A DNA stretch of 64,000 nt, from positions 1,550,001-1,614,000 of the forward strand of contig NZ_LT629791.1 of NCBI RefSeq assembly GCF_900105925.1, given 5' to 3'. The first letter of the stretch is position 1; every line of letters begins with the position of its first letter. Positions 1 to 64,000 of the stretch are shown piece after piece. The notes below the pieces were generated by a model. It searched no databases and was not told the DNA's origin. It saw only the letters and a program-made list of their open reading frames with translations. Source of the stretch: Jiangella alkaliphila. GTDB taxonomy: Bacteria > Actinomycetota > Actinomycetes > Jiangellales > Jiangellaceae. Position numbers and translations under genes: made by a program.

Positions 1-1133
1 TGCCGTACATCGCCCAGGACCCCGAGAAGAACCCCGTCCACGTCGACGAGACCCTCTCGCGCGCGCAGTTCGAGCAGATGACGGCCGACCTGCTGGCCCG
101 CACCAAGTCGCCGTTCCAGAACGTCGTCCGTGACGCCGGCATCTCCGTCGACCAGATCGACCACGTGGTCCTGGTCGGCGGCTCCACCCGCATGCCCGCC
201 GTCGTCGACCTCGTGAAGGAGCTGACCGGCGGCAAGGAGCCCAACAAGGGCGTCAACCCGGACGAGGTCGTCGCCGTCGGCGCCAGCCTCCAGGCCGGTG
301 TCCTGAAGGGCGAGGTCAAGGACGTCCTGCTGCTCGACGTCACCCCGCTGTCCCTTGGCATCGAGACCAAGGGCGGCGTCATGACGAAGCTGATCGAGCG
401 CAACACGACCATCCCGACGAAGCGCTCGGAGATCTTCACCACGGCCGACGACAACCAGCCGACGGTGGGCATCCAGGTCTACCAGGGCGAGCGCGAGATC
501 GCGGCGTACAACAAGAAGCTCGGCACGTTCGACCTCACCGGCCTGCCGCCGGCGCCGCGCGGCGTCCCGCAGATCGAGGTCACGTTCGACATCGACGCCA
601 ACGGCATCGTGCACGTGTCCGCCAAGGACCTCGGCACCGGCCGCGAGCAGTCCATGACCATCACCGGCGGGTCGTCGCTGCCCAAGGACGACATCGAGCG
701 CATGGTCCGCGAGGCCGAGCAGTACGCCGAGGAGGACGCCAAGCGCCGCGAGGCCGCCGAGAACCGCAACCAGGCCGAGTCGCTGGTCTACCAGACGGAG
801 AAGTTCCTCGCCGACAACACCGAGAAGGTCGGCACCCTCTCCCAGGAGGTCCGCGACGACGTCGACACCGCCCTCGCCGAGGCCAAGAAGGCGCTCGAGG
901 GCAATGACGAGGCGGCCATCAAGTCGGCCACCGAGCGGCTGCAGACGGCGTTCCAGGCGCTCGGCGCGGCCATCTACGCCACCGCCCAGGCCCCGTCCGG
1001 CGACGCCGAGGGCGCCCAGGCCGGCGCCGCCGGCGCCGACGGCGACGACGCGTCGTCCTCGACCACGAGCGACACCGCCGAGGAGGACGTCGTCGAGGCC
1101 GAGATCGTCGACGACGAGAAGGACACCAAGTGA
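1..1133 (+). CDS. dnaK: Chaperone DnaK (3' part, truncated by window edge)
   Basis: Hsp70 ATPase chaperone of the cytosol; the left end is cut off by the window and the reading frame is open from base 3. Visible are the end of the ATPase domain ([10 protein letters not shown], then [13 protein letters not shown]), the interdomain linker [16 protein letters not shown], the whole beta-sandwich substrate domain and the helical lid. The tail is acidic and ends [13 protein letters not shown], typical of DnaK. The stop codon overlaps the grpE GTG start by four bases (GTGA), so the two genes are translationally coupled. It heads the dnaK-grpE-dnaJ-hspR operon, in which HspR normally represses its own operon; the promoter lies outside the window. 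Identification is certain. Confidence 0.98.
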
Positions 1134-1810
1134 CCGATGCGCAGCGACCCGAGGGTCTCGAGGACCCCGAAGAGCTGAAGCCCGTCGTCCGCGACCGGCG
1201 CCGCATCGATCCCGAGACCGGCGAGGCGCGCGTGCCCGAGACCGGCGACGGCACCGACGCGGGGGCCTCGGCTCCCGCGTCGGGCGCAGCGGCGGCCGCG
1301 TCCGACGAGGAGCTGGCCGCGGCCCGCTCCGAGGCGGCTGAGCGGCTCGACGACCTGCGGCGGCTGCAGGCCGAGTACGTCAACTACCGCCGCCGGGTCG
1401 AGCGCGACCGCGAGGCCAACCGCGAGGCGGCCAAGGCCGAGGTGCTCGCCGAGCTGCTCGGCGTGCTCGACGACATCGGCCGGGCCCGCGAGCACGGCGA
1501 CCTCACCGGCGCGTTCCGATCGGTCGGCGAGGCGCTGGAGTCGGTCACGACGAAGGCCGGCCTGGTCCGCTACGGCGAGCCGGGCGACGCCTTCGACCCG
1601 ATGATCCACGAGGCGCTCATGCACGGTTACGCCGACGACGTCGAGGTGCCCACGGCCACGCAGATCCTGCAGCCGGGGTACCGCATCGGCGAGCGGGTCA
1701 TCCGGCCCGCGCGGGTCGCGGTGGCCGAGCCGACGGAGGCGCTGCCGGAGACTCCCGCCGAGTCGCCGGCGGCGGACGAACCGGCGGAGAATAAGGACGA
1801 CCAGAGCTGA
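1130..1810 (+). CDS. grpE: Nucleotide exchange factor GrpE
   Basis: GrpE releases ADP from DnaK. The 226-residue product has the expected plan: an acidic disordered N-terminus (to about residue 60), a long coiled-coil helix ([20 protein letters not shown]), the family signature around [15 protein letters not shown], and a C-terminal beta domain with RPARVAVAE. The GTG start overlaps the dnaK stop, which fixes the start by coupling. The last 35 residues are an Ala/Pro/Glu-rich extension beyond the beta domain, common in actinomycete GrpE. A 31-base gap with a strong Shine-Dalgarno separates it from dnaJ. Confidence 0.96.
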
Positions 1811-1841
1811 CGTTCCACAGACGGAGAGGAGGGGTGAGCCC

Positions 1842-2990
1842 GTGAGCACGAAGGACTGGATCGAGAAGGACTACTACAAGATCCTCGGCGTCGCGAAGGA
1901 CGCCGACGCGGCCACGGTCAAGAAGGCCTACCGCACCCTTGCTCGCGAGCTCCACCCCGACCGCAACAAGGACGACAAGGCGGCGGAGGAACGCTTCAAG
2001 GACGTCTCCGAGGCGTACTCCGTGCTGTCCGACCCCGCCAAGCGCAAGCAGTACGACGAGGCGCGCACGCTGTTCGGCAGCGGCATCCGCACGCCGGCGG
2101 GCGGGGGTGGCGGGTCGTTCAACTTCGACCTCGGCGACCTGTTCTCCGGCAGCGGCAGCGGCGGCATCGGCGACGTGTTCGGTGGCATCTTCGGCCAGCG
2201 CAACCGGCCGCGGACCACCGGCGCGCGCCGCGGCGCCGACGTCGAGCGCGAGGTGACGGTCACGTTCAGCGAGGCCGTCGAGGGCAAGACCATCCCGTTG
2301 AAGCTGACCAGCTCGTCGGCCTGTTCGGCGTGTGCCGGCACCGGCGCGCGGGCCGGCACCGTCCCGCGGGTCTGCCCGACCTGCTCGGGCACCGGCTTCA
2401 CCAACACCGACTCCGGCGGCTTCGGCATGGCCGAGCCGTGCAAGGACTGCCGGGGCCGCGGTCTGGTCGTCGACGACCCGTGCCCGGTGTGCAACGGCTC
2501 CGGCCGCGGCACCACGAGCAAGGTCATGCACGTGCGCATCCCGGCCGGCGTGGTCGACGGCCAGCGCATCCGGCTGCGCGGCAAGGGCGTGCCGGGCGAG
2601 CGCGGCGGACCGGCCGGCGACCTCTACGTGATCATCCACGTGGGTGCGCACCCGGTGTTCGGCCGCCGCGGCGAGCACCTCACCGTCACGGTCCCGGTGA
2701 CGTTCCCCGAGGCGGCGCTGGGTGCCGACATCAAGGTGCCCACGCTGGGCGGCAGTGCCGTCACGCTGAAGCTGCCGCCGGGCACGCCCAACGGCCGCAC
2801 CTTCCGGGTCCGCGGCCGGGGCGCACCGCGCAAGGACGGCACCCGGGGCGACCTGCTGGTCACCGTCGAGGTGACGGTGCCGCCGGCGCTCAAGGGCGAC
2901 GCCAAGCAGGCGCTCGAGGAGTTCCAGACGGCGACCTCGGGAGAGGACGTCCGGGCCGAGCTGATGAGTCTGGCGGCGAAGGAGGGATGA
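1842..2990 (+). CDS. dnaJ: Chaperone DnaJ (type A, with J domain and zinc fingers)
   Basis: Hsp40 co-chaperone that stimulates DnaK ATPase. The 382 residues show a J domain with the HPD triad (RELHPDRNKDDK), a Gly/Phe linker rich in GGGGS and GSGSGG, and four zinc-finger repeats CSACAGTG, CPTCSGTG, CKDCRGRG and CPVCNGSG. The two C-terminal beta domains follow (VPVTFPEAALGADIKVPTL). The GTG start at 1842 follows a purine-rich GGAGAGGAGGGG ribosome site. This is the copy genetically linked to dnaK and grpE; its stop overlaps the hspR start (ATGA), so all four genes are coupled. Confidence 0.97.
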   Translation: MSTKDWIEKDYYKILGVAKDADAATVKKAYRTLARELHPDRNKDDKAAEERFKDVSEAYSVLSDPAKRKQYDEARTLFGSGIRTPAGGGGGSFNFDLGDLFSGSGSGGIGDVFGGIFGQRNRPRTTGARRGADVEREVTVTFSEAVEGKTIPLKLTSSSACSACAGTGARAGTVPRVCPTCSGTGFTNTDSGGFGMAEPCKDCRGRGLVVDDPCPVCNGSGRGTTSKVMHVRIPAGVVDGQRIRLRGKGVPGERGGPAGDLYVIIHVGAHPVFGRRGEHLTVTVPVTFPEAALGADIKVPTLGGSAVTLKLPPGTPNGRTFRVRGRGAPRKDGTRGDLLVTVEVTVPPALKGDAKQALEEFQTATSGEDVRAELMSLAAKEG

Positions 2991-3403
2991 CCATGGAGGC
3001 CGGAGGACGGTTCATCGTGGCGATGTCCGGCGCCGCCCGGCTGGTCAGCGACGACGAGCCGCTGTACGTCATCTCCGTGGCGGCCGAGATGGCCGGCATG
3101 CACCCGCAGACCCTGCGCCAGTACGACCGCCTCGGGTTGGTGTCGCCTCGGCGCACCCCCGGCGGCGGCCGGCGCTACTCGCTGCGCGAGGTCGAGATGC
3201 TGCGCGAGGTCCAGCGGCTGTCCCAGGAGGACGGCGTCAACCTCGTCGGCATCAAGCGCATCCTCGAGCTCGAGGCCGAGGTGCACGCGCTGCGTGACGA
3301 GCTGGCTATGCTGGCCGGCGCTGTCCCGGAATCGTCCGGCTACCTGCCGGTGCCGGCCTTCCGCTCGGCGCTGGCGGTGTGGCGCTCGGACCCGACCCGC
3401 TGA
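2987..3403 (+). CDS. hspR: Heat-shock repressor HspR (MerR family)
   Basis: HspR is the MerR-type repressor of dnaK and clpB regulons in actinomycetes, binding HAIR inverted repeats with DnaK as co-repressor. The 138-residue product has the MerR winged helix (PLYVISVAAEMAGMHPQTLR, then QYDRLGLVSPRRT and GGGRRYS) followed by a short helical segment (LREVQRLSQE, IKRILELEAEV). The ATG at 2987 overlaps the dnaJ stop; a second ATG lies two codons downstream. The matching HAIR operator is present in this same window at 24492-24520 before clpB. A transposase remnant on the other strand begins immediately beyond the stop, so nothing transcribed with it follows. Confidence 0.95.
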   Translation: MTMEAGGRFIVAMSGAARLVSDDEPLYVISVAAEMAGMHPQTLRQYDRLGLVSPRRTPGGGRRYSLREVEMLREVQRLSQEDGVNLVGIKRILELEAEVHALRDELAMLAGAVPESSGYLPVPAFRSALAVWRSDPTR

Positions 3404-4199
3404 CCCCTGCCCGGCCGGGCAGGAAGAACAGCCGCAGCTGGCCCTCGGCCGACGCTACGAACCGCTCGGTCTCGGTGGCGCGCTGCGCGGCCCCGCCGTG
3501 CACGACGACGTACGCCGGGCGCCGCGAGTCGTGCTGCAGCCGCCGGCAGAAGTCGATGAAGGCCGCCGGGGTCATCGCACCCTCGTAGAGCGCGAACCAG
3601 AAGCCGCCCTTCGTCGTGGCTGCCCAGATCATGTGCACGTCCGGCCCGTCACCGCCGCCATGCGGACAGAGGGCGATGTCGTCGCAGAAGTAGAGGGTCC
3701 CGCCGACGACCTGGGCGGCGACCCGGACGTCCGGGAGCTCTTCGCGCTTCCACCGCGCCAGGGCCTCGGGATCGTGATCGCCGGCCCGCGACAACGGCGG
3801 CCGGGGTGTCAGGCCCAGCTTCGAGAACATCCGGCCGACCGACGCGATGCTCAGGGCCACGTCGAACTCGCGCCGGATCAGCGCGCGGACGACCTGCTTG
3901 GTCCACAGCGCCACCTCGAACTGCTGCCGTCGTGGATCGCCGTCGACGATCAGCGAGTACAGCCGGCGCAGCTGCTGCTCCGACAGCTTGGGTGGGCGGC
4001 CGGGCAACGGCTTCGCCCGCAGCGCCTCGGTGCCGCCCTTGCGGTAGCGGGCGAGCCAGCCGTAGACAGTCTTGCGGTGCAGCCCCAGAGTCTTCGCGAC
4101 GTCCTCTGGATGTGCTCCCTCCCGCACGTGTTGCACCGCTGTTATTCGTAACGATTCCAGCATCTTGTGGTCGAGTTTCCGCCCATCGTCGTCCCGCAC
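3306..4199 (-). pseudogene. IS630-family transposase remnant, 3' end lost
   Basis: The open frame codes for 297 residues. Residues 1-120 are a helix-turn-helix region typical of IS630 (HPEDVAKTLGLHRKTVYGWL, then GRPPKLSEQQLRRL), followed by a DDE-type fold (GTLYFCDDIALCPHG, then MIWAATTKGG). After LRLFFLPGR, where the family has the LPPYSPELNP block with the last catalytic acid, homology stops. The frame then runs antisense through the end of hspR, so residues beyond about 262 are not genuine. The second catalytic Asp is also replaced (VVVHGG where VLDN is expected). I saw no intact terminal inverted repeats. Probably a dead element that has lost its distal end next to hspR. Confidence 0.8.
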
Positions 4200-4739
4200 G
4201 CGAATAATAGTGCCATATGTCCCGAGTCGACATACTTATGGACGCGTTCGCTACCAGGGCATCGCCACAGAGTAAAGCGCCAATACGCGAACTTAACCCC
4301 GCATTAATGTGACCCGTCAACAAGCTGGATGTCGAGTCGACGTCATATACATGTAACCCAAGTCACCCCGTCAGGGTTGTTGACGCCACACCCGGGGGCA
4401 GGGTTAACTCAAATCCGACAAACAACCGATTTTGCGAAGTTGTCAGTCGATGAGTGACGACAGTCGCAACTGTGGGGGGTCGTTGTGTTTGCCCAGCTCA
4501 ACCTGTAGCCGCGCGTTGCCGGCCGTGCGCTGACGCACGGGACCGGCGAGGATCCTCGAGCGATTCCGGCGGCAAGTCGGCCTGGAGCGTGGGCACCGTT
4601 CCAGTCCGGACGCCTTTTTTTCACCCCGCGACGCCGAATGCGGACTCCCCGGCGTGCATTCGATGAGTGACGTCGTGTTGCCACAAAAACCTATTTGTGT
4701 CGGCCACGGCGTGCCCCGCTGAGAAGGAAGTGCTGCGCG
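4200..4739. other. 540-base AT-richer leader between IS remnant and acyl operon
   Basis: No convincing gene. The stretch is visibly lower in GC than its surroundings, especially 4200-4470, and contains several possible regulatory sequences. These are an inverted repeat at 4216-4234, a second GAGTCGAC core near 4334-4341, and a 12-base direct repeat CGATGAGTGACG at 4448-4459 and 4661-4672. There is a run of seven T at 4615-4621. The promoter of the acyl operon must lie here, as the first gene (4740) has a GAGAAGGAAG ribosome site at 4721-4730. Part of the left half may be the flank of the decayed insertion sequence. Confidence 0.5.
4216..4234. promoter_or_regulatory. Inverted repeat TATGTC-N7-GACATA, possible operator
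   Basis: Perfect 6-base arms around a 7-base centre (CCGAGTC). It lies 17 bases upstream of the transposase start and about 500 bases before the acyl operon. Which gene it serves, if any, cannot be told from sequence. Confidence 0.3.
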
Positions 4740-6454
4740 ATGACCGAGACGGTGAAGGAAACTGCGTCGGACGGCAGGGTGTGGAGCCGCTGTCCGAGTT
4801 GCTCGACCTACCTGTACGCGAAGCGGTTGGACCGCAACAGCAAAGTCTGTCCAGAATGTGGGCATCACCTGCGGCTGACCCTCGACGAACGGCTCGCCCA
4901 GTTGCTCGACCCCGGCTCCCTGGCGCCGTTCGCGCCGGTGTTCGTCGATGCCGACCCGCTCGGGTTCGTCGACTCGCGGCCCTATCCGCAGCGGCTCGAG
5001 GCGGCCCGGCGCAAGACCGGCCGGCCCGAGGCCGTCGTCGCCGGGACGGCCCGCATCGGTGGTGAGCAGCTGGTGGTCGCCGCGCTCGACTTCGCCTTCA
5101 TGGGCGGCAGCATCGGCACCGCCGTGGGCGACGTGCTCGTCGTAGCGGCCGAGGAGGCCCTGCGGCGGCGGCTCCCGCTGCTGATCATCTCCGCCTCGGG
5201 CGGCGCCCGGATGCAGGAGGGCTGCCTGTCGCTGATGCAGCTGGCCCGCACCGCTCAGGAGATTGCCAAGCTGCGCGAGGCGGGCGTCCTCGTGATCAAC
5301 CTCAACACCGACGCGACGTTCGGCGGCGCGACGGCCTCGTTCTCGTCGCTCGGCGACATCATCATGGCCGAGCCGGGCAGCCTCATCGGCTTCGCTGGGC
5401 CGCAGGTGATCAGGCAGACCGTGCGCGAGGAGCTGCCGGCCGGTTTCCAGACCGCGGAGTTCCTGTTCGAGCACGGCATGGTCGACATCGTGGTGCCGCG
5501 GCAGAACCTCCGCGAGACCACGGCCCGGCTGTTGCGCGCGCATCGCCCGGCGTCCTCGCTGCACAGCGTCGGCGGTGGCCACGCGGGCGCCGCACCGGAG
5601 CGGACGGCGCACCCGGAGCCCGAGCGTGGCGCGGTGGACCCGTGGGAGGTGGTCACGCTGGCCCGCAACGTCGGCCGTCCGACCACCCTCGACTACATCG
5701 CCCAGATCTGCGACGACTTCGTCGAGCTGCACGGCGACCGCACGCACGCCGACGATGCCGCGATCGTGGGCGGGATCGCCCAGTTCCAGGGCCGCGCCGT
5801 GGTGGTCGTCGGGCACCAGAAGGGCCACGACACCGCCGAGATGGTGCGCCGTAACTTCGGCATGCCGCACCCGGAGGGCTACCGGAAGGCGATGCGGCTG
5901 ATGCAGCACGCCGACCGGTTCGGGCTGCCGCTGCTCACCCTGGTCGACACCGCGGGCGCCTATCCCGGCCTGCAGGCGGAGGCCCGCGGGCAGGGCGGCG
6001 CGATCGCCGAGTGCATCGCCGCGATGTCGCGGCTGCGGGTGCCGGTGGTCAGCGTGGTGACGGGCGAGGGCGGCAGCGGCGGTGCGCTGGCTCTCGCGGT
6101 GGGCAACGTGGTGCTGATGCTCGAGAACAGCTACTACTCGGTGATCTCGCCCGAGGGTTGCTCGACGATCCTGTGGGGCACCGCGGCCAAGGCGTCGACG
6201 GCGGCGGCCGCGCTCCGGCTCACCGCACCGGACCTGCTGGACCTGGGCATCGTCGACGGCGTCGTCGACGAACCGGCCGGTGGCGCACACACCGACCCGT
6301 CGGCGACGGCCGACAACCTCGCCCGTGCCCTCGGCGCGGCGCTCGCCCAGCTGTCGCGGCTGAGCCCGGACGAGCTGGTCGCGGATCGCTACAGCCGGTT
6401 CCGCGCGTTCGGTCAGCTCGACGACGCGATCGGCGCCGGCCGGAGGGGCGCGGC

Positions 6455-6458
<4 letters not shown>
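4740..6458 (+). CDS. accDA: Acetyl-CoA carboxylase carboxyltransferase, fused beta-alpha subunits (AccDA)
   Basis: Transfers CO2 from carboxybiotin to acetyl-CoA to make malonyl-CoA. The 572-residue protein is a head-to-tail fusion. Residues 1 to about 285 are an AccD-type beta subunit with a four-Cys zinc finger (C18, C21, C37, C40) and the crotonase-fold stretch SASGGARMQEG. From about residue 300 it is AccA-type alpha (DPWEVVTLARN, ELHGDRTHADD, VDTAGAYPG, GEGGSGGALAL). Most actinomycete primary metabolism uses a different PCC/ACC-type carboxyltransferase, so this bacterial-type fusion looks like a dedicated supply enzyme, as in several polyketide clusters. It is first in the operon and overlaps accB by ATGA. 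The start is set by the GAAGGAAG ribosome site. Confidence 0.93.
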
Positions 6459-6946
<488 letters not shown>

Positions 6947-6967
6947 GCGACGGGACGGTGAGATGAC

Positions 6968-8326
6968 GTGTTCGAGAAGCTGCTGATCGCCAACCGTGGT
7001 GAGATCGCTCTGCGCGTGATCCGGGCCTGTCGTGAGCTCGGCGTCCGGACCGTCGCCGTGCACTCCGCGGCCGACAGCGACAGCCTGCCGGTCCGGCTGG
7101 CGGACGAGGCCGTGCTCGTCGGCCCGCCGCAGGCCGGCGCCAGCTACCTCAACATCCCGAACATCATCGGGGCGGCTCTGAAGACCGGAGCCGACGCGAT
7201 CCACCCCGGCTACGGATTCCTCTCCGAGGATCCGTACTTCGCGGAGATCTGCGCCGACCACGGCATCACGTTCGTCGGACCGCCGCCGGAGGTCATGGAG
7301 TCGATGGGCGACAAGGCCGTGGCCCGCCGGCTGATGACCGAGGCCGGCCTGCCGCTGCTGCCGGGCACCCTCGACCCGGTACACACCTTCGACCAGGCCC
7401 GCGAGATCGCCGACGAGATCGGATACCCGCTGGTCATCAAGGCCGCCGCCGGCGGAGGTGGCCGCGGCATCACCGTCGTGGACCGGGCCGACGACCTCCG
7501 GCGGGCCTACCAGACCACCCGGGCGACCGCCCTCGCCGTCTTCCGCAACCGCGATGTGTACATCGAGCGGTACCTGCGCCGGGCCCGGCACGTCGAGATC
7601 CAGGTGCTGTGCGACGAGCACGGCGGGGCGGTGCACCTGGGGGAGCGGGACTGCTCGGTGCAGCGCCGGCACCAGAAGCTCGTGGAGGAGGCGCCGTCGC
7701 CGGCCGTGAGCCCGCAGCTGCGGGCCGAGCTCGGTGCGGCGGCACTGGCCGGCGCCCGCTCGATCGGCTATCGCGGCGCGGGCACGATGGAGTTCCTGCT
7801 CGACGACGACGGCCGGTTCTGGTTCATGGAGATGAACGCCCGGATCCAGGTCGAGCACCCGGTGACGGAGATGCTCAGCGGCATCGACCTGATCGCCGAG
7901 CAGATCGCGGTCGCCTCGGGCCGTCCGTTGTCGGTCAAGCAGGAGGACGTCCGGCTCGACGGGCACGCGATCGAGTGCCGGATCAACGCCGAGAACCCGG
8001 CTCAGGACTTCGCGCCGACGCCGGGCCGGCTCGAGGTCTTCCAGCCCGCCGCCGGTCCGTGGACCCGTGTGGACACCCACTGCCGGCCCGGCGACCTCGT
8101 CCCGCCGTACTACGACTCGCTGCTGGCCAAGCTCGTCGTGTGGGGCCCCACGCGCGACGCGGCGATCGACCGGCTCGATCGGGCCCTCGCCGAGTTCGAG
8201 GTCGCCGGCCCGGGCGTCCACACCACGATCGGCTTCCACCGCTGGGTGGTGAGCCACCCGGTGTTCCGCGCCGGCGAGGTCCACACCGACTTCCTGTCCC
8301 GCCACGATCCGGAGGAGATCTCATGA
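6968..8326 (+). CDS. accC: Biotin carboxylase AccC
   Basis: ATP-dependent carboxylation of biotin on the carrier protein. The 452 residues match stand-alone AccC: the N-terminal domain starts FEKLLIANRGEIALRVIRAC, an ATP-grasp domain has the glycine-rich loop KAAAGGGGRGI, then MNARIQVEHPVTE with catalytic and metal residues, and the C-terminal domain begins GHAIECRINAENP. It has no fused BCCP domain, unlike the AccA3-type proteins usual in actinomycetes. The start is GTG at 6968; the stop overlaps fabD by ATGA. Confidence 0.96.
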   Translation: MFEKLLIANRGEIALRVIRACRELGVRTVAVHSAADSDSLPVRLADEAVLVGPPQAGASYLNIPNIIGAALKTGADAIHPGYGFLSEDPYFAEICADHGITFVGPPPEVMESMGDKAVARRLMTEAGLPLLPGTLDPVHTFDQAREIADEIGYPLVIKAAAGGGGRGITVVDRADDLRRAYQTTRATALAVFRNRDVYIERYLRRARHVEIQVLCDEHGGAVHLGERDCSVQRRHQKLVEEAPSPAVSPQLRAELGAAALAGARSIGYRGAGTMEFLLDDDGRFWFMEMNARIQVEHPVTEMLSGIDLIAEQIAVASGRPLSVKQEDVRLDGHAIECRINAENPAQDFAPTPGRLEVFQPAAGPWTRVDTHCRPGDLVPPYYDSLLAKLVVWGPTRDAAIDRLDRALAEFEVAGPGVHTTIGFHRWVVSHPVFRAGEVHTDFLSRHDPEEIS

Positions 8327-9321
8327 CCAGTGCGCGACCGGCCGACGGCCCGGGCGGAGACCGTCGCACCGCGTTCGTGTTTCCCGGACAGGGCTCGCAG
8401 CGCGTCGGGATGGGACGGGACCTGCTCGAGCGGTACCCGGCGATCGTCGAACCGATCTTCCGCACCGCGGACGAGGCGCTCGGCTTCGAGCTGTCAGACC
8501 TGTGCTGGAACGGGCCCGAGGAGCGGCTGCGCAGCACCGAGATCACCCAGCCGGCCATTTTCGTCACGAGCCTGGCGGCGTTCCAGGTGCTGACGGCCGA
8601 GGTGCCGCGGCCCGACGTCGTGGCCGGTCACAGCCTCGGCGAGTACACCGCGCTGGTCGCGGCCGGAGTCCTGGACTGGCTCGACGCACTGGCGCTGGTC
8701 CGCCGGCGCGGCCTGCTGATGGCCGGCGTGCAGGCGACGACACCTGGCGCGATGGCGGCCGTGATCGGGCCGGCGGCGGAGCAGGTCGAGGACCTGTGCG
8801 CGGCCGCCCGCGACGCCAGTGGCGAGGTCGTCGAGGTGGCCAACTTCAACGACGACACCCAGACGGTGGTGTCGGGCACGGTCGCCGGCGTCGAGGCGTT
8901 CGGCGAGCGCCTGCGCGCCGAGCGGATCCCCGGCGCGAAGGTCGTCAGGCTCGACGTCGGAGCGCCGTTCCACTGCTCGCTGATGTCGGCGGTGGAGGAC
9001 GAGTTCGCCGCCGACCTGGCCGAGGTCGAGTTCGCCGACCCGGCGGTCACGGTGGTGGCGAACACCACCGCGCTCCCGGTGACGACCGGCGAGGAGGCGC
9101 GGGCCGCGTTGCGGGCGCAGCTGGCCGGCTCGGTGCGCTGGCGGCAGAGCCTGACGACGATCGTCGGTCTCGGCGTCGAGACCTTCGTCGAGGTCGGCCC
9201 CGGCCGCGTCCTGTCCGGCCTGGGCCGCAGGAGCTACCCGGACCTGCCCAGCTACTCGACGGCGGACGCCCGCCGCACCGACCAGGCGATCGCGGCCCTG
9301 CTGCCGGTGACCACCGGATGA
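8323..9321 (+). CDS. fabD: Malonyl-CoA:ACP transacylase (FabD-like)
   Basis: Loads malonyl groups from CoA onto the ACP encoded downstream. The 332-residue protein has the N-terminal motif FVFPGQGSQRVGMG, the nucleophile elbow GHSLGEY with Ser104, and the catalytic histidine in GAPFHCSLM (His217). Length and motifs are normal for the family. The ATG overlaps the accC stop. Its place between the carboxylase genes and the condensing enzymes makes the operon independent of the host FabD. Confidence 0.95.
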   Translation: MTSARPADGPGGDRRTAFVFPGQGSQRVGMGRDLLERYPAIVEPIFRTADEALGFELSDLCWNGPEERLRSTEITQPAIFVTSLAAFQVLTAEVPRPDVVAGHSLGEYTALVAAGVLDWLDALALVRRRGLLMAGVQATTPGAMAAVIGPAAEQVEDLCAAARDASGEVVEVANFNDDTQTVVSGTVAGVEAFGERLRAERIPGAKVVRLDVGAPFHCSLMSAVEDEFAADLAEVEFADPAVTVVANTTALPVTTGEEARAALRAQLAGSVRWRQSLTTIVGLGVETFVEVGPGRVLSGLGRRSYPDLPSYSTADARRTDQAIAALLPVTTG

Positions 9322-9344
9322 CACCGTCCACGAAAGGGAGACCC

Positions 9345-10421
9345 ATGCCCAAGGCGCAGATCGTCGGGACCGGCGGCTACCAGCCGGGCGAGCCGATCGA
9401 CAACGCGATGATCGAGTCGATCGTCGGCCCGCTGCCGGAGGACGTCCTCGCCGGGGTGTCGATCCAGCAGCGGTACTGGATGATCGACCCGGCCACCGGC
9501 GAGCACCTCGACAGCAACTCCGGGATGGCGGTGAAGGCGGCCCGCTCGGCACTGGAGAGCGCCGGGCTGGAGGCCGCGCAGGTCGAGCTGATCATCGTCG
9601 CGACCGGGACCCCCGACTACCCGCTGCCGCCGGTGGCCAACCTCGTGCAGGAGGCGCTCGGCCTGGAGGAGTGCGCCACGATGGAGCTCCGGTCGGCGGG
9701 CTCGGGGCCGGTCCAGGCGCTCGACATCGCCAGGACGTGGATCGAACAGGGCCGCATCACGACCGCCCTGGTCATCGGCTCCGAGGCGATCTCGCCCGCG
9801 CTGGCTCCGGTGTTCCTCAAGACCGAGCCCGCGAAGATCCGGATGCGCGACCGCGTTCCGCTCTACATGTTCGGCGACGGCGCGGGCGCGATCGTCGTCC
9901 GGGCGGGCGAGGGCGAGGGCCTGCGGCAGGGGACGACGCGGGCGATCGGCGGCTCGCGCAAGGCCGGGATCCACGCGATCGGCGGCGGGACGCACGCGCC
10001 GATCCTCACCCAGCAGCGCTCCAAGCGCATGGTCGACCTGCGCGTCGACGTGGTCGGTGCCGGCGACTTCACCCCGGTCATGGTGACGAAGGCGCTGGCC
10101 GACAGCCTGGCCGCCGCGGACCTGGCCGCCGAGGACGCCGACTGGTGCCTCATCCCCGAGGGCAACGTCGGCTGGATGCTCGACTCGCTGAACGAGGCCG
10201 GGCTGCTGACGCCCGAGTGGCTGGCGCTGCAGGGCCGCATCTTCGACGACCTCGCCCAGACCGGCGCGTGCGGATGCGCGGCCGTGCCGCTCTTTCTCGA
10301 CCACGCGTGGCGGACCGGCATGGTCAAGCCCGGCCAGAAGGTGCTGCTCATCGGCGTCGAGGCGACCAAGTGGATCTACGCCGGCATCGCCTGCGACTGG
10401 ACCGCGGAAGCGCCGGCATGA
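9345..10421 (+). CDS. KAS III-like thiolase-fold protein lacking the catalytic triad
   Basis: The 358 residues have the ketoacyl-ACP synthase III fold: an N-terminal GTGGYQPGEPIDN, the MFGDGAGAIVV strand-turn, and GGTHAPILTQ. All three catalytic positions appear changed. Where Cys is expected the sequence is LRSAGSGPVQ (Gly119); where His is expected it is LIPEGNVGW (Glu272); where Asn is expected it is LAQTGACG (Gln305). It therefore should not do a normal priming condensation. It could bind an acyl group, act as a partner or chain-length subunit, or catalyse another thioester reaction. The ATG at 9345 follows AAGGGAG at 9334-9340. The stop overlaps the next gene (ATGA), so it is a working member of the operon and not a stray remnant. 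Alignment was by eye. Confidence 0.85.
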   Translation: MPKAQIVGTGGYQPGEPIDNAMIESIVGPLPEDVLAGVSIQQRYWMIDPATGEHLDSNSGMAVKAARSALESAGLEAAQVELIIVATGTPDYPLPPVANLVQEALGLEECATMELRSAGSGPVQALDIARTWIEQGRITTALVIGSEAISPALAPVFLKTEPAKIRMRDRVPLYMFGDGAGAIVVRAGEGEGLRQGTTRAIGGSRKAGIHAIGGGTHAPILTQQRSKRMVDLRVDVVGAGDFTPVMVTKALADSLAAADLAAEDADWCLIPEGNVGWMLDSLNEAGLLTPEWLALQGRIFDDLAQTGACGCAAVPLFLDHAWRTGMVKPGQKVLLIGVEATKWIYAGIACDWTAEAPA

Positions 10422-11944
10422 CCGGCTACGACGTCGTCGTCATCGGCAGCGGTCTGGGCGGCCTGTCCGCCGCCGCGCTGCTGGCCCGAGCCGGCCTGCA
10501 CGTCGCGGTCGTCGAGCGCAACGAGCACCCGGGCGGCTACGCCCAGGTGTTCCGCCGCGGTGAGTACGTGTTCGACCCGGCCATCCACTTCACGCTGGAC
10601 GCCGGGCCCGGCGGCTTCACGCCGAAGCTGCTCGAGCACGTCGGCGTGGCCGACCGGGTGCGGTTCGTGGCGTCGGAGCACACCTACCGCTCGTTCTTCC
10701 CGGACCTGACCTTCGACGCCATGCCCGGCCGCGACGCGTTCCTGCGCTCGCACCAGGAGCTGTTCCCCGCCGACTCCGATGGACTGGCCCGGCTGTTCGA
10801 GATGCGGCAGGCGATCTTCGCCCAGCTCGCGGCGCTGCCGCAGAAGGTCGGCCCGGACGGCCTGGAGGCGGCGATGGCCACCGCGCCGCTGGTCTTCCGG
10901 CACCGGATGTCCTCTGTCGAGGACGTGCTGAAGGAGTACCTGCGCGACTCGCGGACGGCGGCGGCAGTCGCCAGCATCTGGCCGTACGTCGGCTCGCCGC
11001 CGTCGCGGATGTCCTTCCTGCTGTTCAACCAGATGCTCGAGACGATGCACGCCGGCTGCTACTACCCGCTCGGCAGCTTCCAGACGGTGGTCGACGCGCT
11101 GGCGGCTGCCGTCGTCGAGAACGGCGGCGACGTGCTGCTCGGCGCCGCGGCGACGAAGATCGTCCTGCGCGAGGGCCGGGCCGCGGGCGTCGAGGTGGCG
11201 GGCGGCACAGTCCTGCCGGCCCGCGCCGTGGTGTCGAACGCCGACCCGCAGCACACCTTCGGCGAGCTGGTCGGATGGGACGCGACCGGTCCGAGCCTGC
11301 GCCGGCGGATCGGCCGCTACAAGCTGTCGCCGTCGGCCGTCGTGCTCTACGGCGTGCTCAACGCCGACCCGGACGCCCTCGGCCTGGTGCATGAGAGCTT
11401 CGTCTTCCCCAGCTGGGACCACGAGCGGACGTGGAGCGAGCTGCAGGCCGGCCGGCCGGGCGGCATCTGGGTGAGTGTGCCGACGCTGCTGGACCCGTCG
11501 CTGGCGCCGCCCGGCGTGCACCTGTGCGTGGTCACCGGCCTGGTGCCGGCGCGCGCCGACGGGTCGTGGCGAGCGGTGCGCGACGATGTCGCGGACCGGA
11601 TGTTGCGCGACGTCGACGCGCTGATCCCGGGGCTGCGCGACGCCTTCGAGATCGTCGAGGTCGCCACCCCGGACACCCTGCACCGCTACACGAACAGCAG
11701 CGGTGGCGCCACGTACGGCTGGGAGAACATCCCGGCCCAGACGGCGAGCAAGCGGCTGGCGCACCGGACCCCGGTCGACGGCCTGTTCCTGTCCGGGCAG
11801 TGGGCCGAGGAGGGGACGTCGTCGCTGCGGGTTCTGACGTCGGGCCGGGCCACCGCGGCCATGGTGGCCGCCGACCTCGGGAGCCCCGGCACCGTCCCCG
11901 ACCTGGGCGGCCCGTCCTTCTTGAACCTACCCGCGAGGGGATGA
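10418..11944 (+). CDS. FAD-dependent phytoene desaturase / carotenoid isomerase-like oxidoreductase
   Basis: A 508-residue flavoprotein with the N-terminal dinucleotide motif VIGSGLGGLSAAALLARAG followed by the CrtI/CrtISO-type PGGYAQVFRRGEYVFDPAIH. A mid-protein segment CYYPLGSFQTVVDAL resembles the P-G-G substrate region of the family. The end has GLFLSGQWAEEGTSSLRVLTSGR, the usual FAD-binding C-terminus. Known relatives desaturate, saturate or isomerise conjugated polyenes. No carotenoid precursor genes (crtE, crtB) are nearby. Being embedded in a type II acyl operon, its substrate is more likely an ACP-bound or released polyene chain; whether it oxidises, reduces or isomerises cannot be told. 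Confidence 0.85.
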   Translation: MTGYDVVVIGSGLGGLSAAALLARAGLHVAVVERNEHPGGYAQVFRRGEYVFDPAIHFTLDAGPGGFTPKLLEHVGVADRVRFVASEHTYRSFFPDLTFDAMPGRDAFLRSHQELFPADSDGLARLFEMRQAIFAQLAALPQKVGPDGLEAAMATAPLVFRHRMSSVEDVLKEYLRDSRTAAAVASIWPYVGSPPSRMSFLLFNQMLETMHAGCYYPLGSFQTVVDALAAAVVENGGDVLLGAAATKIVLREGRAAGVEVAGGTVLPARAVVSNADPQHTFGELVGWDATGPSLRRRIGRYKLSPSAVVLYGVLNADPDALGLVHESFVFPSWDHERTWSELQAGRPGGIWVSVPTLLDPSLAPPGVHLCVVTGLVPARADGSWRAVRDDVADRMLRDVDALIPGLRDAFEIVEVATPDTLHRYTNSSGGATYGWENIPAQTASKRLAHRTPVDGLFLSGQWAEEGTSSLRVLTSGRATAAMVAADLGSPGTVPDLGGPSFLNLPARG

Positions 11945-11947
11945 CTG

Positions 11948-12715
11948 ATGAAGCTCTCGAACAAGGTGGCGCTGGTGACCGGCGGCTCGCGGGGCATCGG
12001 CCGCGCCGTCTGCCTCCTGCTGGCCGCACAGGGCGCGTACGTCGCGGTCAACTACCGGTCGAGCCGGCCGCAGGCGGAAGAGGTCGTGGCCGAGATCGAG
12101 GCCGCGGGCGGCAAGGCCATCGCGGTCGCCGGTGACGTCGCCAGCCCGGCCGACGCCGTCGCCATGGTCGAACGGACCATCGCCGAGCTCGGCGGCCTGC
12201 ACATCCTGGTGAACAACGCCGGTGTCGCCAAGGACGTGCTGATCTTCAACATGGAGCCCGACGACTGGCGCTCGGTCATGGAGACCAACTTCGGCGGGGT
12301 CTTCAACTGCACCAAGGCGGCGCTGTCGCACTTCATGTCGCAGCGCGAGGGCGTCGTGGTCAACGTCTCGTCGGTGATGGGCGAGCGCGGATGGGTCGGC
12401 CAGTCCAACTACGCCGCGTCGAAGGGCGCCATCAACGCCTTCACCCGCACCGCCGCGGTCGAGCTGGCCCGCTTCGGCATCCGGGTCAACTCCGTACTGC
12501 CCGGCTTCGCCCCAACCGACCTCGTCGCCGGCCTGGTCGAGAAGGGCGGCAAGGGCATCAAGAAGCAGCTGCCGATGCGCGACTTCGCCCGGATCGAGGA
12601 CGTGGCGTCGACCATCGCGTTCCTCGCCGGGCCCGACTCCAGCTACATGACCGGCTCCGCCCTCACCGTCGACGGCGGAGGCAGCGCCCAGCTCGGCATC
12701 GGGCGGCCCGACTGA
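11948..12715 (+). CDS. 3-oxoacyl-ACP reductase (FabG-type SDR)
   Basis: NADPH-dependent reduction of the beta-keto group after each condensation. The 255 residues show the TGGSRGIG cofactor loop, NNAG, a catalytic serine in NVSSVMG, YAASK with Tyr155 and Lys159, and the GFAPTDL segment after the active site. The end, YMTGSALTVDGG, is the standard SDR C-terminus. It is the only ketoreductase in the operon and starts three bases after the oxidoreductase stop with a GAGGGG ribosome site. Confidence 0.93.
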   Translation: MKLSNKVALVTGGSRGIGRAVCLLLAAQGAYVAVNYRSSRPQAEEVVAEIEAAGGKAIAVAGDVASPADAVAMVERTIAELGGLHILVNNAGVAKDVLIFNMEPDDWRSVMETNFGGVFNCTKAALSHFMSQREGVVVNVSSVMGERGWVGQSNYAASKGAINAFTRTAAVELARFGIRVNSVLPGFAPTDLVAGLVEKGGKGIKKQLPMRDFARIEDVASTIAFLAGPDSSYMTGSALTVDGGGSAQLGIGRPD

Positions 12716-12770
12716 CCCGCCGCCGCAGCACGGCACACCCCACCACGCACCACACACGAAGGAGCCGAAC

Positions 12771-13175
12771 GTGACGAACGAAGAGATCTTCCTGGCGGTC
12801 CGCCCGGCGGTCGCCGAGGCCCTCGGTCTCGACGAGGACGAGGTGACGCCCGACGCCACGCTGCTGGACGAGCTGGGCGCGGAGTCGATCGACCTGCTCG
12901 ACATCCTGTTCCGGCTGGAGCGGTCCACCGGCGTGAAGATCCAGGCCGCGGACCTCTCCCACCACGTCCAGGGCGGCATCCCGGACGAGGAGTTCGGCGA
13001 CGAGGCGAACGACGTCATCACGCCGGTCGGCATGGAGCAACTGAAGAAGGTCATGCCGCAGATCGCCGGCATGGACCTCGACGGCAAGCTGCAGCCGGAG
13101 AAGGTCATGAGCTACTTCACCGTGCAGAACCTGACCGACCTGGTGGCGGCCCGTGCCGCGGCAGTCTCCGCCTGA
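12771..13175 (+). CDS. Acyl carrier protein, elongated form
   Basis: Carries the growing chain on phosphopantetheine. The attachment motif is LGAESIDLLDI with Ser39. At 134 residues it is about 50 longer than an ordinary ACP. The extra part lies after helix II (residues about 60-112, including SHHVQGGIPDEEF and VITPVGMEQL), and a typical last helix (VQNLTDLVAARAA) closes the protein. It starts with GTG after a well-placed GAAGGAG in an unusually C/A-rich, unstructured 55-base leader, the longest gap but one in the operon. That suits high translation of a carrier needed in excess. The start of acpS lies inside its 3' end. Confidence 0.92.
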   Translation: MTNEEIFLAVRPAVAEALGLDEDEVTPDATLLDELGAESIDLLDILFRLERSTGVKIQAADLSHHVQGGIPDEEFGDEANDVITPVGMEQLKKVMPQIAGMDLDGKLQPEKVMSYFTVQNLTDLVAARAAAVSA

Positions 13176-13611
13176 GTTCGCCGGCCGGCCCGCGGCGCAC
13201 TGCCGGGTCCGCGTCGGTGTCGACCTGGTCGACGTCGAGCGGCTGGAACGGCTGCTCGGCGCGAACCCGGGCGCGGCGGACGAGCTGTTCACCGTCGCCG
13301 AACAGGCCTACTGCGAGGGCAAGCGGCGACGCGTCGAGCACCTCGCGGCCCGGTTCGCCGCCAAGGAGGCGGTGCTGAAGGCGTTCGGCACCGGGCTCGG
13401 GCAGCGGATGCGGTGGACCGACGTCGAGATCGTGAACACCCCGCTCGGCCGGCCGACCGTGCGGCTCGACGGCGCGGTCGCCGCCCGGGCGCGCGAGCGC
13501 GGCGTCAGCGAGGTCGAGGTCTCGCTGACCCACACCGCCGGCCTGGCCATGGCGCAGGCCGTGGTCGTGAGCCGGACCGAGAGAAGGGACCAGGCGTGCG
13601 TTTCCACCTGA
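13153..13611 (+). CDS. acpS: Holo-ACP synthase (AcpS-type phosphopantetheinyl transferase)
   Basis: Transfers phosphopantetheine from CoA to ACP serine. The 152 residues contain GVDLVDVERLERLLG near the N-terminus (metal-binding Asp) and RFAAKEAVLKAFGTGL, both signature AcpS motifs, and the closing SLTHTAGLAMA. A GTG at 13153 gives a 23-base overlap with the ACP gene. A dedicated copy directly behind the long ACP suggests this carrier is not a good substrate of the housekeeping enzyme. The last 15 residues overlap the next gene. Confidence 0.94.
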   Translation: MPRQSPPEFAGRPAAHCRVRVGVDLVDVERLERLLGANPGAADELFTVAEQAYCEGKRRRVEHLAARFAAKEAVLKAFGTGLGQRMRWTDVEIVNTPLGRPTVRLDGAVAARARERGVSEVEVSLTHTAGLAMAQAVVVSRTERRDQACVST

Positions 13612-14036
13612 TCGACCGCATCGACGAGTACGAGCCGCGCCGCAGCGTGCGCGGGCGCAAGGTCGTCTCCGGGGACGAGCCGGCCCTGGAGGACCACGGG
13701 GACGGCCCGGTGCTGGCGCCGCCGCTGTTGCTGGAGGCCATCTGCCAGGCCGGCACCTGGCTGATCATGCTCTCGACGGAGCGGCGGAAGCGGGCCGCGC
13801 TGTTGCAGATCGGCGACGTGCGCTTCGTCGGCGACGCGCGTCCCGGCGACGTCGTGGTCGTCGAGGGCATCGTCGAGGCGATGAACGACGAGACGGCGGT
13901 GCTGTCCGGAACCGCCAGCGTCGACGGCAAGCCCGTGGTCGACGCCGCCGACATCATGTGCGCGCTGATCGACGCCGACGATCTCGAGGCACCCGAGGAC
14001 AGCGAGCGCCTGCTGCGCCAGCTGACCCGCGCATGA
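13596..14036 (+). CDS. FabZ/FabA-like hotdog dehydratase, subunit 1 (retains catalytic Glu)
   Basis: A 146-residue hotdog protein whose central helix region reads PVLAPPLLLEAICQAG, aligning with the FabZ block that carries the catalytic acid (Glu47 here). A histidine (His34, in EDHGDGP) sits close to the FabZ catalytic position, but the loop is one residue shorter and lacks the usual HFPG. The GTG at 13596 overlaps acpS by 16 bases; the stop overlaps the next KS by ATGA. With the second hotdog gene at 15298, which has the HFP loop but no Glu, it probably forms a two-subunit 3-hydroxyacyl-ACP dehydratase, as known for aryl-polyene ApeI/ApeP. Confidence 0.85.
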   Translation: MRFHLIDRIDEYEPRRSVRGRKVVSGDEPALEDHGDGPVLAPPLLLEAICQAGTWLIMLSTERRKRAALLQIGDVRFVGDARPGDVVVVEGIVEAMNDETAVLSGTASVDGKPVVDAADIMCALIDADDLEAPEDSERLLRQLTRA

Positions 14037-15301
14037 GGCCGCTGGACCGCCGGGTCGTCATCACCGGCGTCGGCGCGGTGACGCCGGTCGGCAACGACGC
14101 GCCGTCCACGTGGTCGGCGCTGCGGGCCGGCCGCAGCGGGGTCGGCCCGATCACCACGTTCGACGCCTCGACGTTCCCGGTTCGCATCGCCGGCATGGTG
14201 AAGGACTTCGACCCCGAGCAGCGGATCCCCGACCCGGAGCTGCGCCGGCACCTCTCGCGCCCGGGCGCGTTCGGCGTCGCGGCGGCCGCCGAGGCGCTGA
14301 CCGACGCGGCGATCGACGACGAGACCTACCCGGCGCACCTGCGTGGGGTCAGTGTGGGCGCCACGTCCGGCCGGCCGTCGCTGGCCGAGCTGGCCGAGAT
14401 CTTCCACCGCATCAAGGGCTCCATGCCGCTCTACCGGCAGCCGCCGGAGAACGTCTGGGAACGCGACCAGAACGTGCCGGCCGCGGCGATCGCCAGGCTG
14501 GCCGGCTGCGAGGGCCCCGTCGTGGGTGTGTCGACGGCGTGCACCGCTTCTGGTCACGCCATCGGCGAGGCGTACCGGCGGATCCAGGAGGGCGACGCGG
14601 ACATGATGGTCGCCGGCGGCTACGACTCGCTCATCTCCTGGCTCGACGTGCTGGGCTTCTCGCTGCTCGGCGCGCTGACCACCGACCACGCGGACCGGCC
14701 CGAGCAGGCCTCGCGCCCGTTCAGCGCCGACCGGTCCGGCTTCGTGCTCGGCGAGGGCGCGGTCATGGTCGTGCTCGAGGACTACGAGGCGGCCCGGGCG
14801 CGCGGCGCGACCATCCACGCCGAGATCGTCGGCTATGCGGCCACGATGAACGCCTACCGGATGACCGACCCGCCACCGGACGGCGGCGGCGTCACCCTCG
14901 CCATGGTCCAGGCGCTCGACGACGCCGGTCTCGCGCCGGAGCAGGTCGGTTACATCGCCGCACACGGCACCTCGACGCCCGGCAACGACATCTGCGAGAC
15001 CCGGGCGATCAAGGACGTGTTCGGCGCGCACGCGCCGAAGGTCGCCATCAGCTCGGCGAAGTCGATGGTCGGACACCTCACCGCGGCCGCCGCCGGCGTC
15101 GGGCTGATCGGCGCCCTCGGCGTGCTGCGCGAGAAGGTCGCGCCACCCACCATCAACCTCGACCATCCGGACCCGAAGCTCGACCTCGACTACGTCCCCA
15201 ACACGTCCGCGGCGGTGGACACCGGCACGGCGATGGTCAACGCCTTCGCCTTCGGCGGCACCAACGCCTGCTTGATCGTGCAGGAGCTGACCACGTCATG
15301 A
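14033..15301 (+). CDS. Beta-ketoacyl-ACP synthase (KAS I/II type), active-site residues intact
   Basis: Condenses acyl-ACP with malonyl-ACP. The 422-residue protein begins PLDRRVVITGVGAVTPVG and carries the complete Cys-His-His triad: STACTASG (Cys170), AAHGTSTPGND (His311) and VGHLTAAAAG (His348). The FAFGGTNA loop near the end is normal. It is sandwiched between the two hotdog genes and followed by a degenerate KS (15690), so it is a natural partner for that chain-length-factor-like protein. The ATG overlaps the preceding stop. Confidence 0.94.
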   Translation: MRPLDRRVVITGVGAVTPVGNDAPSTWSALRAGRSGVGPITTFDASTFPVRIAGMVKDFDPEQRIPDPELRRHLSRPGAFGVAAAAEALTDAAIDDETYPAHLRGVSVGATSGRPSLAELAEIFHRIKGSMPLYRQPPENVWERDQNVPAAAIARLAGCEGPVVGVSTACTASGHAIGEAYRRIQEGDADMMVAGGYDSLISWLDVLGFSLLGALTTDHADRPEQASRPFSADRSGFVLGEGAVMVVLEDYEAARARGATIHAEIVGYAATMNAYRMTDPPPDGGGVTLAMVQALDDAGLAPEQVGYIAAHGTSTPGNDICETRAIKDVFGAHAPKVAISSAKSMVGHLTAAAAGVGLIGALGVLREKVAPPTINLDHPDPKLDLDYVPNTSAAVDTGTAMVNAFAFGGTNACLIVQELTTS

Positions 15302-15702
15302 CATCTGCTCTGATGACCCTGGACCGCGTGGTCGGCGTCGAACCCGGGCGCCGGGCCGAGGCGATCCGCAACGTGCCGAGCACGCTGGACCTCTTCGACA
15401 GCCACTTCCCTCGGTTCCCGGTGCTGCCCGGCGTGCTCATCCTGGGCACCCTCGGCGCGCTCGCGGAGCTGCTGTTGCGCGACACGACCCAGGCGACCTG
15501 GCGGCTGTCCGGCGCCGGTGGCGTCCGCTTCCGGCACTTCGTCCGGCCCGGCGACGTGCTCCGGCTCAGCGTCGAGCTGACCGAGCACGACGACGGCCTC
15601 GCCGTCTGCAAGGCCGAGGCCGGCGTCGACGCCACCCGCGTCACGACGGTGCGCCGGCTGCTGCTGGACCGCGTCGACGGAGGTGTGCCGTGCGCCGAGT
15701 AG
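15298..15702 (+). CDS. FabZ-like hotdog protein, subunit 2 (catalytic Glu replaced by Gly)
   Basis: 134 residues with the FabZ loop DSHFPRFPVLPGVLILG. His36 is in the catalytic position, but 14 residues on, where FabZ has its acid, there is Gly50. On its own it should be a poor dehydratase. Since hotdog active sites form across a dimer, pairing with the Glu-bearing protein at 13596 would restore a complete site. The ATG overlaps the KS stop (ATGA), and the end overlaps the next gene by 13 bases. An alternative is a non-catalytic acyl-ACP binding subunit. Confidence 0.85.
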   Translation: MTSALMTLDRVVGVEPGRRAEAIRNVPSTLDLFDSHFPRFPVLPGVLILGTLGALAELLLRDTTQATWRLSGAGGVRFRHFVRPGDVLRLSVELTEHDDGLAVCKAEAGVDATRVTTVRRLLLDRVDGGVPCAE

Positions 15703-16982
15703 CCGTCACCGGAATCGGCCTGGTCACCGCTCTGGGCACCGGGACCGACGAGACCTGGCAGGCGCTGGTGGCCGGCAAGAGCGCCGTCGACCACCTGCGC
15801 GGCTTCGACGCCGCGTCGCTGGACTCGCGGCTCGGCGCCGAGATCGCCGGCTTCGACCCGACGCCGTACGTGAAGCAGCGGCGGGCGCTGCGCAACATGA
15901 CCCGCAACGACCAGCTGGCCGTCGCCGGAGCCGCGCTCGCGGTCCGCGACGCCGGTCTCGAGCTGGGCGAGGACGGGCCGCTCGACCCGGACCGGCTCGG
16001 GCTGTTCATCGGCGGCAACAAGGAGATCTCCGAGCCGTCGAAGGTGCTCGACGCCGTCCTGCTGGCCCGCAACGACGACGGCACGGCCGACCTGCGGCGG
16101 ATGGGCACCGAGGGCGCCGCGCAGTTCTACCCGCTCTTCTACGTCGAAGGGTTGCAGGCCGCGGCCCTGTTCTACATCTCGCAGGCGCACGGGCTGCGTG
16201 GCACCAACACTTACTTCGCCGGCACCGGTGACGCCGGCGCCACCGCCGTCGGCCGGGCGTTCCGCGCTGTGCGCCGGGGCGAGGCGACGGTGGCCGTCGC
16301 CGGCGGGTTCGACGACCCGACGTCGTGGTGGAGCATGACGAAGCTGGACCCGCTGGGCGTCCTGACCGCCAGCAACGACCTGGGCGCCGGGGCCTTCCGC
16401 CCCTTCGACCGCGGTCACGACGGCGCCGTCACCGGCGAGGGCGCGGCCTTCGTCGTCCTCGAGGACCTGGACGCGGCCCGCAGCCGGGGCGCCACCGTCT
16501 ACGCCGAGGTCACCGGGTTCGGTTCCGGGTTCGACGCGGGCGCCGTCGGGATGCCGGCGCGCGACGGGCGCGGCCTCGCGCACGCCATCCGAGCCGCCCT
16601 CGACGAGGCCGGCGTCGACCCGGCCGACGTCGACTACGTGGCCGCCGACGGCGCGGCCACGGCGACCGGCGACGCGGGCGAGGCCGCGGCGCTGCGGGCG
16701 GCGCTCGGGCCGGCCGCGGGCACGATCGCGGCCAGCAGCGTGAAGCCGGCCACCGGGAACCTGGTCGCCGGGGCCGGCCCGCTCAACGTCGCCGTCGCGG
16801 CGCTCACCTGCCACCACGCCACCGTCCCGCCGACCCTGAACCTCACCGACGTCGACCCGGCCTGCGAGGGCATCGACTGGGTGCCGCGCGAAGCCCGCAA
16901 CCTGCCGGTCGGGCACGCGCTGGCGCTCAGCCGCGGGCTGGAAGGGCAGAACGTCGCGCTCGCGCTGCGGGCCGCGCCGTAG
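15690..16982 (+). CDS. Degenerate ketosynthase, chain-length-factor-like
   Basis: A 430-residue KAS-fold protein (VAVTGIGLVTALGTGTDE at the start) in which all three catalytic residues are gone. The Cys region reads YFAGTGDAGATA (Gly180 aligns with Cys), the first His region reads AADGAATATGD (Asp), and the second reads ATGNLVAGAG (Asn). Fold-defining stretches such as FRPFDRGHDGAVTGEGAAF remain. This pattern is that of chain-length factors, which pair with an active KS to set chain length; the obvious partner is the KS at 14033. GTG start, with GGAGG upstream, overlapping the hotdog gene. Confidence 0.9.
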   Translation: MRRVAVTGIGLVTALGTGTDETWQALVAGKSAVDHLRGFDAASLDSRLGAEIAGFDPTPYVKQRRALRNMTRNDQLAVAGAALAVRDAGLELGEDGPLDPDRLGLFIGGNKEISEPSKVLDAVLLARNDDGTADLRRMGTEGAAQFYPLFYVEGLQAAALFYISQAHGLRGTNTYFAGTGDAGATAVGRAFRAVRRGEATVAVAGGFDDPTSWWSMTKLDPLGVLTASNDLGAGAFRPFDRGHDGAVTGEGAAFVVLEDLDAARSRGATVYAEVTGFGSGFDAGAVGMPARDGRGLAHAIRAALDEAGVDPADVDYVAADGAATATGDAGEAAALRAALGPAAGTIAASSVKPATGNLVAGAGPLNVAVAALTCHHATVPPTLNLTDVDPACEGIDWVPREARNLPVGHALALSRGLEGQNVALALRAAP

Positions 16983-17025
16983 AACCCGGCAGCCGTGAAG
17001 TGACCACACGTACGAGGAGAGCATC

Positions 17026-19365
17026 GTGACGATCGCATCGCAGCAGCAGCCGGCCCGGGTCGCCGTCGTGAGCGTCGGCGCCATCACCTCCCAGGGCCCG
17101 ACCGCCAGCGACCTGTGGCAGGGCGCGGAGAAGGGCCGGGTCGCCATCGGGCCGGTCCGCCACATGTCGATGGAGGGCTTCCGCACCGGCCTCGCCGGCG
17201 AGGTGCAGGACGAGCACCGGCCGCGCGGCCGGACCGGCTACCCGAACGGCTACCGCGACCGCGCCGTGGAGTTCGCGCTCGTCGCGGCCGAGGAGGCGAT
17301 GTCGGCCAGCGGACTCGGCACCGACGACGTCCCGTCGGACCGGTGGGGCGTCGTCGTCGGCAGCTGCAACGCCGGGCTGATCAGCGGCCGGCACTGGTAC
17401 CTCGAACGGATGCGCGGCGGCTCGGCCGATCCCGCACTGCTGATGTTCGTGCCGCCGCAGGCGATCGCCGAGGCGCTCGCGGGCAGGTACCGCATCAAGG
17501 GCCCCGCGCTGTCGGTGAACACGGCCTGCGCCGCCGGCGCCAACGCCATCGGCTACGCCGCCGAGCTGATCCGCTGGGGGGAGGCCGACGCCGTGCTCAC
17601 CGGCGGCAGCGACGCGCTGTCGGACGTCCTGGTGGCCGGCTTCAACGCGTTGGAGTCGCTGTCGCCGGAGCCCGCGGCGCCGTACTCGCGCGACCGGCTC
17701 GGGCTGTCGCTCGGCGAGGGCAGCGGCATGCTCGTCCTGGTCCGCGAGGACCTCGCTCGCAAGCTGGGGCTGCCGGTGGTCGCCGAGGTGGCCGGCTACG
17801 GCCTGTCCGCCGACGGCTACGACGCCACGGCGCCGCACCCCGGCGGCCGCGGCGCGTCGCGCGCCATCCAGGCGGCGCTGCGGTCCGCCGGCGTGGCCGC
17901 GGACGAGGTCGGCTACGTGAACAGCCACGGCACCGGCACGGCGAAGAACGACCCGGCCGAGACCAAGGCGACCAAGCTCGGGCTCGGCGAGGCGGCCCAC
18001 TCGGTCGCGGTGAGCAGCACGAAGTCGATGATCGGGCACCTGCTGGGCGCCGCCGGCGCGGTCGAGGCGATCGTGACGGTCCGGGCGCTGGAGGAGCAGA
18101 CGGCGCCGCCGACGGCGAACTTCACCGAGCCCGACCCCGAGTGCGACCTGGACTACGTGCCGAACGTGTCGCGGCCGCTCGACACCTCCGTCGCGCTCTC
18201 GAACAACTTCGCCTTCGGCGGAGCGAACGCGTCACTCGTGCTGACCAGGAACCGCGCCTCGACCGCGCCGGTGCCGCGGCCGGACCGCGTCGTGGTCACC
18301 GGGGTCGGCGCGCTCACCCCGGCCGGCACCGGCCCGGCGGCGCTCTGGGACGCCTGGGCCGCCGAGCGCGACTGCACCATGCCCGAGCGTGACACCCGGG
18401 TCGCCCGCGTCGACGTCGACGTCAGCGAGTTCCTGACCGCCAAGCAGCGCCGCCGGATGGACCGGCTGGGCATTTTCGCGGTGATCTCCTCGCGGCTCGC
18501 GCTGGAGGCCGCCGGTCTGGACATCGACGACGACAACGCCGGGTCGATCGGGACGGTGCTGGGCACCGGCATCGGCCCGATGGAGGCGATGGAGGCGTTC
18601 TCGAGGCCGCTGTTCGAGGACGGGCCGCGTGCGGCCAGCCCCGCGGTCTTCCCCAACACCGTCTACAACGCGGCCACCGGTCAGGTGTCGATGCACGTGC
18701 GGGCGCTGGGCCCGACGTCGACCGTCACCACCGGGCACGCGGCGGGCGCGGCGGCGGTCGTGTACGCAGCCGACCTGCTCAAGCGCGACCAGGCGGCGGG
18801 CATGCTCGCCATCGCCGCCGACACGCTGACCGACGCGGTCGTGGACGGCTATCGCGACCTCTCCTCCGGCGGCCCGGACGGCTTCGCGGTCGCCGAGGCG
18901 GGCATCGCCGTGCTGCTCGAACGGCGGTCGGCGGCGCTCGCTCGCGGCGCCGCACCGCTGGCGGAGGTGCTCGGGTACGGCATCGCCGGCGACGGTATCG
19001 GCGTGGGCCGCTGGAGCCCGGGTGGCCGCGGGCTGGAGCGGGCGATGCGCCTCGCGATCGACCGGGCCGGCCTCGCGCCGTCCGACGTGACAGCCGTCTG
19101 GTCGTCGATCGCGGGACTCGACCGCGCCGACGACGCCGAGCGGGCGGCACTGCGCCGGCTGTTCGGGGACGCGGCCGGTACCGAGGGCCCGGCGATCCTG
19201 GCGCCGAAGAAGCTGATCGGCGAGCCGATCGGCGCCGGCGGAGCGCTGAACCTGGCGCTCGCCGTCGAGGCGTGGTCGCGCGGGCAGTACCGCGGGCCGG
19301 TGCTCGTCAACAGCTCGTCGCTCGGCGGCACGCACGTCTCGATCGTGCTGGCCCCGGCGTCGTGA
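17026..19365 (+). CDS. Ketosynthase-chain length factor didomain protein
   Basis: A 779-residue fusion of two KAS folds. The first (residues about 10-410) is active by sequence: NTACAAG (Cys168), NSHGTGTAKND (His301), IGHLLGAAG (His338). The second (from about 424, VVVTGVGALTPAGTG) has lost the triad: TTGHAAGAAA places His571 at the Cys position, the HGT loop is replaced by WSSIAGL, and GH becomes GE (KLIGEPIGAGG). KS-CLF pairs are normally separate subunits; fusions are known in PfaC-type PUFA synthases, but there within multidomain proteins. The gene starts with GTG after GAGGAGAG and lies 43 bases behind the stand-alone CLF, so the operon encodes two KS/CLF sets. Confidence 0.92.
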   Translation: MTIASQQQPARVAVVSVGAITSQGPTASDLWQGAEKGRVAIGPVRHMSMEGFRTGLAGEVQDEHRPRGRTGYPNGYRDRAVEFALVAAEEAMSASGLGTDDVPSDRWGVVVGSCNAGLISGRHWYLERMRGGSADPALLMFVPPQAIAEALAGRYRIKGPALSVNTACAAGANAIGYAAELIRWGEADAVLTGGSDALSDVLVAGFNALESLSPEPAAPYSRDRLGLSLGEGSGMLVLVREDLARKLGLPVVAEVAGYGLSADGYDATAPHPGGRGASRAIQAALRSAGVAADEVGYVNSHGTGTAKNDPAETKATKLGLGEAAHSVAVSSTKSMIGHLLGAAGAVEAIVTVRALEEQTAPPTANFTEPDPECDLDYVPNVSRPLDTSVALSNNFAFGGANASLVLTRNRASTAPVPRPDRVVVTGVGALTPAGTGPAALWDAWAAERDCTMPERDTRVARVDVDVSEFLTAKQRRRMDRLGIFAVISSRLALEAAGLDIDDDNAGSIGTVLGTGIGPMEAMEAFSRPLFEDGPRAASPAVFPNTVYNAATGQVSMHVRALGPTSTVTTGHAAGAAAVVYAADLLKRDQAAGMLAIAADTLTDAVVDGYRDLSSGGPDGFAVAEAGIAVLLERRSAALARGAAPLAEVLGYGIAGDGIGVGRWSPGGRGLERAMRLAIDRAGLAPSDVTAVWSSIAGLDRADDAERAALRRLFGDAAGTEGPAILAPKKLIGEPIGAGGALNLALAVEAWSRGQYRGPVLVNSSSLGGTHVSIVLAPAS

Positions 19366-20129
19366 CGGGACGGGTCCGTCCGACCGAGCACCTGGTCGAC
19401 GACGCCGACCCGGCGCTGGCGTACGGGCGGCTGCCCGGCGCCGGGCCCACGGTCGTGTACCTGCACGGGCTGGGCGCGCGCTGGCAGGTCTTCGCGCCCC
19501 TGATGCTGCGGCTGCGCGACGACGTCGACCAGCTGGCGCCCGACTTCCGCGGGCACGGCGGCTCCGGCCGGGCGCCGGAGCACTACGGCGCCGGCGACTT
19601 CGCGGCCGACACCGCCCGCTTCGTCCGGGCGACGGCGTCCGGCCAGGTCGTGGTCTACGGGCACTCGCTGGGCGGCTGGGTCGGTCTCGTGCTGGCCGCG
19701 TCGTACCCGTCCTTGGTGCACTCGCTGGTCGTGGCGGACTCGGCGATCTTCCCGGAGCGGCTGGACCCGAGCCTCGTGGTCGGCTACCTGGCCGACCTGC
19801 CGATCGCGCTGCGGTCCATGGCGAAGTCGCTGGACCAGCTCGACCCCGAGGTCATGGCGTCCTTCCGGGACGGCCGGATGCTGGCCGGCTTCGACCCGCA
19901 CGAACTGCTGGCGCGGGTGCGCTGCCCTACCCTGCTCCTGCAGGGTGATCCCGAGCGCGGCGCGCTCATGGGCGACGACGACGTGTCCGACGCGTTGAAG
20001 CTGCTGCGCGGCGCCGGGCATGTCCGGCTGGACGGCCTGGGTCACGGCCTGCACGTCGAGGACGCCGAGCGGGTGGCCGCACAGGTGCGGACGTTCGTCT
20101 GCGGCGCACCCGGCCGCCGAGAGGGGTGA
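19362..20129 (+). CDS. Alpha/beta hydrolase, candidate chain-releasing thioesterase
   Basis: 255 residues of a classic alpha/beta hydrolase: oxyanion segment VVYLHGLGARW, DFRGHGGSG, nucleophile elbow GHSLGG (Ser102), an acid in LLLQGDPERG, and the catalytic histidine in GLGHGLHVED. No signal peptide. Its GTG overlaps the KS-CLF stop (GTGA) and its stop overlaps the next gene, so it is made with the pathway. Release or editing of the acyl chain from ACP is the simplest role; the substrate is not known. Confidence 0.85.
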   Translation: MTGRVRPTEHLVDDADPALAYGRLPGAGPTVVYLHGLGARWQVFAPLMLRLRDDVDQLAPDFRGHGGSGRAPEHYGAGDFAADTARFVRATASGQVVVYGHSLGGWVGLVLAASYPSLVHSLVVADSAIFPERLDPSLVVGYLADLPIALRSMAKSLDQLDPEVMASFRDGRMLAGFDPHELLARVRCPTLLLQGDPERGALMGDDDVSDALKLLRGAGHVRLDGLGHGLHVEDAERVAAQVRTFVCGAPGRREG

Positions 20130-20584
20130 GCGTGGACGTCCTGGGGTTCGTCGTGATCGTGGTGGTGGGCTTCACCGCCGCCGCGGAGTTCGGCTCGTAC
20201 GCGTTCGTGCACCCGGTGATCCGCCGGCTGCCGCCGGAGTACCACGTCCGCGTCGAGCAGGGCCTGCTCCGGACGTTCGGCATCGTCATGCCGCCGCTGA
20301 TGACGGGGAGCCTGGTGCTCGCCATCACCAACGCGGCACGCGGCGGGACCGAGGGCGGCCCGCTGTGGCTGCGGGTGGCCGCCGCGGTGGCGTGGGGCCT
20401 CGGCATCGTGTCGACCGTTCTGGTGAACGTGCCGATCAACCTGGCCACGCTGCGCTGGGACCCGGACGCGCCGCCGGAGACCTGGCAGCGCACGCGGTCG
20501 CGGTGGGAGTGGTTCCAGGGGTTCCGCTCGTGGATGTACCTGGTCAGCTTCGTGCTGGTGGTCTGGGCCGCGACGTCCGCCTGA
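20126..20584 (+). CDS. DUF1772 (anthrone oxygenase-like) membrane protein
   Basis: 152 residues with about four membrane segments (VLGFVVIVVVGFTAAAEFG, IVMPPLMTGSLVLAI, VAAAVAWGLGIVSTVLV, WMYLVSFVLVVWAA). It has the family block NVPINLATLRWDPDAPP followed by WQRTRSRWEWFQGFRSW. DUF1772 includes fungal anthrone oxygenases but many bacterial members are uncharacterised. The GTG at 20126 overlaps the hydrolase stop; another GTG follows two codons later. Last gene of the operon; it may oxidise or handle the lipophilic product at the membrane. Confidence 0.8.
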   Translation: MSVDVLGFVVIVVVGFTAAAEFGSYAFVHPVIRRLPPEYHVRVEQGLLRTFGIVMPPLMTGSLVLAITNAARGGTEGGPLWLRVAAAVAWGLGIVSTVLVNVPINLATLRWDPDAPPETWQRTRSRWEWFQGFRSWMYLVSFVLVVWAATSA

Positions 20585-21055
20585 GCGGCCGCCGCGGCCC
20601 GGGCGGGGGCTGGATGAATGAGTCCAGTTCTCACTGGTCGGTAGGCGGTTGGCGCGTGGTGTTCGGCGGGTGAGGCCCGGCGGTCCTCACCCGGCGTGAG
20701 CGCACCTGACCCGCCGCGGGACCACATCGGGGCGCCGGCCCGGTCTCGATCCGGTCCTGACGCGGGTGAGGTGCACCCCACCAGGGTGAGGAGCGGGCGC
20801 CGGCGACCACCGCGTCTCCCGCCGTCCTGCGCCGCAAGCCGCGAGAACCTTGATCAAGGCGCGGTAGTTGCTGCCCTGGCGACAACAACCCCCGCCATGA
20901 TCATTCGGACTCACTCCGGCATCCCCACCTCAGTGTGTGAGTTCGCTGCGTCGGGTGGGGTGGATCACTGTTGCTCTGGCGACAGCGACGCCGCCCGGCA
21001 AGCACAGCCCGCTCAAACTCGGTTCAAGTGTCGGAGTTTCGGGGACCGAGCTTCG
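20585..21055. other. Non-coding stretch between the acyl operon and a convergent operon
   Basis: 471 bases without a supportable gene. It holds a hairpin at 20667-20693, the 12-base palindrome CCTTGATCAAGG at 20848-20859, and two related segments around 20869-20889 and 20970-20990 that share CTGGCGACA. These look like terminator and dispersed intergenic-repeat material. Confidence 0.5.
20667..20693. terminator. Hairpin, probable end of the acyl operon
   Basis: Perfect 9-base arms CGGGTGAGG and CCTCACCCG separated by nine bases, 83 bases after the DUF1772 stop. There is no U-tract, as is common in high-GC actinomycetes. Confidence 0.45.
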
Positions 21056-21562
21056 CTAGGCGGTGCGCCCGCGCCGGGAGAGCCGGTCCTTCAGGCGGAT
21101 GCCCTTCACCACCAGCCAGGCCATGGGCTTGGGCATGTTGCCCTTGGGGAGCATGCCGAGCTGGCGGGCGGCACCGAACTGGTCGGCCTCCTGCCAGCCC
21201 TCGACGATGCGCCCGTCCTTCAGGCGCACGATGCTGATGGACTCGAGGGTGACCGATCGGCCGGTGGCCGGGAACCCGTTGAAGAAGCCGTTGTGGGTTC
21301 CCGTGGAGCTCCAGCGGATGACGACGAAGTCGCCCTCGGCAATCAGTTCGTGAACGTCCATCGTGAAATCAGGGAGGCCGGTGCTGATGCGCCGCATGGC
21401 TTCGCGCATTCCCTCACGGCCGGCCGGCAGATCGCCTTCGCGGATCTGGTCGTGGAAGACGACGTCGTCGGCGACGACTTCTTCGGCCACCGCCCAGTCT
21501 CCTTTACCCCAGGCCTGCTCGAGATAGTTTGCGACAATAGCCTTGTTCTCTTCCGGGCTCAT
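21056..21562 (-). CDS. SnoaL-like ester cyclase / NTF2-fold protein
   Basis: 168 residues. The first 130 form a SnoaL-type NTF2 fold: NKAIVANYLEQAWGKGDW, a DFTMDVHELIAEGDFVVIRW core, TGTHNGFFNGFPATGRSV, and GRIVEGWQEADQFGAARQLG. This is the ester-cyclase-like branch; SnoaL itself cyclises aromatic polyketide esters, but many relatives have other or unknown roles. A basic C-terminal tail of about 30 residues is extra. It lies 37 bases behind a FAD monooxygenase on the same strand, so the two form one transcript running toward the acyl operon. Confidence 0.85.
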   Translation of the reverse strand: MSPEENKAIVANYLEQAWGKGDWAVAEEVVADDVVFHDQIREGDLPAGREGMREAMRRISTGLPDFTMDVHELIAEGDFVVIRWSSTGTHNGFFNGFPATGRSVTLESISIVRLKDGRIVEGWQEADQFGAARQLGMLPKGNMPKPMAWLVVKGIRLKDRLSRRGRTA

Positions 21563-21599
21563 GGCATCTCTCTTTCCGTTCGGTGGCTCGTGCGGAGGG

Positions 21600-22775
21600 T
21601 CACGGCGTCGCCAGTGCGGGATGCCGTCGAGCGTCGAGTTCCAGCAGCGAGGGCGTCACCAGCGCGCCGACGGTGCGCAGGATGGTGGCGTTGGCGGCGG
21701 AGCCGAACCGGCTCTCCCACGACGCGGAGTCGCCCACCTGACGCGACGCCCACACCAGTAGCAGCGTCCGGGCGCGGCGGATGCGTTCGTACCCGCGCAG
21801 CGCCCCGAGCAGCCCGCCGCCGGCGGCCAGTTGCCGGCCCAGCACCACGGCGTCGGTCAGCGAGGCGCCGGCGCCCTGGCCGAGGTTGAACGTCATGGCG
21901 TGCGCGGCGTCGCCGAGCGTCGTGATGCGGTCGGTGCCCCAGCGCCGCCGCGGTGCCTGGTCGTAGGTGTCGCGACGGCGGATGCCGCCGGCCGGCGTGG
22001 CCTCGACCAGCGCCGCGGCGGTGGGGTGCCAGTCGCGCACGAAGCTCGCCAGAGCGTCCGCTTCGCCCAGTGCGTCGCCGGCCGGGCCCTGGGCGCTGTT
22101 GCGGACGAACCACCAGCAGACCTTGCCGCCGTCGAGGTGGAAGAACGCGAACCGGGCGCCCTTGCCGTGCAGGATGCGGAAGACGCCGTCGGGCGCGCCG
22201 CCGTCGTCGTCGGCGATGCCGAACCAGTGGGCGTAGCCGGGGTGCCGGGGCGCCGCCTTCGGGTGCAACCCGCCGCGGACCACCGACTTCAGGCCGTCGG
22301 CGCCGACCAGCAGGTCGCCCCGCTCGGTGTGGCCGTCGGTGAAGACCGCGGTGACGCCGCGGCCGTCCTGCTCGACGCTGGACAGTGTGGCGCCGAGCCG
22401 CAGGCTGTCGGTGCCCAGCTCGTCGTGGAGCGCGGCGATGAGGTCGGTGCGACGCAGCGCGATGGGCACCGCGCCGATGGCTCGGCCGCGCTTTCCGACG
22501 TCGAGGCCGTTGAGCACGCGGCCGCGGGTGTCGCACATCTCGAACCGCTCGACCGGGTGGCCGATCTTGGCCGCGGCGTCGCCGACGCCGAGGTCGCCGA
22601 GCGACAGCACGCCCGCGTACCAGAGCACGTAGCAGCCGCCGACCTGGGCGGCCGCCAGCGACGGCGCACGCTCGAAGACGACGCTCTCGTATCCGGCGCG
22701 GCGCAACGCGATGCCGGTGGCGGCGCCGCCGACTCCGCCGCCGATGACGAGGGCTCGCCGGCCGTTCTTCCGCAT
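21600..22775 (-). CDS. FAD-dependent monooxygenase (PHBH-type aromatic hydroxylase fold)
   Basis: 391 residues with the FAD motif ALVIGGGVGGAATGIALRRAG, the second FAD/NADPH motif VGADGLKSVVRGG, and the GDAAHAMTFNLGQGA loop of group A flavin monooxygenases. These enzymes hydroxylate aromatic or polyketide substrates. The start at 22775 is chosen for the GGAGG placed just before the ATG and because the Rossmann motif begins eight residues in; the longer open frame upstream has no support. Together with the SnoaL-like gene downstream it forms a tailoring-type pair, possibly serving the product of the convergent acyl operon, though that link is inferred from proximity only. Confidence 0.9.
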   Translation of the reverse strand: MRKNGRRALVIGGGVGGAATGIALRRAGYESVVFERAPSLAAAQVGGCYVLWYAGVLSLGDLGVGDAAAKIGHPVERFEMCDTRGRVLNGLDVGKRGRAIGAVPIALRRTDLIAALHDELGTDSLRLGATLSSVEQDGRGVTAVFTDGHTERGDLLVGADGLKSVVRGGLHPKAAPRHPGYAHWFGIADDDGGAPDGVFRILHGKGARFAFFHLDGGKVCWWFVRNSAQGPAGDALGEADALASFVRDWHPTAAALVEATPAGGIRRRDTYDQAPRRRWGTDRITTLGDAAHAMTFNLGQGAGASLTDAVVLGRQLAAGGGLLGALRGYERIRRARTLLLVWASRQVGDSASWESRFGSAANATILRTVGALVTPSLLELDARRHPALATP

Positions 22776-23010
22776 GTCGCCTCCGCCGTGAAATGGTGTC
22801 GAGAGAGTGCCAGATTTCCACCGATTCGTGCTGATCCAAGCCAAGCATCGGTGGCGGCGAAGGTCAATATGTGCCGCGTGACAGTCGGGTAAAGGGGAGG
22901 TGAAGCCGATATTCGGCGGTAATGCGGAGTGCCGCAGAGAAAGCAGGCCGAAATGGCGCGTCCGGGTCAATCTAATGGCTCGGACGCGCTCTTCTCGGGA
23001 CCTTCTTCGG

Positions 23011-23421
23011 TCAGGCGGTCAATAGGCCGATACCCAGGGTCGCCAGGCCCGCCGTCAGGGACAGCGCGCCCAGCCAGATCAGCCAGACGAGCCGGTTGGG
23101 GGTGGTGCGGTCCTTGCCCATGGACGAGAAGAAGAACCCGGCCGGCATCAGGATGGCCGCCGCCGGGACGCCGCCGCGGGCGATCCAGGCGGCCGCTCCC
23201 TCGAGTGTGGTGGCGTCGGTGAGGACCGCCGTGATGAGGCCGAGCGTGATGAACATCCCGGCGTGTCCGTGTCCGGCGCGGGCGAAGGACTGCTGGAACG
23301 GGGTGGCCGGCAGGTCCCCGCGGGCCAGCCGCATCAGGAATATGCCACCGGTCTCGACGGTGATGGCGGTGAGCAGCAGGATGCCCGACAAGGTGGTGGC
23401 TTCGGAGCTGAGCTCGAGCAT
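23011..23421 (-). CDS. Small four-helix membrane protein
   Basis: 136 residues with about four predicted membrane helices (TTLSGILLLTAITVETGGIFLM, then AGMFITLGLITAVLTDA, AAAILMPAGFFFSSMG, LVWLIWLGALSLTAGLATLG written here as approximate segments). I do not recognise a characterised family. Start at 23421 (MLELSSEATTL) is preferred over upstream in-frame starts because the upstream region is the intergenic promoter. It is divergent from a TetR gene 63 bases away, so it is the likely target of that repressor. Confidence 0.75.
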   Translation of the reverse strand: MLELSSEATTLSGILLLTAITVETGGIFLMRLARGDLPATPFQQSFARAGHGHAGMFITLGLITAVLTDATTLEGAAAWIARGGVPAAAILMPAGFFFSSMGKDRTTPNRLVWLIWLGALSLTAGLATLGIGLLTA

Positions 23422-23450
23422 GGCGACCTTCCAGGTCAGTTTTCTGACAC

Positions 23451-23468
23451 TGTTATGTAACAACGTTA
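23451..23468. promoter_or_regulatory. Overlapping inverted repeats, candidate TetR operator
   Basis: TGTTA-TG-TAACA (23451-23462) overlaps TAAC-AAC-GTTA (23458-23468) in the 63-base divergent gap between the membrane protein and the TetR gene. Position and symmetry suit an operator controlling both genes. Confidence 0.5.
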
Positions 23469-23484
23469 GGCTACACTCCGTCAA

Positions 23485-24102
23485 GTGGGTAGGCCGCGAC
23501 TGCACGACGAAGCCCTGCGCGACCGGCTGCTGAGCAGCGCGGCCGCGACCGTGACCTCGACAGGGGTCCGGTCGCTGAGCCTGCGCGCCCTGGCCACCCA
23601 GGCGCGGACGTCCACGGCGGCGGTGTACTCGCTGTTCGGGGGCAAGCCGGGACTGGTGACGGCGGTCTACCAGCGCGCGTTCACGCGGTTCGGCGAGCAG
23701 CTGGCGCTGGCCGGGGTGAGCGACGACCCGGTCGAGGACATCGTCCGGCTCGGTCTGGCCTACCGCGACGGAGCGCTGGCCGACCCGAACGGCTACCTGA
23801 TCATGTTCGGCGACGAGGTCCGTCCGTCAGAGGTCGAGCCCGAGGTGGCGCGGGCCGGCGCCAGCACCTTCGAGCCGCTGCTCGACGCCGTCCGCCGGGC
23901 GGTCCGGGCCGGAGCGTTCCCGGCCTCGCCGCCGCCCGAGTCGATCGCCACCGCGCTGTGGGCCAACGTCCACGGCCTGGTGTCGCTGGAGCTGGGCGAC
24001 ATGATGCCGCCCAGCGCCGGTGATGCGGCCGGCCTGTTCGTGACCGCCGTCCGCGCCAACGTCGCCGGCTGGGTGGCGATGGCGGGCCGGCCGGACCGGT
24101 AG
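23485..24102 (+). CDS. TetR-family transcriptional regulator
   Basis: 205 residues. The N-terminal 50 form a TetR DNA-binding domain (VRSLSLRALATQARTSTAAVY, LFGGKPGLVTAVYQRAF), and the rest is a ligand domain of the TetR_C_33-like type with helices around PVEDIVRLGLAYRDGALADP. GTG start at 23485. The gene diverges from a small membrane protein, with symmetric sequences between them; local auto-repression and control of the neighbour is the simplest model. Confidence 0.9.
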   Translation: MGRPRLHDEALRDRLLSSAAATVTSTGVRSLSLRALATQARTSTAAVYSLFGGKPGLVTAVYQRAFTRFGEQLALAGVSDDPVEDIVRLGLAYRDGALADPNGYLIMFGDEVRPSEVEPEVARAGASTFEPLLDAVRRAVRAGAFPASPPPESIATALWANVHGLVSLELGDMMPPSAGDAAGLFVTAVRANVAGWVAMAGRPDR

Positions 24103-24106
24103 CGGC

Positions 24107-24466
24107 TCAGCCGCCGGTGGGCGTCGGGGTGGGGGTCGGCGTCGGTGTCGGGGTTGCGGTGTCGTTGCGCACCTCGTACCGGACGTCGTTGCCGTCGACG
24201 TCGGTGGCGGTGACCGTGAGGCCGACCTGCTCGCCGTCGACCGTCGCCGTGCAGTGCACCGACGCGTCCACCTCGCCGGCGAGGTCGCCGTCGCAGCTGA
24301 CGGACTCGACCGGCTGGCCGGCCTGCTCCTCCATCAGCTGCTCGACCGCGCTCTCGAGGTCGGAACGGGGCACGGACCGGTCGCCTAGCGCGGTGCACCC
24401 GGCCAGGGCGGCGGCGAGAGCGGCGGCGGCCAGTGCGGCCGGAAGGCGACGAGACATCATGGTCAT
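24107..24466 (-). CDS. Small lipoprotein, DUF4333-like
   Basis: 119 residues with a lipoprotein signal (LAAAALAAALAGC, the Cys being the lipid site), then a short domain with two cysteines (SVSCDGDLAGEVDASVHC) followed by DGEQVGLTVTATDVDG, as in DUF4333 proteins of actinomycetes. The C-terminus is a Thr-Pro repeat (TPTPTPTPTPTPTGG) produced by a short tandem repeat in the DNA at 24118-24158. Surface-anchored, function unknown. Its promoter region is shared with the divergent clpB gene. Confidence 0.8.
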   Translation of the reverse strand: MTMMSRRLPAALAAAALAAALAGCTALGDRSVPRSDLESAVEQLMEEQAGQPVESVSCDGDLAGEVDASVHCTATVDGEQVGLTVTATDVDGNDVRYEVRNDTATPTPTPTPTPTPTGG

Positions 24467-24491
24467 TGTTCCAGTGCTCGGGCTGGCCGCA

Positions 24492-24520
24492 CAGAGTTGA
24501 GTGGAATAGGCTCAACTCTG
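24492..24520. promoter_or_regulatory. HAIR element, HspR operator for clpB
   Basis: Perfect 10-base arms CAGAGTTGAG and CTCAACTCTG flank nine bases. The core reads GTTGAGT-N7-GCTCAAC, matching the known HspR consensus CTTGAGT-N7-ACTCAAG in six of seven positions per arm bar the outer and inner base. It lies 51 bases before the clpB start, and hspR is in the same window (2987-3403). Confidence 0.88.
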
Positions 24521-24570
24521 TCGCGGTTGGCTTCAGAAGAGACCGAACACACCGAACAGCGGGGAGATCG

Positions 24571-27159
24571 ATGTCCGACCAGCTCACCACCAAGGCTCAG
24601 GAGGCGCTGTCCGTCGCCGTGCGCAGCGCCGCGACCGCGGGCAATCCGGCCGTCGAGCCGGTGCACGTGCTGCGTGCGCTGCTCATCCAGTCCGGTGGGC
24701 TGACCGGGCCGCTGCTCGAGGCGGCCGGCGCCGACCTCGCCGCCGTCCGGCGCGACGTCGACGCCGCGTTCGAGGGGCTGCCCAAGGCGGCCGGCTCGAC
24801 GGTCGCGTCGCCGAACCTCGCCCGTACCACGTACGCCGTGCTGTCGCACGCCGGCGAGGTGGCCCGCGAGCTCGACGACCAGTACGTCTCCACCGAGCAC
24901 CTCGTGGTGGGGTTGGCGCACGTGCCTTCGCCGGTGCGCGACCTGCTGGCAAAGCACGACGTCACGGCCGAGAAGGTGCGCGCGGCGTTCGCCGAGGTGC
25001 GCGGCTCGGCCCGGGTCACCAGCCCCGACCCCGAGGGCAGTTACGACGCGCTGAACAAGTACGGCGTCGACCTCACCGAGCGGGCCCGCGAGGGCCGGAT
25101 CGACCCCGTCATCGGGCGCGACTCCGAGATCCGCCGCGTCGTCCAGGTGCTGTCGCGGCGCACCAAGAACAACCCCGTCCTCATCGGCGAGCCCGGCGTC
25201 GGCAAGACCGCCGTCGTCGAGGGCCTGGCCCAGCGCATGGTGGCCGGCGACGTCCCCGAGTCGCTGCGCGGCAAGCGGCTGGTGTCGCTCGACATGGGCG
25301 CCATGCTGGCCGGCGCGAAGTACCGCGGTGAGTTCGAGGAGCGGCTGAAGGCCGTCCTCGACGAGATCAAGGCCAGCGACGGCCAGGTCGTCACGTTCAT
25401 CGACGAGCTGCACACCGTCGTGGGCGCCGGCGCCACCGGCGACTCCGCGATGGACGCCGGCAACATGCTCAAGCCGATGCTGGCCCGCGGCGAGTTGCGC
25501 ATGGTCGGCGCCACGACGCTCGACGAGTACCGCGAGCGCATCGAGAAGGACGCCGCCCTCGAGCGCCGCTTCCAGCAGGTCTACGTCGGCGAGCCCAGCG
25601 TCGAGGACACCATCGCGATCCTGCGCGGGCTGCGCGAGCGCTACGAGGCGCACCACAAGGTGCAGATCGCCGACGCCGCGCTGGTCGCCGCCGCCGCGCT
25701 CTCGCACCGTTACATTACCGGCCGCCAGCTGCCCGACAAGGCCATCGACCTCGTCGACGAGGCCGCGTCGCGGCTGCGCATGGAGATCGACTCCTCGCCG
25801 GTCGAGATCGACACGCTGCGCCGTCAGGTCGACCGCCTCAAAATGGAGGAGCTGGCCCTCGACAAGGAGCACGACGCCGCCTCGCGCGAGCGGCTCGCGT
25901 CGCTGCAGGCCGAGCTGGCCGACCGTGAGGAGGAGCTGCGCGCTCTCGAGGCCCGCTGGGAGCAGGAGAAGGCCGGGCTGAACCGCGTCGGCGCGCTCAA
26001 GGAGCAGATCGACGAGCTGCGCGGCCAGGCCGAGCGCTCGCAGCGCGAGGGCGACCTCGCCGGCGCCAGCGAGCTGCTGTACGGCCGCATCCCCGAGCTG
26101 GAGAAGGAGCTCGTTGCCGCCAGCGAGGCCGCCGACGCCCAGGCCGCGACCACCACCATGGTCAAGGAGGAGGTCGGCCCCGACGACGTCGCCGACGTCG
26201 TGGCGGCCTGGACCGGCATCCCGGCCGGCCGGCTGCTCGAGGGCGAGACCGAGAAGCTGCTGCGCATGGAGGATGAGCTGGGCAGCCGGGTCATCGGTCA
26301 GCGCACCGCGGTCACCGCGGTCTCCGATGCCGTCCGCCGGTCCCGCGCCGGCATCTCCGACCCCGACCGGCCCACCGGCTCGTTCGTCTTCCTCGGCCCG
26401 ACCGGGGTCGGCAAGACCGAGCTGGCCAAGGCGCTCGCGGAGTTCCTCTTCGACGACGAGCGCGCCATGGTCCGCATCGACATGAGCGAGTACAGCGAGA
26501 AGCACAGCGTCGCGCGGCTGGTCGGCGCCCCGCCCGGCTACGTCGGTTACGAGGAGGGCGGCCAGCTCACCGAGGCGGTCCGCCGCCGCCCGTACTCCGT
26601 CGTGCTGCTCGACGAGGTCGAGAAGGCGCACCCCGAGGTCTTCGACATCCTGCTGCAGGTGCTCGACGACGGCCGCATGACCGACGGCCAGGGCCGCACG
26701 GTCGACTTCCGCAACGTCATCCTCATCCTGACGTCGAACCTCGGCTCGGTGTTCCTCGCCGACCCGGCGCTGGACGAGAAGGCCAAGCGCGACGCCGTCA
26801 TGGAGATCGTGCGGGCGGCGTTCAAGCCCGAGTTCCTCAACCGCATCGACGACATCGTGATGTTCGAGCCGCTCGGCACCGGCGAGCTGGCCCGCATCGT
26901 CGACCTCCAGGTCGTGAAGCTGGCCCAGCGGCTGGCCGACCGGCGCCTGGCGCTGCGGGTCACCGACAGCGCGAAGGAGTGGCTGGCCCTGACCGGCTAC
27001 GACCCGGTCTACGGCGCCCGGCCGCTGCGCCGGCTGGTGCAGACGGCCATCGGCGACCAGCTGGCGAAGGAGATCCTCGCCGGCGAGGTCCGCGACGGCG
27101 ACACCGTCGTCGTCGACCTCGACGAAGGCGCCGACAAGCTCAGCGTCCGCCCCGCCTGA
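24571..27159 (+). CDS. clpB: Disaggregase ClpB
   Basis: Hexameric AAA+ chaperone that works with DnaK to rescue aggregates. The 862 residues show the N-domain ([15 protein letters not shown]), AAA-1 with [15 protein letters not shown] and [12 protein letters not shown], a long coiled-coil M domain (residues about 410-525, [20 protein letters not shown]), and AAA-2 with [18 protein letters not shown] and [12 protein letters not shown]. No ClpP-binding loop was noted. The ATG at 24571 follows GGGGAGATCG. A HAIR operator upstream places it in the HspR regulon. Certain identification. Confidence 0.98.
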
Positions 27160-27166
27160 CGCGGGC

Positions 27167-27265
27167 AGGGAGGGGGCGGAGGAGGCGGAGCCGGCGTCAA
27201 GAGCGCACGCGGCATGCTTCACCGCCGCGAAGCGGAGCCGGCGCAGCCTCCTCCGCCCCCTCCCT
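27167..27265. terminator. 20-base perfect inverted repeat between convergent genes
   Basis: Arms at 27167-27186 and 27246-27265 are exact reverse complements (purine-rich GGGAGGGGGCGGAGG on the left), with a 59-base loop that itself repeats GCGGAGCCGGCG (27185-27196 and 27232-27243). It fills the gap between clpB and the convergent siderophore-interacting gene, so it could terminate both. Confidence 0.55.
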
Positions 27266-27268
27266 AGA

Positions 27269-28018
27269 TCAGGCAGGGGAGCCGGCGCGGCCGCGGCGCC
27301 AGTAGCCGAAGGCATGCAGCCGGTCGCGCTCGACGCCGCGTTCGATCGAGGCGAAGCGGCGGATGGCGCGCACCTCGCCCGCCTCGCCGGCCACCCACAC
27401 GTCGACGGCGCCGCCGGGCCAGGGGAGCGACCGGACCGCGCGCTCGAGCGCGCCGGTCGTCCCGGCCGCGGCGCCGTCGCGGTGCAGCCAGGTGACCCGC
27501 AGGTCCGCGGCCGACTCCAGCGGCAGCTCCTCGCCGGCGTCGGCCACCTCGACGACGGCGTGCATCGGCAGCCCGGCGGGCGCGGCCTCGGCCAGGGCCG
27601 CCAGTGCCGGCAGGCCGGTCTCGTCGGTCGCCATGACCACGGCGTCAGCGGCCGGCGACGGCACGGCGTGCGGCCGCGGGCCGGTGAAGTCGAGCGCGTC
27701 GCCGGGGGCCGCCGCCCGCGCCCAGCGGACGAACAGCCCGTCGCCGTGCAGGACGACGTCGAGGTCGATCAGCCCGGACGCCGGGTCGGCGCGGCGGATC
27801 GTGTACGTGCGGCTGGCCGGCCGCGCTCCGCTGAGCGCGTCCGCGCCACCAGCCGGCGGCGACAGCCGCAGTACCTGGTTCGGGCAGGACGGGTCCAGCG
27901 GCAGGTGCGGCTCCTCGACCTGGACGGTCAGCCGGAGCATCGCCGGGGTGAGCGGCGCGACGGCCATGACCCGGAGCCGGCCGGACGACCCGCGGCCGGG
28001 TGCGGATCCGGCGGTCAT
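27269..28018 (-). CDS. Siderophore-interacting protein (NAD(P)H-dependent ferric-siderophore reductase family)
   Basis: 249 residues of the SIP/ViuB family: an FAD-binding barrel (RPASRTYTIRRADP is the flavin motif), HGDGLFVRWARAAAPGD, an NAD(P)H-binding part with ATDETGLPALAALAEA, and the family's terminal motif FGYWRRGRAG. Such cytosolic flavoproteins reduce ferric siderophores to release iron. No siderophore transport genes are adjacent, and no iron-box was identified. It converges on clpB. Confidence 0.88.
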   Translation of the reverse strand: MTAGSAPGRGSSGRLRVMAVAPLTPAMLRLTVQVEEPHLPLDPSCPNQVLRLSPPAGGADALSGARPASRTYTIRRADPASGLIDLDVVLHGDGLFVRWARAAAPGDALDFTGPRPHAVPSPAADAVVMATDETGLPALAALAEAAPAGLPMHAVVEVADAGEELPLESAADLRVTWLHRDGAAAGTTGALERAVRSLPWPGGAVDVWVAGEAGEVRAIRRFASIERGVERDRLHAFGYWRRGRAGSPA

Positions 28019-28082
28019 GCCCGCATCGTAAGACCGCCCCCGCGGCCGGTCGGCTGCGGGGGCGGTCGGAGGTTCTTCGGCT

Positions 28083-28292
28083 TCAGTCGAACTCGCCGGC
28101 CTTCGCGCCCATCACGAATGCCGACCACTCACCAGCGGTGAACTTGAGAATTCCACCGTTGGGATTCTTGCTGTCGCGCACTGCCATGCCACCGTTCGAC
28201 AGCGGCGTGATCTCGACGCACTGTCCACCGTCGCCGTTGCTGTAGCTGGACTTGCGCCACACGGCGCCGGCCAGCTCCGACACCTCGCTCAT
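28083..28292 (-). CDS. DUF397 protein
   Basis: 69 residues that fit DUF397 end to end: WRKSSYSNGDGGQCVEI, VRDSKNPNG, and FTAGEWSAFV. Nearly always found next to an XRE/DUF5753 regulator in actinomycetes, as here, where the start overlaps that gene's stop by four bases. Some pairs behave as regulators of morphology or as toxin-antitoxin-like modules, but the role of this one is unknown. Confidence 0.92.
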   Translation of the reverse strand: MSEVSELAGAVWRKSSYSNGDGGQCVEITPLSNGGMAVRDSKNPNGGILKFTAGEWSAFVMGAKAGEFD

Positions 28293-29095
28293 AATTCCTC
28301 CATGACTTGGCGGATCAGATCCGCCGATTCATCTGGTGACAACGCCTGGGCCCGGAGCACATCCATCCGGTCCACGGCATCGCCCACGACTCCGCTGTCC
28401 GTCATGAGGTGACCCCCGGTGGGGCCCTCGTAGTACAACACCGGCTGCCCGTTCAGGCGGTCGAAGATCGTCATTTGTCCGTTCAGCGCGGCATGTGCTC
28501 CCGCGACGAATGGCATCACCTGAATGGTGATATGCCGCATCTCGGCCATTTTGAGCAGGTGCTGGAGTTGATCTCTCATGACGTCCGGTCCGCCGATCAT
28601 GCGGCGGAGCGCGGCCTCGTCGATCACCGCTCGGAGCCTCGGTGGATCATCGCGGCGCAAGATCTCTTGCCGTCGAATCCGGGCTTCGACCTGTGTGTCG
28701 ACGTGGTTGTCATAGGCCATCCTGACGCCCGCCAGGAGCTCACGTGCATACGCCTGTGTCTGCAGGAGTCCGGGCGGAAAGGTCTGTTCGTACGTGTGGA
28801 TCGACTTGGCCCGTTCTTCCTCCTCGATGAACCCTCGATACTTCGCGGGCACCGACTCGCGGCTCACCATCTTCCATGCACGGACGAGGAGGCCGTCGGT
28901 TCCCAGGATCTCATCGCATCGTTCCGCAAACTCTCGCTGCGGAGGCCGCTGCGCAGTTTCCACATTAGCGACGGCTCCGCGCGAGTAGTTGAGCTTTTCC
29001 GCCAACTGTTCTTGGGTCAGACCGGCACGGTGACGCGCCCGCGCCAGCTCACCACCGAAAAAGGCGGCCGCGGAATCCGGATCATGGTCTGTCAC
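28289..29095 (-). CDS. XRE-family regulator with DUF5753 domain
   Basis: 268 residues. The N-terminal helix-turn-helix (ARHRAGLTQEQLAEKLNYSR, GAVANVETAQRPP) is followed by a long DUF5753 domain (YEQTFPPGLLQTQAYARELL, IDEAALRRMIG, IQVMPFVAGAHAALNG, YYEGPTGGHLM). The start is taken at the GTG at 29095, with GGAGAT in front and the HTH about 20 residues in; an upstream in-frame start at 29158 is possible. Coupled to the DUF397 gene. Confidence 0.92.
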   Translation of the reverse strand: MTDHDPDSAAAFFGGELARARHRAGLTQEQLAEKLNYSRGAVANVETAQRPPQREFAERCDEILGTDGLLVRAWKMVSRESVPAKYRGFIEEEERAKSIHTYEQTFPPGLLQTQAYARELLAGVRMAYDNHVDTQVEARIRRQEILRRDDPPRLRAVIDEAALRRMIGGPDVMRDQLQHLLKMAEMRHITIQVMPFVAGAHAALNGQMTIFDRLNGQPVLYYEGPTGGHLMTDSGVVGDAVDRMDVLRAQALSPDESADLIRQVMEEL

Positions 29096-29337
29096 GGCAT
29101 CTCCAGGCGATGTCACAAAGTCGCGGGCGGCGTCACAGGTGGGGGGCGTGACACCCAAATTGTTCCCGCCGGTGGCTCAGATCATGCACGATACTTCGCC
29201 AAGGGCAACGGCGCAGCGTTTCGGCTGATCCGAGCCGTGGCGAAGCGTTGCCAGGCCCCGGTCCGCGGACCGTCCAGAACGGGCGCGGACGAGCCCGGAG
29301 CACGGGCCCTGAGAAGGCCCGGCACGACGGAGGAGAG

Positions 29338-29571
29338 ATGTCCCGCTTCACGGCCCGAGCGCACGGGTACGGCCTCGTCGACTGGACCGCTGACGAGGTG
29401 GACGCCTACGCCTCACGCCTGCTGCGCGACCACGTTCCGGGCCGCCGCTGGATGCCGCATCGTTCGTCGTCGTGCCGCGAGTGCGGAGAGAGCTGGCCGT
29501 GCCCGGCCGCGGCGTGGGCCGGCCAGTGGAGCCACGGCGTGACCCGTACCGAACCGCGCTCGCGGTTCTGA
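29338..29571 (+). CDS. Small Cys-rich protein next to the XRE/DUF397 pair
   Basis: 77 residues preceded by a very strong GGAGGAG six bases before the ATG at 29338. Contains HRSSSCRECGESWPC, a possible three- or four-ligand metal site, and a Trp-rich N-terminal half. I recognise no named family. Divergent from the XRE gene across a 240-base gap, an arrangement seen with such regulators, so it may be a third member of that module. Confidence 0.65.
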   Translation: MSRFTARAHGYGLVDWTADEVDAYASRLLRDHVPGRRWMPHRSSSCRECGESWPCPAAAWAGQWSHGVTRTEPRSRF

Positions 29572-29576
29572 CTTCG

Positions 29577-29675
29577 GTGAGTGAGATGACCTCGACCCTC
29601 GTTGTCCTTGCCCTGCCCCTGCTTTGGGGCGTCTGCGAGCTCATCTCGCGTGAGCGTCGCCGGCACCATTCGTGA
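29577..29675 (+). CDS. Possible 32-residue single-pass membrane peptide
   Basis: GTG at 29577 (ATG at 29586) opens a short frame with one hydrophobic segment STLVVLALPLLWGVCEL and a basic end SRERRRHHS. It starts six bases after the small Cys-rich gene and its end overlaps the convergent serine hydrolase by 35 bases. No clear ribosome site; coding status is a guess. Confidence 0.3.
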   Translation: MSEMTSTLVVLALPLLWGVCELISRERRRHHS

Positions 29676-31080
29676 CCAGCGGCGTGCCCGGCGAGACGCG
29701 GTTGCGGGTCCGGACCGCCCGGGCCACCCGGTCGATCGGGTGCGCGGTCATGGCGAACGCCTGGACCGACGCGACGCCGTCGACGCCGAAGTGGTAGCGG
29801 ATGGCCTCGCCCACGGGCGCGTAGCCGGTGCCGCCGGCGATCCGCAGCGTGTGGTCGTCGACGACGGCGAGCCGCATGGGCTCCTCGGTGGGATCGCGGT
29901 CGGTCGGATCGAGCAGGTAGAGCCGGCCGGCGAGGTCGACGATGTCGAACACCCGCCACATGCTGGCGAACCGCCCGGTGAAGCGGGACAGGTCGGCCGG
30001 TGACGGCGCCAGCTGCGGGCTCGCGGTCTGGGCCAGGTTCACCAGCTTGATCAGCCCGTCGGCGAGCATGAGCGCCGGCCCGTCGATCGCGTTGGTGAGC
30101 ACCGAGACGGCCAGCCGCCCGGCCGGGTCGAACGACGTCCGGGTGATGTGGCCCGGATAGCCGCCTCCGTGCCCGAACACCAGCCGGTCGCCGATCATCG
30201 CCCGGCCGAACCCGAGGCCGTACTCGGCGTCGCCGCGGCCCTCGACCTTCCACTCCGCCCGCTGCATGAGCCGCTTCGTCGCGTCGGACACCAGCCGGGT
30301 GTCGCCGTGGAAGTGCGCCGCGACATAGTGCACGAGGTCCTCGGCGGTGCTGAAGAAGCCGGTGGCGGCGGCCATCGCGGCGGTGTCGACGTGGTCGATC
30401 GGGATGCGCCGGTCGGCGTAGGACAGCGCGGTGTAGCCGGTGGCGTAGTCGCCGGCCCGGGCCGGGTCGTACTCGGGGCCGGTGTTGTCCAGCGACAGCG
30501 CCTCGACGATGTTCTCGTGCACGAACGCGTTGTACGGCTGCCCGGAGGCGGCGGCGACGATCAGGCCCAGCATCGAGTAGCCGATGTTGGAGTACTTGAA
30601 CCGCTCGTTCGCGGGCAGCACGCCGGCGCCGTCGTCGAGCAGGATGGCGCGCAGCCGGTCCTCGTCGGGGAACGCGTGCGCCAGCTGCCAGAAGTCGCCA
30701 TCGCGGCTGTCGCGGACCACGCCGCCGCCGTGGGCGAGCAGCTCGCGCACCGTCACCGGGGCCAGCGGGGTGTCGCGCAGGAACGGCAGCCAGTGCACCG
30801 CCTGGTCGTCCAGACGCAGCTGGTCGTGCTCGGCCAGCTGCAGCACCGCGGTGGCCGTGAACGTCTTCGAGTGCGACGCGATGCGGAACAGGTGCTGCGG
30901 TGTCAGTGCGACGCCGTGCTCGACGTCGGCGAGCCCGTGCGCGCTCGACAACAGCAGCTTGTCCTCGTGGAGGACGGCCGCCTGGACGCCGGGGATGCGG
31001 TCGTACTGCTGCCGGAACGCGACCCACGTGTCGAAGTAGCGGGTCGCGTCGGCCACGGCTGGATGGGAAAGATCGCTCAC
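29641..31080 (-). CDS. Serine hydrolase, class C beta-lactamase family
   Basis: 479 residues. Penicillin-binding fold with SxxK motif ASHSKTF (Ser69, Lys72) and YxN motif YSN at 163-165, plus a GHGGGYPG stretch in the KTG position. The C-terminal third (residues about 340-479) is a separate beta-rich lipocalin-like region often found in these esterases. No secretion signal is evident from the chosen GTG start at 31080, suggesting a cytosolic esterase or peptidase more than a secreted lactamase. Divergent from an SDR gene. Confidence 0.88.
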   Translation of the reverse strand: MSDLSHPAVADATRYFDTWVAFRQQYDRIPGVQAAVLHEDKLLLSSAHGLADVEHGVALTPQHLFRIASHSKTFTATAVLQLAEHDQLRLDDQAVHWLPFLRDTPLAPVTVRELLAHGGGVVRDSRDGDFWQLAHAFPDEDRLRAILLDDGAGVLPANERFKYSNIGYSMLGLIVAAASGQPYNAFVHENIVEALSLDNTGPEYDPARAGDYATGYTALSYADRRIPIDHVDTAAMAAATGFFSTAEDLVHYVAAHFHGDTRLVSDATKRLMQRAEWKVEGRGDAEYGLGFGRAMIGDRLVFGHGGGYPGHITRTSFDPAGRLAVSVLTNAIDGPALMLADGLIKLVNLAQTASPQLAPSPADLSRFTGRFASMWRVFDIVDLAGRLYLLDPTDRDPTEEPMRLAVVDDHTLRIAGGTGYAPVGEAIRYHFGVDGVASVQAFAMTAHPIDRVARAVRTRNRVSPGTPLVTNGAGDAHAR

Positions 31081-31190
31081 GAATCCTGACCTTATCGACC
31101 GCAATGACCGAAGTGGGACCATGATCGTCGCGATCTATGCGATTCGGGCGCCGGGTCTCGCATCGTGGTCGGCGGCGTACTCTTCCGCCC

Positions 31191-31955
31191 ATGGCTACGG
31201 CACTCGTCACCGGACCCACCGCGGGCATCGGGCTGGCCTTCGTCCGGGCGCTCGCCGCCCGGGGCCACGACGTCGTCCTCGTGTCGCGCGACGAGGCCCG
31301 GCTGGAGGCCGTCGCCGCCGAGCTGCGCGGCGCCTACGGCGTGGGTGCCGAGGTGCTGCCGGCCGACCTCGCCGCCGACACCGAGGCGGTCGAGAAGCGG
31401 CTGCGCGCGGTGGAGCGCCCGGTCGACCTGCTGGTCAACAACGCCGGCTTCGCGCTGCGCAGCCGGTTCCTCACCAACGACGTCGCCGACGAGGAGTACC
31501 TGCTCGACGTGCTGGTGCGGGCGGTGCTGCGGCTGACGCACGCCGCGCTGCCCGGCATGGTCGAGCGTGGCCGCGGCGCCGTCGTCAACGTCAGCTCGGT
31601 GGCCGGCTGGGTGCCGCGCAGCACGTACAGCGCGGCGAAGGCCTGGGTGACGGCGTTCAGCGTGGGCCTCACGCCCCAGTTGCGCGGCACCGGCGTCCAG
31701 GTCATGGCGCTCGCGCCGGGCTTCGTCCGCACCGAGTTCCACGACCGCGCACAGCAGGACATGTCCAGCCTGCCGTCGTGGATGTGGCTCGACGCCGACG
31801 CGGTGGTCACCGCCGGGCTGAAGGACCTGCGGCAGGGGAAGGTCGTGTCGGTGCCCGGGACGATGTACAAGGCCGCGGCCGCAGTGCTGCCGCGGCTGCC
31901 CCGGCGGCTGGTGCTCGGGCTCGGGCAGCGCCACCCCGCCGGCCGTCGCCGCTGA
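31191..31955 (+). CDS. Short-chain dehydrogenase/reductase
   Basis: 254 residues with TGPTAGIG, NNAGFALRS, a catalytic serine in NVSSVAG and YSAAK. The pattern is that of classical SDRs of the DltE/YqjQ-type cluster with a basic C-terminal helix (LPRRLVLGLGQRHPAGRR). Start at 31191 puts the nucleotide-binding strand at residue 2. Substrate unknown. Confidence 0.88.
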   Translation: MATALVTGPTAGIGLAFVRALAARGHDVVLVSRDEARLEAVAAELRGAYGVGAEVLPADLAADTEAVEKRLRAVERPVDLLVNNAGFALRSRFLTNDVADEEYLLDVLVRAVLRLTHAALPGMVERGRGAVVNVSSVAGWVPRSTYSAAKAWVTAFSVGLTPQLRGTGVQVMALAPGFVRTEFHDRAQQDMSSLPSWMWLDADAVVTAGLKDLRQGKVVSVPGTMYKAAAAVLPRLPRRLVLGLGQRHPAGRRR

Positions 31956-31986
31956 TCAGCGCGCAGCACTGACGCCCTGTGGAGGT

Positions 31987-32058
31987 CTGCCGTCCAAAGC
32001 GACGGCAGAGCACCATCGCGCGATGGAGGTCTGCCGTCTGATGCGACAGCAGACCTCC
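31987..32058. terminator. Two tandem related hairpins between convergent genes
   Basis: Hairpin one pairs CTGCCGTC (31987-31994) with GACGGCAG (32001-32008) over six bases. Hairpin two pairs GGAGGTCTGC (32025-32034) with GCAGACCTCC (32049-32058). Both begin with the same GGAGGTCTGCCGTC, so they are tandem copies. Likely bidirectional terminator. Confidence 0.5.
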
Positions 32059-32106
32059 AACGGGGCCGGCAGGGCGGTGCGGGTCAGGCGATCGCGCGAG
32101 TATCGG

Positions 32107-32742
32107 TCATCCGGGCAGTGCGGCGATCGTCTCGGCCAGAGCCGCCGCGACGTCCTCGCCGGCGGCCGGAGTGCGTACCGGCCAGCCGCGGGCCGTCGCC
32201 GACCGGGCCCAGAAGTCCACCGGCCCGACGCCCGGCACGGTGGCGCCCGTGTGCAGGTAGGCGCACGGCGCGTCGGGCCAGTCCGGCGCGGGCGGCAGCC
32301 GCTCGGTCCAGAAGTCGTGGTCGCCGGGGTGCGCGGCCTCGGGCGGCCACCCTGCGCCGCTCGCGTGCAGCGCCTCGTGCGCGGCGTCGGCGGCGGCTCC
32401 GTCGGCCGCGCGGAGCAGGTCCAGGTGCGACGGCGCGCCCGGCCGCGGCAGGGTCGCGTCGGCGAACACGTAACCCCCGACGCGGCGCCCGGCCGCTCGC
32501 TGGGCGCGGGCCAGCGCCGGCAGCAGCGGACCCGCGGTGCCGTGCGCGACGAGGACCAGCGGCGACGCGGGCGCGGCCGCCAGCAGCCGGCGCGCGGCGT
32601 CGGCCAGCCAGCTGACCGCGTACGGGCGGCGGTCCGCGACCGGCGACGCGACGACGACGGGGTACGGCGCGCGCGTGGGTGCCGGCCCGCCGTCCCAGGG
32701 GCCGAGCGGGCCGGACACGACGACGACGGCTCCGGGCTGCAC
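32107..32742 (-). CDS. Alpha/beta-hydrolase-like protein without the serine nucleophile
   Basis: About 211 residues from the GTG at 32742. The fold order is that of small actinomycete alpha/beta hydrolases, with the elbow reading LVLVAHGTAGPLLP; relatives have GHSGAGP, so the serine is Gly68 here. The remainder (YVFADATLPRPG, then GDHDFWTERLPPAP, CAYLHTGATVPG) is family-like. A non-enzymatic or altered role is possible. Only 30 bases separate it from the divergent pyrE, so the two share a compact promoter region. The start is uncertain. Confidence 0.65.
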   Translation of the reverse strand: MQPGAVVVVSGPLGPWDGGPAPTRAPYPVVVASPVADRRPYAVSWLADAARRLLAAAPASPLVLVAHGTAGPLLPALARAQRAAGRRVGGYVFADATLPRPGAPSHLDLLRAADGAAADAAHEALHASGAGWPPEAAHPGDHDFWTERLPPAPDWPDAPCAYLHTGATVPGVGPVDFWARSATARGWPVRTPAAGEDVAAALAETIAALPG

Positions 32743-32772
32743 GCTGCACAGCCTGCCGTACGCTCGTGCCTC

Positions 32773-33312
32773 GTGAGTGCCTGGGATGAGCTGCGCCGCC
32801 ACATCGTCGAGAAGGCCGTCGTGCACGGCCGGGTCGTCCTGTCGTCGGGCAAGGAGGCCGACTACTACGTCGACCTGCGCCGCATCACGCTCGACGGCGC
32901 CGCCGCGCCGCTGGTCGGGCTGGTGATGCGCGACCTCACCGCCGATCTCTCCTTCGACGCGGCCGGCGGGCTCACGCTCGGCGCCGACCCGGTCGCAACT
33001 TCGATGCTGCACGCCGCCTCGGCCGCCGGGCAGCGGCTGGACGCGTTCGTCGTCCGCAAGGACGCCAAGCAGCATGGCCTGCGCCGCCGCATCGAGGGCC
33101 CCGACGTCGCCGGCCGCCGCGTGCTCGCCGTCGAGGACACGTCCACCACCGGCGGCAGCGTGCTGACCGCCGTCGAGGCGCTGCGCGAGGCCGGCGCCGA
33201 CGTGGTCGCCGTCGCCGTGATCGTCGACCGCGACACCGGCTCGCGCGAGCGCATCGAGGCCGCCGGGCTGGAGTACCGGGCCGCCTATTCCCACGCCGAC
33301 CTCGGTCTCTAG
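32773..33312 (+). CDS. pyrE: Orotate phosphoribosyltransferase
   Basis: Makes OMP from orotate and PRPP in pyrimidine synthesis. 179 residues with LSSGKEADYYVDLRRITLDG near the N-terminus, VRKDAKQHG in the flexible catalytic loop, and the PRPP motif VLAVEDTSTTGGS. GTG start. Isolated from other pyrimidine genes, as usual in actinomycetes. The stop overlaps the convergent membrane-protein gene by four bases. Confidence 0.95.
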   Translation: MSAWDELRRHIVEKAVVHGRVVLSSGKEADYYVDLRRITLDGAAAPLVGLVMRDLTADLSFDAAGGLTLGADPVATSMLHAASAAGQRLDAFVVRKDAKQHGLRRRIEGPDVAGRRVLAVEDTSTTGGSVLTAVEALREAGADVVAVAVIVDRDTGSRERIEAAGLEYRAAYSHADLGL

Positions 33313-34205
33313 GGCTCGATGGTCGCCGGGCGCGGCGGATACCACTGCCCGTCCAGCAGTTGTCGGTCGCCCAGCGGCTCGTCGAGTTGGACGGTCAACG
33401 GCGCCGACGGACTGCCCGGGCAGGTGTTCCCGCCGGGTGGCTGCGGCTCGAGGCGGGTGGTGATCACGACGGTATCGGCGTGGTACTCCACGATCGGCTC
33501 GGTCAGCCGGTCCGCGGGCGACTGGCCGCTGGAGCACTCGTCCGAGTTGACGTTGATGTCGACCGACGTGGTGTCGGGTTCCGGCGCGGTGCGCAGCGTC
33601 CACCACCCCGGCATGAGGCCGTCGCTGAAGTAGCGTTGCGGCTCACAACCACCGCCGCCGCCTTCGTAGGCCCAACTGCCGTCCGCTGCCCGGGCGTAGA
33701 TGGCCGTCGACAGTTCGCCGCCCAGGTTTCGTGCTTCCTCGGTGTCCTTCATCCAGATCAGCAGATAGGCCCTCGAGCCGACCTGGCCGATCAGCGTCCA
33801 GCTGTCGATCAGCCGGGCCGCGATGGATGGCCGTGCGGTGGTCCGTACGGCGGTGCCGAGGTCGCTCTCCGGGTCCAGCTCCGGCCGCTCGGTGAGCAGC
33901 ACGGGGTCGAACAGAGGCCAGCCGTTGTACATGTTGCACGTCACCAGGTCGGACGCGACCTCGGCGGGGGTGCTGGCGGCGGGCTCGGGCTCGGCGTCGC
34001 CGGCGACCGGGACCAGGCCCCGTCCGGCGAACCCGGCCACGACGCCGACGGCGAGCACCACCGCCGCTCCTGCCAGCCGTCGCCGTCGCCGCTGGACCAG
34101 TCCGGCGCGGGTGACGGTGTCGGCGAGGTCGTCGCCAGAGGGGGCGGCGCCCGCGCGGTCGGACAGCGTGGCGCGCAGCGCGGTCTCGAGATCGGTGTCA
34201 GACAC
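33309..34205 (-). CDS. Single-pass membrane protein encoded behind an ECF sigma gene
   Basis: 298 residues: a cytosolic N-terminus of about 40 residues (TALRATLSDRAGAAPSGDDL), one membrane helix (LAGAAVVLAVGVVAGFAG) and a long outside domain with paired cysteines (VTCNMYNGWP, GGGGGCEPQRYF, SDECSSGQSP, GNTCPGSPS). The start overlaps the end of the sigma gene. The topology suits a membrane partner of the sigma factor, but no zinc-binding anti-sigma motif is visible, so this remains inference. Confidence 0.75.
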   Translation of the reverse strand: MSDTDLETALRATLSDRAGAAPSGDDLADTVTRAGLVQRRRRRLAGAAVVLAVGVVAGFAGRGLVPVAGDAEPEPAASTPAEVASDLVTCNMYNGWPLFDPVLLTERPELDPESDLGTAVRTTARPSIAARLIDSWTLIGQVGSRAYLLIWMKDTEEARNLGGELSTAIYARAADGSWAYEGGGGGCEPQRYFSDGLMPGWWTLRTAPEPDTTSVDINVNSDECSSGQSPADRLTEPIVEYHADTVVITTRLEPQPPGGNTCPGSPSAPLTVQLDEPLGDRQLLDGQWYPPRPATIEP

Positions 34206-34679
34206 GGGTCCACTCCTTCCGCAGCGTCGCCAGGGCCCGCGACGCGTTCGACCGGACCGTCGACGGGGTGCTGCCCATCAGCTCGGCGATGCGGGCGTCG
34301 TCGAGGTCCTCGTAGAACCGCAGCACCAGCACCGCCCGCTGCACCCGCGGCAGCCCGGCCAGCGCGGTCCACATGACCGACCGCTCGGCCTGCTGGTCGC
34401 TGTGGTCGAGCTGCGCGGTGGCGGGCAGCTCGGACGGCGCCGTCGGGGCCTCGGTGGAGCTGCGCCGCCGCTTGCCGTCGACGAAGGCGTTGACGACCAT
34501 GCGGCACACGTAGGCGTCGGGCTGTCGGCCCGGCTGACCCGCCGCCACTGCCGGAACGCCCGCAGCAACGCCGTCTGGACGACGTCCTCGGCGAGGTGGG
34601 CGTCGCCGGTCAGCAGGTACGCCAGACGCAGCAGCGGCTGCCGCCGGGTGACCACGTACTCGTGGAAGTCCACGCCCAT
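34198..34679 (-). pseudogene. SigE-family ECF sigma factor split by a one-base frameshift
   Basis: Region 2 is read in one frame from ATG at 34679 (MGVDFHEYVVTRRQPLLRLA, then YLLTGDAHLAEDVVQTAL) and region 4 in another (DAYVCRMVVNAFVDG, LPRVQRAVLVLRFYEDL, STVRSNASRALATLRKEW). The break is at about 34519: inserting one base there gives the family-typical continuous SPDAYV. Both halves are otherwise well conserved and no stop interrupts region 4, so this is either a very recent mutation or a sequencing error. Family members of this type are about 165 residues, matching the repaired length. Followed by an overlapping membrane-protein gene. Confidence 0.85.
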
Positions 34680-34834
34680 ACCCCTCAGACGTAGGAGGAC
34701 GGCCGATCCGCTGCATCGTCCGTCCGGAGCGAATCTCCCACACCGCCCACATGGGCGCCTGCCGGTCGGTACATTTGCCGCCGTTCCCCTGCGTGACAAC
34801 ACGCATACCCCTCTGTCAAGGAATCAGACGAACC

Positions 34835-35587
34835 ATGCGAAAGCTCGGAATTTCTGCGCTTGTGGCCGCCACCCTGTTCCTCGCCGCGTGCGGGGGTGAC
34901 GACGAGTCGGGCGACGACGCGACGACCACCCCCGACGAGACCGCCGCCGCCGAGGAGACGCCCGCCGACGACGCCACCGACGACGCCGCCGCCGAGGAGG
35001 AGGGCGGCGAGTCCGGCGCCTCCGGCCTGCAGACCGCACTGCTGGCGGCCGAGGACCTCCCCGACGGCGCGACGGTGTCCGCGTTCGACGTCGCCCAGCT
35101 GAGCAGCGCCGGCGAGAGCATGGCGCAGCTGCTGGAGGGCGTCACCTACGAGCCGGCCGACTGCCAGTCCTATGACACCAACCCGCTGCAGAAGGACGGC
35201 GCCGAGGCGGCCGGCATGACCGCGACCTCGGGCACCGACGTGCTGGTCAACGCCGTCTACACCAACGCCAGCGCCGACGACGTCGCCGGCATCCAGGAGT
35301 ACTACGACCGCTGCGGCGAGATCACCATCAGCGGTGAGGCCGCCGGCCAGCCGCTGGACATGACCGTCCGCACCACCACCGTCGAGGCGCCGGAGGTCGA
35401 CGCCGAGGAGGTCATCGCGGTCGAGACCGTCACGGAGTCCGCGGCGATGCCGGCCGTCCCGACCCGCATCATCTACATGATCGACGGCGACCGCGGCGTC
35501 TACGTGGCCGGCAACCCGGAGTCGGCGGCGTTCGACCTCGACGCGCTGGCCGTCGCCGCGCTGGACAAGCTCAAGGCACAGGGCTGA
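34835..35587 (+). CDS. Lipoprotein, first of two tandem paralogues
   Basis: 250 residues. Lipobox LFLAAC near residue 19 is followed by an acidic, Ala/Thr-rich linker (about residues 20-65, rich in DDATTTPDE-type runs) and a folded domain with two cysteines (TYEPADCQSYDTNPLQ, EYYDRCGEI). Similar to the next gene over its whole length. Divergent from the broken sigma gene, which may have controlled it. Function unknown; a surface sensor or binding domain is plausible. Confidence 0.8.
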   Translation: MRKLGISALVAATLFLAACGGDDESGDDATTTPDETAAAEETPADDATDDAAAEEEGGESGASGLQTALLAAEDLPDGATVSAFDVAQLSSAGESMAQLLEGVTYEPADCQSYDTNPLQKDGAEAAGMTATSGTDVLVNAVYTNASADDVAGIQEYYDRCGEITISGEAAGQPLDMTVRTTTVEAPEVDAEEVIAVETVTESAAMPAVPTRIIYMIDGDRGVYVAGNPESAAFDLDALAVAALDKLKAQG

Positions 35588-35598
35588 TCCACCGCTGT

Positions 35599-35637
35599 CC
35601 GCGCCGGGCCACCCGCAATGCCGGTGGCCCGGCGCGG
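35599..35637. terminator. Strong GC hairpin after the first lipoprotein
   Basis: 15-base perfect arms at 35599-35613 (CCGCGCCGGGCCACC) and 35623-35637 with a nine-base loop, beginning 12 bases after the stop codon. It would separate the two lipoprotein genes transcriptionally. Confidence 0.65.
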
Positions 35638-35727
35638 TGCGGTAGATTTCCCAGTCACCACTGGTGGGGCACGGACAGGTGGTGCTGACTCCGACACAAC
35701 TGTCCAGTGAGAAGGAATTCCACCACC

Positions 35728-36498
35728 ATGCGCAAGATCGCCATCACGGCACTGATCGCCACCACCCTGCTGCTGACCGGCTGCGGTGGCGACGACGAAT
35801 CCGGCGACGACGCCACCACCACCAACGAGCCGTCCAGTGGCGGCGACGAGCCCGCGGCCGAGGACACCCCGGCCGAGGACACTCCCGCCGAGGACGAGCC
35901 GGCGGACGACGCGGCGGCCGGCGGGGCCGTCGACCTGGACGCGGCGTTGTTGACCGCTGGTGACCTGCCCGACGGCGCCCAGATCATGCCGATCGACGTC
36001 ACCGAGATGGCCACCGGCATGGACAGCATGGCGGGCCTGATCGAGGGCGCCACCTACGAACCGGCCGAGTGCCAGGACAACTCCGCCGACCCGCTGCGGC
36101 GCGACGGCGTCGAGGCCGCGGCCATGACGGCGATGTCCGAGGTGGACGTCTTCATGCAGGCCGTCTACACCGGCGCCTCCGAGGACGACATCGCGGCCGT
36201 CGAGGACTACTACGAGCGCTGCGGCGAGGTCAGCTTCAGCGGCGAGATGGCCGACCAGGCCATCGAGATGACGACCACGACCGAGATCGTCGACGCGCCG
36301 TCCGTCGACGCCGACCACGTCGTCGCGCTGGACAGCACCATGGCCGGGTCCGGGCTGCCGGGCACGGTCACGCGCGTCGTCTACGTGATCGACGGCGACC
36401 TCGGCATGTACGTCGCCGCGAACCCCGATTCCGCGGTGTTCGACATCGACGCGCTGACGGCGACCGCGCTCGAGAAGCTGCGCGCCGCGCGGGGCTGA
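35728..36498 (+). CDS. Lipoprotein, second of two tandem paralogues
   Basis: 256 residues with lipobox LLLTGC, the same CGGDDESGDDATTT start of the mature protein as its neighbour, an acidic EDTP repeat linker, and a domain with matched landmarks (TYEPAECQDN, DYYERCGEVSF, VYVIDGDLGMYVA). GAGAAGG ribosome site 10-16 bases before the ATG. The pair arose by tandem duplication and has diverged mostly in the linker and in core residues. Confidence 0.8.
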   Translation: MRKIAITALIATTLLLTGCGGDDESGDDATTTNEPSSGGDEPAAEDTPAEDTPAEDEPADDAAAGGAVDLDAALLTAGDLPDGAQIMPIDVTEMATGMDSMAGLIEGATYEPAECQDNSADPLRRDGVEAAAMTAMSEVDVFMQAVYTGASEDDIAAVEDYYERCGEVSFSGEMADQAIEMTTTTEIVDAPSVDADHVVALDSTMAGSGLPGTVTRVVYVIDGDLGMYVAANPDSAVFDIDALTATALEKLRAARG

Positions 36499-36531
36499 TC
36501 CGTCCCCCGAACATCGGGCCGCGGCCGGGCG

Positions 36532-36906
36532 TCAGTACCTCTCGACGAGGTGCTCCCGCCCGGCCGGTGGTTCGTAGGCCTCCGGCCAGACGTCGACCAC
36601 TTCGCGCACCCGGCCGTCGGCGGCGACCCGGATGAAGGCGATGGCGAACATCGGCTCGTCGCCCACCCGGACGTCGACCCAGCAGGCCGCCTCGTCGCCG
36701 TCGACGAGGATGCGCCGCGGCGTCAGGTGCCAGTCGCCGGGGTACTCGACGTTGAACCGGACGTAGGCGTCGCGGCCACGGATGCGTTCGCGCGTCTGCG
36801 GCGTCTCGTAGACGACGTCGTCGGCCAGGACGGCCGCGAAGGCCGGCCAGTCGCGCGCCTCGAGCGTCGCCCAATACGACTCGACGGTCTCCCTTGTCGT
36901 ACTCAT
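36532..36906 (-). CDS. SnoaL-like NTF2-fold protein
   Basis: 124 residues, whole length an NTF2/SnoaL fold: TVESYWATLEARDWPAFAAV, DDVVYETPQTRERIRGRDAY, VRFNVEYPGDWHLTPRRI, and VDVWPEAYEPP at the end. Unlike the ester-cyclase relative at 21056 it belongs to the general nuclear-transport-factor-2-like group. Function unknown. Divergent from the trmH-type gene. Confidence 0.8.
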   Translation of the reverse strand: MSTTRETVESYWATLEARDWPAFAAVLADDVVYETPQTRERIRGRDAYVRFNVEYPGDWHLTPRRILVDGDEAACWVDVRVGDEPMFAIAFIRVAADGRVREVVDVWPEAYEPPAGREHLVERY

Positions 36907-36959
36907 GAACGAACCGTATGGCCGGGCACCGACAAGGTCGGCGGGTACCGTTGACCTTC

Positions 36960-37586
36960 GTGAGCGACGATGCCCTGCCCGGGCTCGGCCCGTGGCAAGG
37001 TCCTTGGCCCGACGACCCGCACTTCGACCCCGTGCTGCTCGAGCAGGGCGACCGCCGCAACGTCGTCGACGTCTACCGCTACTGGAGCAACGACGCGATC
37101 GTGGCCGACCTCGACCGGCGCCGGCACCCGTTCCACGTCGCCATCGAGAACTGGCAGCACGACTTCAACATCGGCTCGGTGGTCCGCACGGCGAACGCCT
37201 TCCTGGCTGCCGAGGTGCACATCGTCGGGCGGCGCCGCTGGAACCGTCGCGGCGCGATGGTCACCGACCGCTACCAGCACGTCCGGCACCACGCCGACCT
37301 CGCCGCGCTCGCCTCGTGGGCGCGCGGCGAGGGGCTGCCGGTGCTCGGCATCGACAACCTGCCCGGCGCCGTCCCGCTGGAGACCTACGACCTCCCGCGC
37401 GGCTGCGTCCTGCTGTTCGGGCAGGAGGGACCCGGCCTGTCCGAGGCCGCGCGCGAGCACGTCGGCGCCGTCCTGTCGATCGCCCAGTTCGGGTCCACCC
37501 GTTCCATCAACGCCGGCGCGGCGGCGGCCATCGCCATGCACGCCTGGATCCGCCGGCACGTCGTCCCTGGAGGTGCCGATGGCTGA
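36960..37586 (+). CDS. SpoU/TrmH-family RNA 2'-O-methyltransferase
   Basis: 208 residues from a GTG at 36960. The SPOUT knot motifs are intact: NIGSVVRTANAF (motif 1), LFGQEGPGLS (motif 2) and STRSINAGAAAAIAMHAW (motif 3). Target, tRNA or rRNA ribose, cannot be read from sequence. It is in line with, and overlaps by eight bases, the following flavoprotein gene. Confidence 0.9.
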   Translation: MSDDALPGLGPWQGPWPDDPHFDPVLLEQGDRRNVVDVYRYWSNDAIVADLDRRRHPFHVAIENWQHDFNIGSVVRTANAFLAAEVHIVGRRRWNRRGAMVTDRYQHVRHHADLAALASWARGEGLPVLGIDNLPGAVPLETYDLPRGCVLLFGQEGPGLSEAAREHVGAVLSIAQFGSTRSINAGAAAAIAMHAWIRRHVVPGGADG

Positions 37587-38934
37587 CCGCGTACTGGTGA
37601 TCGGGGCGGACGCCGCCGGCATGAGCGCGGCGTCGCAGGCGCTGCGCACGGCGAAGGCCACCGGCCGCGACCTCGACGTCATCGCCGTCGACCGCGGGCA
37701 CTGGACGTCGTACTCCGCGTGCGGCATCCCGTACTGGGTCGCCGGCGACGTCGCCTCGGCCGACAAGCTGGTCGCCCGCACGCCCGAGCAGCACCGCGCC
37801 AACGGCATCGACGTGCGCATGGTCACCGAGGCGACGGCCATCGACACCGACGCGGGCTGGGTCGAGGTGCACGACCACGCGGCCGGGCGGCTCGAGCGGC
37901 TCGGCTACGACCAGCTGATCATCGCCACCGGTGCGACCCCCGTGCGCCCGGACGTCCCGGGCGCCGACGCCGCGGGCATCCACGGCGTGCAGACGCTCGA
38001 CGACGGCGGCGCCGTGCTGCGTCACCTCGCGCGGCCGCTCGAGCGCGCCGTGGTCGTCGGCGCCGGGTACATCGGGCTGGAGATGGCCGAGGCGATGGTC
38101 CGTCGCGGCCTGGCCGTCACCGTCGTCGACCGCGGCCGGGAGCCGATGAACACCCTCGACCCCGACCTCGGCACCCAGGTGCACGCGGCCATGGAGGCGA
38201 TGGGCATCGACGTCGTCACCTCGGCCTCGGTGACGGCGTTCGAGACCGGCCCCGGCGGCGTCACGGCCGTCGTCACCGATGCCGGCACGTTCCCGGCCGA
38301 CGTCGTCGTGCTCGGCACCGGTGTGCGACCGGCCACCGACCTCGCGCGCGCCGCGGGCCTGCCGCTCGGCCCGTCCGGCGGGCTGCGCACCGACGACACC
38401 CAGCGGGTCGTCGACGGCGTCTGGTCGGCCGGCGACTGCGTCGAGACGTGGGACCGGGTCCGCGGCGACTGGGTGCACGTGCCGCTCGGGACGCACGCGA
38501 ACAAGCAGGGCCGGGTGCTCGGGACGAACCTCGGCGGCGGGTCGGCCCGATTCCCGGGCATCGTCGGCACCGCGCTGACGAAGGTCTGCGACCTCGAGCT
38601 GGCCCGCACCGGGCTGACCGAGGGCGATGCCGTCGACGCCGGGTTGGACCACGTCGCCGTCACCATCGAGTCGACCACCCGGTCCGGCTACTTCCCGGGC
38701 ACCAAGCCGATCACGGTCAAGATGGTCGCCGAGCGCCCGACCGGCCGGCTGCTCGGCGCGCAGATCGTCGGCCGCGACGGCTCGGCCAAGCGCATCGACG
38801 TCTGTGCCATGGCGCTCTGGACCGAGCTGACGGTGGGCGAGCTGGCGATGACCGACCTCGCCTATGCGCCGCCGTTCTCGTCGGTGTGGGACCCGGTCCA
38901 GATCGCCGCCCGGAAGGCCGCCGACCGGCTCTGA
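37579..38934 (+). CDS. FAD-dependent pyridine nucleotide-disulfide oxidoreductase, CoA-disulfide reductase type
   Basis: 451 residues. FAD motif VLVIGADAAGMSAASQAL, the single redox cysteine in SYSACGIPYW (Cys48), the NAD(P)H motif VVVGAGYIGLEMAEAM, and the FAD motif GVWSAGDCVE. One cysteine in this place is the mark of CoA-disulfide reductases and NADH oxidases/peroxidases. The dimerisation domain follows (KLVARTP earlier, then GYFPGTKPITVKMV). It has no fused rhodanese domain. Strong GGAGGTG ribosome site. Confidence 0.85.
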   Translation: MADRVLVIGADAAGMSAASQALRTAKATGRDLDVIAVDRGHWTSYSACGIPYWVAGDVASADKLVARTPEQHRANGIDVRMVTEATAIDTDAGWVEVHDHAAGRLERLGYDQLIIATGATPVRPDVPGADAAGIHGVQTLDDGGAVLRHLARPLERAVVVGAGYIGLEMAEAMVRRGLAVTVVDRGREPMNTLDPDLGTQVHAAMEAMGIDVVTSASVTAFETGPGGVTAVVTDAGTFPADVVVLGTGVRPATDLARAAGLPLGPSGGLRTDDTQRVVDGVWSAGDCVETWDRVRGDWVHVPLGTHANKQGRVLGTNLGGGSARFPGIVGTALTKVCDLELARTGLTEGDAVDAGLDHVAVTIESTTRSGYFPGTKPITVKMVAERPTGRLLGAQIVGRDGSAKRIDVCAMALWTELTVGELAMTDLAYAPPFSSVWDPVQIAARKAADRL

Positions 38935-38976
38935 CACGTTTCCTTGGGATCTTCGGCGGACGGCCGCAGTGCCCTC

Positions 38977-38998
38977 ACCCTGAGACGCTTCTCAGGGT
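38977..38998. terminator. Hairpin terminator after the flavoprotein gene
   Basis: Perfect 9-base arms ACCCTGAGA and TCTCAGGGT with a CGCT loop, 43 bases after the stop. No U-tract. Confidence 0.55.
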
Positions 38999-39099
38999 CG
39001 CCCGCTTCGCCGGCTCGGGGAGGTCGTGCTCGGGGACGACCTCGCGTGTCGTACCACCGCCCGACGCGCTGCGGCGCACCTCGGCGGTAGCGTCGAGCC

Positions 39100-40008
39100 G
39101 TGCCCGTCATCCAGACCGAGGAACTGACGAAACAGTTCCCGTCGACCACCGCGCTCGACCGCCTCACCATCGACGTCGAGCCGGGTGTCGTCGGGCTGGT
39201 CGGCGCCAACGGCGCCGGCAAGTCCACGCTGATCAAGATCCTGCTCGGGCTCTCGTCGGCGACGTCGGGACGGGCCAGCGTCTTCGGCCTCGACGTCACC
39301 AAGGACGGCCCGCGGATCCGCGAACGGGTCGGCTACATGCCCGAGCACGACTGCCTGCCCGCCGACGTCTCCGCGACTGAGTTCGTCGTGCACATGGCCC
39401 GCATGTCCGGGCTGCCGGCCAACGCCGCGCGCGAACGCACCGCCGACACCCTGCGCCACGTCGGCCTCTACGAAGAGCGGTACCGCCCCATCGGCGGCTA
39501 CTCCACCGGCATGAAGCAGCGGGTCAAGCTGGCCCAGGCGCTCGTGCACGACCCCGAGATCGTCATGCTCGACGAGCCCACCAACGGGCTCGACCCGGGC
39601 GGGCGCGACGAGATGCTGCTGCTGATCCGGCGCATCTGGGCCGACTTCGGCATCACCGCGCTGGTGACGTCGCACATGCTCGGCGAGCTGGAGCGCATCG
39701 CCGACCACGTGGTGATCATCGACGGCGGCACGCTGCTGCAGTCGTCATCGACGTCCGAGTTCACCCGCACCAGCCAGTTCCTGGTCGTCGAGGTGTCGGG
39801 CGAGGCCGAGGCCGTCGCCGCCACGCTGAGCTCCGCCGGGCGCACGGTCAAGCGCGACGGCACCCAGCTGGTGCTCTCGCTCGACGACGACGAGACGTAC
39901 GACGCGGTGCGCGACGCCGTCGCCGCCCAGGGCGTCGGGCTGATCCGCATGGAGCAGCGCCGCCATCACATCGCCGAGTTGTTCGGAGCGGAGCGGGCCG
40001 ATGGCTGA
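39100..40008 (+). CDS. ABC exporter ATP-binding protein (ABC-2 type), first set
   Basis: 302 residues: Walker A GANGAGKSTLIK, Q-loop YMPEHD, signature YSTGMKQRVKLAQAL, Walker B IVMLDEPTNGLDP, H-loop VTSHML, then a C-terminal extension of about 80 residues typical of drug or exoprotein exporters of this class. GTG start at 39100. The stop overlaps the permease gene by eight bases, so they form one transporter. The substrate is unknown. Confidence 0.93.
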   Translation: MPVIQTEELTKQFPSTTALDRLTIDVEPGVVGLVGANGAGKSTLIKILLGLSSATSGRASVFGLDVTKDGPRIRERVGYMPEHDCLPADVSATEFVVHMARMSGLPANAARERTADTLRHVGLYEERYRPIGGYSTGMKQRVKLAQALVHDPEIVMLDEPTNGLDPGGRDEMLLLIRRIWADFGITALVTSHMLGELERIADHVVIIDGGTLLQSSSTSEFTRTSQFLVVEVSGEAEAVAATLSSAGRTVKRDGTQLVLSLDDDETYDAVRDAVAAQGVGLIRMEQRRHHIAELFGAERADG

Positions 40009-40893
40009 GCAGACCCCGACCGGTGTCATCCACGACATCGGCTACCGCAAGTACGACGGACCCCGGCTCGGCCGCGCCCACGTCACCCGGGCGCTGTTCG
40101 TCGAGAGCCTGCGCGGGGCGTACGGCCTCGGCCGGTCGGCCCGGGCGAAGGTGCTGCCGATGCTGCTGCTCGGCGTCATGTGCCTGCCGGCCTTCATCAT
40201 CGCCGTCATCGTCAACGTCACGTCCAGCATCACCGGCGAGATGCCGCTGGCGTACTCGAGCTACATCTTCACGACCCAGGCCATCCTGATCATCTTCGTG
40301 GCCGCGCAGGCGCCCGTGGCGCTCTCGCGCGACCTGCGCTTCAAGACCGTCCCGCTGTACTTCTCCCGGCCGATCGAGCGCTCCGACTACGTGCTGGCGA
40401 AGTTCGGCGCGCTGTCCGTGGCGCTGTTCCTGCTGCTGACGGCGCCGATGCTGATCATGTACATCGGCGCGCTGCTGGCCGAGCTGCCGGCCGGGCGCGA
40501 GACCGGCGACCTGCTGCTGGCGCTGCTCGGCGCGGTGGTCTTCTCGGTCGTGTTCGCCGGCGTCGGGTTGCTGATCGCCTCGCTGACCGCACGGCGCGGG
40601 TTCGGGGTCGCGGCCATCATCACCGTTTTCGCGCTGAGCTTCGCCGCCGTCAGCGCCATGCAGGGGATCATCCGCTACGAGGTCGAGAACGTCGACCTCG
40701 CCGGCTGGCTCGGCCTGCTGTCGCCGGTCACGCTGGTCGACGGGTTCCAGACCTGGGTGCTGGACGCCTCGGGCCGGGCCGTCGCGCCGCCGCCGGGCGA
40801 CGTGGGCGGCGTGGTGTTCGTGCTCGTGACGTTCGCCGTCATCGGCGCCTGCTGGGCCCTGCTCAACCTGCGCTACCGGAAGGTCGCCGTCTC

Positions 40894-40897
<4 letters not shown>
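40001..40897 (+). CDS. ABC-2 type permease, first set
   Basis: 298 residues with about six membrane helices (VLPMLLLGVMCLPAFIIAVI, SVALFLLLTAPMLIMYIGAL, LLGAVVFSVVFAGVGLLIAS, AAIITVFALSFAAVSAM, VVFVLVTFAVIGACWALL). A loop, FKTVPLYFSRPIERSDYVLA, matches ABC-2 permeases that contain the 'plyfsrPi' element. Partner of the ATPase at 39100. The stop overlaps the next ATPase by ATGA. Confidence 0.88.
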
Positions 40898-41811
<914 letters not shown>

Positions 41812-41821
41812 GGGTACAGAC

Positions 41822-42538
41822 ATGAACGGGACCGTTGTCCGGCTGACCTACCGGGCGCTGCTCGGGGGCCGGCGGGCCTGGCTGCTGTTGCTGATGTCGG
41901 TGCTGCTGCTCTCCATGGCGGTGCTGCTGCGCGTCACCGTCGGCGTCGACCACCAGGTGACCGCCGACTTCCTCGGCGCCGTCGCGCTGGCCGCGCTGGT
42001 GCCGCTGTTCGGGCTGATCGTCGGCACCGGCGTCATCGGCCCCGAGATCGACGACGGCTCCATCGTCTACCTGCTGTCCAAGCCGATCTCGCGGCCCACG
42101 ATCATCATGAGCAAGCTGGTCGTCGCGGCCACCGGGACGGTGCTGTTCGCCGCCCTGCCGACGTTCGTCGCCGGTCTGGTGATGTCCGGGACGGCCGACC
42201 GCATCGCGCTCGGCTTCGGTGTCGCGGCGCTGGTGGCGTCGGTGGCCTACAGCGCGATCTTCCTGCTGTTGTCCGTCGTCACCCGGCACGCGGTCGTCTA
42301 CGGGCTGGCGTACGCGCTGATCTGGGAGGGCCTGCTCGGCTCGTTCGTCCCCGGCGCGCGGACGCTGAGCGTGCAGCAGTGGTCGCTGTCGCTGACCGAG
42401 GCCATCAGCACCCGCGACCTCGTGTCGTCCGACGTGCGGCTCGCGGTGGCCGGGGTACTGCTGGCGGTCGTGATCGTCGGCGCCACCTGGTACGCCGGGC
42501 AGCGGCTTCGGGTGCTCTCGCTGGCCGGCGAGGAGTGA
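41822..42538 (+). CDS. ABC-2 type permease, second set
   Basis: 238 residues, about six membrane segments (AWLLLLMSVLLLSMAVLL, FLGAVALAALVPLFGLIVG, VVAATGTVLFAALPTFVAGL, FGVAALVASVAYSAIFLLL, LAVAGVLLAVVIVGATWY). It has the motif GSIVYLLSKPISRPTIIM in the first cytosolic loop, which parallels the one in the first permease. GAG-poor ribosome site; 10 bases behind the ATPase. Confidence 0.87.
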   Translation: MNGTVVRLTYRALLGGRRAWLLLLMSVLLLSMAVLLRVTVGVDHQVTADFLGAVALAALVPLFGLIVGTGVIGPEIDDGSIVYLLSKPISRPTIIMSKLVVAATGTVLFAALPTFVAGLVMSGTADRIALGFGVAALVASVAYSAIFLLLSVVTRHAVVYGLAYALIWEGLLGSFVPGARTLSVQQWSLSLTEAISTRDLVSSDVRLAVAGVLLAVVIVGATWYAGQRLRVLSLAGEE

Positions 42539-42551
42539 GCCCTGCTGGGGC

Positions 42552-43049
42552 TCACGCACCCTGCCGCTCGGCCCGCTGCTTGACCAGTTCCTCGACGGCG
42601 GACGGGAGCGTCGTCTCGAAGTCGATCAGCTTCGCCCAGGTCGGGGTCACGACGATCCGCACCATGGAGTCGTAGAGCGAGCGGACCTCGGCCTCCCACA
42701 CGACCCGCTGCTCGGGCGTCATCTCGTAGCTGCCGTTCATCTGCAGGTACTCGTCCGGGATGCCCTGGACGAGGTCGAGCTCGGCCCGGCCGCGGATCAG
42801 CAGGATCTTCGGCGGGTGCACCTCGGTGTCGATCGTCAGGGCCACCGCCGGGTTGTGGCGCAGGGCGGGCAGTTTCGGCGCGTTCGTCGTCGTGCACATG
42901 ACGATCTCCGTGCCGTTCCAGACGAACGCGATCGGGACGGTGCGCGGCGTCCCGTCGGTGGCGACGTAGGCCAGCCGGGTCAGGTCGCGGGCCAGCAGCT
43001 CCTGGCTCAGCGGGCGGTTCAGGACCTCGGCGATCTCGTTCGGTTGCAT
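42552..43049 (-). CDS. Pyridoxamine 5'-phosphate oxidase-fold flavoprotein
   Basis: 165 residues of the split-barrel FMN-binding family: ARDLTRLAYVATDGTPRTVP, FVWNGTEIVMCTT, LRHNPAVALTIDTE, and LLIRGRAELDLVQG. In actinomycetes many relatives use F420 or FMN; the cofactor here is not certain. It converges on the ABC operon and is divergent from a Rossmann-type reductase. Confidence 0.87.
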   Translation of the reverse strand: MQPNEIAEVLNRPLSQELLARDLTRLAYVATDGTPRTVPIAFVWNGTEIVMCTTTNAPKLPALRHNPAVALTIDTEVHPPKILLIRGRAELDLVQGIPDEYLQMNGSYEMTPEQRVVWEAEVRSLYDSMVRIVVTPTWAKLIDFETTLPSAVEELVKQRAERQGA

Positions 43050-43174
43050 GGCGGTTCCTCCTCTTCAGGTGGCCTGTCATGGCCACTCGTAACCCGGGGA
43101 CGGAGCCGGTCGCGGGTTCTCGACATTCCGGCCGGAGCGGGATTTCGGGGGACCGGTTCGGTGTTGCATCGCTC

Positions 43175-43822
43175 ATGACGACTCTGGGTTTCATCGGCGC
43201 CGGCCACATCGGCGGACAGCTCGCGCGGCTCGCGGTGGAGCACGGCTACAACGTGGTGATCAGCAACTCCCGCGGTCCCGAGACGCTCATCGACCTGGTC
43301 GACGAGCTCGGCGACCACGCCCGGGCCGGCACCGCTGACGAGGCGGCGCGCGACGGCGACGTCGTCGTGGTGGCCGTCCCGCTGCGGGCCATCGGCGCCG
43401 TGCCGGTCGAGCCGCTGGCCGGCAAGACCGTCGTCGATGCCAACAACTACTACTGGCAGCGCGACGGCCGCATCGCCGAGCTCGACAACGAGTCCACGAC
43501 GACGTCCGAGCTGCTGGAGGCGCACCTGCCGAAGTCACACGTCGTCAAGGCGTTCAACCACATCATCGCGGCCGAGCTGACCACCGACGGCCGCCCGCCC
43601 GGGACGTCCGGCCGGCGGGCGCTCGTCGTCGCGGGCGACGACGCCGAGGCCAAGGCGCGGGTCGCGAAGGTGATCGACCGGTTCGGCTTCGACCCGGTCG
43701 ACATCGGCCCGCTCGCCGAGGGCTGGCGCATCCAGCGCGACACCCCCGGCTACGTCCAGCGACGCACCGCCGACGAACTGCGCGCCGACGTCGCGGCGGC
43801 GCGGCGGTACCGCGATAGGTAG
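43175..43822 (+). CDS. NADPH-dependent F420 reductase-like protein
   Basis: 215 residues with the N-terminal Rossmann loop LGFIGAGHIGGQLARLA, an NADP-type loop SNSRGPET, VVVAVPLRAIG, VDANNYYWQRDG and VKAFNHIIAAEL. This is the F420H2:NADP oxidoreductase-like (pyrroline-carboxylate-reductase-like) group. Whether it truly uses F420 is not established. Start set by the Rossmann motif at residue 5. Confidence 0.85.
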   Translation: MTTLGFIGAGHIGGQLARLAVEHGYNVVISNSRGPETLIDLVDELGDHARAGTADEAARDGDVVVVAVPLRAIGAVPVEPLAGKTVVDANNYYWQRDGRIAELDNESTTTSELLEAHLPKSHVVKAFNHIIAAELTTDGRPPGTSGRRALVVAGDDAEAKARVAKVIDRFGFDPVDIGPLAEGWRIQRDTPGYVQRRTADELRADVAAARRYRDR

Positions 43823-43902
43823 CGCTCTCGACCGGACATTGTCGGTGGTAGGTGTTAGCCTTCGAACTCCTGTTCAACCACGATATTTCCCCGGAGGTCA
43901 CC

Positions 43903-44394
43903 ATGGCGTTGGGCACCTGCACCCCACTGCAGCGGCAACAGTGGCAGGACCAGGAGGACGCGTGGCTGCGCGACACCGTCCGCCGGCACGGCTGGGCCGT
44001 CCAGTACGCCGCCGGCGCCCCGCCGTTCGCCTACACCGTCGGGCTGTGGAGCCTCGGCCATCCGGAGCTGCTGGTCTACGGGCTCGACCTGCAGGCCAGC
44101 GCCTGGGTGCTGAACCAGTTCGGCGACAAGATCCGCGACGGCGAACGGTTCGGCCCCGGCCGCCCGCTGCGGTTGACCGGCTGGTCCCACCGCCTGCAAC
44201 TCTTCCCCTTCCACGACGGCGACGACCCGCCGGTGCTCGGGTCGGCGCAGCGCTACTACGACCGTGACGCCGGCGACCCGGTCCCCGCCCTCCAGCTCTT
44301 CTGGGACGACGCCGGCGGGCGCTTCCCCTGGGACGACGGCTACGACCTGCCCGGTGGTTTGCAGCCCGCACCCCGGCCGCATACGCCGGGCTGA
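43903..44394 (+). CDS. DUF4262 protein
   Basis: 163 residues. Typical DUF4262 features: RRHGWAVQYAAGAPPFAYTVGLW near the start, the block HPELLVYGLDLQASAWVLN, and a Trp-rich tail (QLFWDDAGGRFPWDDGYDLP). Soluble, function unknown. The ATG at 43903 has GGAGGTCACC directly before it. Confidence 0.85.
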   Translation: MALGTCTPLQRQQWQDQEDAWLRDTVRRHGWAVQYAAGAPPFAYTVGLWSLGHPELLVYGLDLQASAWVLNQFGDKIRDGERFGPGRPLRLTGWSHRLQLFPFHDGDDPPVLGSAQRYYDRDAGDPVPALQLFWDDAGGRFPWDDGYDLPGGLQPAPRPHTPG

Positions 44395-44418
44395 GTGGTC
44401 CTTGGTGTGCAGCGGTCT

Positions 44419-45130
44419 GGCGGGGGTGTTGCCGAGTTGGGCGTCCCCCTGCTGCCCATTTTCTTAGCCGTGGACGCGCGCCTCAAGTCCGCGCCCGCTG
44501 GGGTGATTGTTCGCTGTGGTTGGGGGGCTTGGACTTGACCCGCGCGTCCCCGGTCTAAGAACTCGGCAGCTATCAGGGGGACGGGGAAGAACCGGGCACA
44601 GCCCGTGTGGGTGTGAGTCGACTTCGATGGCGCCGGCCGTCTTCGATGTCGGGGGTCGTGCTCTGGGTGTGTCGAGGACGGTTTCTGCCATCGAGGACGA
44701 CTGTCGCTGTGGAGGACGACGGTGCGGGTCCTGGTCTGGCGTTACGTCGTGGTCTGCCGTGACGCGAAATGGCGGATTCGGGGCTGGTGGCGTGACTGGG
44801 GACCAGGACGTGACGGCAGACCAGGACGCCGGCGGACCAACCTGGGCGTGAGGCGCGTCCTGGGTGTGAGTCGCGGTTTCGGGCTCGAAACGGGTGTTCA
44901 GCGCACCTCACACCCAGGAAACCGACTCCGCAGAGTCGGCGAACGGCGCGAACGGTCCGGGCTGTGCCCGGTTCTTCCCCGTCCCCCTGATAGCTGCCAG
45001 TTCTTAGGCCGCGGACCCGCGGGTCAAGCGGTCCCGTCGGCGCGAAGCGCCCCATAGTCCGCTTGAGGCGCGGGTCCGCGGCTAAGACAATGGGCAGCAG
45101 GGGGACGCCCCACTAGGCAACCCCCCCGCC
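44419..45130. repeat. 712-base non-coding island of nested inverted repeats
   Basis: The whole gap between the DUF4262 gene and a convergent membrane-protein gene. Two arms of about 185 bases are inverted copies: a perfect 22-base pair (44439-44460 with 45089-45110), extended outward with three mismatches to 44419 and 45130, and a perfect 41-base pair (44565-44605 with 44958-44998). Each arm folds on itself (TCTTAGCCG and CTCAAG match CTTGAC and CTAAGAA farther in), with an unlike loop in each. The centre (44606-44957) has further repeats, such as CTGGGTGTGAGTCG and its partial complement near 44908-44927. No reading frame has protein-like features. It resembles a miniature element or structured RNA region. 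Confidence 0.85.
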
Positions 45131-45199
45131 GAACCCCCTAAACGGCCCGGCGGCGCGTGCCGTCACGTTCACCCGCCGCCGGGGTCGAGTGGCCCGAGG

Positions 45200-45643
45200 T
45201 CAGCTGTGGGTGGCTTCGGCGGGCGGCTTGTCGGTGTGGGTCTCGTCGGTGCGGTGACGGCGCCAGCGGCCCAGCCTGGAGTGCCGGCCGTCGTCCGCCG
45301 GGGCGTCGGCGGTGGGCTCGTCCGTGGCCGTCGGCGTCCCCGCGGCCGCCGGGCGACCGGCGACGGTGCGGTCGTCGGTCACGTCCTGGGTGGCCACCTT
45401 CTGGCGCAGGTATCTGATCTCTGTCCGCCGCGCCCGGGCGGCGCGCATGCCCGCGGCGAACGTGGCTACCGCGGCGAACACCACCAGCATCGTGACGGCG
45501 CCGGCGACGAACACGCCCCACACGGGGATCTCGGTGTCCAGGCCGAACGATTCCAGCATCACCTGGCCGGTCCCGTCCGCCGCGATGATGTACACCGCGA
45601 CGCCGGCGACCGCGAACAACAGCAGTGCGAGCACGATCAACAT
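45200..45643 (-). CDS. Two-helix membrane protein with charged C-terminal tail
   Basis: 147 residues. Two membrane helices (LIVLALLLFAVAGVAVYIIA and FVAGAVTMLVVFAAVATFA) joined by a short outside loop, then a cytosolic segment of basic helix (MRAARARRTEIRYLRQKVA) and a disordered tail with Thr, Asp and Pro. Start at 45643 is supported by GGAGGAGG just before it. LapA-like topology, but family assignment is not safe. Confidence 0.7.
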   Translation of the reverse strand: MLIVLALLLFAVAGVAVYIIAADGTGQVMLESFGLDTEIPVWGVFVAGAVTMLVVFAAVATFAAGMRAARARRTEIRYLRQKVATQDVTDDRTVAGRPAAAGTPTATDEPTADAPADDGRHSRLGRWRRHRTDETHTDKPPAEATHS

Positions 45644-45709
45644 GGCTTCCGACCTCCTCCGGAGTCTGGATCGGCACATACCCGTCCGGGCGCCGGCCAA
45701 ACCGGGTGG

Positions 45710-46375
45710 TCAGGACCGCAGCAGCTCCGCCGGCCCCGCGACGACCCGGTGGGCGCCGCCGTCGAGGAGGGCGCCGGCCGACGTGCCGGTGGCGACGCCG
45801 ATGACTAGGCCGACGCCGGCGGCCAGCGCCGAGTGCAGGCCGGGAACCGTGTCCTCCAGCGCGACGGCGTCGGCCGGGGCGACGCCGAGGGCGGCGGCGC
45901 CGGCGAGGAACGGCGCCGGGTCGGGCTTGCCGGTGGTCGTCACCTCGGCGGTGATCAGGGCGGCGAAGAGGTCCCCGACGCCGAGCACGTCGCCCACCGC
46001 GTGCTCCGCCCAGGCCCGTCCGGCCGACGTCACCAGCGCGACGGCGATGCCCGCGGCGTGCAGCCGGCGGACCAGCTCGGCCGCGCCGGGCAGCGGCCGC
46101 AGCGGATGGGCGTCGTGGTCGAGGTGGGAGATGACCCCTTCGACCAGGGCGACGGCGTCCTCGCCGCTCCACGGGCCGGGGAGCTGCGCGAACACCTCTG
46201 ACCCGCGGCGGCCGGCGAACTCGCGCAGCACCTCCGGCCCGAGGTCCCAGCCGCGGGCCGCGAAGTATGCGCGGTAGGCGGCCTGGTTGGCCGGCTCGCT
46301 GTCGACGAGCGTGCCGTCGAGGTCGAGCAGCGCGGCCCGCCGGCCGGTGAGCGCGGCGTCGAGCCCGGCGCTCAC
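45710..46375 (-). CDS. HAD-superfamily sugar-phosphate phosphatase
   Basis: 221 residues. HAD motif I LLDLDGTLVDSEPA, motif II ALVTSAG, motif III GKPDPAPFLAGA and motif IV ALEDTVPG. Small helical cap of the beta-phosphoglucomutase/phosphatase type. GTG at 46375 overlaps the EIIA stop by GTGA, so it is in the PTS operon and probably acts on an amino-sugar or related phosphate. Confidence 0.87.
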   Translation of the reverse strand: MSAGLDAALTGRRAALLDLDGTLVDSEPANQAAYRAYFAARGWDLGPEVLREFAGRRGSEVFAQLPGPWSGEDAVALVEGVISHLDHDAHPLRPLPGAAELVRRLHAAGIAVALVTSAGRAWAEHAVGDVLGVGDLFAALITAEVTTTGKPDPAPFLAGAAALGVAPADAVALEDTVPGLHSALAAGVGLVIGVATGTSAGALLDGGAHRVVAGPAELLRS

Positions 46376-46833
46376 CGGTCCCACGTGAACAGCACATCGC
46401 CCGCCTCGACCGGGCCGGCGGCGTGCAGCCCGGTGAGGGCGCCGGCCGTGGCCTCGAGCGCGATGACCGGCACCACTGGCGACCGGTCGCCGGCCTCGAC
46501 GGCGGCGGGATCCCAGGTGACGACGGGCGCGCCGGCGGCCACCTCGTCGCCCTCGGCGACGTGCAGCTGGAAGCCTTCGCCGGCCAGCTGGACGGTGTCG
46601 ATGCCGAGGTGGGTGAGCACGCCGGCGCCGTCGGCGGTCTGGATGACGAACGCGTGCGGGTGCAGCTTGACCAGCCGGCCCGGCACCGGCGCGACCGCCG
46701 TCACCGGCCCGGACCGATCGGGGTCGACCGCCAGCCCGGGGCCGACCAGTGCCTGGGCGAAGACCGGGTCAGGCACCTCGGCCAGCTCGATCACCCGCCC
46801 GGGCACGGGGGACAGCACGTCGAGCTGGGTCAC
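46372..46833 (-). CDS. PTS glucose/GlcNAc-type EIIA component
   Basis: 153 residues, a Crr-like EIIA: LSPVPGRVIELAEVPDPVFA, HPHAFVIQTADGAGVLTHLGI with active His75 and stabilising His60, and GVEV-like ending. Receives phosphate from HPr. GTGA overlap with the EIIB gene upstream. HPr itself is not in this window. Confidence 0.92.
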   Translation of the reverse strand: MTQLDVLSPVPGRVIELAEVPDPVFAQALVGPGLAVDPDRSGPVTAVAPVPGRLVKLHPHAFVIQTADGAGVLTHLGIDTVQLAGEGFQLHVAEGDEVAAGAPVVTWDPAAVEAGDRSPVVPVIALEATAGALTGLHAAGPVEAGDVLFTWDR

Positions 46834-47060
46834 ATCAGATCCTCGATGTCGGTGGCGATGGTGTCGGCCTCAGGCCCGACGACGACCTGCACGACCTGGC
46901 CGGCCGAGATGACGCCGAACGCGCCGGCCGCCTTGAGCGCCTTCTCGTCGACCTTGGACGAGTCGTGCACCTCGGTGCGCAGCCGCGTGGCGCACGGCTC
47001 GATCTCGACGATGTTGTCGGCGCCGCCCAGCGCCGCCAGGATCTGCTCGGCCTTGTCCAT
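46830..47060 (-). CDS. PTS glucose/GlcNAc-type EIIB component
   Basis: 76 residues, a free-standing EIIB with the phosphocysteine in IVEIEPCATRLRTEV (Cys23) and the end VQVVVGPEADTIATDIEDL. Matches NagF-type proteins of actinomycetes that pair with a separate EIIC such as the one at 49929. Confidence 0.93.
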   Translation of the reverse strand: MDKAEQILAALGGADNIVEIEPCATRLRTEVHDSSKVDEKALKAAGAFGVISAGQVVQVVVGPEADTIATDIEDLM

Positions 47061-47099
47061 GTGTCCCCTCCGTTGGTGTGACGAGTGAGTGCGGCCGGC

Positions 47100-48155
47100 T
47101 CAGCTGCCGGCCGGATCGGTCTGGGTGACCTTCGAGAGCCCGCGGGGCGCGTCCGGGTCGAGCCCGAGCCTGCGCGCCAGAGCCTCGACCGTCAACTGCG
47201 CCGGCACGACGAGCGCCAGCGGCGCCACCAGCTCGCGCAGCTCCGGCCCGGGGACGCTGACGTCGACCGCGCCGGCGAACCCGGAGTCGCCGCCGATGCC
47301 GATGGTCGCGGCGGCACCCCGGCGGCGCAGATCGTGCGCCAGCTCCGTCATGCCGGCCACCATCGGGCCGTCGGCCGCGGACACCAGCAGCGCCACGTGC
47401 TCGGCGTCGACGACGGCGATCGGCCCGTGCCGCAGGTCGGCGTACGACAGCCCGCGCACCGGGCGCAGGCAGGTCTCCTCCAGCTTCAGCGCCGCCTCCA
47501 GCGCGGTGCCGAACGTCACGCCGCGGCCGCTGACCAGCGTCTCCGGCGTCGACGCGAGCCGTTCCGCCGCCTCGTCGACGCCCTCGCGCCGCTCGATCAG
47601 TCGCTGCACCTCGCCCGGGACGCGGTCGAGGTCGCCGTCGAGCGCGCCGGGCTTGGCGGACAGCGCGTCGGCCAGCACGGCCATGGCCACCAGCTGGGTG
47701 ATGTACGACTTCGTCGCGGGCACCGCCAGCTCGGCGCCGGCCCGGGTGACCAGCGCGAGGTCGGCGGCGCCGGCGAGCGCGCTGCCGCCGTCGTTGGTGA
47801 CGGCGATGGTGCGGGCCCCGTGCGCGGCGGCCCACGCCTGCGTCTCGACGATCTCCTCGGTCTCGCCCGACTGCGACACCGACACGACGACGGCCTCGGA
47901 GAGGTCGAGGTCGGCGTGGTAGTGCGTCGCGACGCTCGGCGCGGCCAGCCCGCCCGGCACGCCGGCGTGCACCTCGAGCAGGTACCGGCCGTAGATCGCG
48001 GCGTTGTCCGACGACCCGCGCGCGACGAACAGCACCACGCGGCGGCCCTCGGCGAGCGTCTTCAGCTCCGGCCGCAGCGGCAGCAGCGACTCCAGGGTGC
48101 GCGCGATGGCCTCCGGCTGCTCGGCGATCTCACGGGCCATGATCGTGTGGGTCAC
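47100..48155 (-). CDS. SIS-domain sugar-phosphate isomerase/deaminase (GlmS C-domain-like)
   Basis: 351 residues made of two SIS domains: VVLFVARGSSDNAAIYGRYL, VVSVSQSGETEEIVE, and in the second half LVSGRGVTFGTALEAALKLEE with RHGPIAVVD. Resembles the isomerase half of glucosamine-6-phosphate synthase and AgaS/GlmS-like deaminases, with no glutaminase part. Beside GlcNAc-type PTS genes a role in amino-sugar phosphate catabolism is likely. GTG start at 48155. Confidence 0.88.
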   Translation of the reverse strand: MTHTIMAREIAEQPEAIARTLESLLPLRPELKTLAEGRRVVLFVARGSSDNAAIYGRYLLEVHAGVPGGLAAPSVATHYHADLDLSEAVVVSVSQSGETEEIVETQAWAAAHGARTIAVTNDGGSALAGAADLALVTRAGAELAVPATKSYITQLVAMAVLADALSAKPGALDGDLDRVPGEVQRLIERREGVDEAAERLASTPETLVSGRGVTFGTALEAALKLEETCLRPVRGLSYADLRHGPIAVVDAEHVALLVSAADGPMVAGMTELAHDLRRRGAAATIGIGGDSGFAGAVDVSVPGPELRELVAPLALVVPAQLTVEALARRLGLDPDAPRGLSKVTQTDPAGS

Positions 48156-48198
48156 GAGGCGGTTTCTCCTGTCGGATGGGCGGTGACGGGGGACGGCA

Positions 48199-48963
48199 TC
48201 AGGTGGCGGCGCCGGGCGCGACCGTCCGGCGGCGCGGCACGACCGGCGGGTTCGGCCGGGCGACCGGCACCCACAGCGTGTAGCGGTCGGAGCGGAACGC
48301 CGACCGGCTGTACTCGATGGCGGAGTCGCCGGTGAACGCGCGCCGCGAGATGCGCAGCACCGGCTTGCCGGGCTTGATCATCAGCAGCTTGGCCTCCTCG
48401 TGGTCGGCCTCGCCGGCGTCGATGGTGTCCTCGCCCCAGTCGGGGATCAGCCCGCGGGCGTCCAGCTCGACGTACACGCTGGCGGGTGTGCCGCCGTCGA
48501 GGAAGCCGGGCAGCCGGTCTGCGGGCAGCCAGGTGTGCTCGACGGCCATCGGCTCGTCGTCGGCGTAGCGCAGCCGGTGCAGGTGGATGAGCTGCTCTCC
48601 GGTGGCGACCTTGAGCGCCTCGGCGATGTCCGGCTCGGCCGGCGCCAGCTCCGACGCGAGCACCTTGACGCCGGCGGTCATGCCGCGGCGGGTCATCTCT
48701 TCGGTGAACGACGCCAGCCGCACCTGCAGGTCGACCTTGGGCGGCGCGACGAACGTGCCGCGGCCCTGCACGCGCTCGAGTACACCCTCGACGACCAGCG
48801 CGTCGACGGCCTGGCGCACCGTCATGCGGGAGACGCCGAAGCGCTCGCACAACATCCGCTCGGACGGGACGGGGTCGCCGGGACGTAGCTCGCTCACGAC
48901 GAGACTCCGCAGGTAGTCGCGCACCTGGAGGTACTTCAGCGTCGATCGGCGCAAGGACAGCAC
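48199..48963 (-). CDS. GntR/UTRA transcriptional regulator (DasR-like), leftward
   Basis: 254 residues from a GTG at 48963. N-terminal winged helix (YLQVRDYLRSLVVSELRPGD, PSERMLCERFGVSRMTVRQA, RGTFVAPPK) and a UTRA ligand domain (LIHLHRLRYADDEPMAVEHTW, DWGEDTIDA, ISRRAFTGDSAIEYSRSAFR, SDRYTLWVP). HutC/DasR subfamily; DasR binds phosphorylated amino sugars. First gene of the PTS operon on the minus strand. Other starts as far as 49035 (TTG) are possible. Confidence 0.9.
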   Translation of the reverse strand: MLSLRRSTLKYLQVRDYLRSLVVSELRPGDPVPSERMLCERFGVSRMTVRQAVDALVVEGVLERVQGRGTFVAPPKVDLQVRLASFTEEMTRRGMTAGVKVLASELAPAEPDIAEALKVATGEQLIHLHRLRYADDEPMAVEHTWLPADRLPGFLDGGTPASVYVELDARGLIPDWGEDTIDAGEADHEEAKLLMIKPGKPVLRISRRAFTGDSAIEYSRSAFRSDRYTLWVPVARPNPPVVPRRRTVAPGAAT

Positions 48964-49028
48964 GGGACTCGCATCGGGTCGGGGCCGCGGGAAATCCCGG
49001 CGACCGGTCGATTCGGGCGACGCACCTC

Positions 49029-49088
49029 TTGACAAGAGTGAGGCGCAGCCACATTGTATGGGCCACTGGTCAAGTCATCTAGACCAGT
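49029..49088. promoter_or_regulatory. Divergent promoter region with DasR-like operator
   Basis: For the rightward gene: TTGACA at 49029-49034 and TTGTAT at 49054-49059. On the other strand the same place reads TACAAT. Right after it, ACTGGTC (49065-49071) and GACCAGT (49082-49088) form perfect inverted arms 10 bases apart; both are halves of the known DasR site ACTGGTCTAGACCAGT. Confidence 0.6.
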
Positions 49089-49126
49089 TCCTACCAGTGT
49101 CCCAGATGTCCGGAAAGAGGGTCTCC

Positions 49127-49876
49127 GTGAACGTGGTCGACGGACCGGTGCCCAAACACCGGCAGCTGAGAGAGATCCTGCTCGCGATGATCGAGGGCGA
49201 ACTGGTGCCTGATGCGCCGGTGCCGTCCGAACGCGAGCTGGTGGCCCGCTTCAAGGTCAGCCGGGCCACCGTACGTGAAGCCGTCGGCCGGCTGGTCGCC
49301 GAGGGCCGGCTCTACCGCGTCCGCGGCAAGGGCACGTTCGTCGCGGCGGCCAGCATCGAGTCGCAGATGCACCTGTCGTCGTTCACCGAGGACATGCGCC
49401 GCCGTGGGCACAAACCGTCGACCGTGGTGCTGGGTGCCGACGAGACCGCGGCGCCGCCGCCGGCCCGTGCGGCGCTCGGCCTGGACGTTACCGATCGCGC
49501 CTACCGGATCGAGCGGCTGCGCTCGGCCGACGGCGCCCCGATGGCGCACGAGGTGTCCTGGCTGCCGGCCGCGCCGCTGCCCGGGCTGCTCGAGCGCGAT
49601 CTCACCAGTTCCGTCTACTCGATCCTGGCGCACGACTACGGCCGCGTCCTCGACTCCGCCGCCCAGACGGTGTGGGCCGAGGGCGCCGACCCGCTGCGGG
49701 CCCGGCTGCTGCGGGTGCCGCCGGCCGCGCCGCTGCTGGTCTTCCGCAAGACCTCCTACGCCGCCGGACGGCCGATGGAGCACGTCACCTCGTGGTACCG
49801 CGCCGACCGGTATCAGGTGCACATGACGCTGGAACGAACCCCCCACACGGGCTCCGGCCCGGGACATCACCTGTAG
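49127..49876 (+). CDS. GntR/UTRA transcriptional regulator, rightward
   Basis: 249 residues from a GTG at 49127 (an in-frame ATG at 49106 is the alternative). DNA-binding part VPKHRQLREILLAMIEGEL, PSERELVARFKVSRATVREA, KGTFVAAAS; UTRA part with MHLSSFTEDMRRRGHKPST, YRIERLRSADGAPMAHEVSW, FRKTSYAAGRPMEHVTSWYR. A paralogue of the divergent regulator at 48199 with which it shares the operator region. It is followed by the EIIC gene. Confidence 0.9.
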   Translation: MNVVDGPVPKHRQLREILLAMIEGELVPDAPVPSERELVARFKVSRATVREAVGRLVAEGRLYRVRGKGTFVAAASIESQMHLSSFTEDMRRRGHKPSTVVLGADETAAPPPARAALGLDVTDRAYRIERLRSADGAPMAHEVSWLPAAPLPGLLERDLTSSVYSILAHDYGRVLDSAAQTVWAEGADPLRARLLRVPPAAPLLVFRKTSYAAGRPMEHVTSWYRADRYQVHMTLERTPHTGSGPGHHL

Positions 49877-49887
49877 AGGAGAAGCAC

Positions 49888-49928
49888 GTGAACCGTCACA
49901 TCCTCACGACGACGAGAGGGGTGCTGGG

Positions 49929-49932
<4 letters not shown>
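49888..49932 (+). CDS. Possible 14-residue leader ORF before EIIC
   Basis: GTG at 49888 with GAGGAGAAG right before it encodes MNRHILTTTRGVLG and stops at 49932, overlapping the EIIC ATG by four bases. The coupling suggests it sets EIIC translation. The TTT run is three threonines; no attenuator hairpin was seen. Confidence 0.4.
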
Positions 49933-51419
<1,487 letters not shown>

Positions 51420-51432
51420 CCGATCCGGCTGT

Positions 51433-51481
51433 GATCATCGGCACTTTCCGGCCCCACCCGGGCCGGGAAGTGCCGATGATC
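51433..51481. terminator. 22-base-pair hairpin between EIIC and EI genes
   Basis: Arms 51433-51454 and 51460-51481 pair over 22 positions with one T/G wobble, around the loop CACCC. It starts 14 bases after the EIIC stop and ends 28 bases before ptsI, without a U-tract. Terminator or dispersed intergenic palindrome. Confidence 0.6.
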
Positions 51482-51509
51482 GTGTGAGGAAGACTCGAGG
51501 AGGAGCGCT

Positions 51510-53168
51510 GTGGCAGTGATCAGCGGAGTGGGTGTCAGTTCCGGGCGAGCGGTGGGACCGGTGGTCCGGATGCCGGACCCGGTGGCCGAGCCGGCGCCCG
51601 GTGCGACGCTGGCCGACGGTGCCGACGTCGCGGCCGAGGCCGCCCGCATCGCCGCCGCCGCTGAGCAGGTCCGCGCCGACCTCGAACGGCGGGCGTCGAC
51701 GGCGCACGGCGACGGCGCCGCGGTGCTCGAGGCGACGGCGCTGATGGCGGCCGACCCGGCGCTGGTCACGGCCGCGCAGAAGAAGCTCGACGACGGGACG
51801 GCACCGGCCCGCGCGGTGTGGGACGCGGCCGCCGACGTCCAGGCGATGCTCGAATCGCTCGGCGGCTACATGGCCGAGCGGGCCCGCGACGTCGCCGACG
51901 TGCGCGACCGCATCGTGGCCGTGCTCGACGAACGGCCGGCGCCCGGCGTGCCGGAGCGCGACGAGCCGTTCGTCCTGGTGGCCCACGACCTCGCACCGGC
52001 CGACACCGCGACGCTGGACCCGGCGACCTGTCTGGCGCTGGTGACGGAGGGCGGCGGGCCGACGTCGCACACCGCGATCCTGGCCCGGGCGCTGGGCCTG
52101 CCCGCCGTCGTCGCGACGCCCGGGATCCTCGCCGTCGCCGAGGGCACCGTCGTGCTGGTCGACGGCGGCGCCGGGACCGTCCAGCCGGACCCGCCGGCCG
52201 ATGTCGTCGCGCAGGTCCGGGCGGCGGCGGCCCGCGAGTGGACCTTCGACGGCACCGGCCGCACGTCCGACGGGCACCGCGTCCAGCTGCTGGCCAACGT
52301 CGGCGACCCGAAGGGCGCGGCGGCCGCCGCCGAGATCGGCGCCGAGGGCGTCGGGCTGTTCCGCACCGAGTTCTGCTTCCTCGACCGCGCCGAGGAGCCG
52401 TCGGTCGACGAGCAGACCACGCAGTACACCGCCGTGCTGGAGCCGTTCGCCGGGAAGAAGGTCGTCGTCCGCACGCTCGACGCGGGCGCGGACAAGCCGC
52501 TGCCGTTCCTCACCGACACGTCGGAGGCGAACCCGGCGCTGGGCGTGCGCGGCTACCGGACCGCGTGGCGGCGCCCGGACGTGCTGGACCACCAGCTGGA
52601 GGCGATCGCCCGCGCGGGCGAGGCGTCCGGCGCCGAGGTGTGGGTGATGGCGCCGATGATCTCGACACCTGCCGAGGCCGCCGACTTCGTCGCCCGGGCC
52701 GCGACGTTCGGCCTGGCCACGGCCGGCGTCATGGTCGAGGTGCCGGCGCTCGCGCTCACCGCCGACGCGCTGATGTCGGCCGTGGCGTTCGCCAGCCTCG
52801 GCACCAACGACCTCACCCAGTACACGATGGCCGCCGACCGCCTGCTCGGCGAGCTGGCCGAGCTCAGCGACGGCTGGCAGCCGGCGGTGCTGCGGCTGGT
52901 GCACCTGACCGCCGAGGCGGGCGCGCAGGCGGACCGGCCGGTGGGCGTGTGCGGCGAGGCGGCGGCCGACCCCGCCCTCGCCGTCGTCCTCGCCGGCCTC
53001 GGCGTGACCAGCCTGTCGATGACGGCGCGGGCCATCCCCGAGGTCGCGGCGACGCTGCTCTCCGTCACCCGCGCCGAGTGCGTCCGGCTGGCCGAGCTGG
53101 CGCTCTCCGCGCCCGACGCGAAGGCCGCCCGCGCCGCCGTCCACGCCGAGCTCCCGCCCCTCACCTGA
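51510..53168 (+). CDS. ptsI: PTS enzyme I
   Basis: Transfers phosphate from PEP to HPr. 552 residues: HPr-binding helical part, phospho-histidine in GGGPTSHTAIL (His187), PEP-binding barrel with GVGLFRTEFCFLDR, VVRTLDAGADKPLPF, FASLGTNDLTQYTMAADR, and the active Cys in PVGVCGEAAADP. GTG start at 51510 with GAGGAGG. The general energy-coupling protein of the PTS, here placed with the GlcNAc-type permease. Confidence 0.96.
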   Translation: MAVISGVGVSSGRAVGPVVRMPDPVAEPAPGATLADGADVAAEAARIAAAAEQVRADLERRASTAHGDGAAVLEATALMAADPALVTAAQKKLDDGTAPARAVWDAAADVQAMLESLGGYMAERARDVADVRDRIVAVLDERPAPGVPERDEPFVLVAHDLAPADTATLDPATCLALVTEGGGPTSHTAILARALGLPAVVATPGILAVAEGTVVLVDGGAGTVQPDPPADVVAQVRAAAAREWTFDGTGRTSDGHRVQLLANVGDPKGAAAAAEIGAEGVGLFRTEFCFLDRAEEPSVDEQTTQYTAVLEPFAGKKVVVRTLDAGADKPLPFLTDTSEANPALGVRGYRTAWRRPDVLDHQLEAIARAGEASGAEVWVMAPMISTPAEAADFVARAATFGLATAGVMVEVPALALTADALMSAVAFASLGTNDLTQYTMAADRLLGELAELSDGWQPAVLRLVHLTAEAGAQADRPVGVCGEAAADPALAVVLAGLGVTSLSMTARAIPEVAATLLSVTRAECVRLAELALSAPDAKAARAAVHAELPPLT

Positions 53169-53189
53169 CGCTGGGGTGGGGTGGGGGCG

Positions 53190-54383
53190 TCAGGCGCCGA
53201 GGCGGGCGTCGACGGCGTCGGCGGAGAAGACGTGGTCGACGACCATGATGCGGGCGCCCTCGATGGCGGCGCGGTCCTGCAGCGCCGACGCCGTGATGGT
53301 GAGGTCGCGGGTGGCCAGCGGCACCGTCCGCTCGTACAGCGACTCGCGCACGCCGATGAGGAAGTGCTCGTGCGTCAGCGCCATCGAGCCGCCGATCACC
53401 AGCACGCCCGGGTTGAGCAGCGCCACCGCCGTCGCCAGCACCTCGCCGACCAGTTGGCCGGCGGTGCGCACCAGCGCGATCGCGTCGGCGTTGCCGGCCT
53501 GCACCAGCCGGGCGACGTCGGTGGCGGTCTCGGCGGCGATGCCGCGATCGTTCAGCTGCCGGACCAGCGCGCCCCCGCTGGCGTGTGCGGCCAGGCAGCC
53601 GTTCGCGCCGCACGCGCAGACGGCGCCGGCGACGGGGTGGGCGATGCGGATGTGCCCGATGTCGCCCGCGCCGCCGGCGATGCCGCGCTCCGGCCGTCCG
53701 TCGATGATCAGCCCGGCGCCGATGCCGGTCCCGACCTTGACGTAGAGCAGGCTCGGCACGTCCGGGTGGTACCGCCGCGCCTCGCCCAGCCCCATGAGGT
53801 TGGCGTCGTTGTCGATCAGCGCCGGCACGCCGAACCGCTCCTCGAACACTGTCGTGACGGGGTAGTCGTCCCAGCCGGGCATGATCGGCGGCTGCTGCAG
53901 CCGTCCGGTCGCGACGTTCACCGGTCCGGGCACGCCGATGCCGACGCCGCACAGCCCTGCCCGCGGCGCCGGCCCGGCCGACGCGAGCAGCGCCTCGAAC
54001 CCGTCGAGCACGGCCGGCAGCACCGCGTCGGGCCCGTCCTGGATGCGGATGCGGTCGGTGCTCTCGGCCAGGATCGCCCCGGCGGCGTCCTGCAGCGCCA
54101 GCCGCGCGTGCGTGGCGCCGAGGTCGGCGGTCAGCACGTACTTGTCGGTGTCGACGAACGACAGCGCCTTCGCCGGCCGCCCGGCGACGCCGGAGTGCAT
54201 GGCGGCCGCCTCGCTCAGGTAGCCGGCCGCGGTCAGCATGGCCAGCCGCTGGGTCAGCGTCGACCGGGACAGGCCGGTCTGCTCCTGCAGCTCGCGGCGG
54301 GTGGTGACCTCGCCGGAGCGGACCAGCTCGAGGATCTGCCCCGCCGTCGCCGTGAGGACGGTGCGCGCCCCGGTCGTCGTCAT
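53190..54383 (-). CDS. ROK-family transcriptional regulator
   Basis: 397 residues: N-terminal winged helix (ATAGQILELVRSGEVTTRRE, LSRSTLTQRLAML) followed by a ROK domain with the ATP loop LTADLGATHARLAL, IGVPGPVN, DNDANLMGLGE, a zinc motif CACGANGCLAAH and LLNPGVLVIGG. The ATG at 54383 overlaps the permease stop by ATGA, so it is encoded with the sugar importer it most likely controls. Confidence 0.92.
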   Translation of the reverse strand: MTTTGARTVLTATAGQILELVRSGEVTTRRELQEQTGLSRSTLTQRLAMLTAAGYLSEAAAMHSGVAGRPAKALSFVDTDKYVLTADLGATHARLALQDAAGAILAESTDRIRIQDGPDAVLPAVLDGFEALLASAGPAPRAGLCGVGIGVPGPVNVATGRLQQPPIMPGWDDYPVTTVFEERFGVPALIDNDANLMGLGEARRYHPDVPSLLYVKVGTGIGAGLIIDGRPERGIAGGAGDIGHIRIAHPVAGAVCACGANGCLAAHASGGALVRQLNDRGIAAETATDVARLVQAGNADAIALVRTAGQLVGEVLATAVALLNPGVLVIGGSMALTHEHFLIGVRESLYERTVPLATRDLTITASALQDRAAIEGARIMVVDHVFSADAVDARLGA

Positions 54384-55321
54384 CCCTTCTCCGCGCCGCT
54401 GGTGAGGCCCTCGACGAGCATCCGCTCGGCCAGGAAGAACAACGCGATGATCGGCAGCGTGAGCACCACCGAGCCGGCCATCAGCACCGTCGTCGGCACC
54501 TCGATCGACCCCGACAGCCGCGACAGCCCCAGGCTGACGGTCCAGTTGTCGCGCCGCTCGACCAGGAACAGCAGCGCGAACAGGAACTCGTTCCACGCGA
54601 TCATGAACACGTACAGCCCGGTCGCGATCAGCGACGGCATCGACAGCGGCAGGCTGATGCGCCGGATGACGCCGAACCGCGTGCACCCGTCGATCAGCGC
54701 CGCCTCCTCCAGCGACACCGGGATGGTCGCGAAGTAGTTGCGCAGCATGTAGATCGCCACCGGCACAGTCTGCGCCACGTACACGATCGCCAGCGCGAGC
54801 AGGTTGCCACGCAGGCTGAGCTGCGAGAACAGCACGAACAACGGGATCGCCAGCAGGATCGGCGGGAACAGGTACACGATCAGGAACAGGTAGCCGGTCG
54901 CGCCGCGGCCGCGGAAGGCCAGCCGGCTGACGGCGTACGCGCCGAGGATCGACGCGACCAGCGTCACGACGACGGTGACGGTGGCCACCAGCGCGCTGTT
55001 GCCCATGTACTGGAGGAAGCCCTGGCCGCCGTCGTCGACCGACGTGAGCACCTCGCGGTAGGTGTCGGCGGTGATCTCCGACGGCGACACCCACAGCCGG
55101 CCGGGCTCGAGCAGCACCTCGGCGATCGGGCGCACCGACAGCACCAGCATGTAGACGAACGGCAGGATCGTGACCAGCGCCAGCGCGATGATCGTGAGCA
55201 CCCGCAGCGTGCCCCAGACCCGTTCCTCGCGGCTGCGCCGGCGACGACTCCCGCCGCGCGACGGTGCCCGCGGCGGCCGGCCGGGCGGCGACGGTGCGGT
55301 CGTGACGGTCTCCACACTCAC
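54380..55321 (-). CDS. ABC sugar importer permease (MalG-type), first importer
   Basis: 313 residues. Six membrane helices with EAA motif EEAALIDGCTRFGVIRRISL-LP, the first one VLTIIALALVTILPFVYML, and a long basic N-terminus (RGGSRRRRSREERVWG). Start at GTG 55321, overlapping the upstream permease stop by GTGA. Carbohydrate uptake family CUT1. No ATPase gene in the operon. Confidence 0.92.
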   Translation of the reverse strand: MSVETVTTAPSPPGRPPRAPSRGGSRRRRSREERVWGTLRVLTIIALALVTILPFVYMLVLSVRPIAEVLLEPGRLWVSPSEITADTYREVLTSVDDGGQGFLQYMGNSALVATVTVVVTLVASILGAYAVSRLAFRGRGATGYLFLIVYLFPPILLAIPLFVLFSQLSLRGNLLALAIVYVAQTVPVAIYMLRNYFATIPVSLEEAALIDGCTRFGVIRRISLPLSMPSLIATGLYVFMIAWNEFLFALLFLVERRDNWTVSLGLSRLSGSIEVPTTVLMAGSVVLTLPIIALFFLAERMLVEGLTSGAEKG

Positions 55322-56271
55322 GACGTCTCCCCTCGGGCCGCTGTCGTCCGCATGTAGACGGCGATGAAGACGGTCAGCACGGCGGCCAGCACCAGCGACT
55401 GCGCGGCCGCCGCGCCGATGTCCGTGCGGGCGGTCAGGAACTCGTACACCCTGATCGACACCACCTCGGTGCCGGCGCCGCCGCCGGTCAGCAGGTACAC
55501 GTCGTCGAACTTGTTGAACGTGAAGATGAACCGCAGGATCGTCAGCAGCGCGATGACCGGCATCAGCTGCGGCAGCGTGATGTAGCGGAACCGCTGCCAG
55601 ATCGACGTCCCGTCCACGACGGCGGCCTCGTCCAGCTCGCCGGGCAGCGCCTGCAGCCGGGCGATGATGAACAGGAACGCGAACGGGAAGTACCGCCACG
55701 CCTCGAACGCGATGACCGTCAGCAGCGCCAGCGGCACCGTCACGTCCACCCCGAACAGGCCGACCGAGTAGTCGCGCTGCGACAGGAACGGCACCGGCTC
55801 GTCCCAGCCCAGGAATTCGGTGCCCCAGGCGTTGACGATGCCGAACTGCGGGTTCAGCGCGACCGACCACACGAACGTCGCGGCGACGACCGGCGCGACG
55901 TACGGCAGCAGCATCGCCGCCCGCAGTACGCCGCGGCCGCGGAACGGCCGGCGCAACGCCAGCGCGGCGATCAGCCCGATGACGATCGAGCCGAGCGTCG
56001 CGCCAACGGTGTAGACGACGGTCGTCCACAGCGACGACCAGAACCCGGCCGAGCCGAACACCGTCGCGAAGTTGTCCAGGTTGTACTCGCCGAAGAACCC
56101 GGCATCGCGCAGGTTGATCAGCCGGACGTCCTGGAACGCCAGCGAGATGGTCCAGATGACCGGCAGCACCACGACGACGAGCACGATGAGCAGCGTCGGG
56201 GAGATGAGCTTGAACGCCAGCCGGGACTCCTGGCGGGCCAGCGTGTCGGTGCGCCGCGGCACCGTCGTCAC
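55318..56271 (-). CDS. ABC sugar importer permease (MalF-type), first importer
   Basis: 317 residues, six membrane helices (LISPTLLIVLVVVVLPVIWT, LGSIVIGLIAALALRR, MLLPYVAPVVAATFVWSVAL, PLALLTVIAFEAWRYFPF), EAA motif DEAAVVDGTSIWQRFRYI-TLP. GTG at 56271 overlaps the binding-protein stop. Forms the heterodimer with the permease at 54380. Confidence 0.92.
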   Translation of the reverse strand: MTTVPRRTDTLARQESRLAFKLISPTLLIVLVVVVLPVIWTISLAFQDVRLINLRDAGFFGEYNLDNFATVFGSAGFWSSLWTTVVYTVGATLGSIVIGLIAALALRRPFRGRGVLRAAMLLPYVAPVVAATFVWSVALNPQFGIVNAWGTEFLGWDEPVPFLSQRDYSVGLFGVDVTVPLALLTVIAFEAWRYFPFAFLFIIARLQALPGELDEAAVVDGTSIWQRFRYITLPQLMPVIALLTILRFIFTFNKFDDVYLLTGGGAGTEVVSIRVYEFLTARTDIGAAAAQSLVLAAVLTVFIAVYMRTTAARGETS

Positions 56272-57668
56272 TCCAGGCTCTGCTGGATCTCGACGACGGC
56301 GTCCTGCGCCTGCTGGGCCGCCTCCTCGCCGGTGCCGCTGCCGCTGACCAGCTCGTTCAGCGCGGCGGCGACCGGCAGCTCACCCAGCGCGGCGCCGACC
56401 AGCTGACCCTGGCCCTGCTCGAACCCCCAGCGCTGGATCGTTTCGGCGCTGGTGCGCACGGTCTCCAGCGTCTCGGCGTCGTAGAAGTCGCCCAGCGGCG
56501 CCAGCGTGTCGACGCCGGCGTCCAGGCCCTCCCAGGCGGTGACGTACTCCTCCGGGTCGTCCGCGGTGCCCTGCCGGGTCGGGATGCGGCCCTCGGGCGC
56601 GACGGCGAGCCAGTCGACGTAGCCGTCGGCCATGACGTACTGGACGAACTGCGACGACGGCTCGGTCGCGGAGTCGGCGGTCAGCACCCACGAGGTGATC
56701 TCGCCGTACGACGCCGGCTCGTCGCCGCTGGGCCCCTGGACCGCCGTGACGACGCCGCTGTTCTGCGCCAGGAACGTGGGGTCGGCGCGGCACTCGGGGC
56801 ACGTCGGCAGCGCGTCGTTGCGCAGCCCGGCCAGCTCGTCGAGGATGAACGACGACCACACGACCATGGCCGCCTGCCCGGCGAAGTAGGTCGCCCGGGT
56901 GGTGTCGACGTCCTGGTTGCCGGCGACGGAGTAGTTGCGCACCAGGTCGGCGTAGAAGTCGAACGTCTCGGCGCACTCGGGCGAGTCCAGCGTGACGGTG
57001 CCCTCGTCGTCGACCAGCTCGCAGCCGTTGCCCAGCGCGAAGTACTCGAAGCTCTGCTGGGTGAACGCGTCGCCGGGGATGGTCGGCGCGGCGATGCCGG
57101 CCACGGCGTCGCTGTCCAGCGCCTCGGCGGCGGCGGTGATGGCGTCGAACGTCGTCGGCGGCTCGAGTCCGGCGGCGTCGAACAGGTCGCGGCGGTAGAC
57201 CATGAGCTGCGGCCAGCCGTCGCTGGGCACCGCCAGCTGGGTGTCGCCGTCGCGGGTCAGCTCGAGCGCGGCCTGGGCGAAGGTGTCCTCGCCGAGCTCG
57301 TCGACGATGGACGCCGGCGTCTCGGTGTCGAGCAGCTCGTTGACGGCCATCGACTGCACGCCGGCCAGCGACGTCGCGCCGATGACGTCGGGCAGGTCGC
57401 CGGCCGCCGCCGACGACGTGATGAGCTGGTCGAAGTCGTTCTCGGCCACCGACACCAGCTCGACGTCGATGCCGGAGGACTCGGTGAAGGCGGTGGTGAT
57501 GGCCTCGATGGCGGTGACGCGGTCGGCGATGTCCTCGACCACCCACACCGTGATGCTGTCAGCATCCTGCGACCCGCCGCTGCTGTCGTCGCCACCACCG
57601 CAGGCGGCGAGCGCGACGGACCCGGCCAGGACGGCGGCCGCCCCGCGGCCGATGCTGGTTGCTCTCAT
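56268..57668 (-). CDS. ABC sugar-binding lipoprotein, first importer
   Basis: 466 residues. Lipoprotein signal AAAVLAGSVALAAC, then a family 1 solute-binding fold (ITVWVVEDIADRVTAIEAI, DLPDVIGATSL, PSDGWPQLMVYRRDLFDAAG, YFAGQAAMVVWSSF). Ligand cannot be read from the sequence. First gene of the minus-strand importer operon; divergent from the MDR dehydrogenase, with a symmetric site between them. Confidence 0.92.
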   Translation of the reverse strand: MRATSIGRGAAAVLAGSVALAACGGGDDSSGGSQDADSITVWVVEDIADRVTAIEAITTAFTESSGIDVELVSVAENDFDQLITSSAAAGDLPDVIGATSLAGVQSMAVNELLDTETPASIVDELGEDTFAQAALELTRDGDTQLAVPSDGWPQLMVYRRDLFDAAGLEPPTTFDAITAAAEALDSDAVAGIAAPTIPGDAFTQQSFEYFALGNGCELVDDEGTVTLDSPECAETFDFYADLVRNYSVAGNQDVDTTRATYFAGQAAMVVWSSFILDELAGLRNDALPTCPECRADPTFLAQNSGVVTAVQGPSGDEPASYGEITSWVLTADSATEPSSQFVQYVMADGYVDWLAVAPEGRIPTRQGTADDPEEYVTAWEGLDAGVDTLAPLGDFYDAETLETVRTSAETIQRWGFEQGQGQLVGAALGELPVAAALNELVSGSGTGEEAAQQAQDAVVEIQQSLE

Positions 57669-57745
57669 GCGAACCTCTCATCGTCGAGAGTGCCAAACTC
57701 TTGGGTTACAGCCTGTCTGGGTTAGGGTCATGAAACACCTAATAT

Positions 57746-57762
57746 TGTCTGACGGCAAGACA
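57746..57762. promoter_or_regulatory. Inverted repeat TGTCT-N7-AGACA, possible ROK operator
   Basis: Perfect 5-base arms around GACGGCA in the 127-base divergent gap between the sugar-binding lipoprotein and the MDR dehydrogenase. The surrounding sequence is AT-rich, as expected for promoters. Confidence 0.4.
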
Positions 57763-57795
57763 TATTTCGCGTGTTCTTAGACGAAATGGGTGACC

Positions 57796-58851
57796 ATGCC
57801 GCTGGTCGTGCAGTTCACCGGACCCCGTCAGGTCGGCGTGGCCGACGAGGCGGCGTCGCCGCTGGGCGCGGGGCAGGTCCGCATCGCCACCTGGTACTCC
57901 GGCATCTCCGCGGGGACCGAGCTGACGGCCTACCGCGGCTCGAACCCGTACCTGACGAAGACGTGGGATCCGGCGACGCGGCTGTTCACCGACGGCGCGC
58001 CGTCGTTCTCGTATCCGGTCTCCGGCTGGGGCTACCAGGAGGTCGGCCAGGTCACCGAGGTCGCGCCGGACGTCACGTCGCCGCGCGCCGGCGACGTCGT
58101 CTACGGCATCTGGGGGCACCGCGCCGAGACCGTCGTGCCGGCCGTCATCGCGGCCCGGCGGCTGCTCCCGGCCGGCGTCGACCCGGTGCACGGCGTGTTC
58201 GCCCGGGTCGGCGCCATCGCGCTGAACGCCGTCCTCGCCGCCGACGTCCACCTGGGCGAGCACGTGGCGGTCTTCGGCCAGGGCGTCATCGGGCTGCTGG
58301 CCACCCGGCTGGCCGGCCTGAACGGCGCGAGCGTGACGGCGGTCGACGGGCTGGCCGACCGGGTCGCGTTGGCGTCGCGGTTCGGCGCCGTGTACGCGGT
58401 GCCGGTGGACGTGCCGGGCGGCGCCGCGGTGGCGGTGCGGTCGGCGACGGGTGGCGCGGGCGCCGACACGGCGATCGAGCTGAGCGGCAGCTACCACGCG
58501 CTGCACGAGGCGATCCGGTCGGTGCGCCCGGCGGGCCGGGTCGTCGCGGCCGGCTTCTACCAGGGTGAGGCGGGTGGGCTGCGTCTGGGCGAGGAGTTCC
58601 ACCACAACCGGGTCGAGATCGTGGCCAGCCAGATCAGCGGCACGCCGCGGGCGCTCGGCGACCGGTGGAACCACGACCGGCTGCTGACGGTGGTCATGTC
58701 GCTGGTGGCGTCCGGCCAGGTGGACGTCGCGCCACTGGTCTCGCACGTCGTGCCGGTCACCGAGGTGGCCGGGGCGTTCGAGTTGCTCGACCAGCGTCCG
58801 GCCGAGGCGCTGCAGGTCGTGCTGCGGTTCCCGGCCGCGCCGGCGGGCTGA
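57796..58851 (+). CDS. Medium-chain dehydrogenase/reductase, zinc ligand absent
   Basis: 351 residues of the MDR fold. Nucleotide-binding motif VAVFGQGVIGLLATRLAG; the N-terminal catalytic domain reads YSGISAGTELTAYRG where zinc alcohol dehydrogenases have a cysteine, so the catalytic zinc ligand is missing, as in BchC-like members. ATG 57796 is preferred to GTG 57790. Located between two sugar importers; probably oxidises a sugar or polyol, but this is from context. Confidence 0.85.
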   Translation: MPLVVQFTGPRQVGVADEAASPLGAGQVRIATWYSGISAGTELTAYRGSNPYLTKTWDPATRLFTDGAPSFSYPVSGWGYQEVGQVTEVAPDVTSPRAGDVVYGIWGHRAETVVPAVIAARRLLPAGVDPVHGVFARVGAIALNAVLAADVHLGEHVAVFGQGVIGLLATRLAGLNGASVTAVDGLADRVALASRFGAVYAVPVDVPGGAAVAVRSATGGAGADTAIELSGSYHALHEAIRSVRPAGRVVAAGFYQGEAGGLRLGEEFHHNRVEIVASQISGTPRALGDRWNHDRLLTVVMSLVASGQVDVAPLVSHVVPVTEVAGAFELLDQRPAEALQVVLRFPAAPAG

Positions 58852-58871
58852 GGAGCGCCGGGCGGCGCGAA

Positions 58872-58889
58872 CCGGGTGGCGCCACCCGG
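58872..58889. repeat. 18-base perfect palindrome between MDR and SDR genes
   Basis: CCGGGTGGCGCCACCCGG reads the same on both strands. It starts 20 bases after the MDR stop and ends 23 before the SDR start. Could end or attenuate the transcript, or bind a dimeric protein. Confidence 0.4.
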
Positions 58890-58912
58890 CGGGGCTGGTG
58901 TGTGCTTCTGGG

Positions 58913-59674
58913 ATGAGCGCACCCCGTAACCCCGTGGCGATCGTGACCGGCGGCGCCCGCGGCATCGGCGCCGCCGTCGCCGCCCAGCTGGCCCGCGACG
59001 GGCACGCCGTCGCCGTCCTCGACCTGGACGAGCAGGTGGCCGCCGACACCGCCGCCGGCATCGTCGCCGCCGGCGGCCGGGCCATCGCCGTCCGCTGCGA
59101 CGTCGCCGACGAGGCCGCCGTCACGGCCGCGACCGACCGGGTGGTCGCCGAGCTCGGCGCGCCCACCGTGCTGGTGAACAACGCCGGCGTCGGCCCGGCC
59201 GCCGACCTCACCGAGATGACCGTCGAGCAGTGGGACCACATGCTGGGCATCAACCTGCGCGGGCACTTCCTGGTCACTCGCGCCGTCGTCGGGCACCTCG
59301 TCGCCGCCGGCTGGGGGCGCATCGTGAACATCTCCAGCATCTCCGCGCTCGGCGACGAGGGCCGGTCGCACTACTCCAGCGCGAAGGCCGGGCTGCTCGG
59401 GTTCACCAAGTCGCTGGCGCTCGAGCTGGGGCGGCACGGCGTGACCGTCAACGCCATCGCCCCCGGGTTCATCGTCAGCGACATGACGGCGGCCAGCGCC
59501 CGGCGGCTGGGCCGGAGCTTCGAGGAGCACCAGCGCCTCGCCGCCGCGTCCATCCCGGTAGGCCGCGCCGGCCGGCCCGAGGACATCGCGCACACGGCGT
59601 CGTACCTGGTCAGTCCGGAGGCGGGGTTCGTCACCGGTCAGGTGATCTACGTGGCCGGCGGGCCGGTGGACTGA
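58913..59674 (+). CDS. Short-chain dehydrogenase/reductase in the sugar region
   Basis: 253 residues, classical SDR: VTGGARGIGAAVA, LDLDEQVAA (an Asp after the second strand, favouring NAD), NNAGVGP, NISSISALG, YSSAK and APGFIVSDMTAA. In line with the MDR gene; the two may successively act on a sugar acid or polyol. Confidence 0.9.
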   Translation: MSAPRNPVAIVTGGARGIGAAVAAQLARDGHAVAVLDLDEQVAADTAAGIVAAGGRAIAVRCDVADEAAVTAATDRVVAELGAPTVLVNNAGVGPAADLTEMTVEQWDHMLGINLRGHFLVTRAVVGHLVAAGWGRIVNISSISALGDEGRSHYSSAKAGLLGFTKSLALELGRHGVTVNAIAPGFIVSDMTAASARRLGRSFEEHQRLAAASIPVGRAGRPEDIAHTASYLVSPEAGFVTGQVIYVAGGPVD

Positions 59675-59715
59675 CGCCGTCCGCGCACAGCCGCCAGTGG
59701 GTCAGAACCACCCCA

Positions 59716-59745
59716 TTGACGGGATATGGGATATCTGACTAGTGT
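59716..59745 (+). promoter_or_regulatory. Sigma-70-type promoter for the second importer
   Basis: TTGACG (59716-59721) and TAGTGT (59740-59745) are 18 bases apart, 38 bases before the lipoprotein ATG. The spacer includes GATATGGGATATC, which could be a regulatory site. Confidence 0.5.
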
Positions 59746-59782
59746 CCTCGCAGAGCGCGAATCGTGGACACAGGGAGGTGTC

Positions 59783-61057
59783 ATGGGCACGACAGGCGGG
59801 CGGTCGCTGGCCGCATGGACGACGCGAGCGGTGGGGGTGCTCGCCGCGGCGGCGCTGCTCACCGCGTGCGGCAGCGGCGACTCCGACGACGAGACCAGCG
59901 GCGACGACGGCGGCTCGACGACGCTGTCGTTGTGGCACTACTACGGCACGCCGGACACCCCGACCGGGGCGGCGTTGCAGGGCCTGCTCGACCGGTACGA
60001 GGAAGAGCACGAGGGCGTCACCATCGAGGCGCGGCACATCCCGTTCGGCGACTTCACCCGGACGCTGCTGCAGTCCGCCGCCGGCGGTGACCTGCCCGAC
60101 GTCGCGCTGATCAACGGCTTCACGACGCAGGCGCTGGCCGACGCCGGGGTGATCCAGGACCTCAGCGACCGCGTCGAGGAGTGGGGCGAGGCCGACACCT
60201 ACTTCCCGACCGGCTGGGAGACCACCCAGGTCGACGGCGCCACGTACGCCATTCCGCACGTGGCCGACGCCTACGCCGTCTACTACAACGAGACCATGCT
60301 GACCGAGGCCGGCCTGCAGCCGCCCACCACGTGGGCCGAGATGCAGGACTACGCCACGCAGCTGTCCGACGGCGAGCGCTACGGCCTCGCGTTCAGCGGC
60401 ATCGAGGGCGACGAGGGCGCGACGGCTCTGGTGATCAGGCTGCTCGCGGCCGGCGGCGACCCCGCCGACATCGACTCCGAGGCCGGCGTCACGGCGCTGG
60501 GCCAGTTCAGCGACATGATCGCCGGCGGCGCGGTCTCGGGCGGCGTCCTCACCTGGAACGAGGAGGACGTCAAGAACCAGTTCGCCAACGGCCAGGCCGC
60601 CATGATGATCAACTCGGCGACCTACCTGAGTGTCCTGGCCGAGGAGAACCCGGAGCTGCAGTGGAACGTCGCGCTGCTGCCCAGTGACGTCGAGGCGTCG
60701 ACGTTCCTCAGCCAGGAGAACCTCGCCATCAGCACGTCGACGGAGAACGCGGACGCCGCGTGGGACGTCATCGCGTGGATGCAGCAGCCGGACGTGCTCG
60801 CCGAGTACCTGCCGGAGCGCAACAAGCTGTCCGCGCGCGACGACGTCGACACCGGCGACGACCCGGTCCGGGCGATCTTCGCCGAGCAGCTGCAGCAGGC
60901 GTGGGCGCCCGAGGGCGACCTGGCCGCGGCGTCGTCCGAGGTGCTGACCCGCATCCAGGGCGCGCTGCAGGCGGCCGCGGGCGGCGGGGCGAGTGTCGAG
61001 GACGCGCTGGCCGAGGCGCAGGGCCAGATCGACGAGGCGCTGGCGAACGTCGAGTGA
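59783..61057 (+). CDS. ABC sugar-binding lipoprotein, second importer
   Basis: 424 residues with signal GVLAAAALLTAC, then a family 1 binding fold (TLSLWHYYGTPDTPTG, DLPDVALINGFTTQALADAG, YAIPHVADAYAVYYNETML, GQAAMMINSATYLSVL). ATG 59783 puts the lipobox at residue 29. Sugar unknown; downstream NanA-type aldolase and alpha-galactosidase suggest an acidic sugar or galactoside. Confidence 0.92.
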   Translation: MGTTGGRSLAAWTTRAVGVLAAAALLTACGSGDSDDETSGDDGGSTTLSLWHYYGTPDTPTGAALQGLLDRYEEEHEGVTIEARHIPFGDFTRTLLQSAAGGDLPDVALINGFTTQALADAGVIQDLSDRVEEWGEADTYFPTGWETTQVDGATYAIPHVADAYAVYYNETMLTEAGLQPPTTWAEMQDYATQLSDGERYGLAFSGIEGDEGATALVIRLLAAGGDPADIDSEAGVTALGQFSDMIAGGAVSGGVLTWNEEDVKNQFANGQAAMMINSATYLSVLAEENPELQWNVALLPSDVEASTFLSQENLAISTSTENADAAWDVIAWMQQPDVLAEYLPERNKLSARDDVDTGDDPVRAIFAEQLQQAWAPEGDLAAASSEVLTRIQGALQAAAGGGASVEDALAEAQGQIDEALANVE

Positions 61058-61992
61058 CCACGACCGTCGCCCCGCCGGGAACGGCGAGCACCACTCCGGC
61101 CCGGGCCCCACGGCGGGCCCGGCGCTGGGGCGACCACCTGTTCGTCGTTCCCGCGGTCCTCTTCGTCGCGGCGACCGTGCTGTACCCGCTGATCTTCAAC
61201 ATCGACCTCAGCTTCCGTGACGTCGGCGTCGCGCAGATCGTCACCGGCGGGGCCGAGTGGGTCGGCTGGGAGAACTACACCGACCAGCTGGGCCGGGACG
61301 AGTTCTGGCACGCGCTGATGATCTCGCTGCTCTACACCGTCCTGGCGGTCGCGGTCGCGTTCGCCCTGGGCATGGCGCTGGCGGTGTACTTCAACCAGCG
61401 GTTCCCGGGCCGCAACATCATGCGGTCGCTGCTGCTGCTGGCCTGGATCCTGCCGACGGTGGTCAGCGCGAACGTCTGGCGCTGGATGCTGGACGGCAGC
61501 TACGGGCTGATCAACACACTGCTCGAGGCGGTCGGGCTGATCGACGGCGACGTGTTCTGGCTGGCCCGGCCGGTGCCGGCGCTGTTCGCCGTGGTCATCG
61601 CGACGGCGTGGTCGTTCACGCCGTTCATCATGATCCTGCTGCTGGCCGGCCTGCAGGGCATCCCGGACACGCTGTACGAGGCGGCCACCATCGACGGCGC
61701 GGGCGCCTGGCGGCGGTTCACCAGCGTGACGCTGCCGCTGCTGAAGCCGGTCAACCTGACCGCGCTGCTGCTGTGCTTCATCTCCACCTTCAAGACCTTC
61801 GACACGGTGTTCCTGATGACCCGCGGCGGTCCGGGCGAGGCCACGATGATCCTGCCGATCTACGCCTACAACGAGGCGTTCGAGTTCTTCCGGTTCGACA
61901 CCGGCGCCGTCGCGACGACGCTGATGCTGATCGTGCCGCTGGGTCTGTCGGTGTTCTACTTCCGCTCGCTGCGCCGCGAGGAGCTGTCATGA
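61054..61992 (+). CDS. ABC sugar importer permease (MalF-type), second importer
   Basis: 312 residues, six membrane helices (LFVVPAVLFVAATVLYPLIF, LLYTVLAVAVAFALGMALAV, LLLLAWILPTVVSANVWRWM, VVIATAWSFTPFIMILLLAG) with EAA motif YEAATIDGAGAWRRFTSVT-LP. GTG at 61054 overlaps the lipoprotein stop by GTGA. Confidence 0.93.
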   Translation: MTTTVAPPGTASTTPARAPRRARRWGDHLFVVPAVLFVAATVLYPLIFNIDLSFRDVGVAQIVTGGAEWVGWENYTDQLGRDEFWHALMISLLYTVLAVAVAFALGMALAVYFNQRFPGRNIMRSLLLLAWILPTVVSANVWRWMLDGSYGLINTLLEAVGLIDGDVFWLARPVPALFAVVIATAWSFTPFIMILLLAGLQGIPDTLYEAATIDGAGAWRRFTSVTLPLLKPVNLTALLLCFISTFKTFDTVFLMTRGGPGEATMILPIYAYNEAFEFFRFDTGAVATTLMLIVPLGLSVFYFRSLRREELS

Positions 61993-62822
61993 CGACCACC
62001 AGGCGCCGGCGCGGCTGGCTGAGCGTGGGCGGCGTGCTCATCACGATCGCCTACCTGCTGCCGGTGTACTGGATGCTGGCGACGTCGCTGAAGGAGTCCT
62101 CGGACATCTTCAGCACGCCGCCGGACCTGTTCCCCTCGCCGATCAGCCTGACGTCGTACACCGAGACCGTCGTGAACCACGCCGGCATCGGCCGCGGGCT
62201 GCTGAACAGCACCGTCATCGCCGTCGGGACCACGGTCGTGACGCTGGCCGTCGCGGTGCCGGCGGCGTACGCGCTGGCTCGGCTGCGGGTCCGGTTCGTG
62301 GCGCTGCTGATGCTGCTGTTCCTGGTCGTGCAGATGATCCCCGCGGTCAACCTCGCGCTGCCGATGTTCGTGATCTTCAGCCGGGCCGACCTGGTGAACT
62401 CCTACGTGGGGCTGATCCTGGCGAACTGCTCGCTGGCGATCCCGCTGGCCATCACGATCCTGCGGCCGTACTTCTTGTCCGTGCCCGGCGAGGTGATCGA
62501 GGCGGCCAAGATCGACGGCTGCAACACGTGGACGGCGTTCCTGCGGGTCGCGCTGCCGGTCTCGGTGCCGGGCGTGATCACCGTCGCGGTCATCAGCTTC
62601 CTCGGCGCGTGGGGCGAGTTCGTGTTCGGGCTGGCGCTGGCCTCGGACGAGGGCATGCAGCCGATCACCGTCGTGCTGGCCGGTCTGACGAACTCGTTCG
62701 GGACCCGCTGGAACGACCTGATGGCCGTCTCCGTCGTCGTGGCGCTGCCGATCATCGTCGTCTTCATCTTCCTGCAGCGCTACATCGTCGGCGGTCTCAC
62801 CGCCGGTGCCACCAAGAGTTAA
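61989..62822 (+). CDS. ABC sugar importer permease (MalG-type), second importer
   Basis: 277 residues, six membrane helices (GGVLITIAYLLPVYWMLAT, VIAVGTTVVTLAVAVPAAYA, FVALLMLLFLVVQMIPAVN, VISFLGAWGEFVFGLAL), EAA motif IEAAKIDGCNTWTAFLRVA-LP. ATGA overlap with the preceding permease. As with the first importer there is no ATPase, so a shared MsiK-type ATPase elsewhere is expected. Confidence 0.93.
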   Translation: MTTTRRRRGWLSVGGVLITIAYLLPVYWMLATSLKESSDIFSTPPDLFPSPISLTSYTETVVNHAGIGRGLLNSTVIAVGTTVVTLAVAVPAAYALARLRVRFVALLMLLFLVVQMIPAVNLALPMFVIFSRADLVNSYVGLILANCSLAIPLAITILRPYFLSVPGEVIEAAKIDGCNTWTAFLRVALPVSVPGVITVAVISFLGAWGEFVFGLALASDEGMQPITVVLAGLTNSFGTRWNDLMAVSVVVALPIIVVFIFLQRYIVGGLTAGATKS

Positions 62823-62834
62823 GAGGAGCAGTGC

Positions 62835-63743
62835 ATGAGCACAGACACCGCTGAGGCGTTCGAGCTCTGGGCGGCCACGCCGACCCCGTTCCGGCCCGAC
62901 GAGAGCCTGGCGACGGAGGTGGTCCCCGCGCAGGCCGAGCACCTGGTCTCGCTGGGCCTCGACGGCGCGTTCGTCGGCGGCACCACGGGTGAGTCGATGG
63001 CGCTGACGGTCGACGAGCGGGCCGAGCTGATCAGCGCCTGGGCCGAGCACCGCGGCGCCGGTCTGCTGCTCGGGGCGCACGTGGGCGACCTCAGCCTGGT
63101 GGACGCCCGCCGGCTGGCCCGGCACGCCGCCGACGCCGGGGTCGACCTCATCGCGGCGGTGGCGCCGTTCTACGGCGAGCCGCCGTCGGTCATGGCGATC
63201 GTCGACTACCTGGCCGAGATCGCCGAGGCGGCACCCGACGTGCCGCTGTGCTACTACCACATCCCGTCCATGACGGGGCTGCGCGCGGCGCCGTCGGCGG
63301 TGGTCGAGCAGGCCGTCGCCCGGGTGCCGAGCCTGCGTGCCGTCAAGTTCACCGACGGCGACATGCTCGAGTTCATCCGCACCCGCGAGGCCGCCGACGG
63401 CATCCGGGTCTACTTCGGCAGGGACGAGCTGCTGCCGGCCGGTGTGGCGTGCGGCGCGACCGGCGCCATCGGCAGCCTGTACAACGTGCTCGCCCCGGTG
63501 GCGCGCGAGGTCCGGTCCCGGATCCTGGCAGGGGAGGTCGAGTCGGCGCTGGCGCTGCACCGCCCGTTCCGCCAGATCGCCACCGTCGCCGATCGATGGG
63601 GCTCGATCGCCGTCGTCAAGGAGCTGATCAACCGGTTCGGCCCGGACGCCGGCGCGGCCCGCGCCCCGTGGGGCCGGCTCAGCGCCGACGCGGTCGCCGC
63701 GGTGGACGGGCTGGTCGAGGAGCTCAAGGCGGCTGCGTCCTGA
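62835..63743 (+). CDS. DapA/NanA-family class I aldolase
   Basis: 302-residue TIM barrel of the dihydrodipicolinate synthase/N-acetylneuraminate lyase family. FVGGTTGESMALTVDER replaces the usual GTTGE block, the Tyr is in YYHIPSMTG (Tyr141), and the Schiff-base lysine is in RAVKFTDGD (Lys171). YYHIP is nearer to sialate lyase-like members than to DapA. GAGGAG ribosome site. Co-transcribed with the importer, it probably cleaves a keto-acid sugar; which one is open. Confidence 0.88.
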   Translation: MSTDTAEAFELWAATPTPFRPDESLATEVVPAQAEHLVSLGLDGAFVGGTTGESMALTVDERAELISAWAEHRGAGLLLGAHVGDLSLVDARRLARHAADAGVDLIAAVAPFYGEPPSVMAIVDYLAEIAEAAPDVPLCYYHIPSMTGLRAAPSAVVEQAVARVPSLRAVKFTDGDMLEFIRTREAADGIRVYFGRDELLPAGVACGATGAIGSLYNVLAPVAREVRSRILAGEVESALALHRPFRQIATVADRWGSIAVVKELINRFGPDAGAARAPWGRLSADAVAAVDGLVEELKAAAS

Positions 63744-63802
63744 CCGCTTCCGGTGGTCTGACAGGCTGATCCGGACGTTGTCGCCGCGTGAGGGGATCGC
63801 CG

Positions 63803-64000
63803 ATGGACGACCGTGTGGTGGTGCTGGCCCGGGCCGGAGCCGCGCTGGTGCTCGACCTGGAGACGCCGCGGCTGCCGCGCGTGCTGCACTGGGGCGCCGA
63901 CCTGGGTGACGGCGTCGACGGCGCGGCGCTGCGGGCGGCGGCGGTACCCGGCCGGCGCGGCGGCGCTCCGCCCGAACCGGCGGCGCCGTCGCTGCTGCCG
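63803..64000 (+). CDS. Alpha-galactosidase, GH36 family (5' part, cut by window edge)
   Basis: Only the first 66 codons are visible, beginning MDDRVVVLARAGAALVLDLE and including LPRVLHWGADLGD, the characteristic start of GH36 alpha-galactosidases (N-terminal beta-sandwich). No catalytic residues are inside the window. Last gene of the sugar operon here, 59 bases after the aldolase. Assignment rests on this short motif. Confidence 0.75.
   Translation, partial: MDDRVVVLARAGAALVLDLETPRLPRVLHWGADLGDGVDGAALRAAAVPGRRGGAPPEPAAPSLLP

Follow-up and report, generated by a model that had tools for sequence, protein, structure and literature searches.

The window analysed here (a whole stretch of 64,000 nucleotides from Jiangella alkaliphila, whose genome of 7.7 Mb lies on a single contig) harbors a run of genes on the + strand that probably form one operon with a single transcript. 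The run begins with acetyl-CoA carboxylase genes (4695..8326), comprising a carboxyltransferase (4695-6458), an open reading frame for a biotin carrier (6011-6946) and a biotin carboxylase (6968-8326). These are followed by the malonyl-CoA:ACP transacylase FabD (8365..9321; 294 bits for a cut-off of 261), a FabH-like KSIII (9345..10421) and a CrtI-like FAD oxidoreductase (10415..11944), all three with approximate starts, then by a FabG-type ketoreductase (KR, 11948..12715), an acyl carrier protein (ACP) of 134 aa (12771..13175) and a 4'-phosphopantetheinyl transferase superfamily protein with an AcpS-type domain (13153..13611). Next come a FabA/FabZ-like dehydratase, DH1 (13581..14036, start approximate), a FabF-like ketosynthase with an intact Cys-His-His, KS1 (14033..15301), a second FabA/FabZ-like dehydratase, DH2 (15298..15702, start approximate), and a KS-like protein, KS2 (15690..16982), which is devoid of the active-site Cys, has Asp for the first His and Asn for the second, and is probably the partner of KS1 in the manner of a chain-length factor (CLF). 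The gene under study (17026..19365) lies after KS2, and is followed by an alpha/beta hydrolase (19359..20129, start approximate) and an anthrone-oxygenase-like protein (Anthrone_oxy, DUF1772-type; 20126..20584). The type II setting proposed in an earlier note on this DNA is thus borne out.

The 779-aa product of this gene is a fusion of a ketosynthase (KS) half (residues ~10-409) and a CLF half (~416-779) joined by a short linker, and Pfam recognises two ketoacyl-synthase stretches within the single + strand frame. It starts with GTG, 43 bases after the end of KS2 and preceded by an AGGAG motif ending 6 bases upstream, and its third-position GC reaches 0.97. Full-length matches of 50-82% identity in 6 of 59 other related genomes exclude a chance open reading frame. 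Compared with the copy of a same-genus genome (G008), dN/dS amounts to 0.21 for the KS half and 0.28 for the CLF half, values that suggest purifying selection on both, while the value of 2.4 for the linker concerns 10 residues, too few to weigh. KS and CLF of bacteria are usually two separate proteins; the separate monofunctional KS and CLF of type II polyketide synthases are replaced here, and in the relatives, by one open frame, and the free-standing KS-CLF didomain claimed in the earlier note is therefore real.

The KS half carries Cys168 (codon 17527..17529), His301, Lys333 and His338. The CLF half has His571 at the Cys position (codon 18736..18738) as well as Lys728, with Ser and Glu733 in place of the first and the second His. 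The protein thus joins a KS with Cys-His-His to a KS-like partner without Cys, as found in type II KS/CLF systems. We consider it likely that the fusion is a self-contained KS-CLF serving a reducing, polyene-type type II synthase beside the KS1/KS2 set. An acyl chain would be transferred onto Cys168 of the N-terminal half, with His301 and His338 assisting in the subsequent decarboxylative condensation with malonyl-ACP. The C-terminal half, having lost the Cys and both His, would pack on the KS half as a built-in CLF, complete the substrate cavity and control length, so that one chain would do the job of a KS/CLF heterodimer or a KS homodimer.

ACP, KR and DH, which are expected in aryl polyene or highly reducing systems, are all present in the gene run, and no enoyl reductase was recognised in the subset of open reading frames scanned between ~0.1 and 22.9 kb of the window (the SDR bears an adh_short_C2 label in Pfam, but is a FabG by NCBIfam score). 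The synthase would thus be reducing, and its combination of KR and DH without a recognised enoyl reductase points to polyene-type chemistry and, probably, to a polyene product, even if further reduction could be supplied from outside the frames scanned. The CrtI-like and anthrone-oxygenase-like proteins suggest additional oxidation in this strain.

How widespread is such a fusion? Counting the window's own, 7 of 60 related genomes contain a full-length fusion, namely 4 of 12 genomes of the genus (own included) and 3 of 10 in the rest of the family, while none appeared among the matches listed for 38 further genomes of the class. A scan of named genomes, with patterns derived from actinobacterial sequences, gave 45 loci among the matches listed (L028-L072), all with actinobacterial titles except Paenibacillus terricola. 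Among these matches, the gene order KS1-DH2-KS2-fusion occurs at 38 of the 45 loci, the other seven (L031, L032, L050, L060, L066, L067 and L071) including several on short contigs. Sixteen Streptomyces plasmid records contain the fusion with at least 98% of the query covered. When the phylum was surveyed with the CLF half, at least 12 of 396 genomes matched at E <= 1e-40, a number that may be an undercount since at most five candidates were scored per genome; two of the 12 have a fusion (own included), and ten have single-KS-sized frames (413-463 aa) with the Cys intact. Two-KS frames occur in at least 12 of the 296 genomes surveyed from the order to which Paenibacillus terricola belongs, and the family as a whole ranges over Actinomycetota, Bacilli and Clostridia. 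The fusion is therefore less isolated than the earlier note took it to be, belonging to a family with several cluster types.

The accessory genes vary among the named loci. CrtI-like matches on the same strand are present at only 15 of the 45 (among the matches listed), which places this gene outside the cluster core. Same-strand carboxyltransferase-like matches were found at 14 of the 45, some only 24-26% identical, and biotin carboxylase matches at 10 (both counts among the matches listed); in the window, the acetyl-CoA carboxylase genes lie directly upstream. In most relatives, KS2 lacks the Cys and keeps both catalytic His, whereas the KS2 of the window has neither, and the KS2 of most relatives differs in this respect from the CLF half of the fusion as well.

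Several clusters of other bacteria are leaner. The pBM500 cluster of Priestia megaterium contains FabD, FabG, ACP, FabZ, a GcvT-like protein and the fusion, KS1/KS2 being absent, and three further clusters (L174, L177, L178) have the same gene content. Two others (L172, L173) consist of ACP, fusion, FabG and FabZ, and a plasmid of the clostridial Lachnospira eligens (NC_012780) bears the fusion (L182, 9983-12376) in an ACP-fusion-FabG-FabZ-FabD-AccD run, with PlsX nearby. Also without KS1/KS2, the fusion accompanies ACP, FabG and KSIII at L175 and L181, ACP and FabG at L179, and ACP, FabG, KSIII and more in a Pseudalkalibacillus cluster, and it is the sole gene recognised at L180. No other FabF-type KS was annotated or detected in 38 kb of pBM500, in 22 kb of the Lachnospira eligens plasmid, or in the 19-kb stretches around L172, L173, L174, L177 and L178, and ACP, FabG and FabZ are present in each of these clusters. 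Their hosts are expected to have a housekeeping FabF elsewhere. A GcvT-like gene adjoins the fusion in Priestia megaterium, in an Acidimicrobiia metagenome-assembled genome (MAG) and in three genomes of the Paenibacillus order (L108, 16904-17986; L067, 401-1474; L174, L177 and L178).

Could the fusion instead perform a specialised transfer or a final condensation, with KS1/KS2 carrying out the elongation? The presence of KS1 and KS2 alongside the fusion at most of the named loci listed (38 of 45) would fit, and two-KS systems with complementary roles are known (PMC8358021). Against this stand the clusters where the fusion is the sole FabF-type KS detected, and we regard such a restricted role as possible but rather unlikely. 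The same clusters are the strongest hint for elongation independent of KS1/KS2: being the only FabF-type KS seen in several of them, the self-contained KS-CLF suggests that it elongates without KS1/KS2. The fusion of the window could nevertheless depend on them, with a division of labour that probably exists between the two sets, and a distinct elongation step by the fusion, as envisaged in the earlier note, would be plausible.

The origin of the two halves was addressed by four maximum-likelihood trees (96, 52, 66 and 41 rows) and ten finished AU tests, whose p values are uncorrected. The KS half groups with ApeO in all four trees, a relationship shared with aryl polyene systems, with supports of 100/97 (96-row), 100/99 (52-row) and 97/92 (66-row), all starred, and 100/98 (41-row, unstarred); only one of the 17 KS halves in the 66-row tree (L180) falls outside this group. 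The ApeO row is a protein of E. coli CFT073 that presumably bears this name, having been assigned by gene order in a way that fits the literature account (PMC8358021). The CLF halves likewise form one group (100/97, 100/97, 99/99 and 100/99, all starred, in the 96-, 52-, 66- and 41-row trees), which takes in a second fusion family of Streptomyces and an unfused myxobacterial CLF where these are included. In the 96-, 52- and 66-row trees, the KS halves (with ApeO) and the CLF halves are separate starred groups, each with actinobacterial and Bacillota members. The CLF half is sister to the aromatic CLFs with weak to moderate support in three trees (86/51, 82/54 and 93/89 in the 96-, 52- and 66-row trees), but in the 41-row tree it takes a basal position beside the PFA rows, away from the aromatic CLFs, and forcing it with them there is not rejected (p = 0.347). 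The phylogeny called for in the earlier note thus ties the KS half to ApeO and places both halves apart from PfaC, while the aromatic affinity of the CLF half is seen in three of the four trees only. Long branches deserve caution in the 66-row tree, where the CLFs of L130 and L180 join, perhaps falsely, and where AmcF, included in this tree only, is a long branch.

These trees also bear on whether the fusion arose by internal duplication of a KS, or as an old duplicate of the KS line of the operon, with a second half that would merely be a degenerate structural half. One clade of both halves gives p = 0.09 in the 96-row tree, which holds more relatives, and the CLF half can be placed with KS2 (p = 0.315 and 0.122 in the 52- and 41-row trees) or with KS1 and KS2 together (p = 0.197, 41-row) without rejection. 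However, the single clade is rejected in the 41-row tree (p = 0.006), as is the KS half with KS1 (p = 0.033 and 0.003 in the 52- and 41-row trees), and a myxobacterial MAG (L130) has abutting, unfused KS and CLF frames that branch with the two half groups, a pair which may show the form of the unfused ancestor. KS1 and KS2 each form their own clade in all four trees (starred supports of 100/99 or better), with no fusion half inside, and are sisters in three of them (93/94, 89/84 and, starred, 99/94), not in the 41-row tree. The halves are therefore not the recent duplicates of the KS of the operon that the earlier note had named as fatal to its reading, and a duplication origin appears improbable on the whole, even though the two unrejected placements (p = 0.315 and 0.122) in these sequence-based trees would agree with an old tie of the CLF half to the KS2 line.

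For the preferred reading of a KS with a built-in CLF, the conservation of the active-site residues is informative. It was scored on 43 sequence-distinct close fusions with both halves recognised, the window's own counted, a number that omits the PfaC controls (L145, L146, L148), the second fusion family (L074, L078, L086), the far relatives L067 and L108, also L069, and the single-half loci (L060, L065, L066, L068, L071). The intact Cys168-His301-His338 triad reported in the earlier note is correct, its C-H-K-H form being kept in all 43 first halves, and so are the residues given there for the loss of the triad in the second half. There, the Cys position is His in 42 of 43 (Asn in Frankia, L044), the second-His position is Glu in 41 (Val in L035, Asp in L050), and the first-His position is N, A, S, V or T, never His. 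In a diverse set of 15 fusions, half 1 is intact and half 2 is without Cys in every case, the Cys position being H, A, G, N, D, I or S. All three of the His-bearing members (the window and two of the Paenibacillus order) have the KS1/KS2 cassette, to which this His therefore seems confined, judging from these alignments.

A conserved His571 might also suggest that half 2 is an initiation domain, a KSQ-like decarboxylase in which His replaces Gln. That reading is very unlikely, as the other positions do not follow: the 43 close fusions never retain the first His and have Glu, Val or Asp for the second, and elsewhere in the family G, N, A, I, D or S takes the place of the Cys, with a single His left in only two second halves (L078 and L183). 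Nor is His at the Cys position confined to the fusion, since it is also found in a CLF-like protein next to an aromatic-type KS (L027, 4160-5494). In the second, diverged KS-CLF fusion family of Streptomyces (L074, L078 and L086, ~10.0-12.3 kb of each locus), Asp replaces the Cys in half 2. At L078, the fusion adjoins an aromatic amino acid lyase, an HpaB hydroxylase, a styrene-monooxygenase-like protein and an SDR, neighbours which suggest an aryl starter, and the lyase and HpaB are likewise present at L074 and L086.

The predicted fold agrees with a self-contained KS-CLF. An AlphaFold2 model of one chain (24 sequences) reached a pLDDT of 93.0 and a pTM of 0.95, and its top Foldseek match is the KS-CLF didomain of PfaC (6riw; TMq 0.83, TMt 0.71, rmsd 4.5, 17% identity), with an alignment of 902 columns that alone among the best 50 matches spans both halves, the other 49 covering about one half. 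The structure prediction of an intramolecular dimer, suggested beforehand, thus yields a confident fold, and the pTM together with the 6riw match would place the two halves in contact in the model. The KS half superposes on Iga11 (6KXD; Z 58.0, rmsd 1.7, 395 residues), tied with FabF; the VIA-align matches listed cover model residues 1-413, that is the KS half, and 6riw is not among them.

With PfaC, the fusion shares a KS-CLF didomain fold on a single chain, yet PfaC-type proteins are large and multidomain (frames of 2421 and 2455 aa in the gammaproteobacterial references used), and neither half of the fusion branches with the matching PfaC half. A type II relative of PfaC, bridging type II KS/CLF and PUFA synthases as the earlier note proposed, deserves hardly any credence: the best structural match across both halves, the identical domain order and the position of the CLF half next to PFA rows in the 41-row tree are outweighed by the AU rejection of the KS half (p = 1e-7) and of the CLF half (p = 0.011) with their PfaC counterparts in that tree, by the grouping of the PfaC halves with PfaA (100/99, starred, in the 96-row tree, rows that doubled as outgroup) and by the mere 17% identity. 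The bridge is thus unsupported, and convergence is the likelier source of the resemblance. What remains is a family of distinct one-chain KS-CLF enzymes in the neighbourhood of aryl polyene synthases. In an actinobacterial MAG (G065, locus L116), a PfaA-like type I synthase (C139, 30615-37352) lies ~20 kb upstream of the fusion operon, whose fusion is at 57904-60213, and no PfaC-type KS-CLF was detected after the PfaA-like gene, between 36 and 56 kb.

Other known systems resemble the fusion in part. Aromatic type II KS/CLF of the ActI-ORF1/2 kind, which are aromatic rather than reducing, also pair an active KS with a Cys-less CLF, and supply the sister group of the CLF half in three of the four trees, but they are encoded by separate genes and the Cys position is Gln, Glu, Gly, Ala, Ser or His in those of their CLFs that were compared here. 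PigJ of the prodigiosin pathway (NF053555) has two-part KS content, with a KS part and a similar length (759 model positions). The fusion, however, scores only 79.1 bits for a cut-off of 900, the best stretch (model positions 493-721) lying on the KS half; NF053555 found no match in 274 gammaproteobacterial genomes, nor in the control genomes.

Another example is ApeO-ApeC (6QSP, 7F28), to which the fusion is linked by the grouping of its KS half, and its cluster by a reducing type II logic with KR, two DH and a second KS. ApeC, as described for that system (PMC8358021), forms a protein of its own, roughly half as large and with one thiolase fold, whereas the CLF half is near full KS length and fused in frame. 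By the same account, ApeO-ApeC on their own carried the polyene to full length in vitro, and throughput rose with ApeR (PMC8358021). Iga11-Iga12 (6KXD) shares the superposition of its KS on the KS half and a KR/DH-dependent polyene logic, as described in another report (PMC10698177), but consists of separate proteins; the likeness comes from the Iga11 structure, the trees being without Iga sequences, and a Streptomyces-group KS (L157) used as PDB query for Iga returned FabF as top matches.

No description of a free-standing KS-CLF fusion was found in the open PMC papers searched, where the term KS-CLF didomain refers, judging by titles, to PUFA synthases, and the database records consulted label the fusion as beta-ketoacyl-ACP synthase family protein. 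One catalogue lists 6352 pairs of type II KS-CLF genes, sought as two open reading frames within 2 kb with overlapping matches kept, and neither fused nor fusion occurs in the part of it available (PMC10132072). The fusion points to clusters that may be overlooked or mislabelled when KS and CLF are sought as separate, adjacent genes.

Taken together, we lean, with limited confidence, towards the view that one-chain KS-CLF elongases are an old family distinct from PfaC, extending from Actinomycetota to Bacilli and Clostridia, whose leanest clusters (ACP, fusion, KR, DH) would represent a reducing type II synthase pared down to a minimum, with one condensing protein only, and to which the actinobacterial cassette would have added KS1/KS2. 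Producing a KS/CLF pair can be difficult, as its two proteins have to meet; AmcG of the cispentacin system, for instance, was insoluble in the absence of AmcF (PMC10698177). A natural one-chain KS-CLF would fix both stoichiometry and pairing, and its single gene would make the role of the CLF testable by swapping or deleting a half. If the trees are right, the KS-CLF fusion is independent of PfaC, and this architecture therefore arose at least twice.
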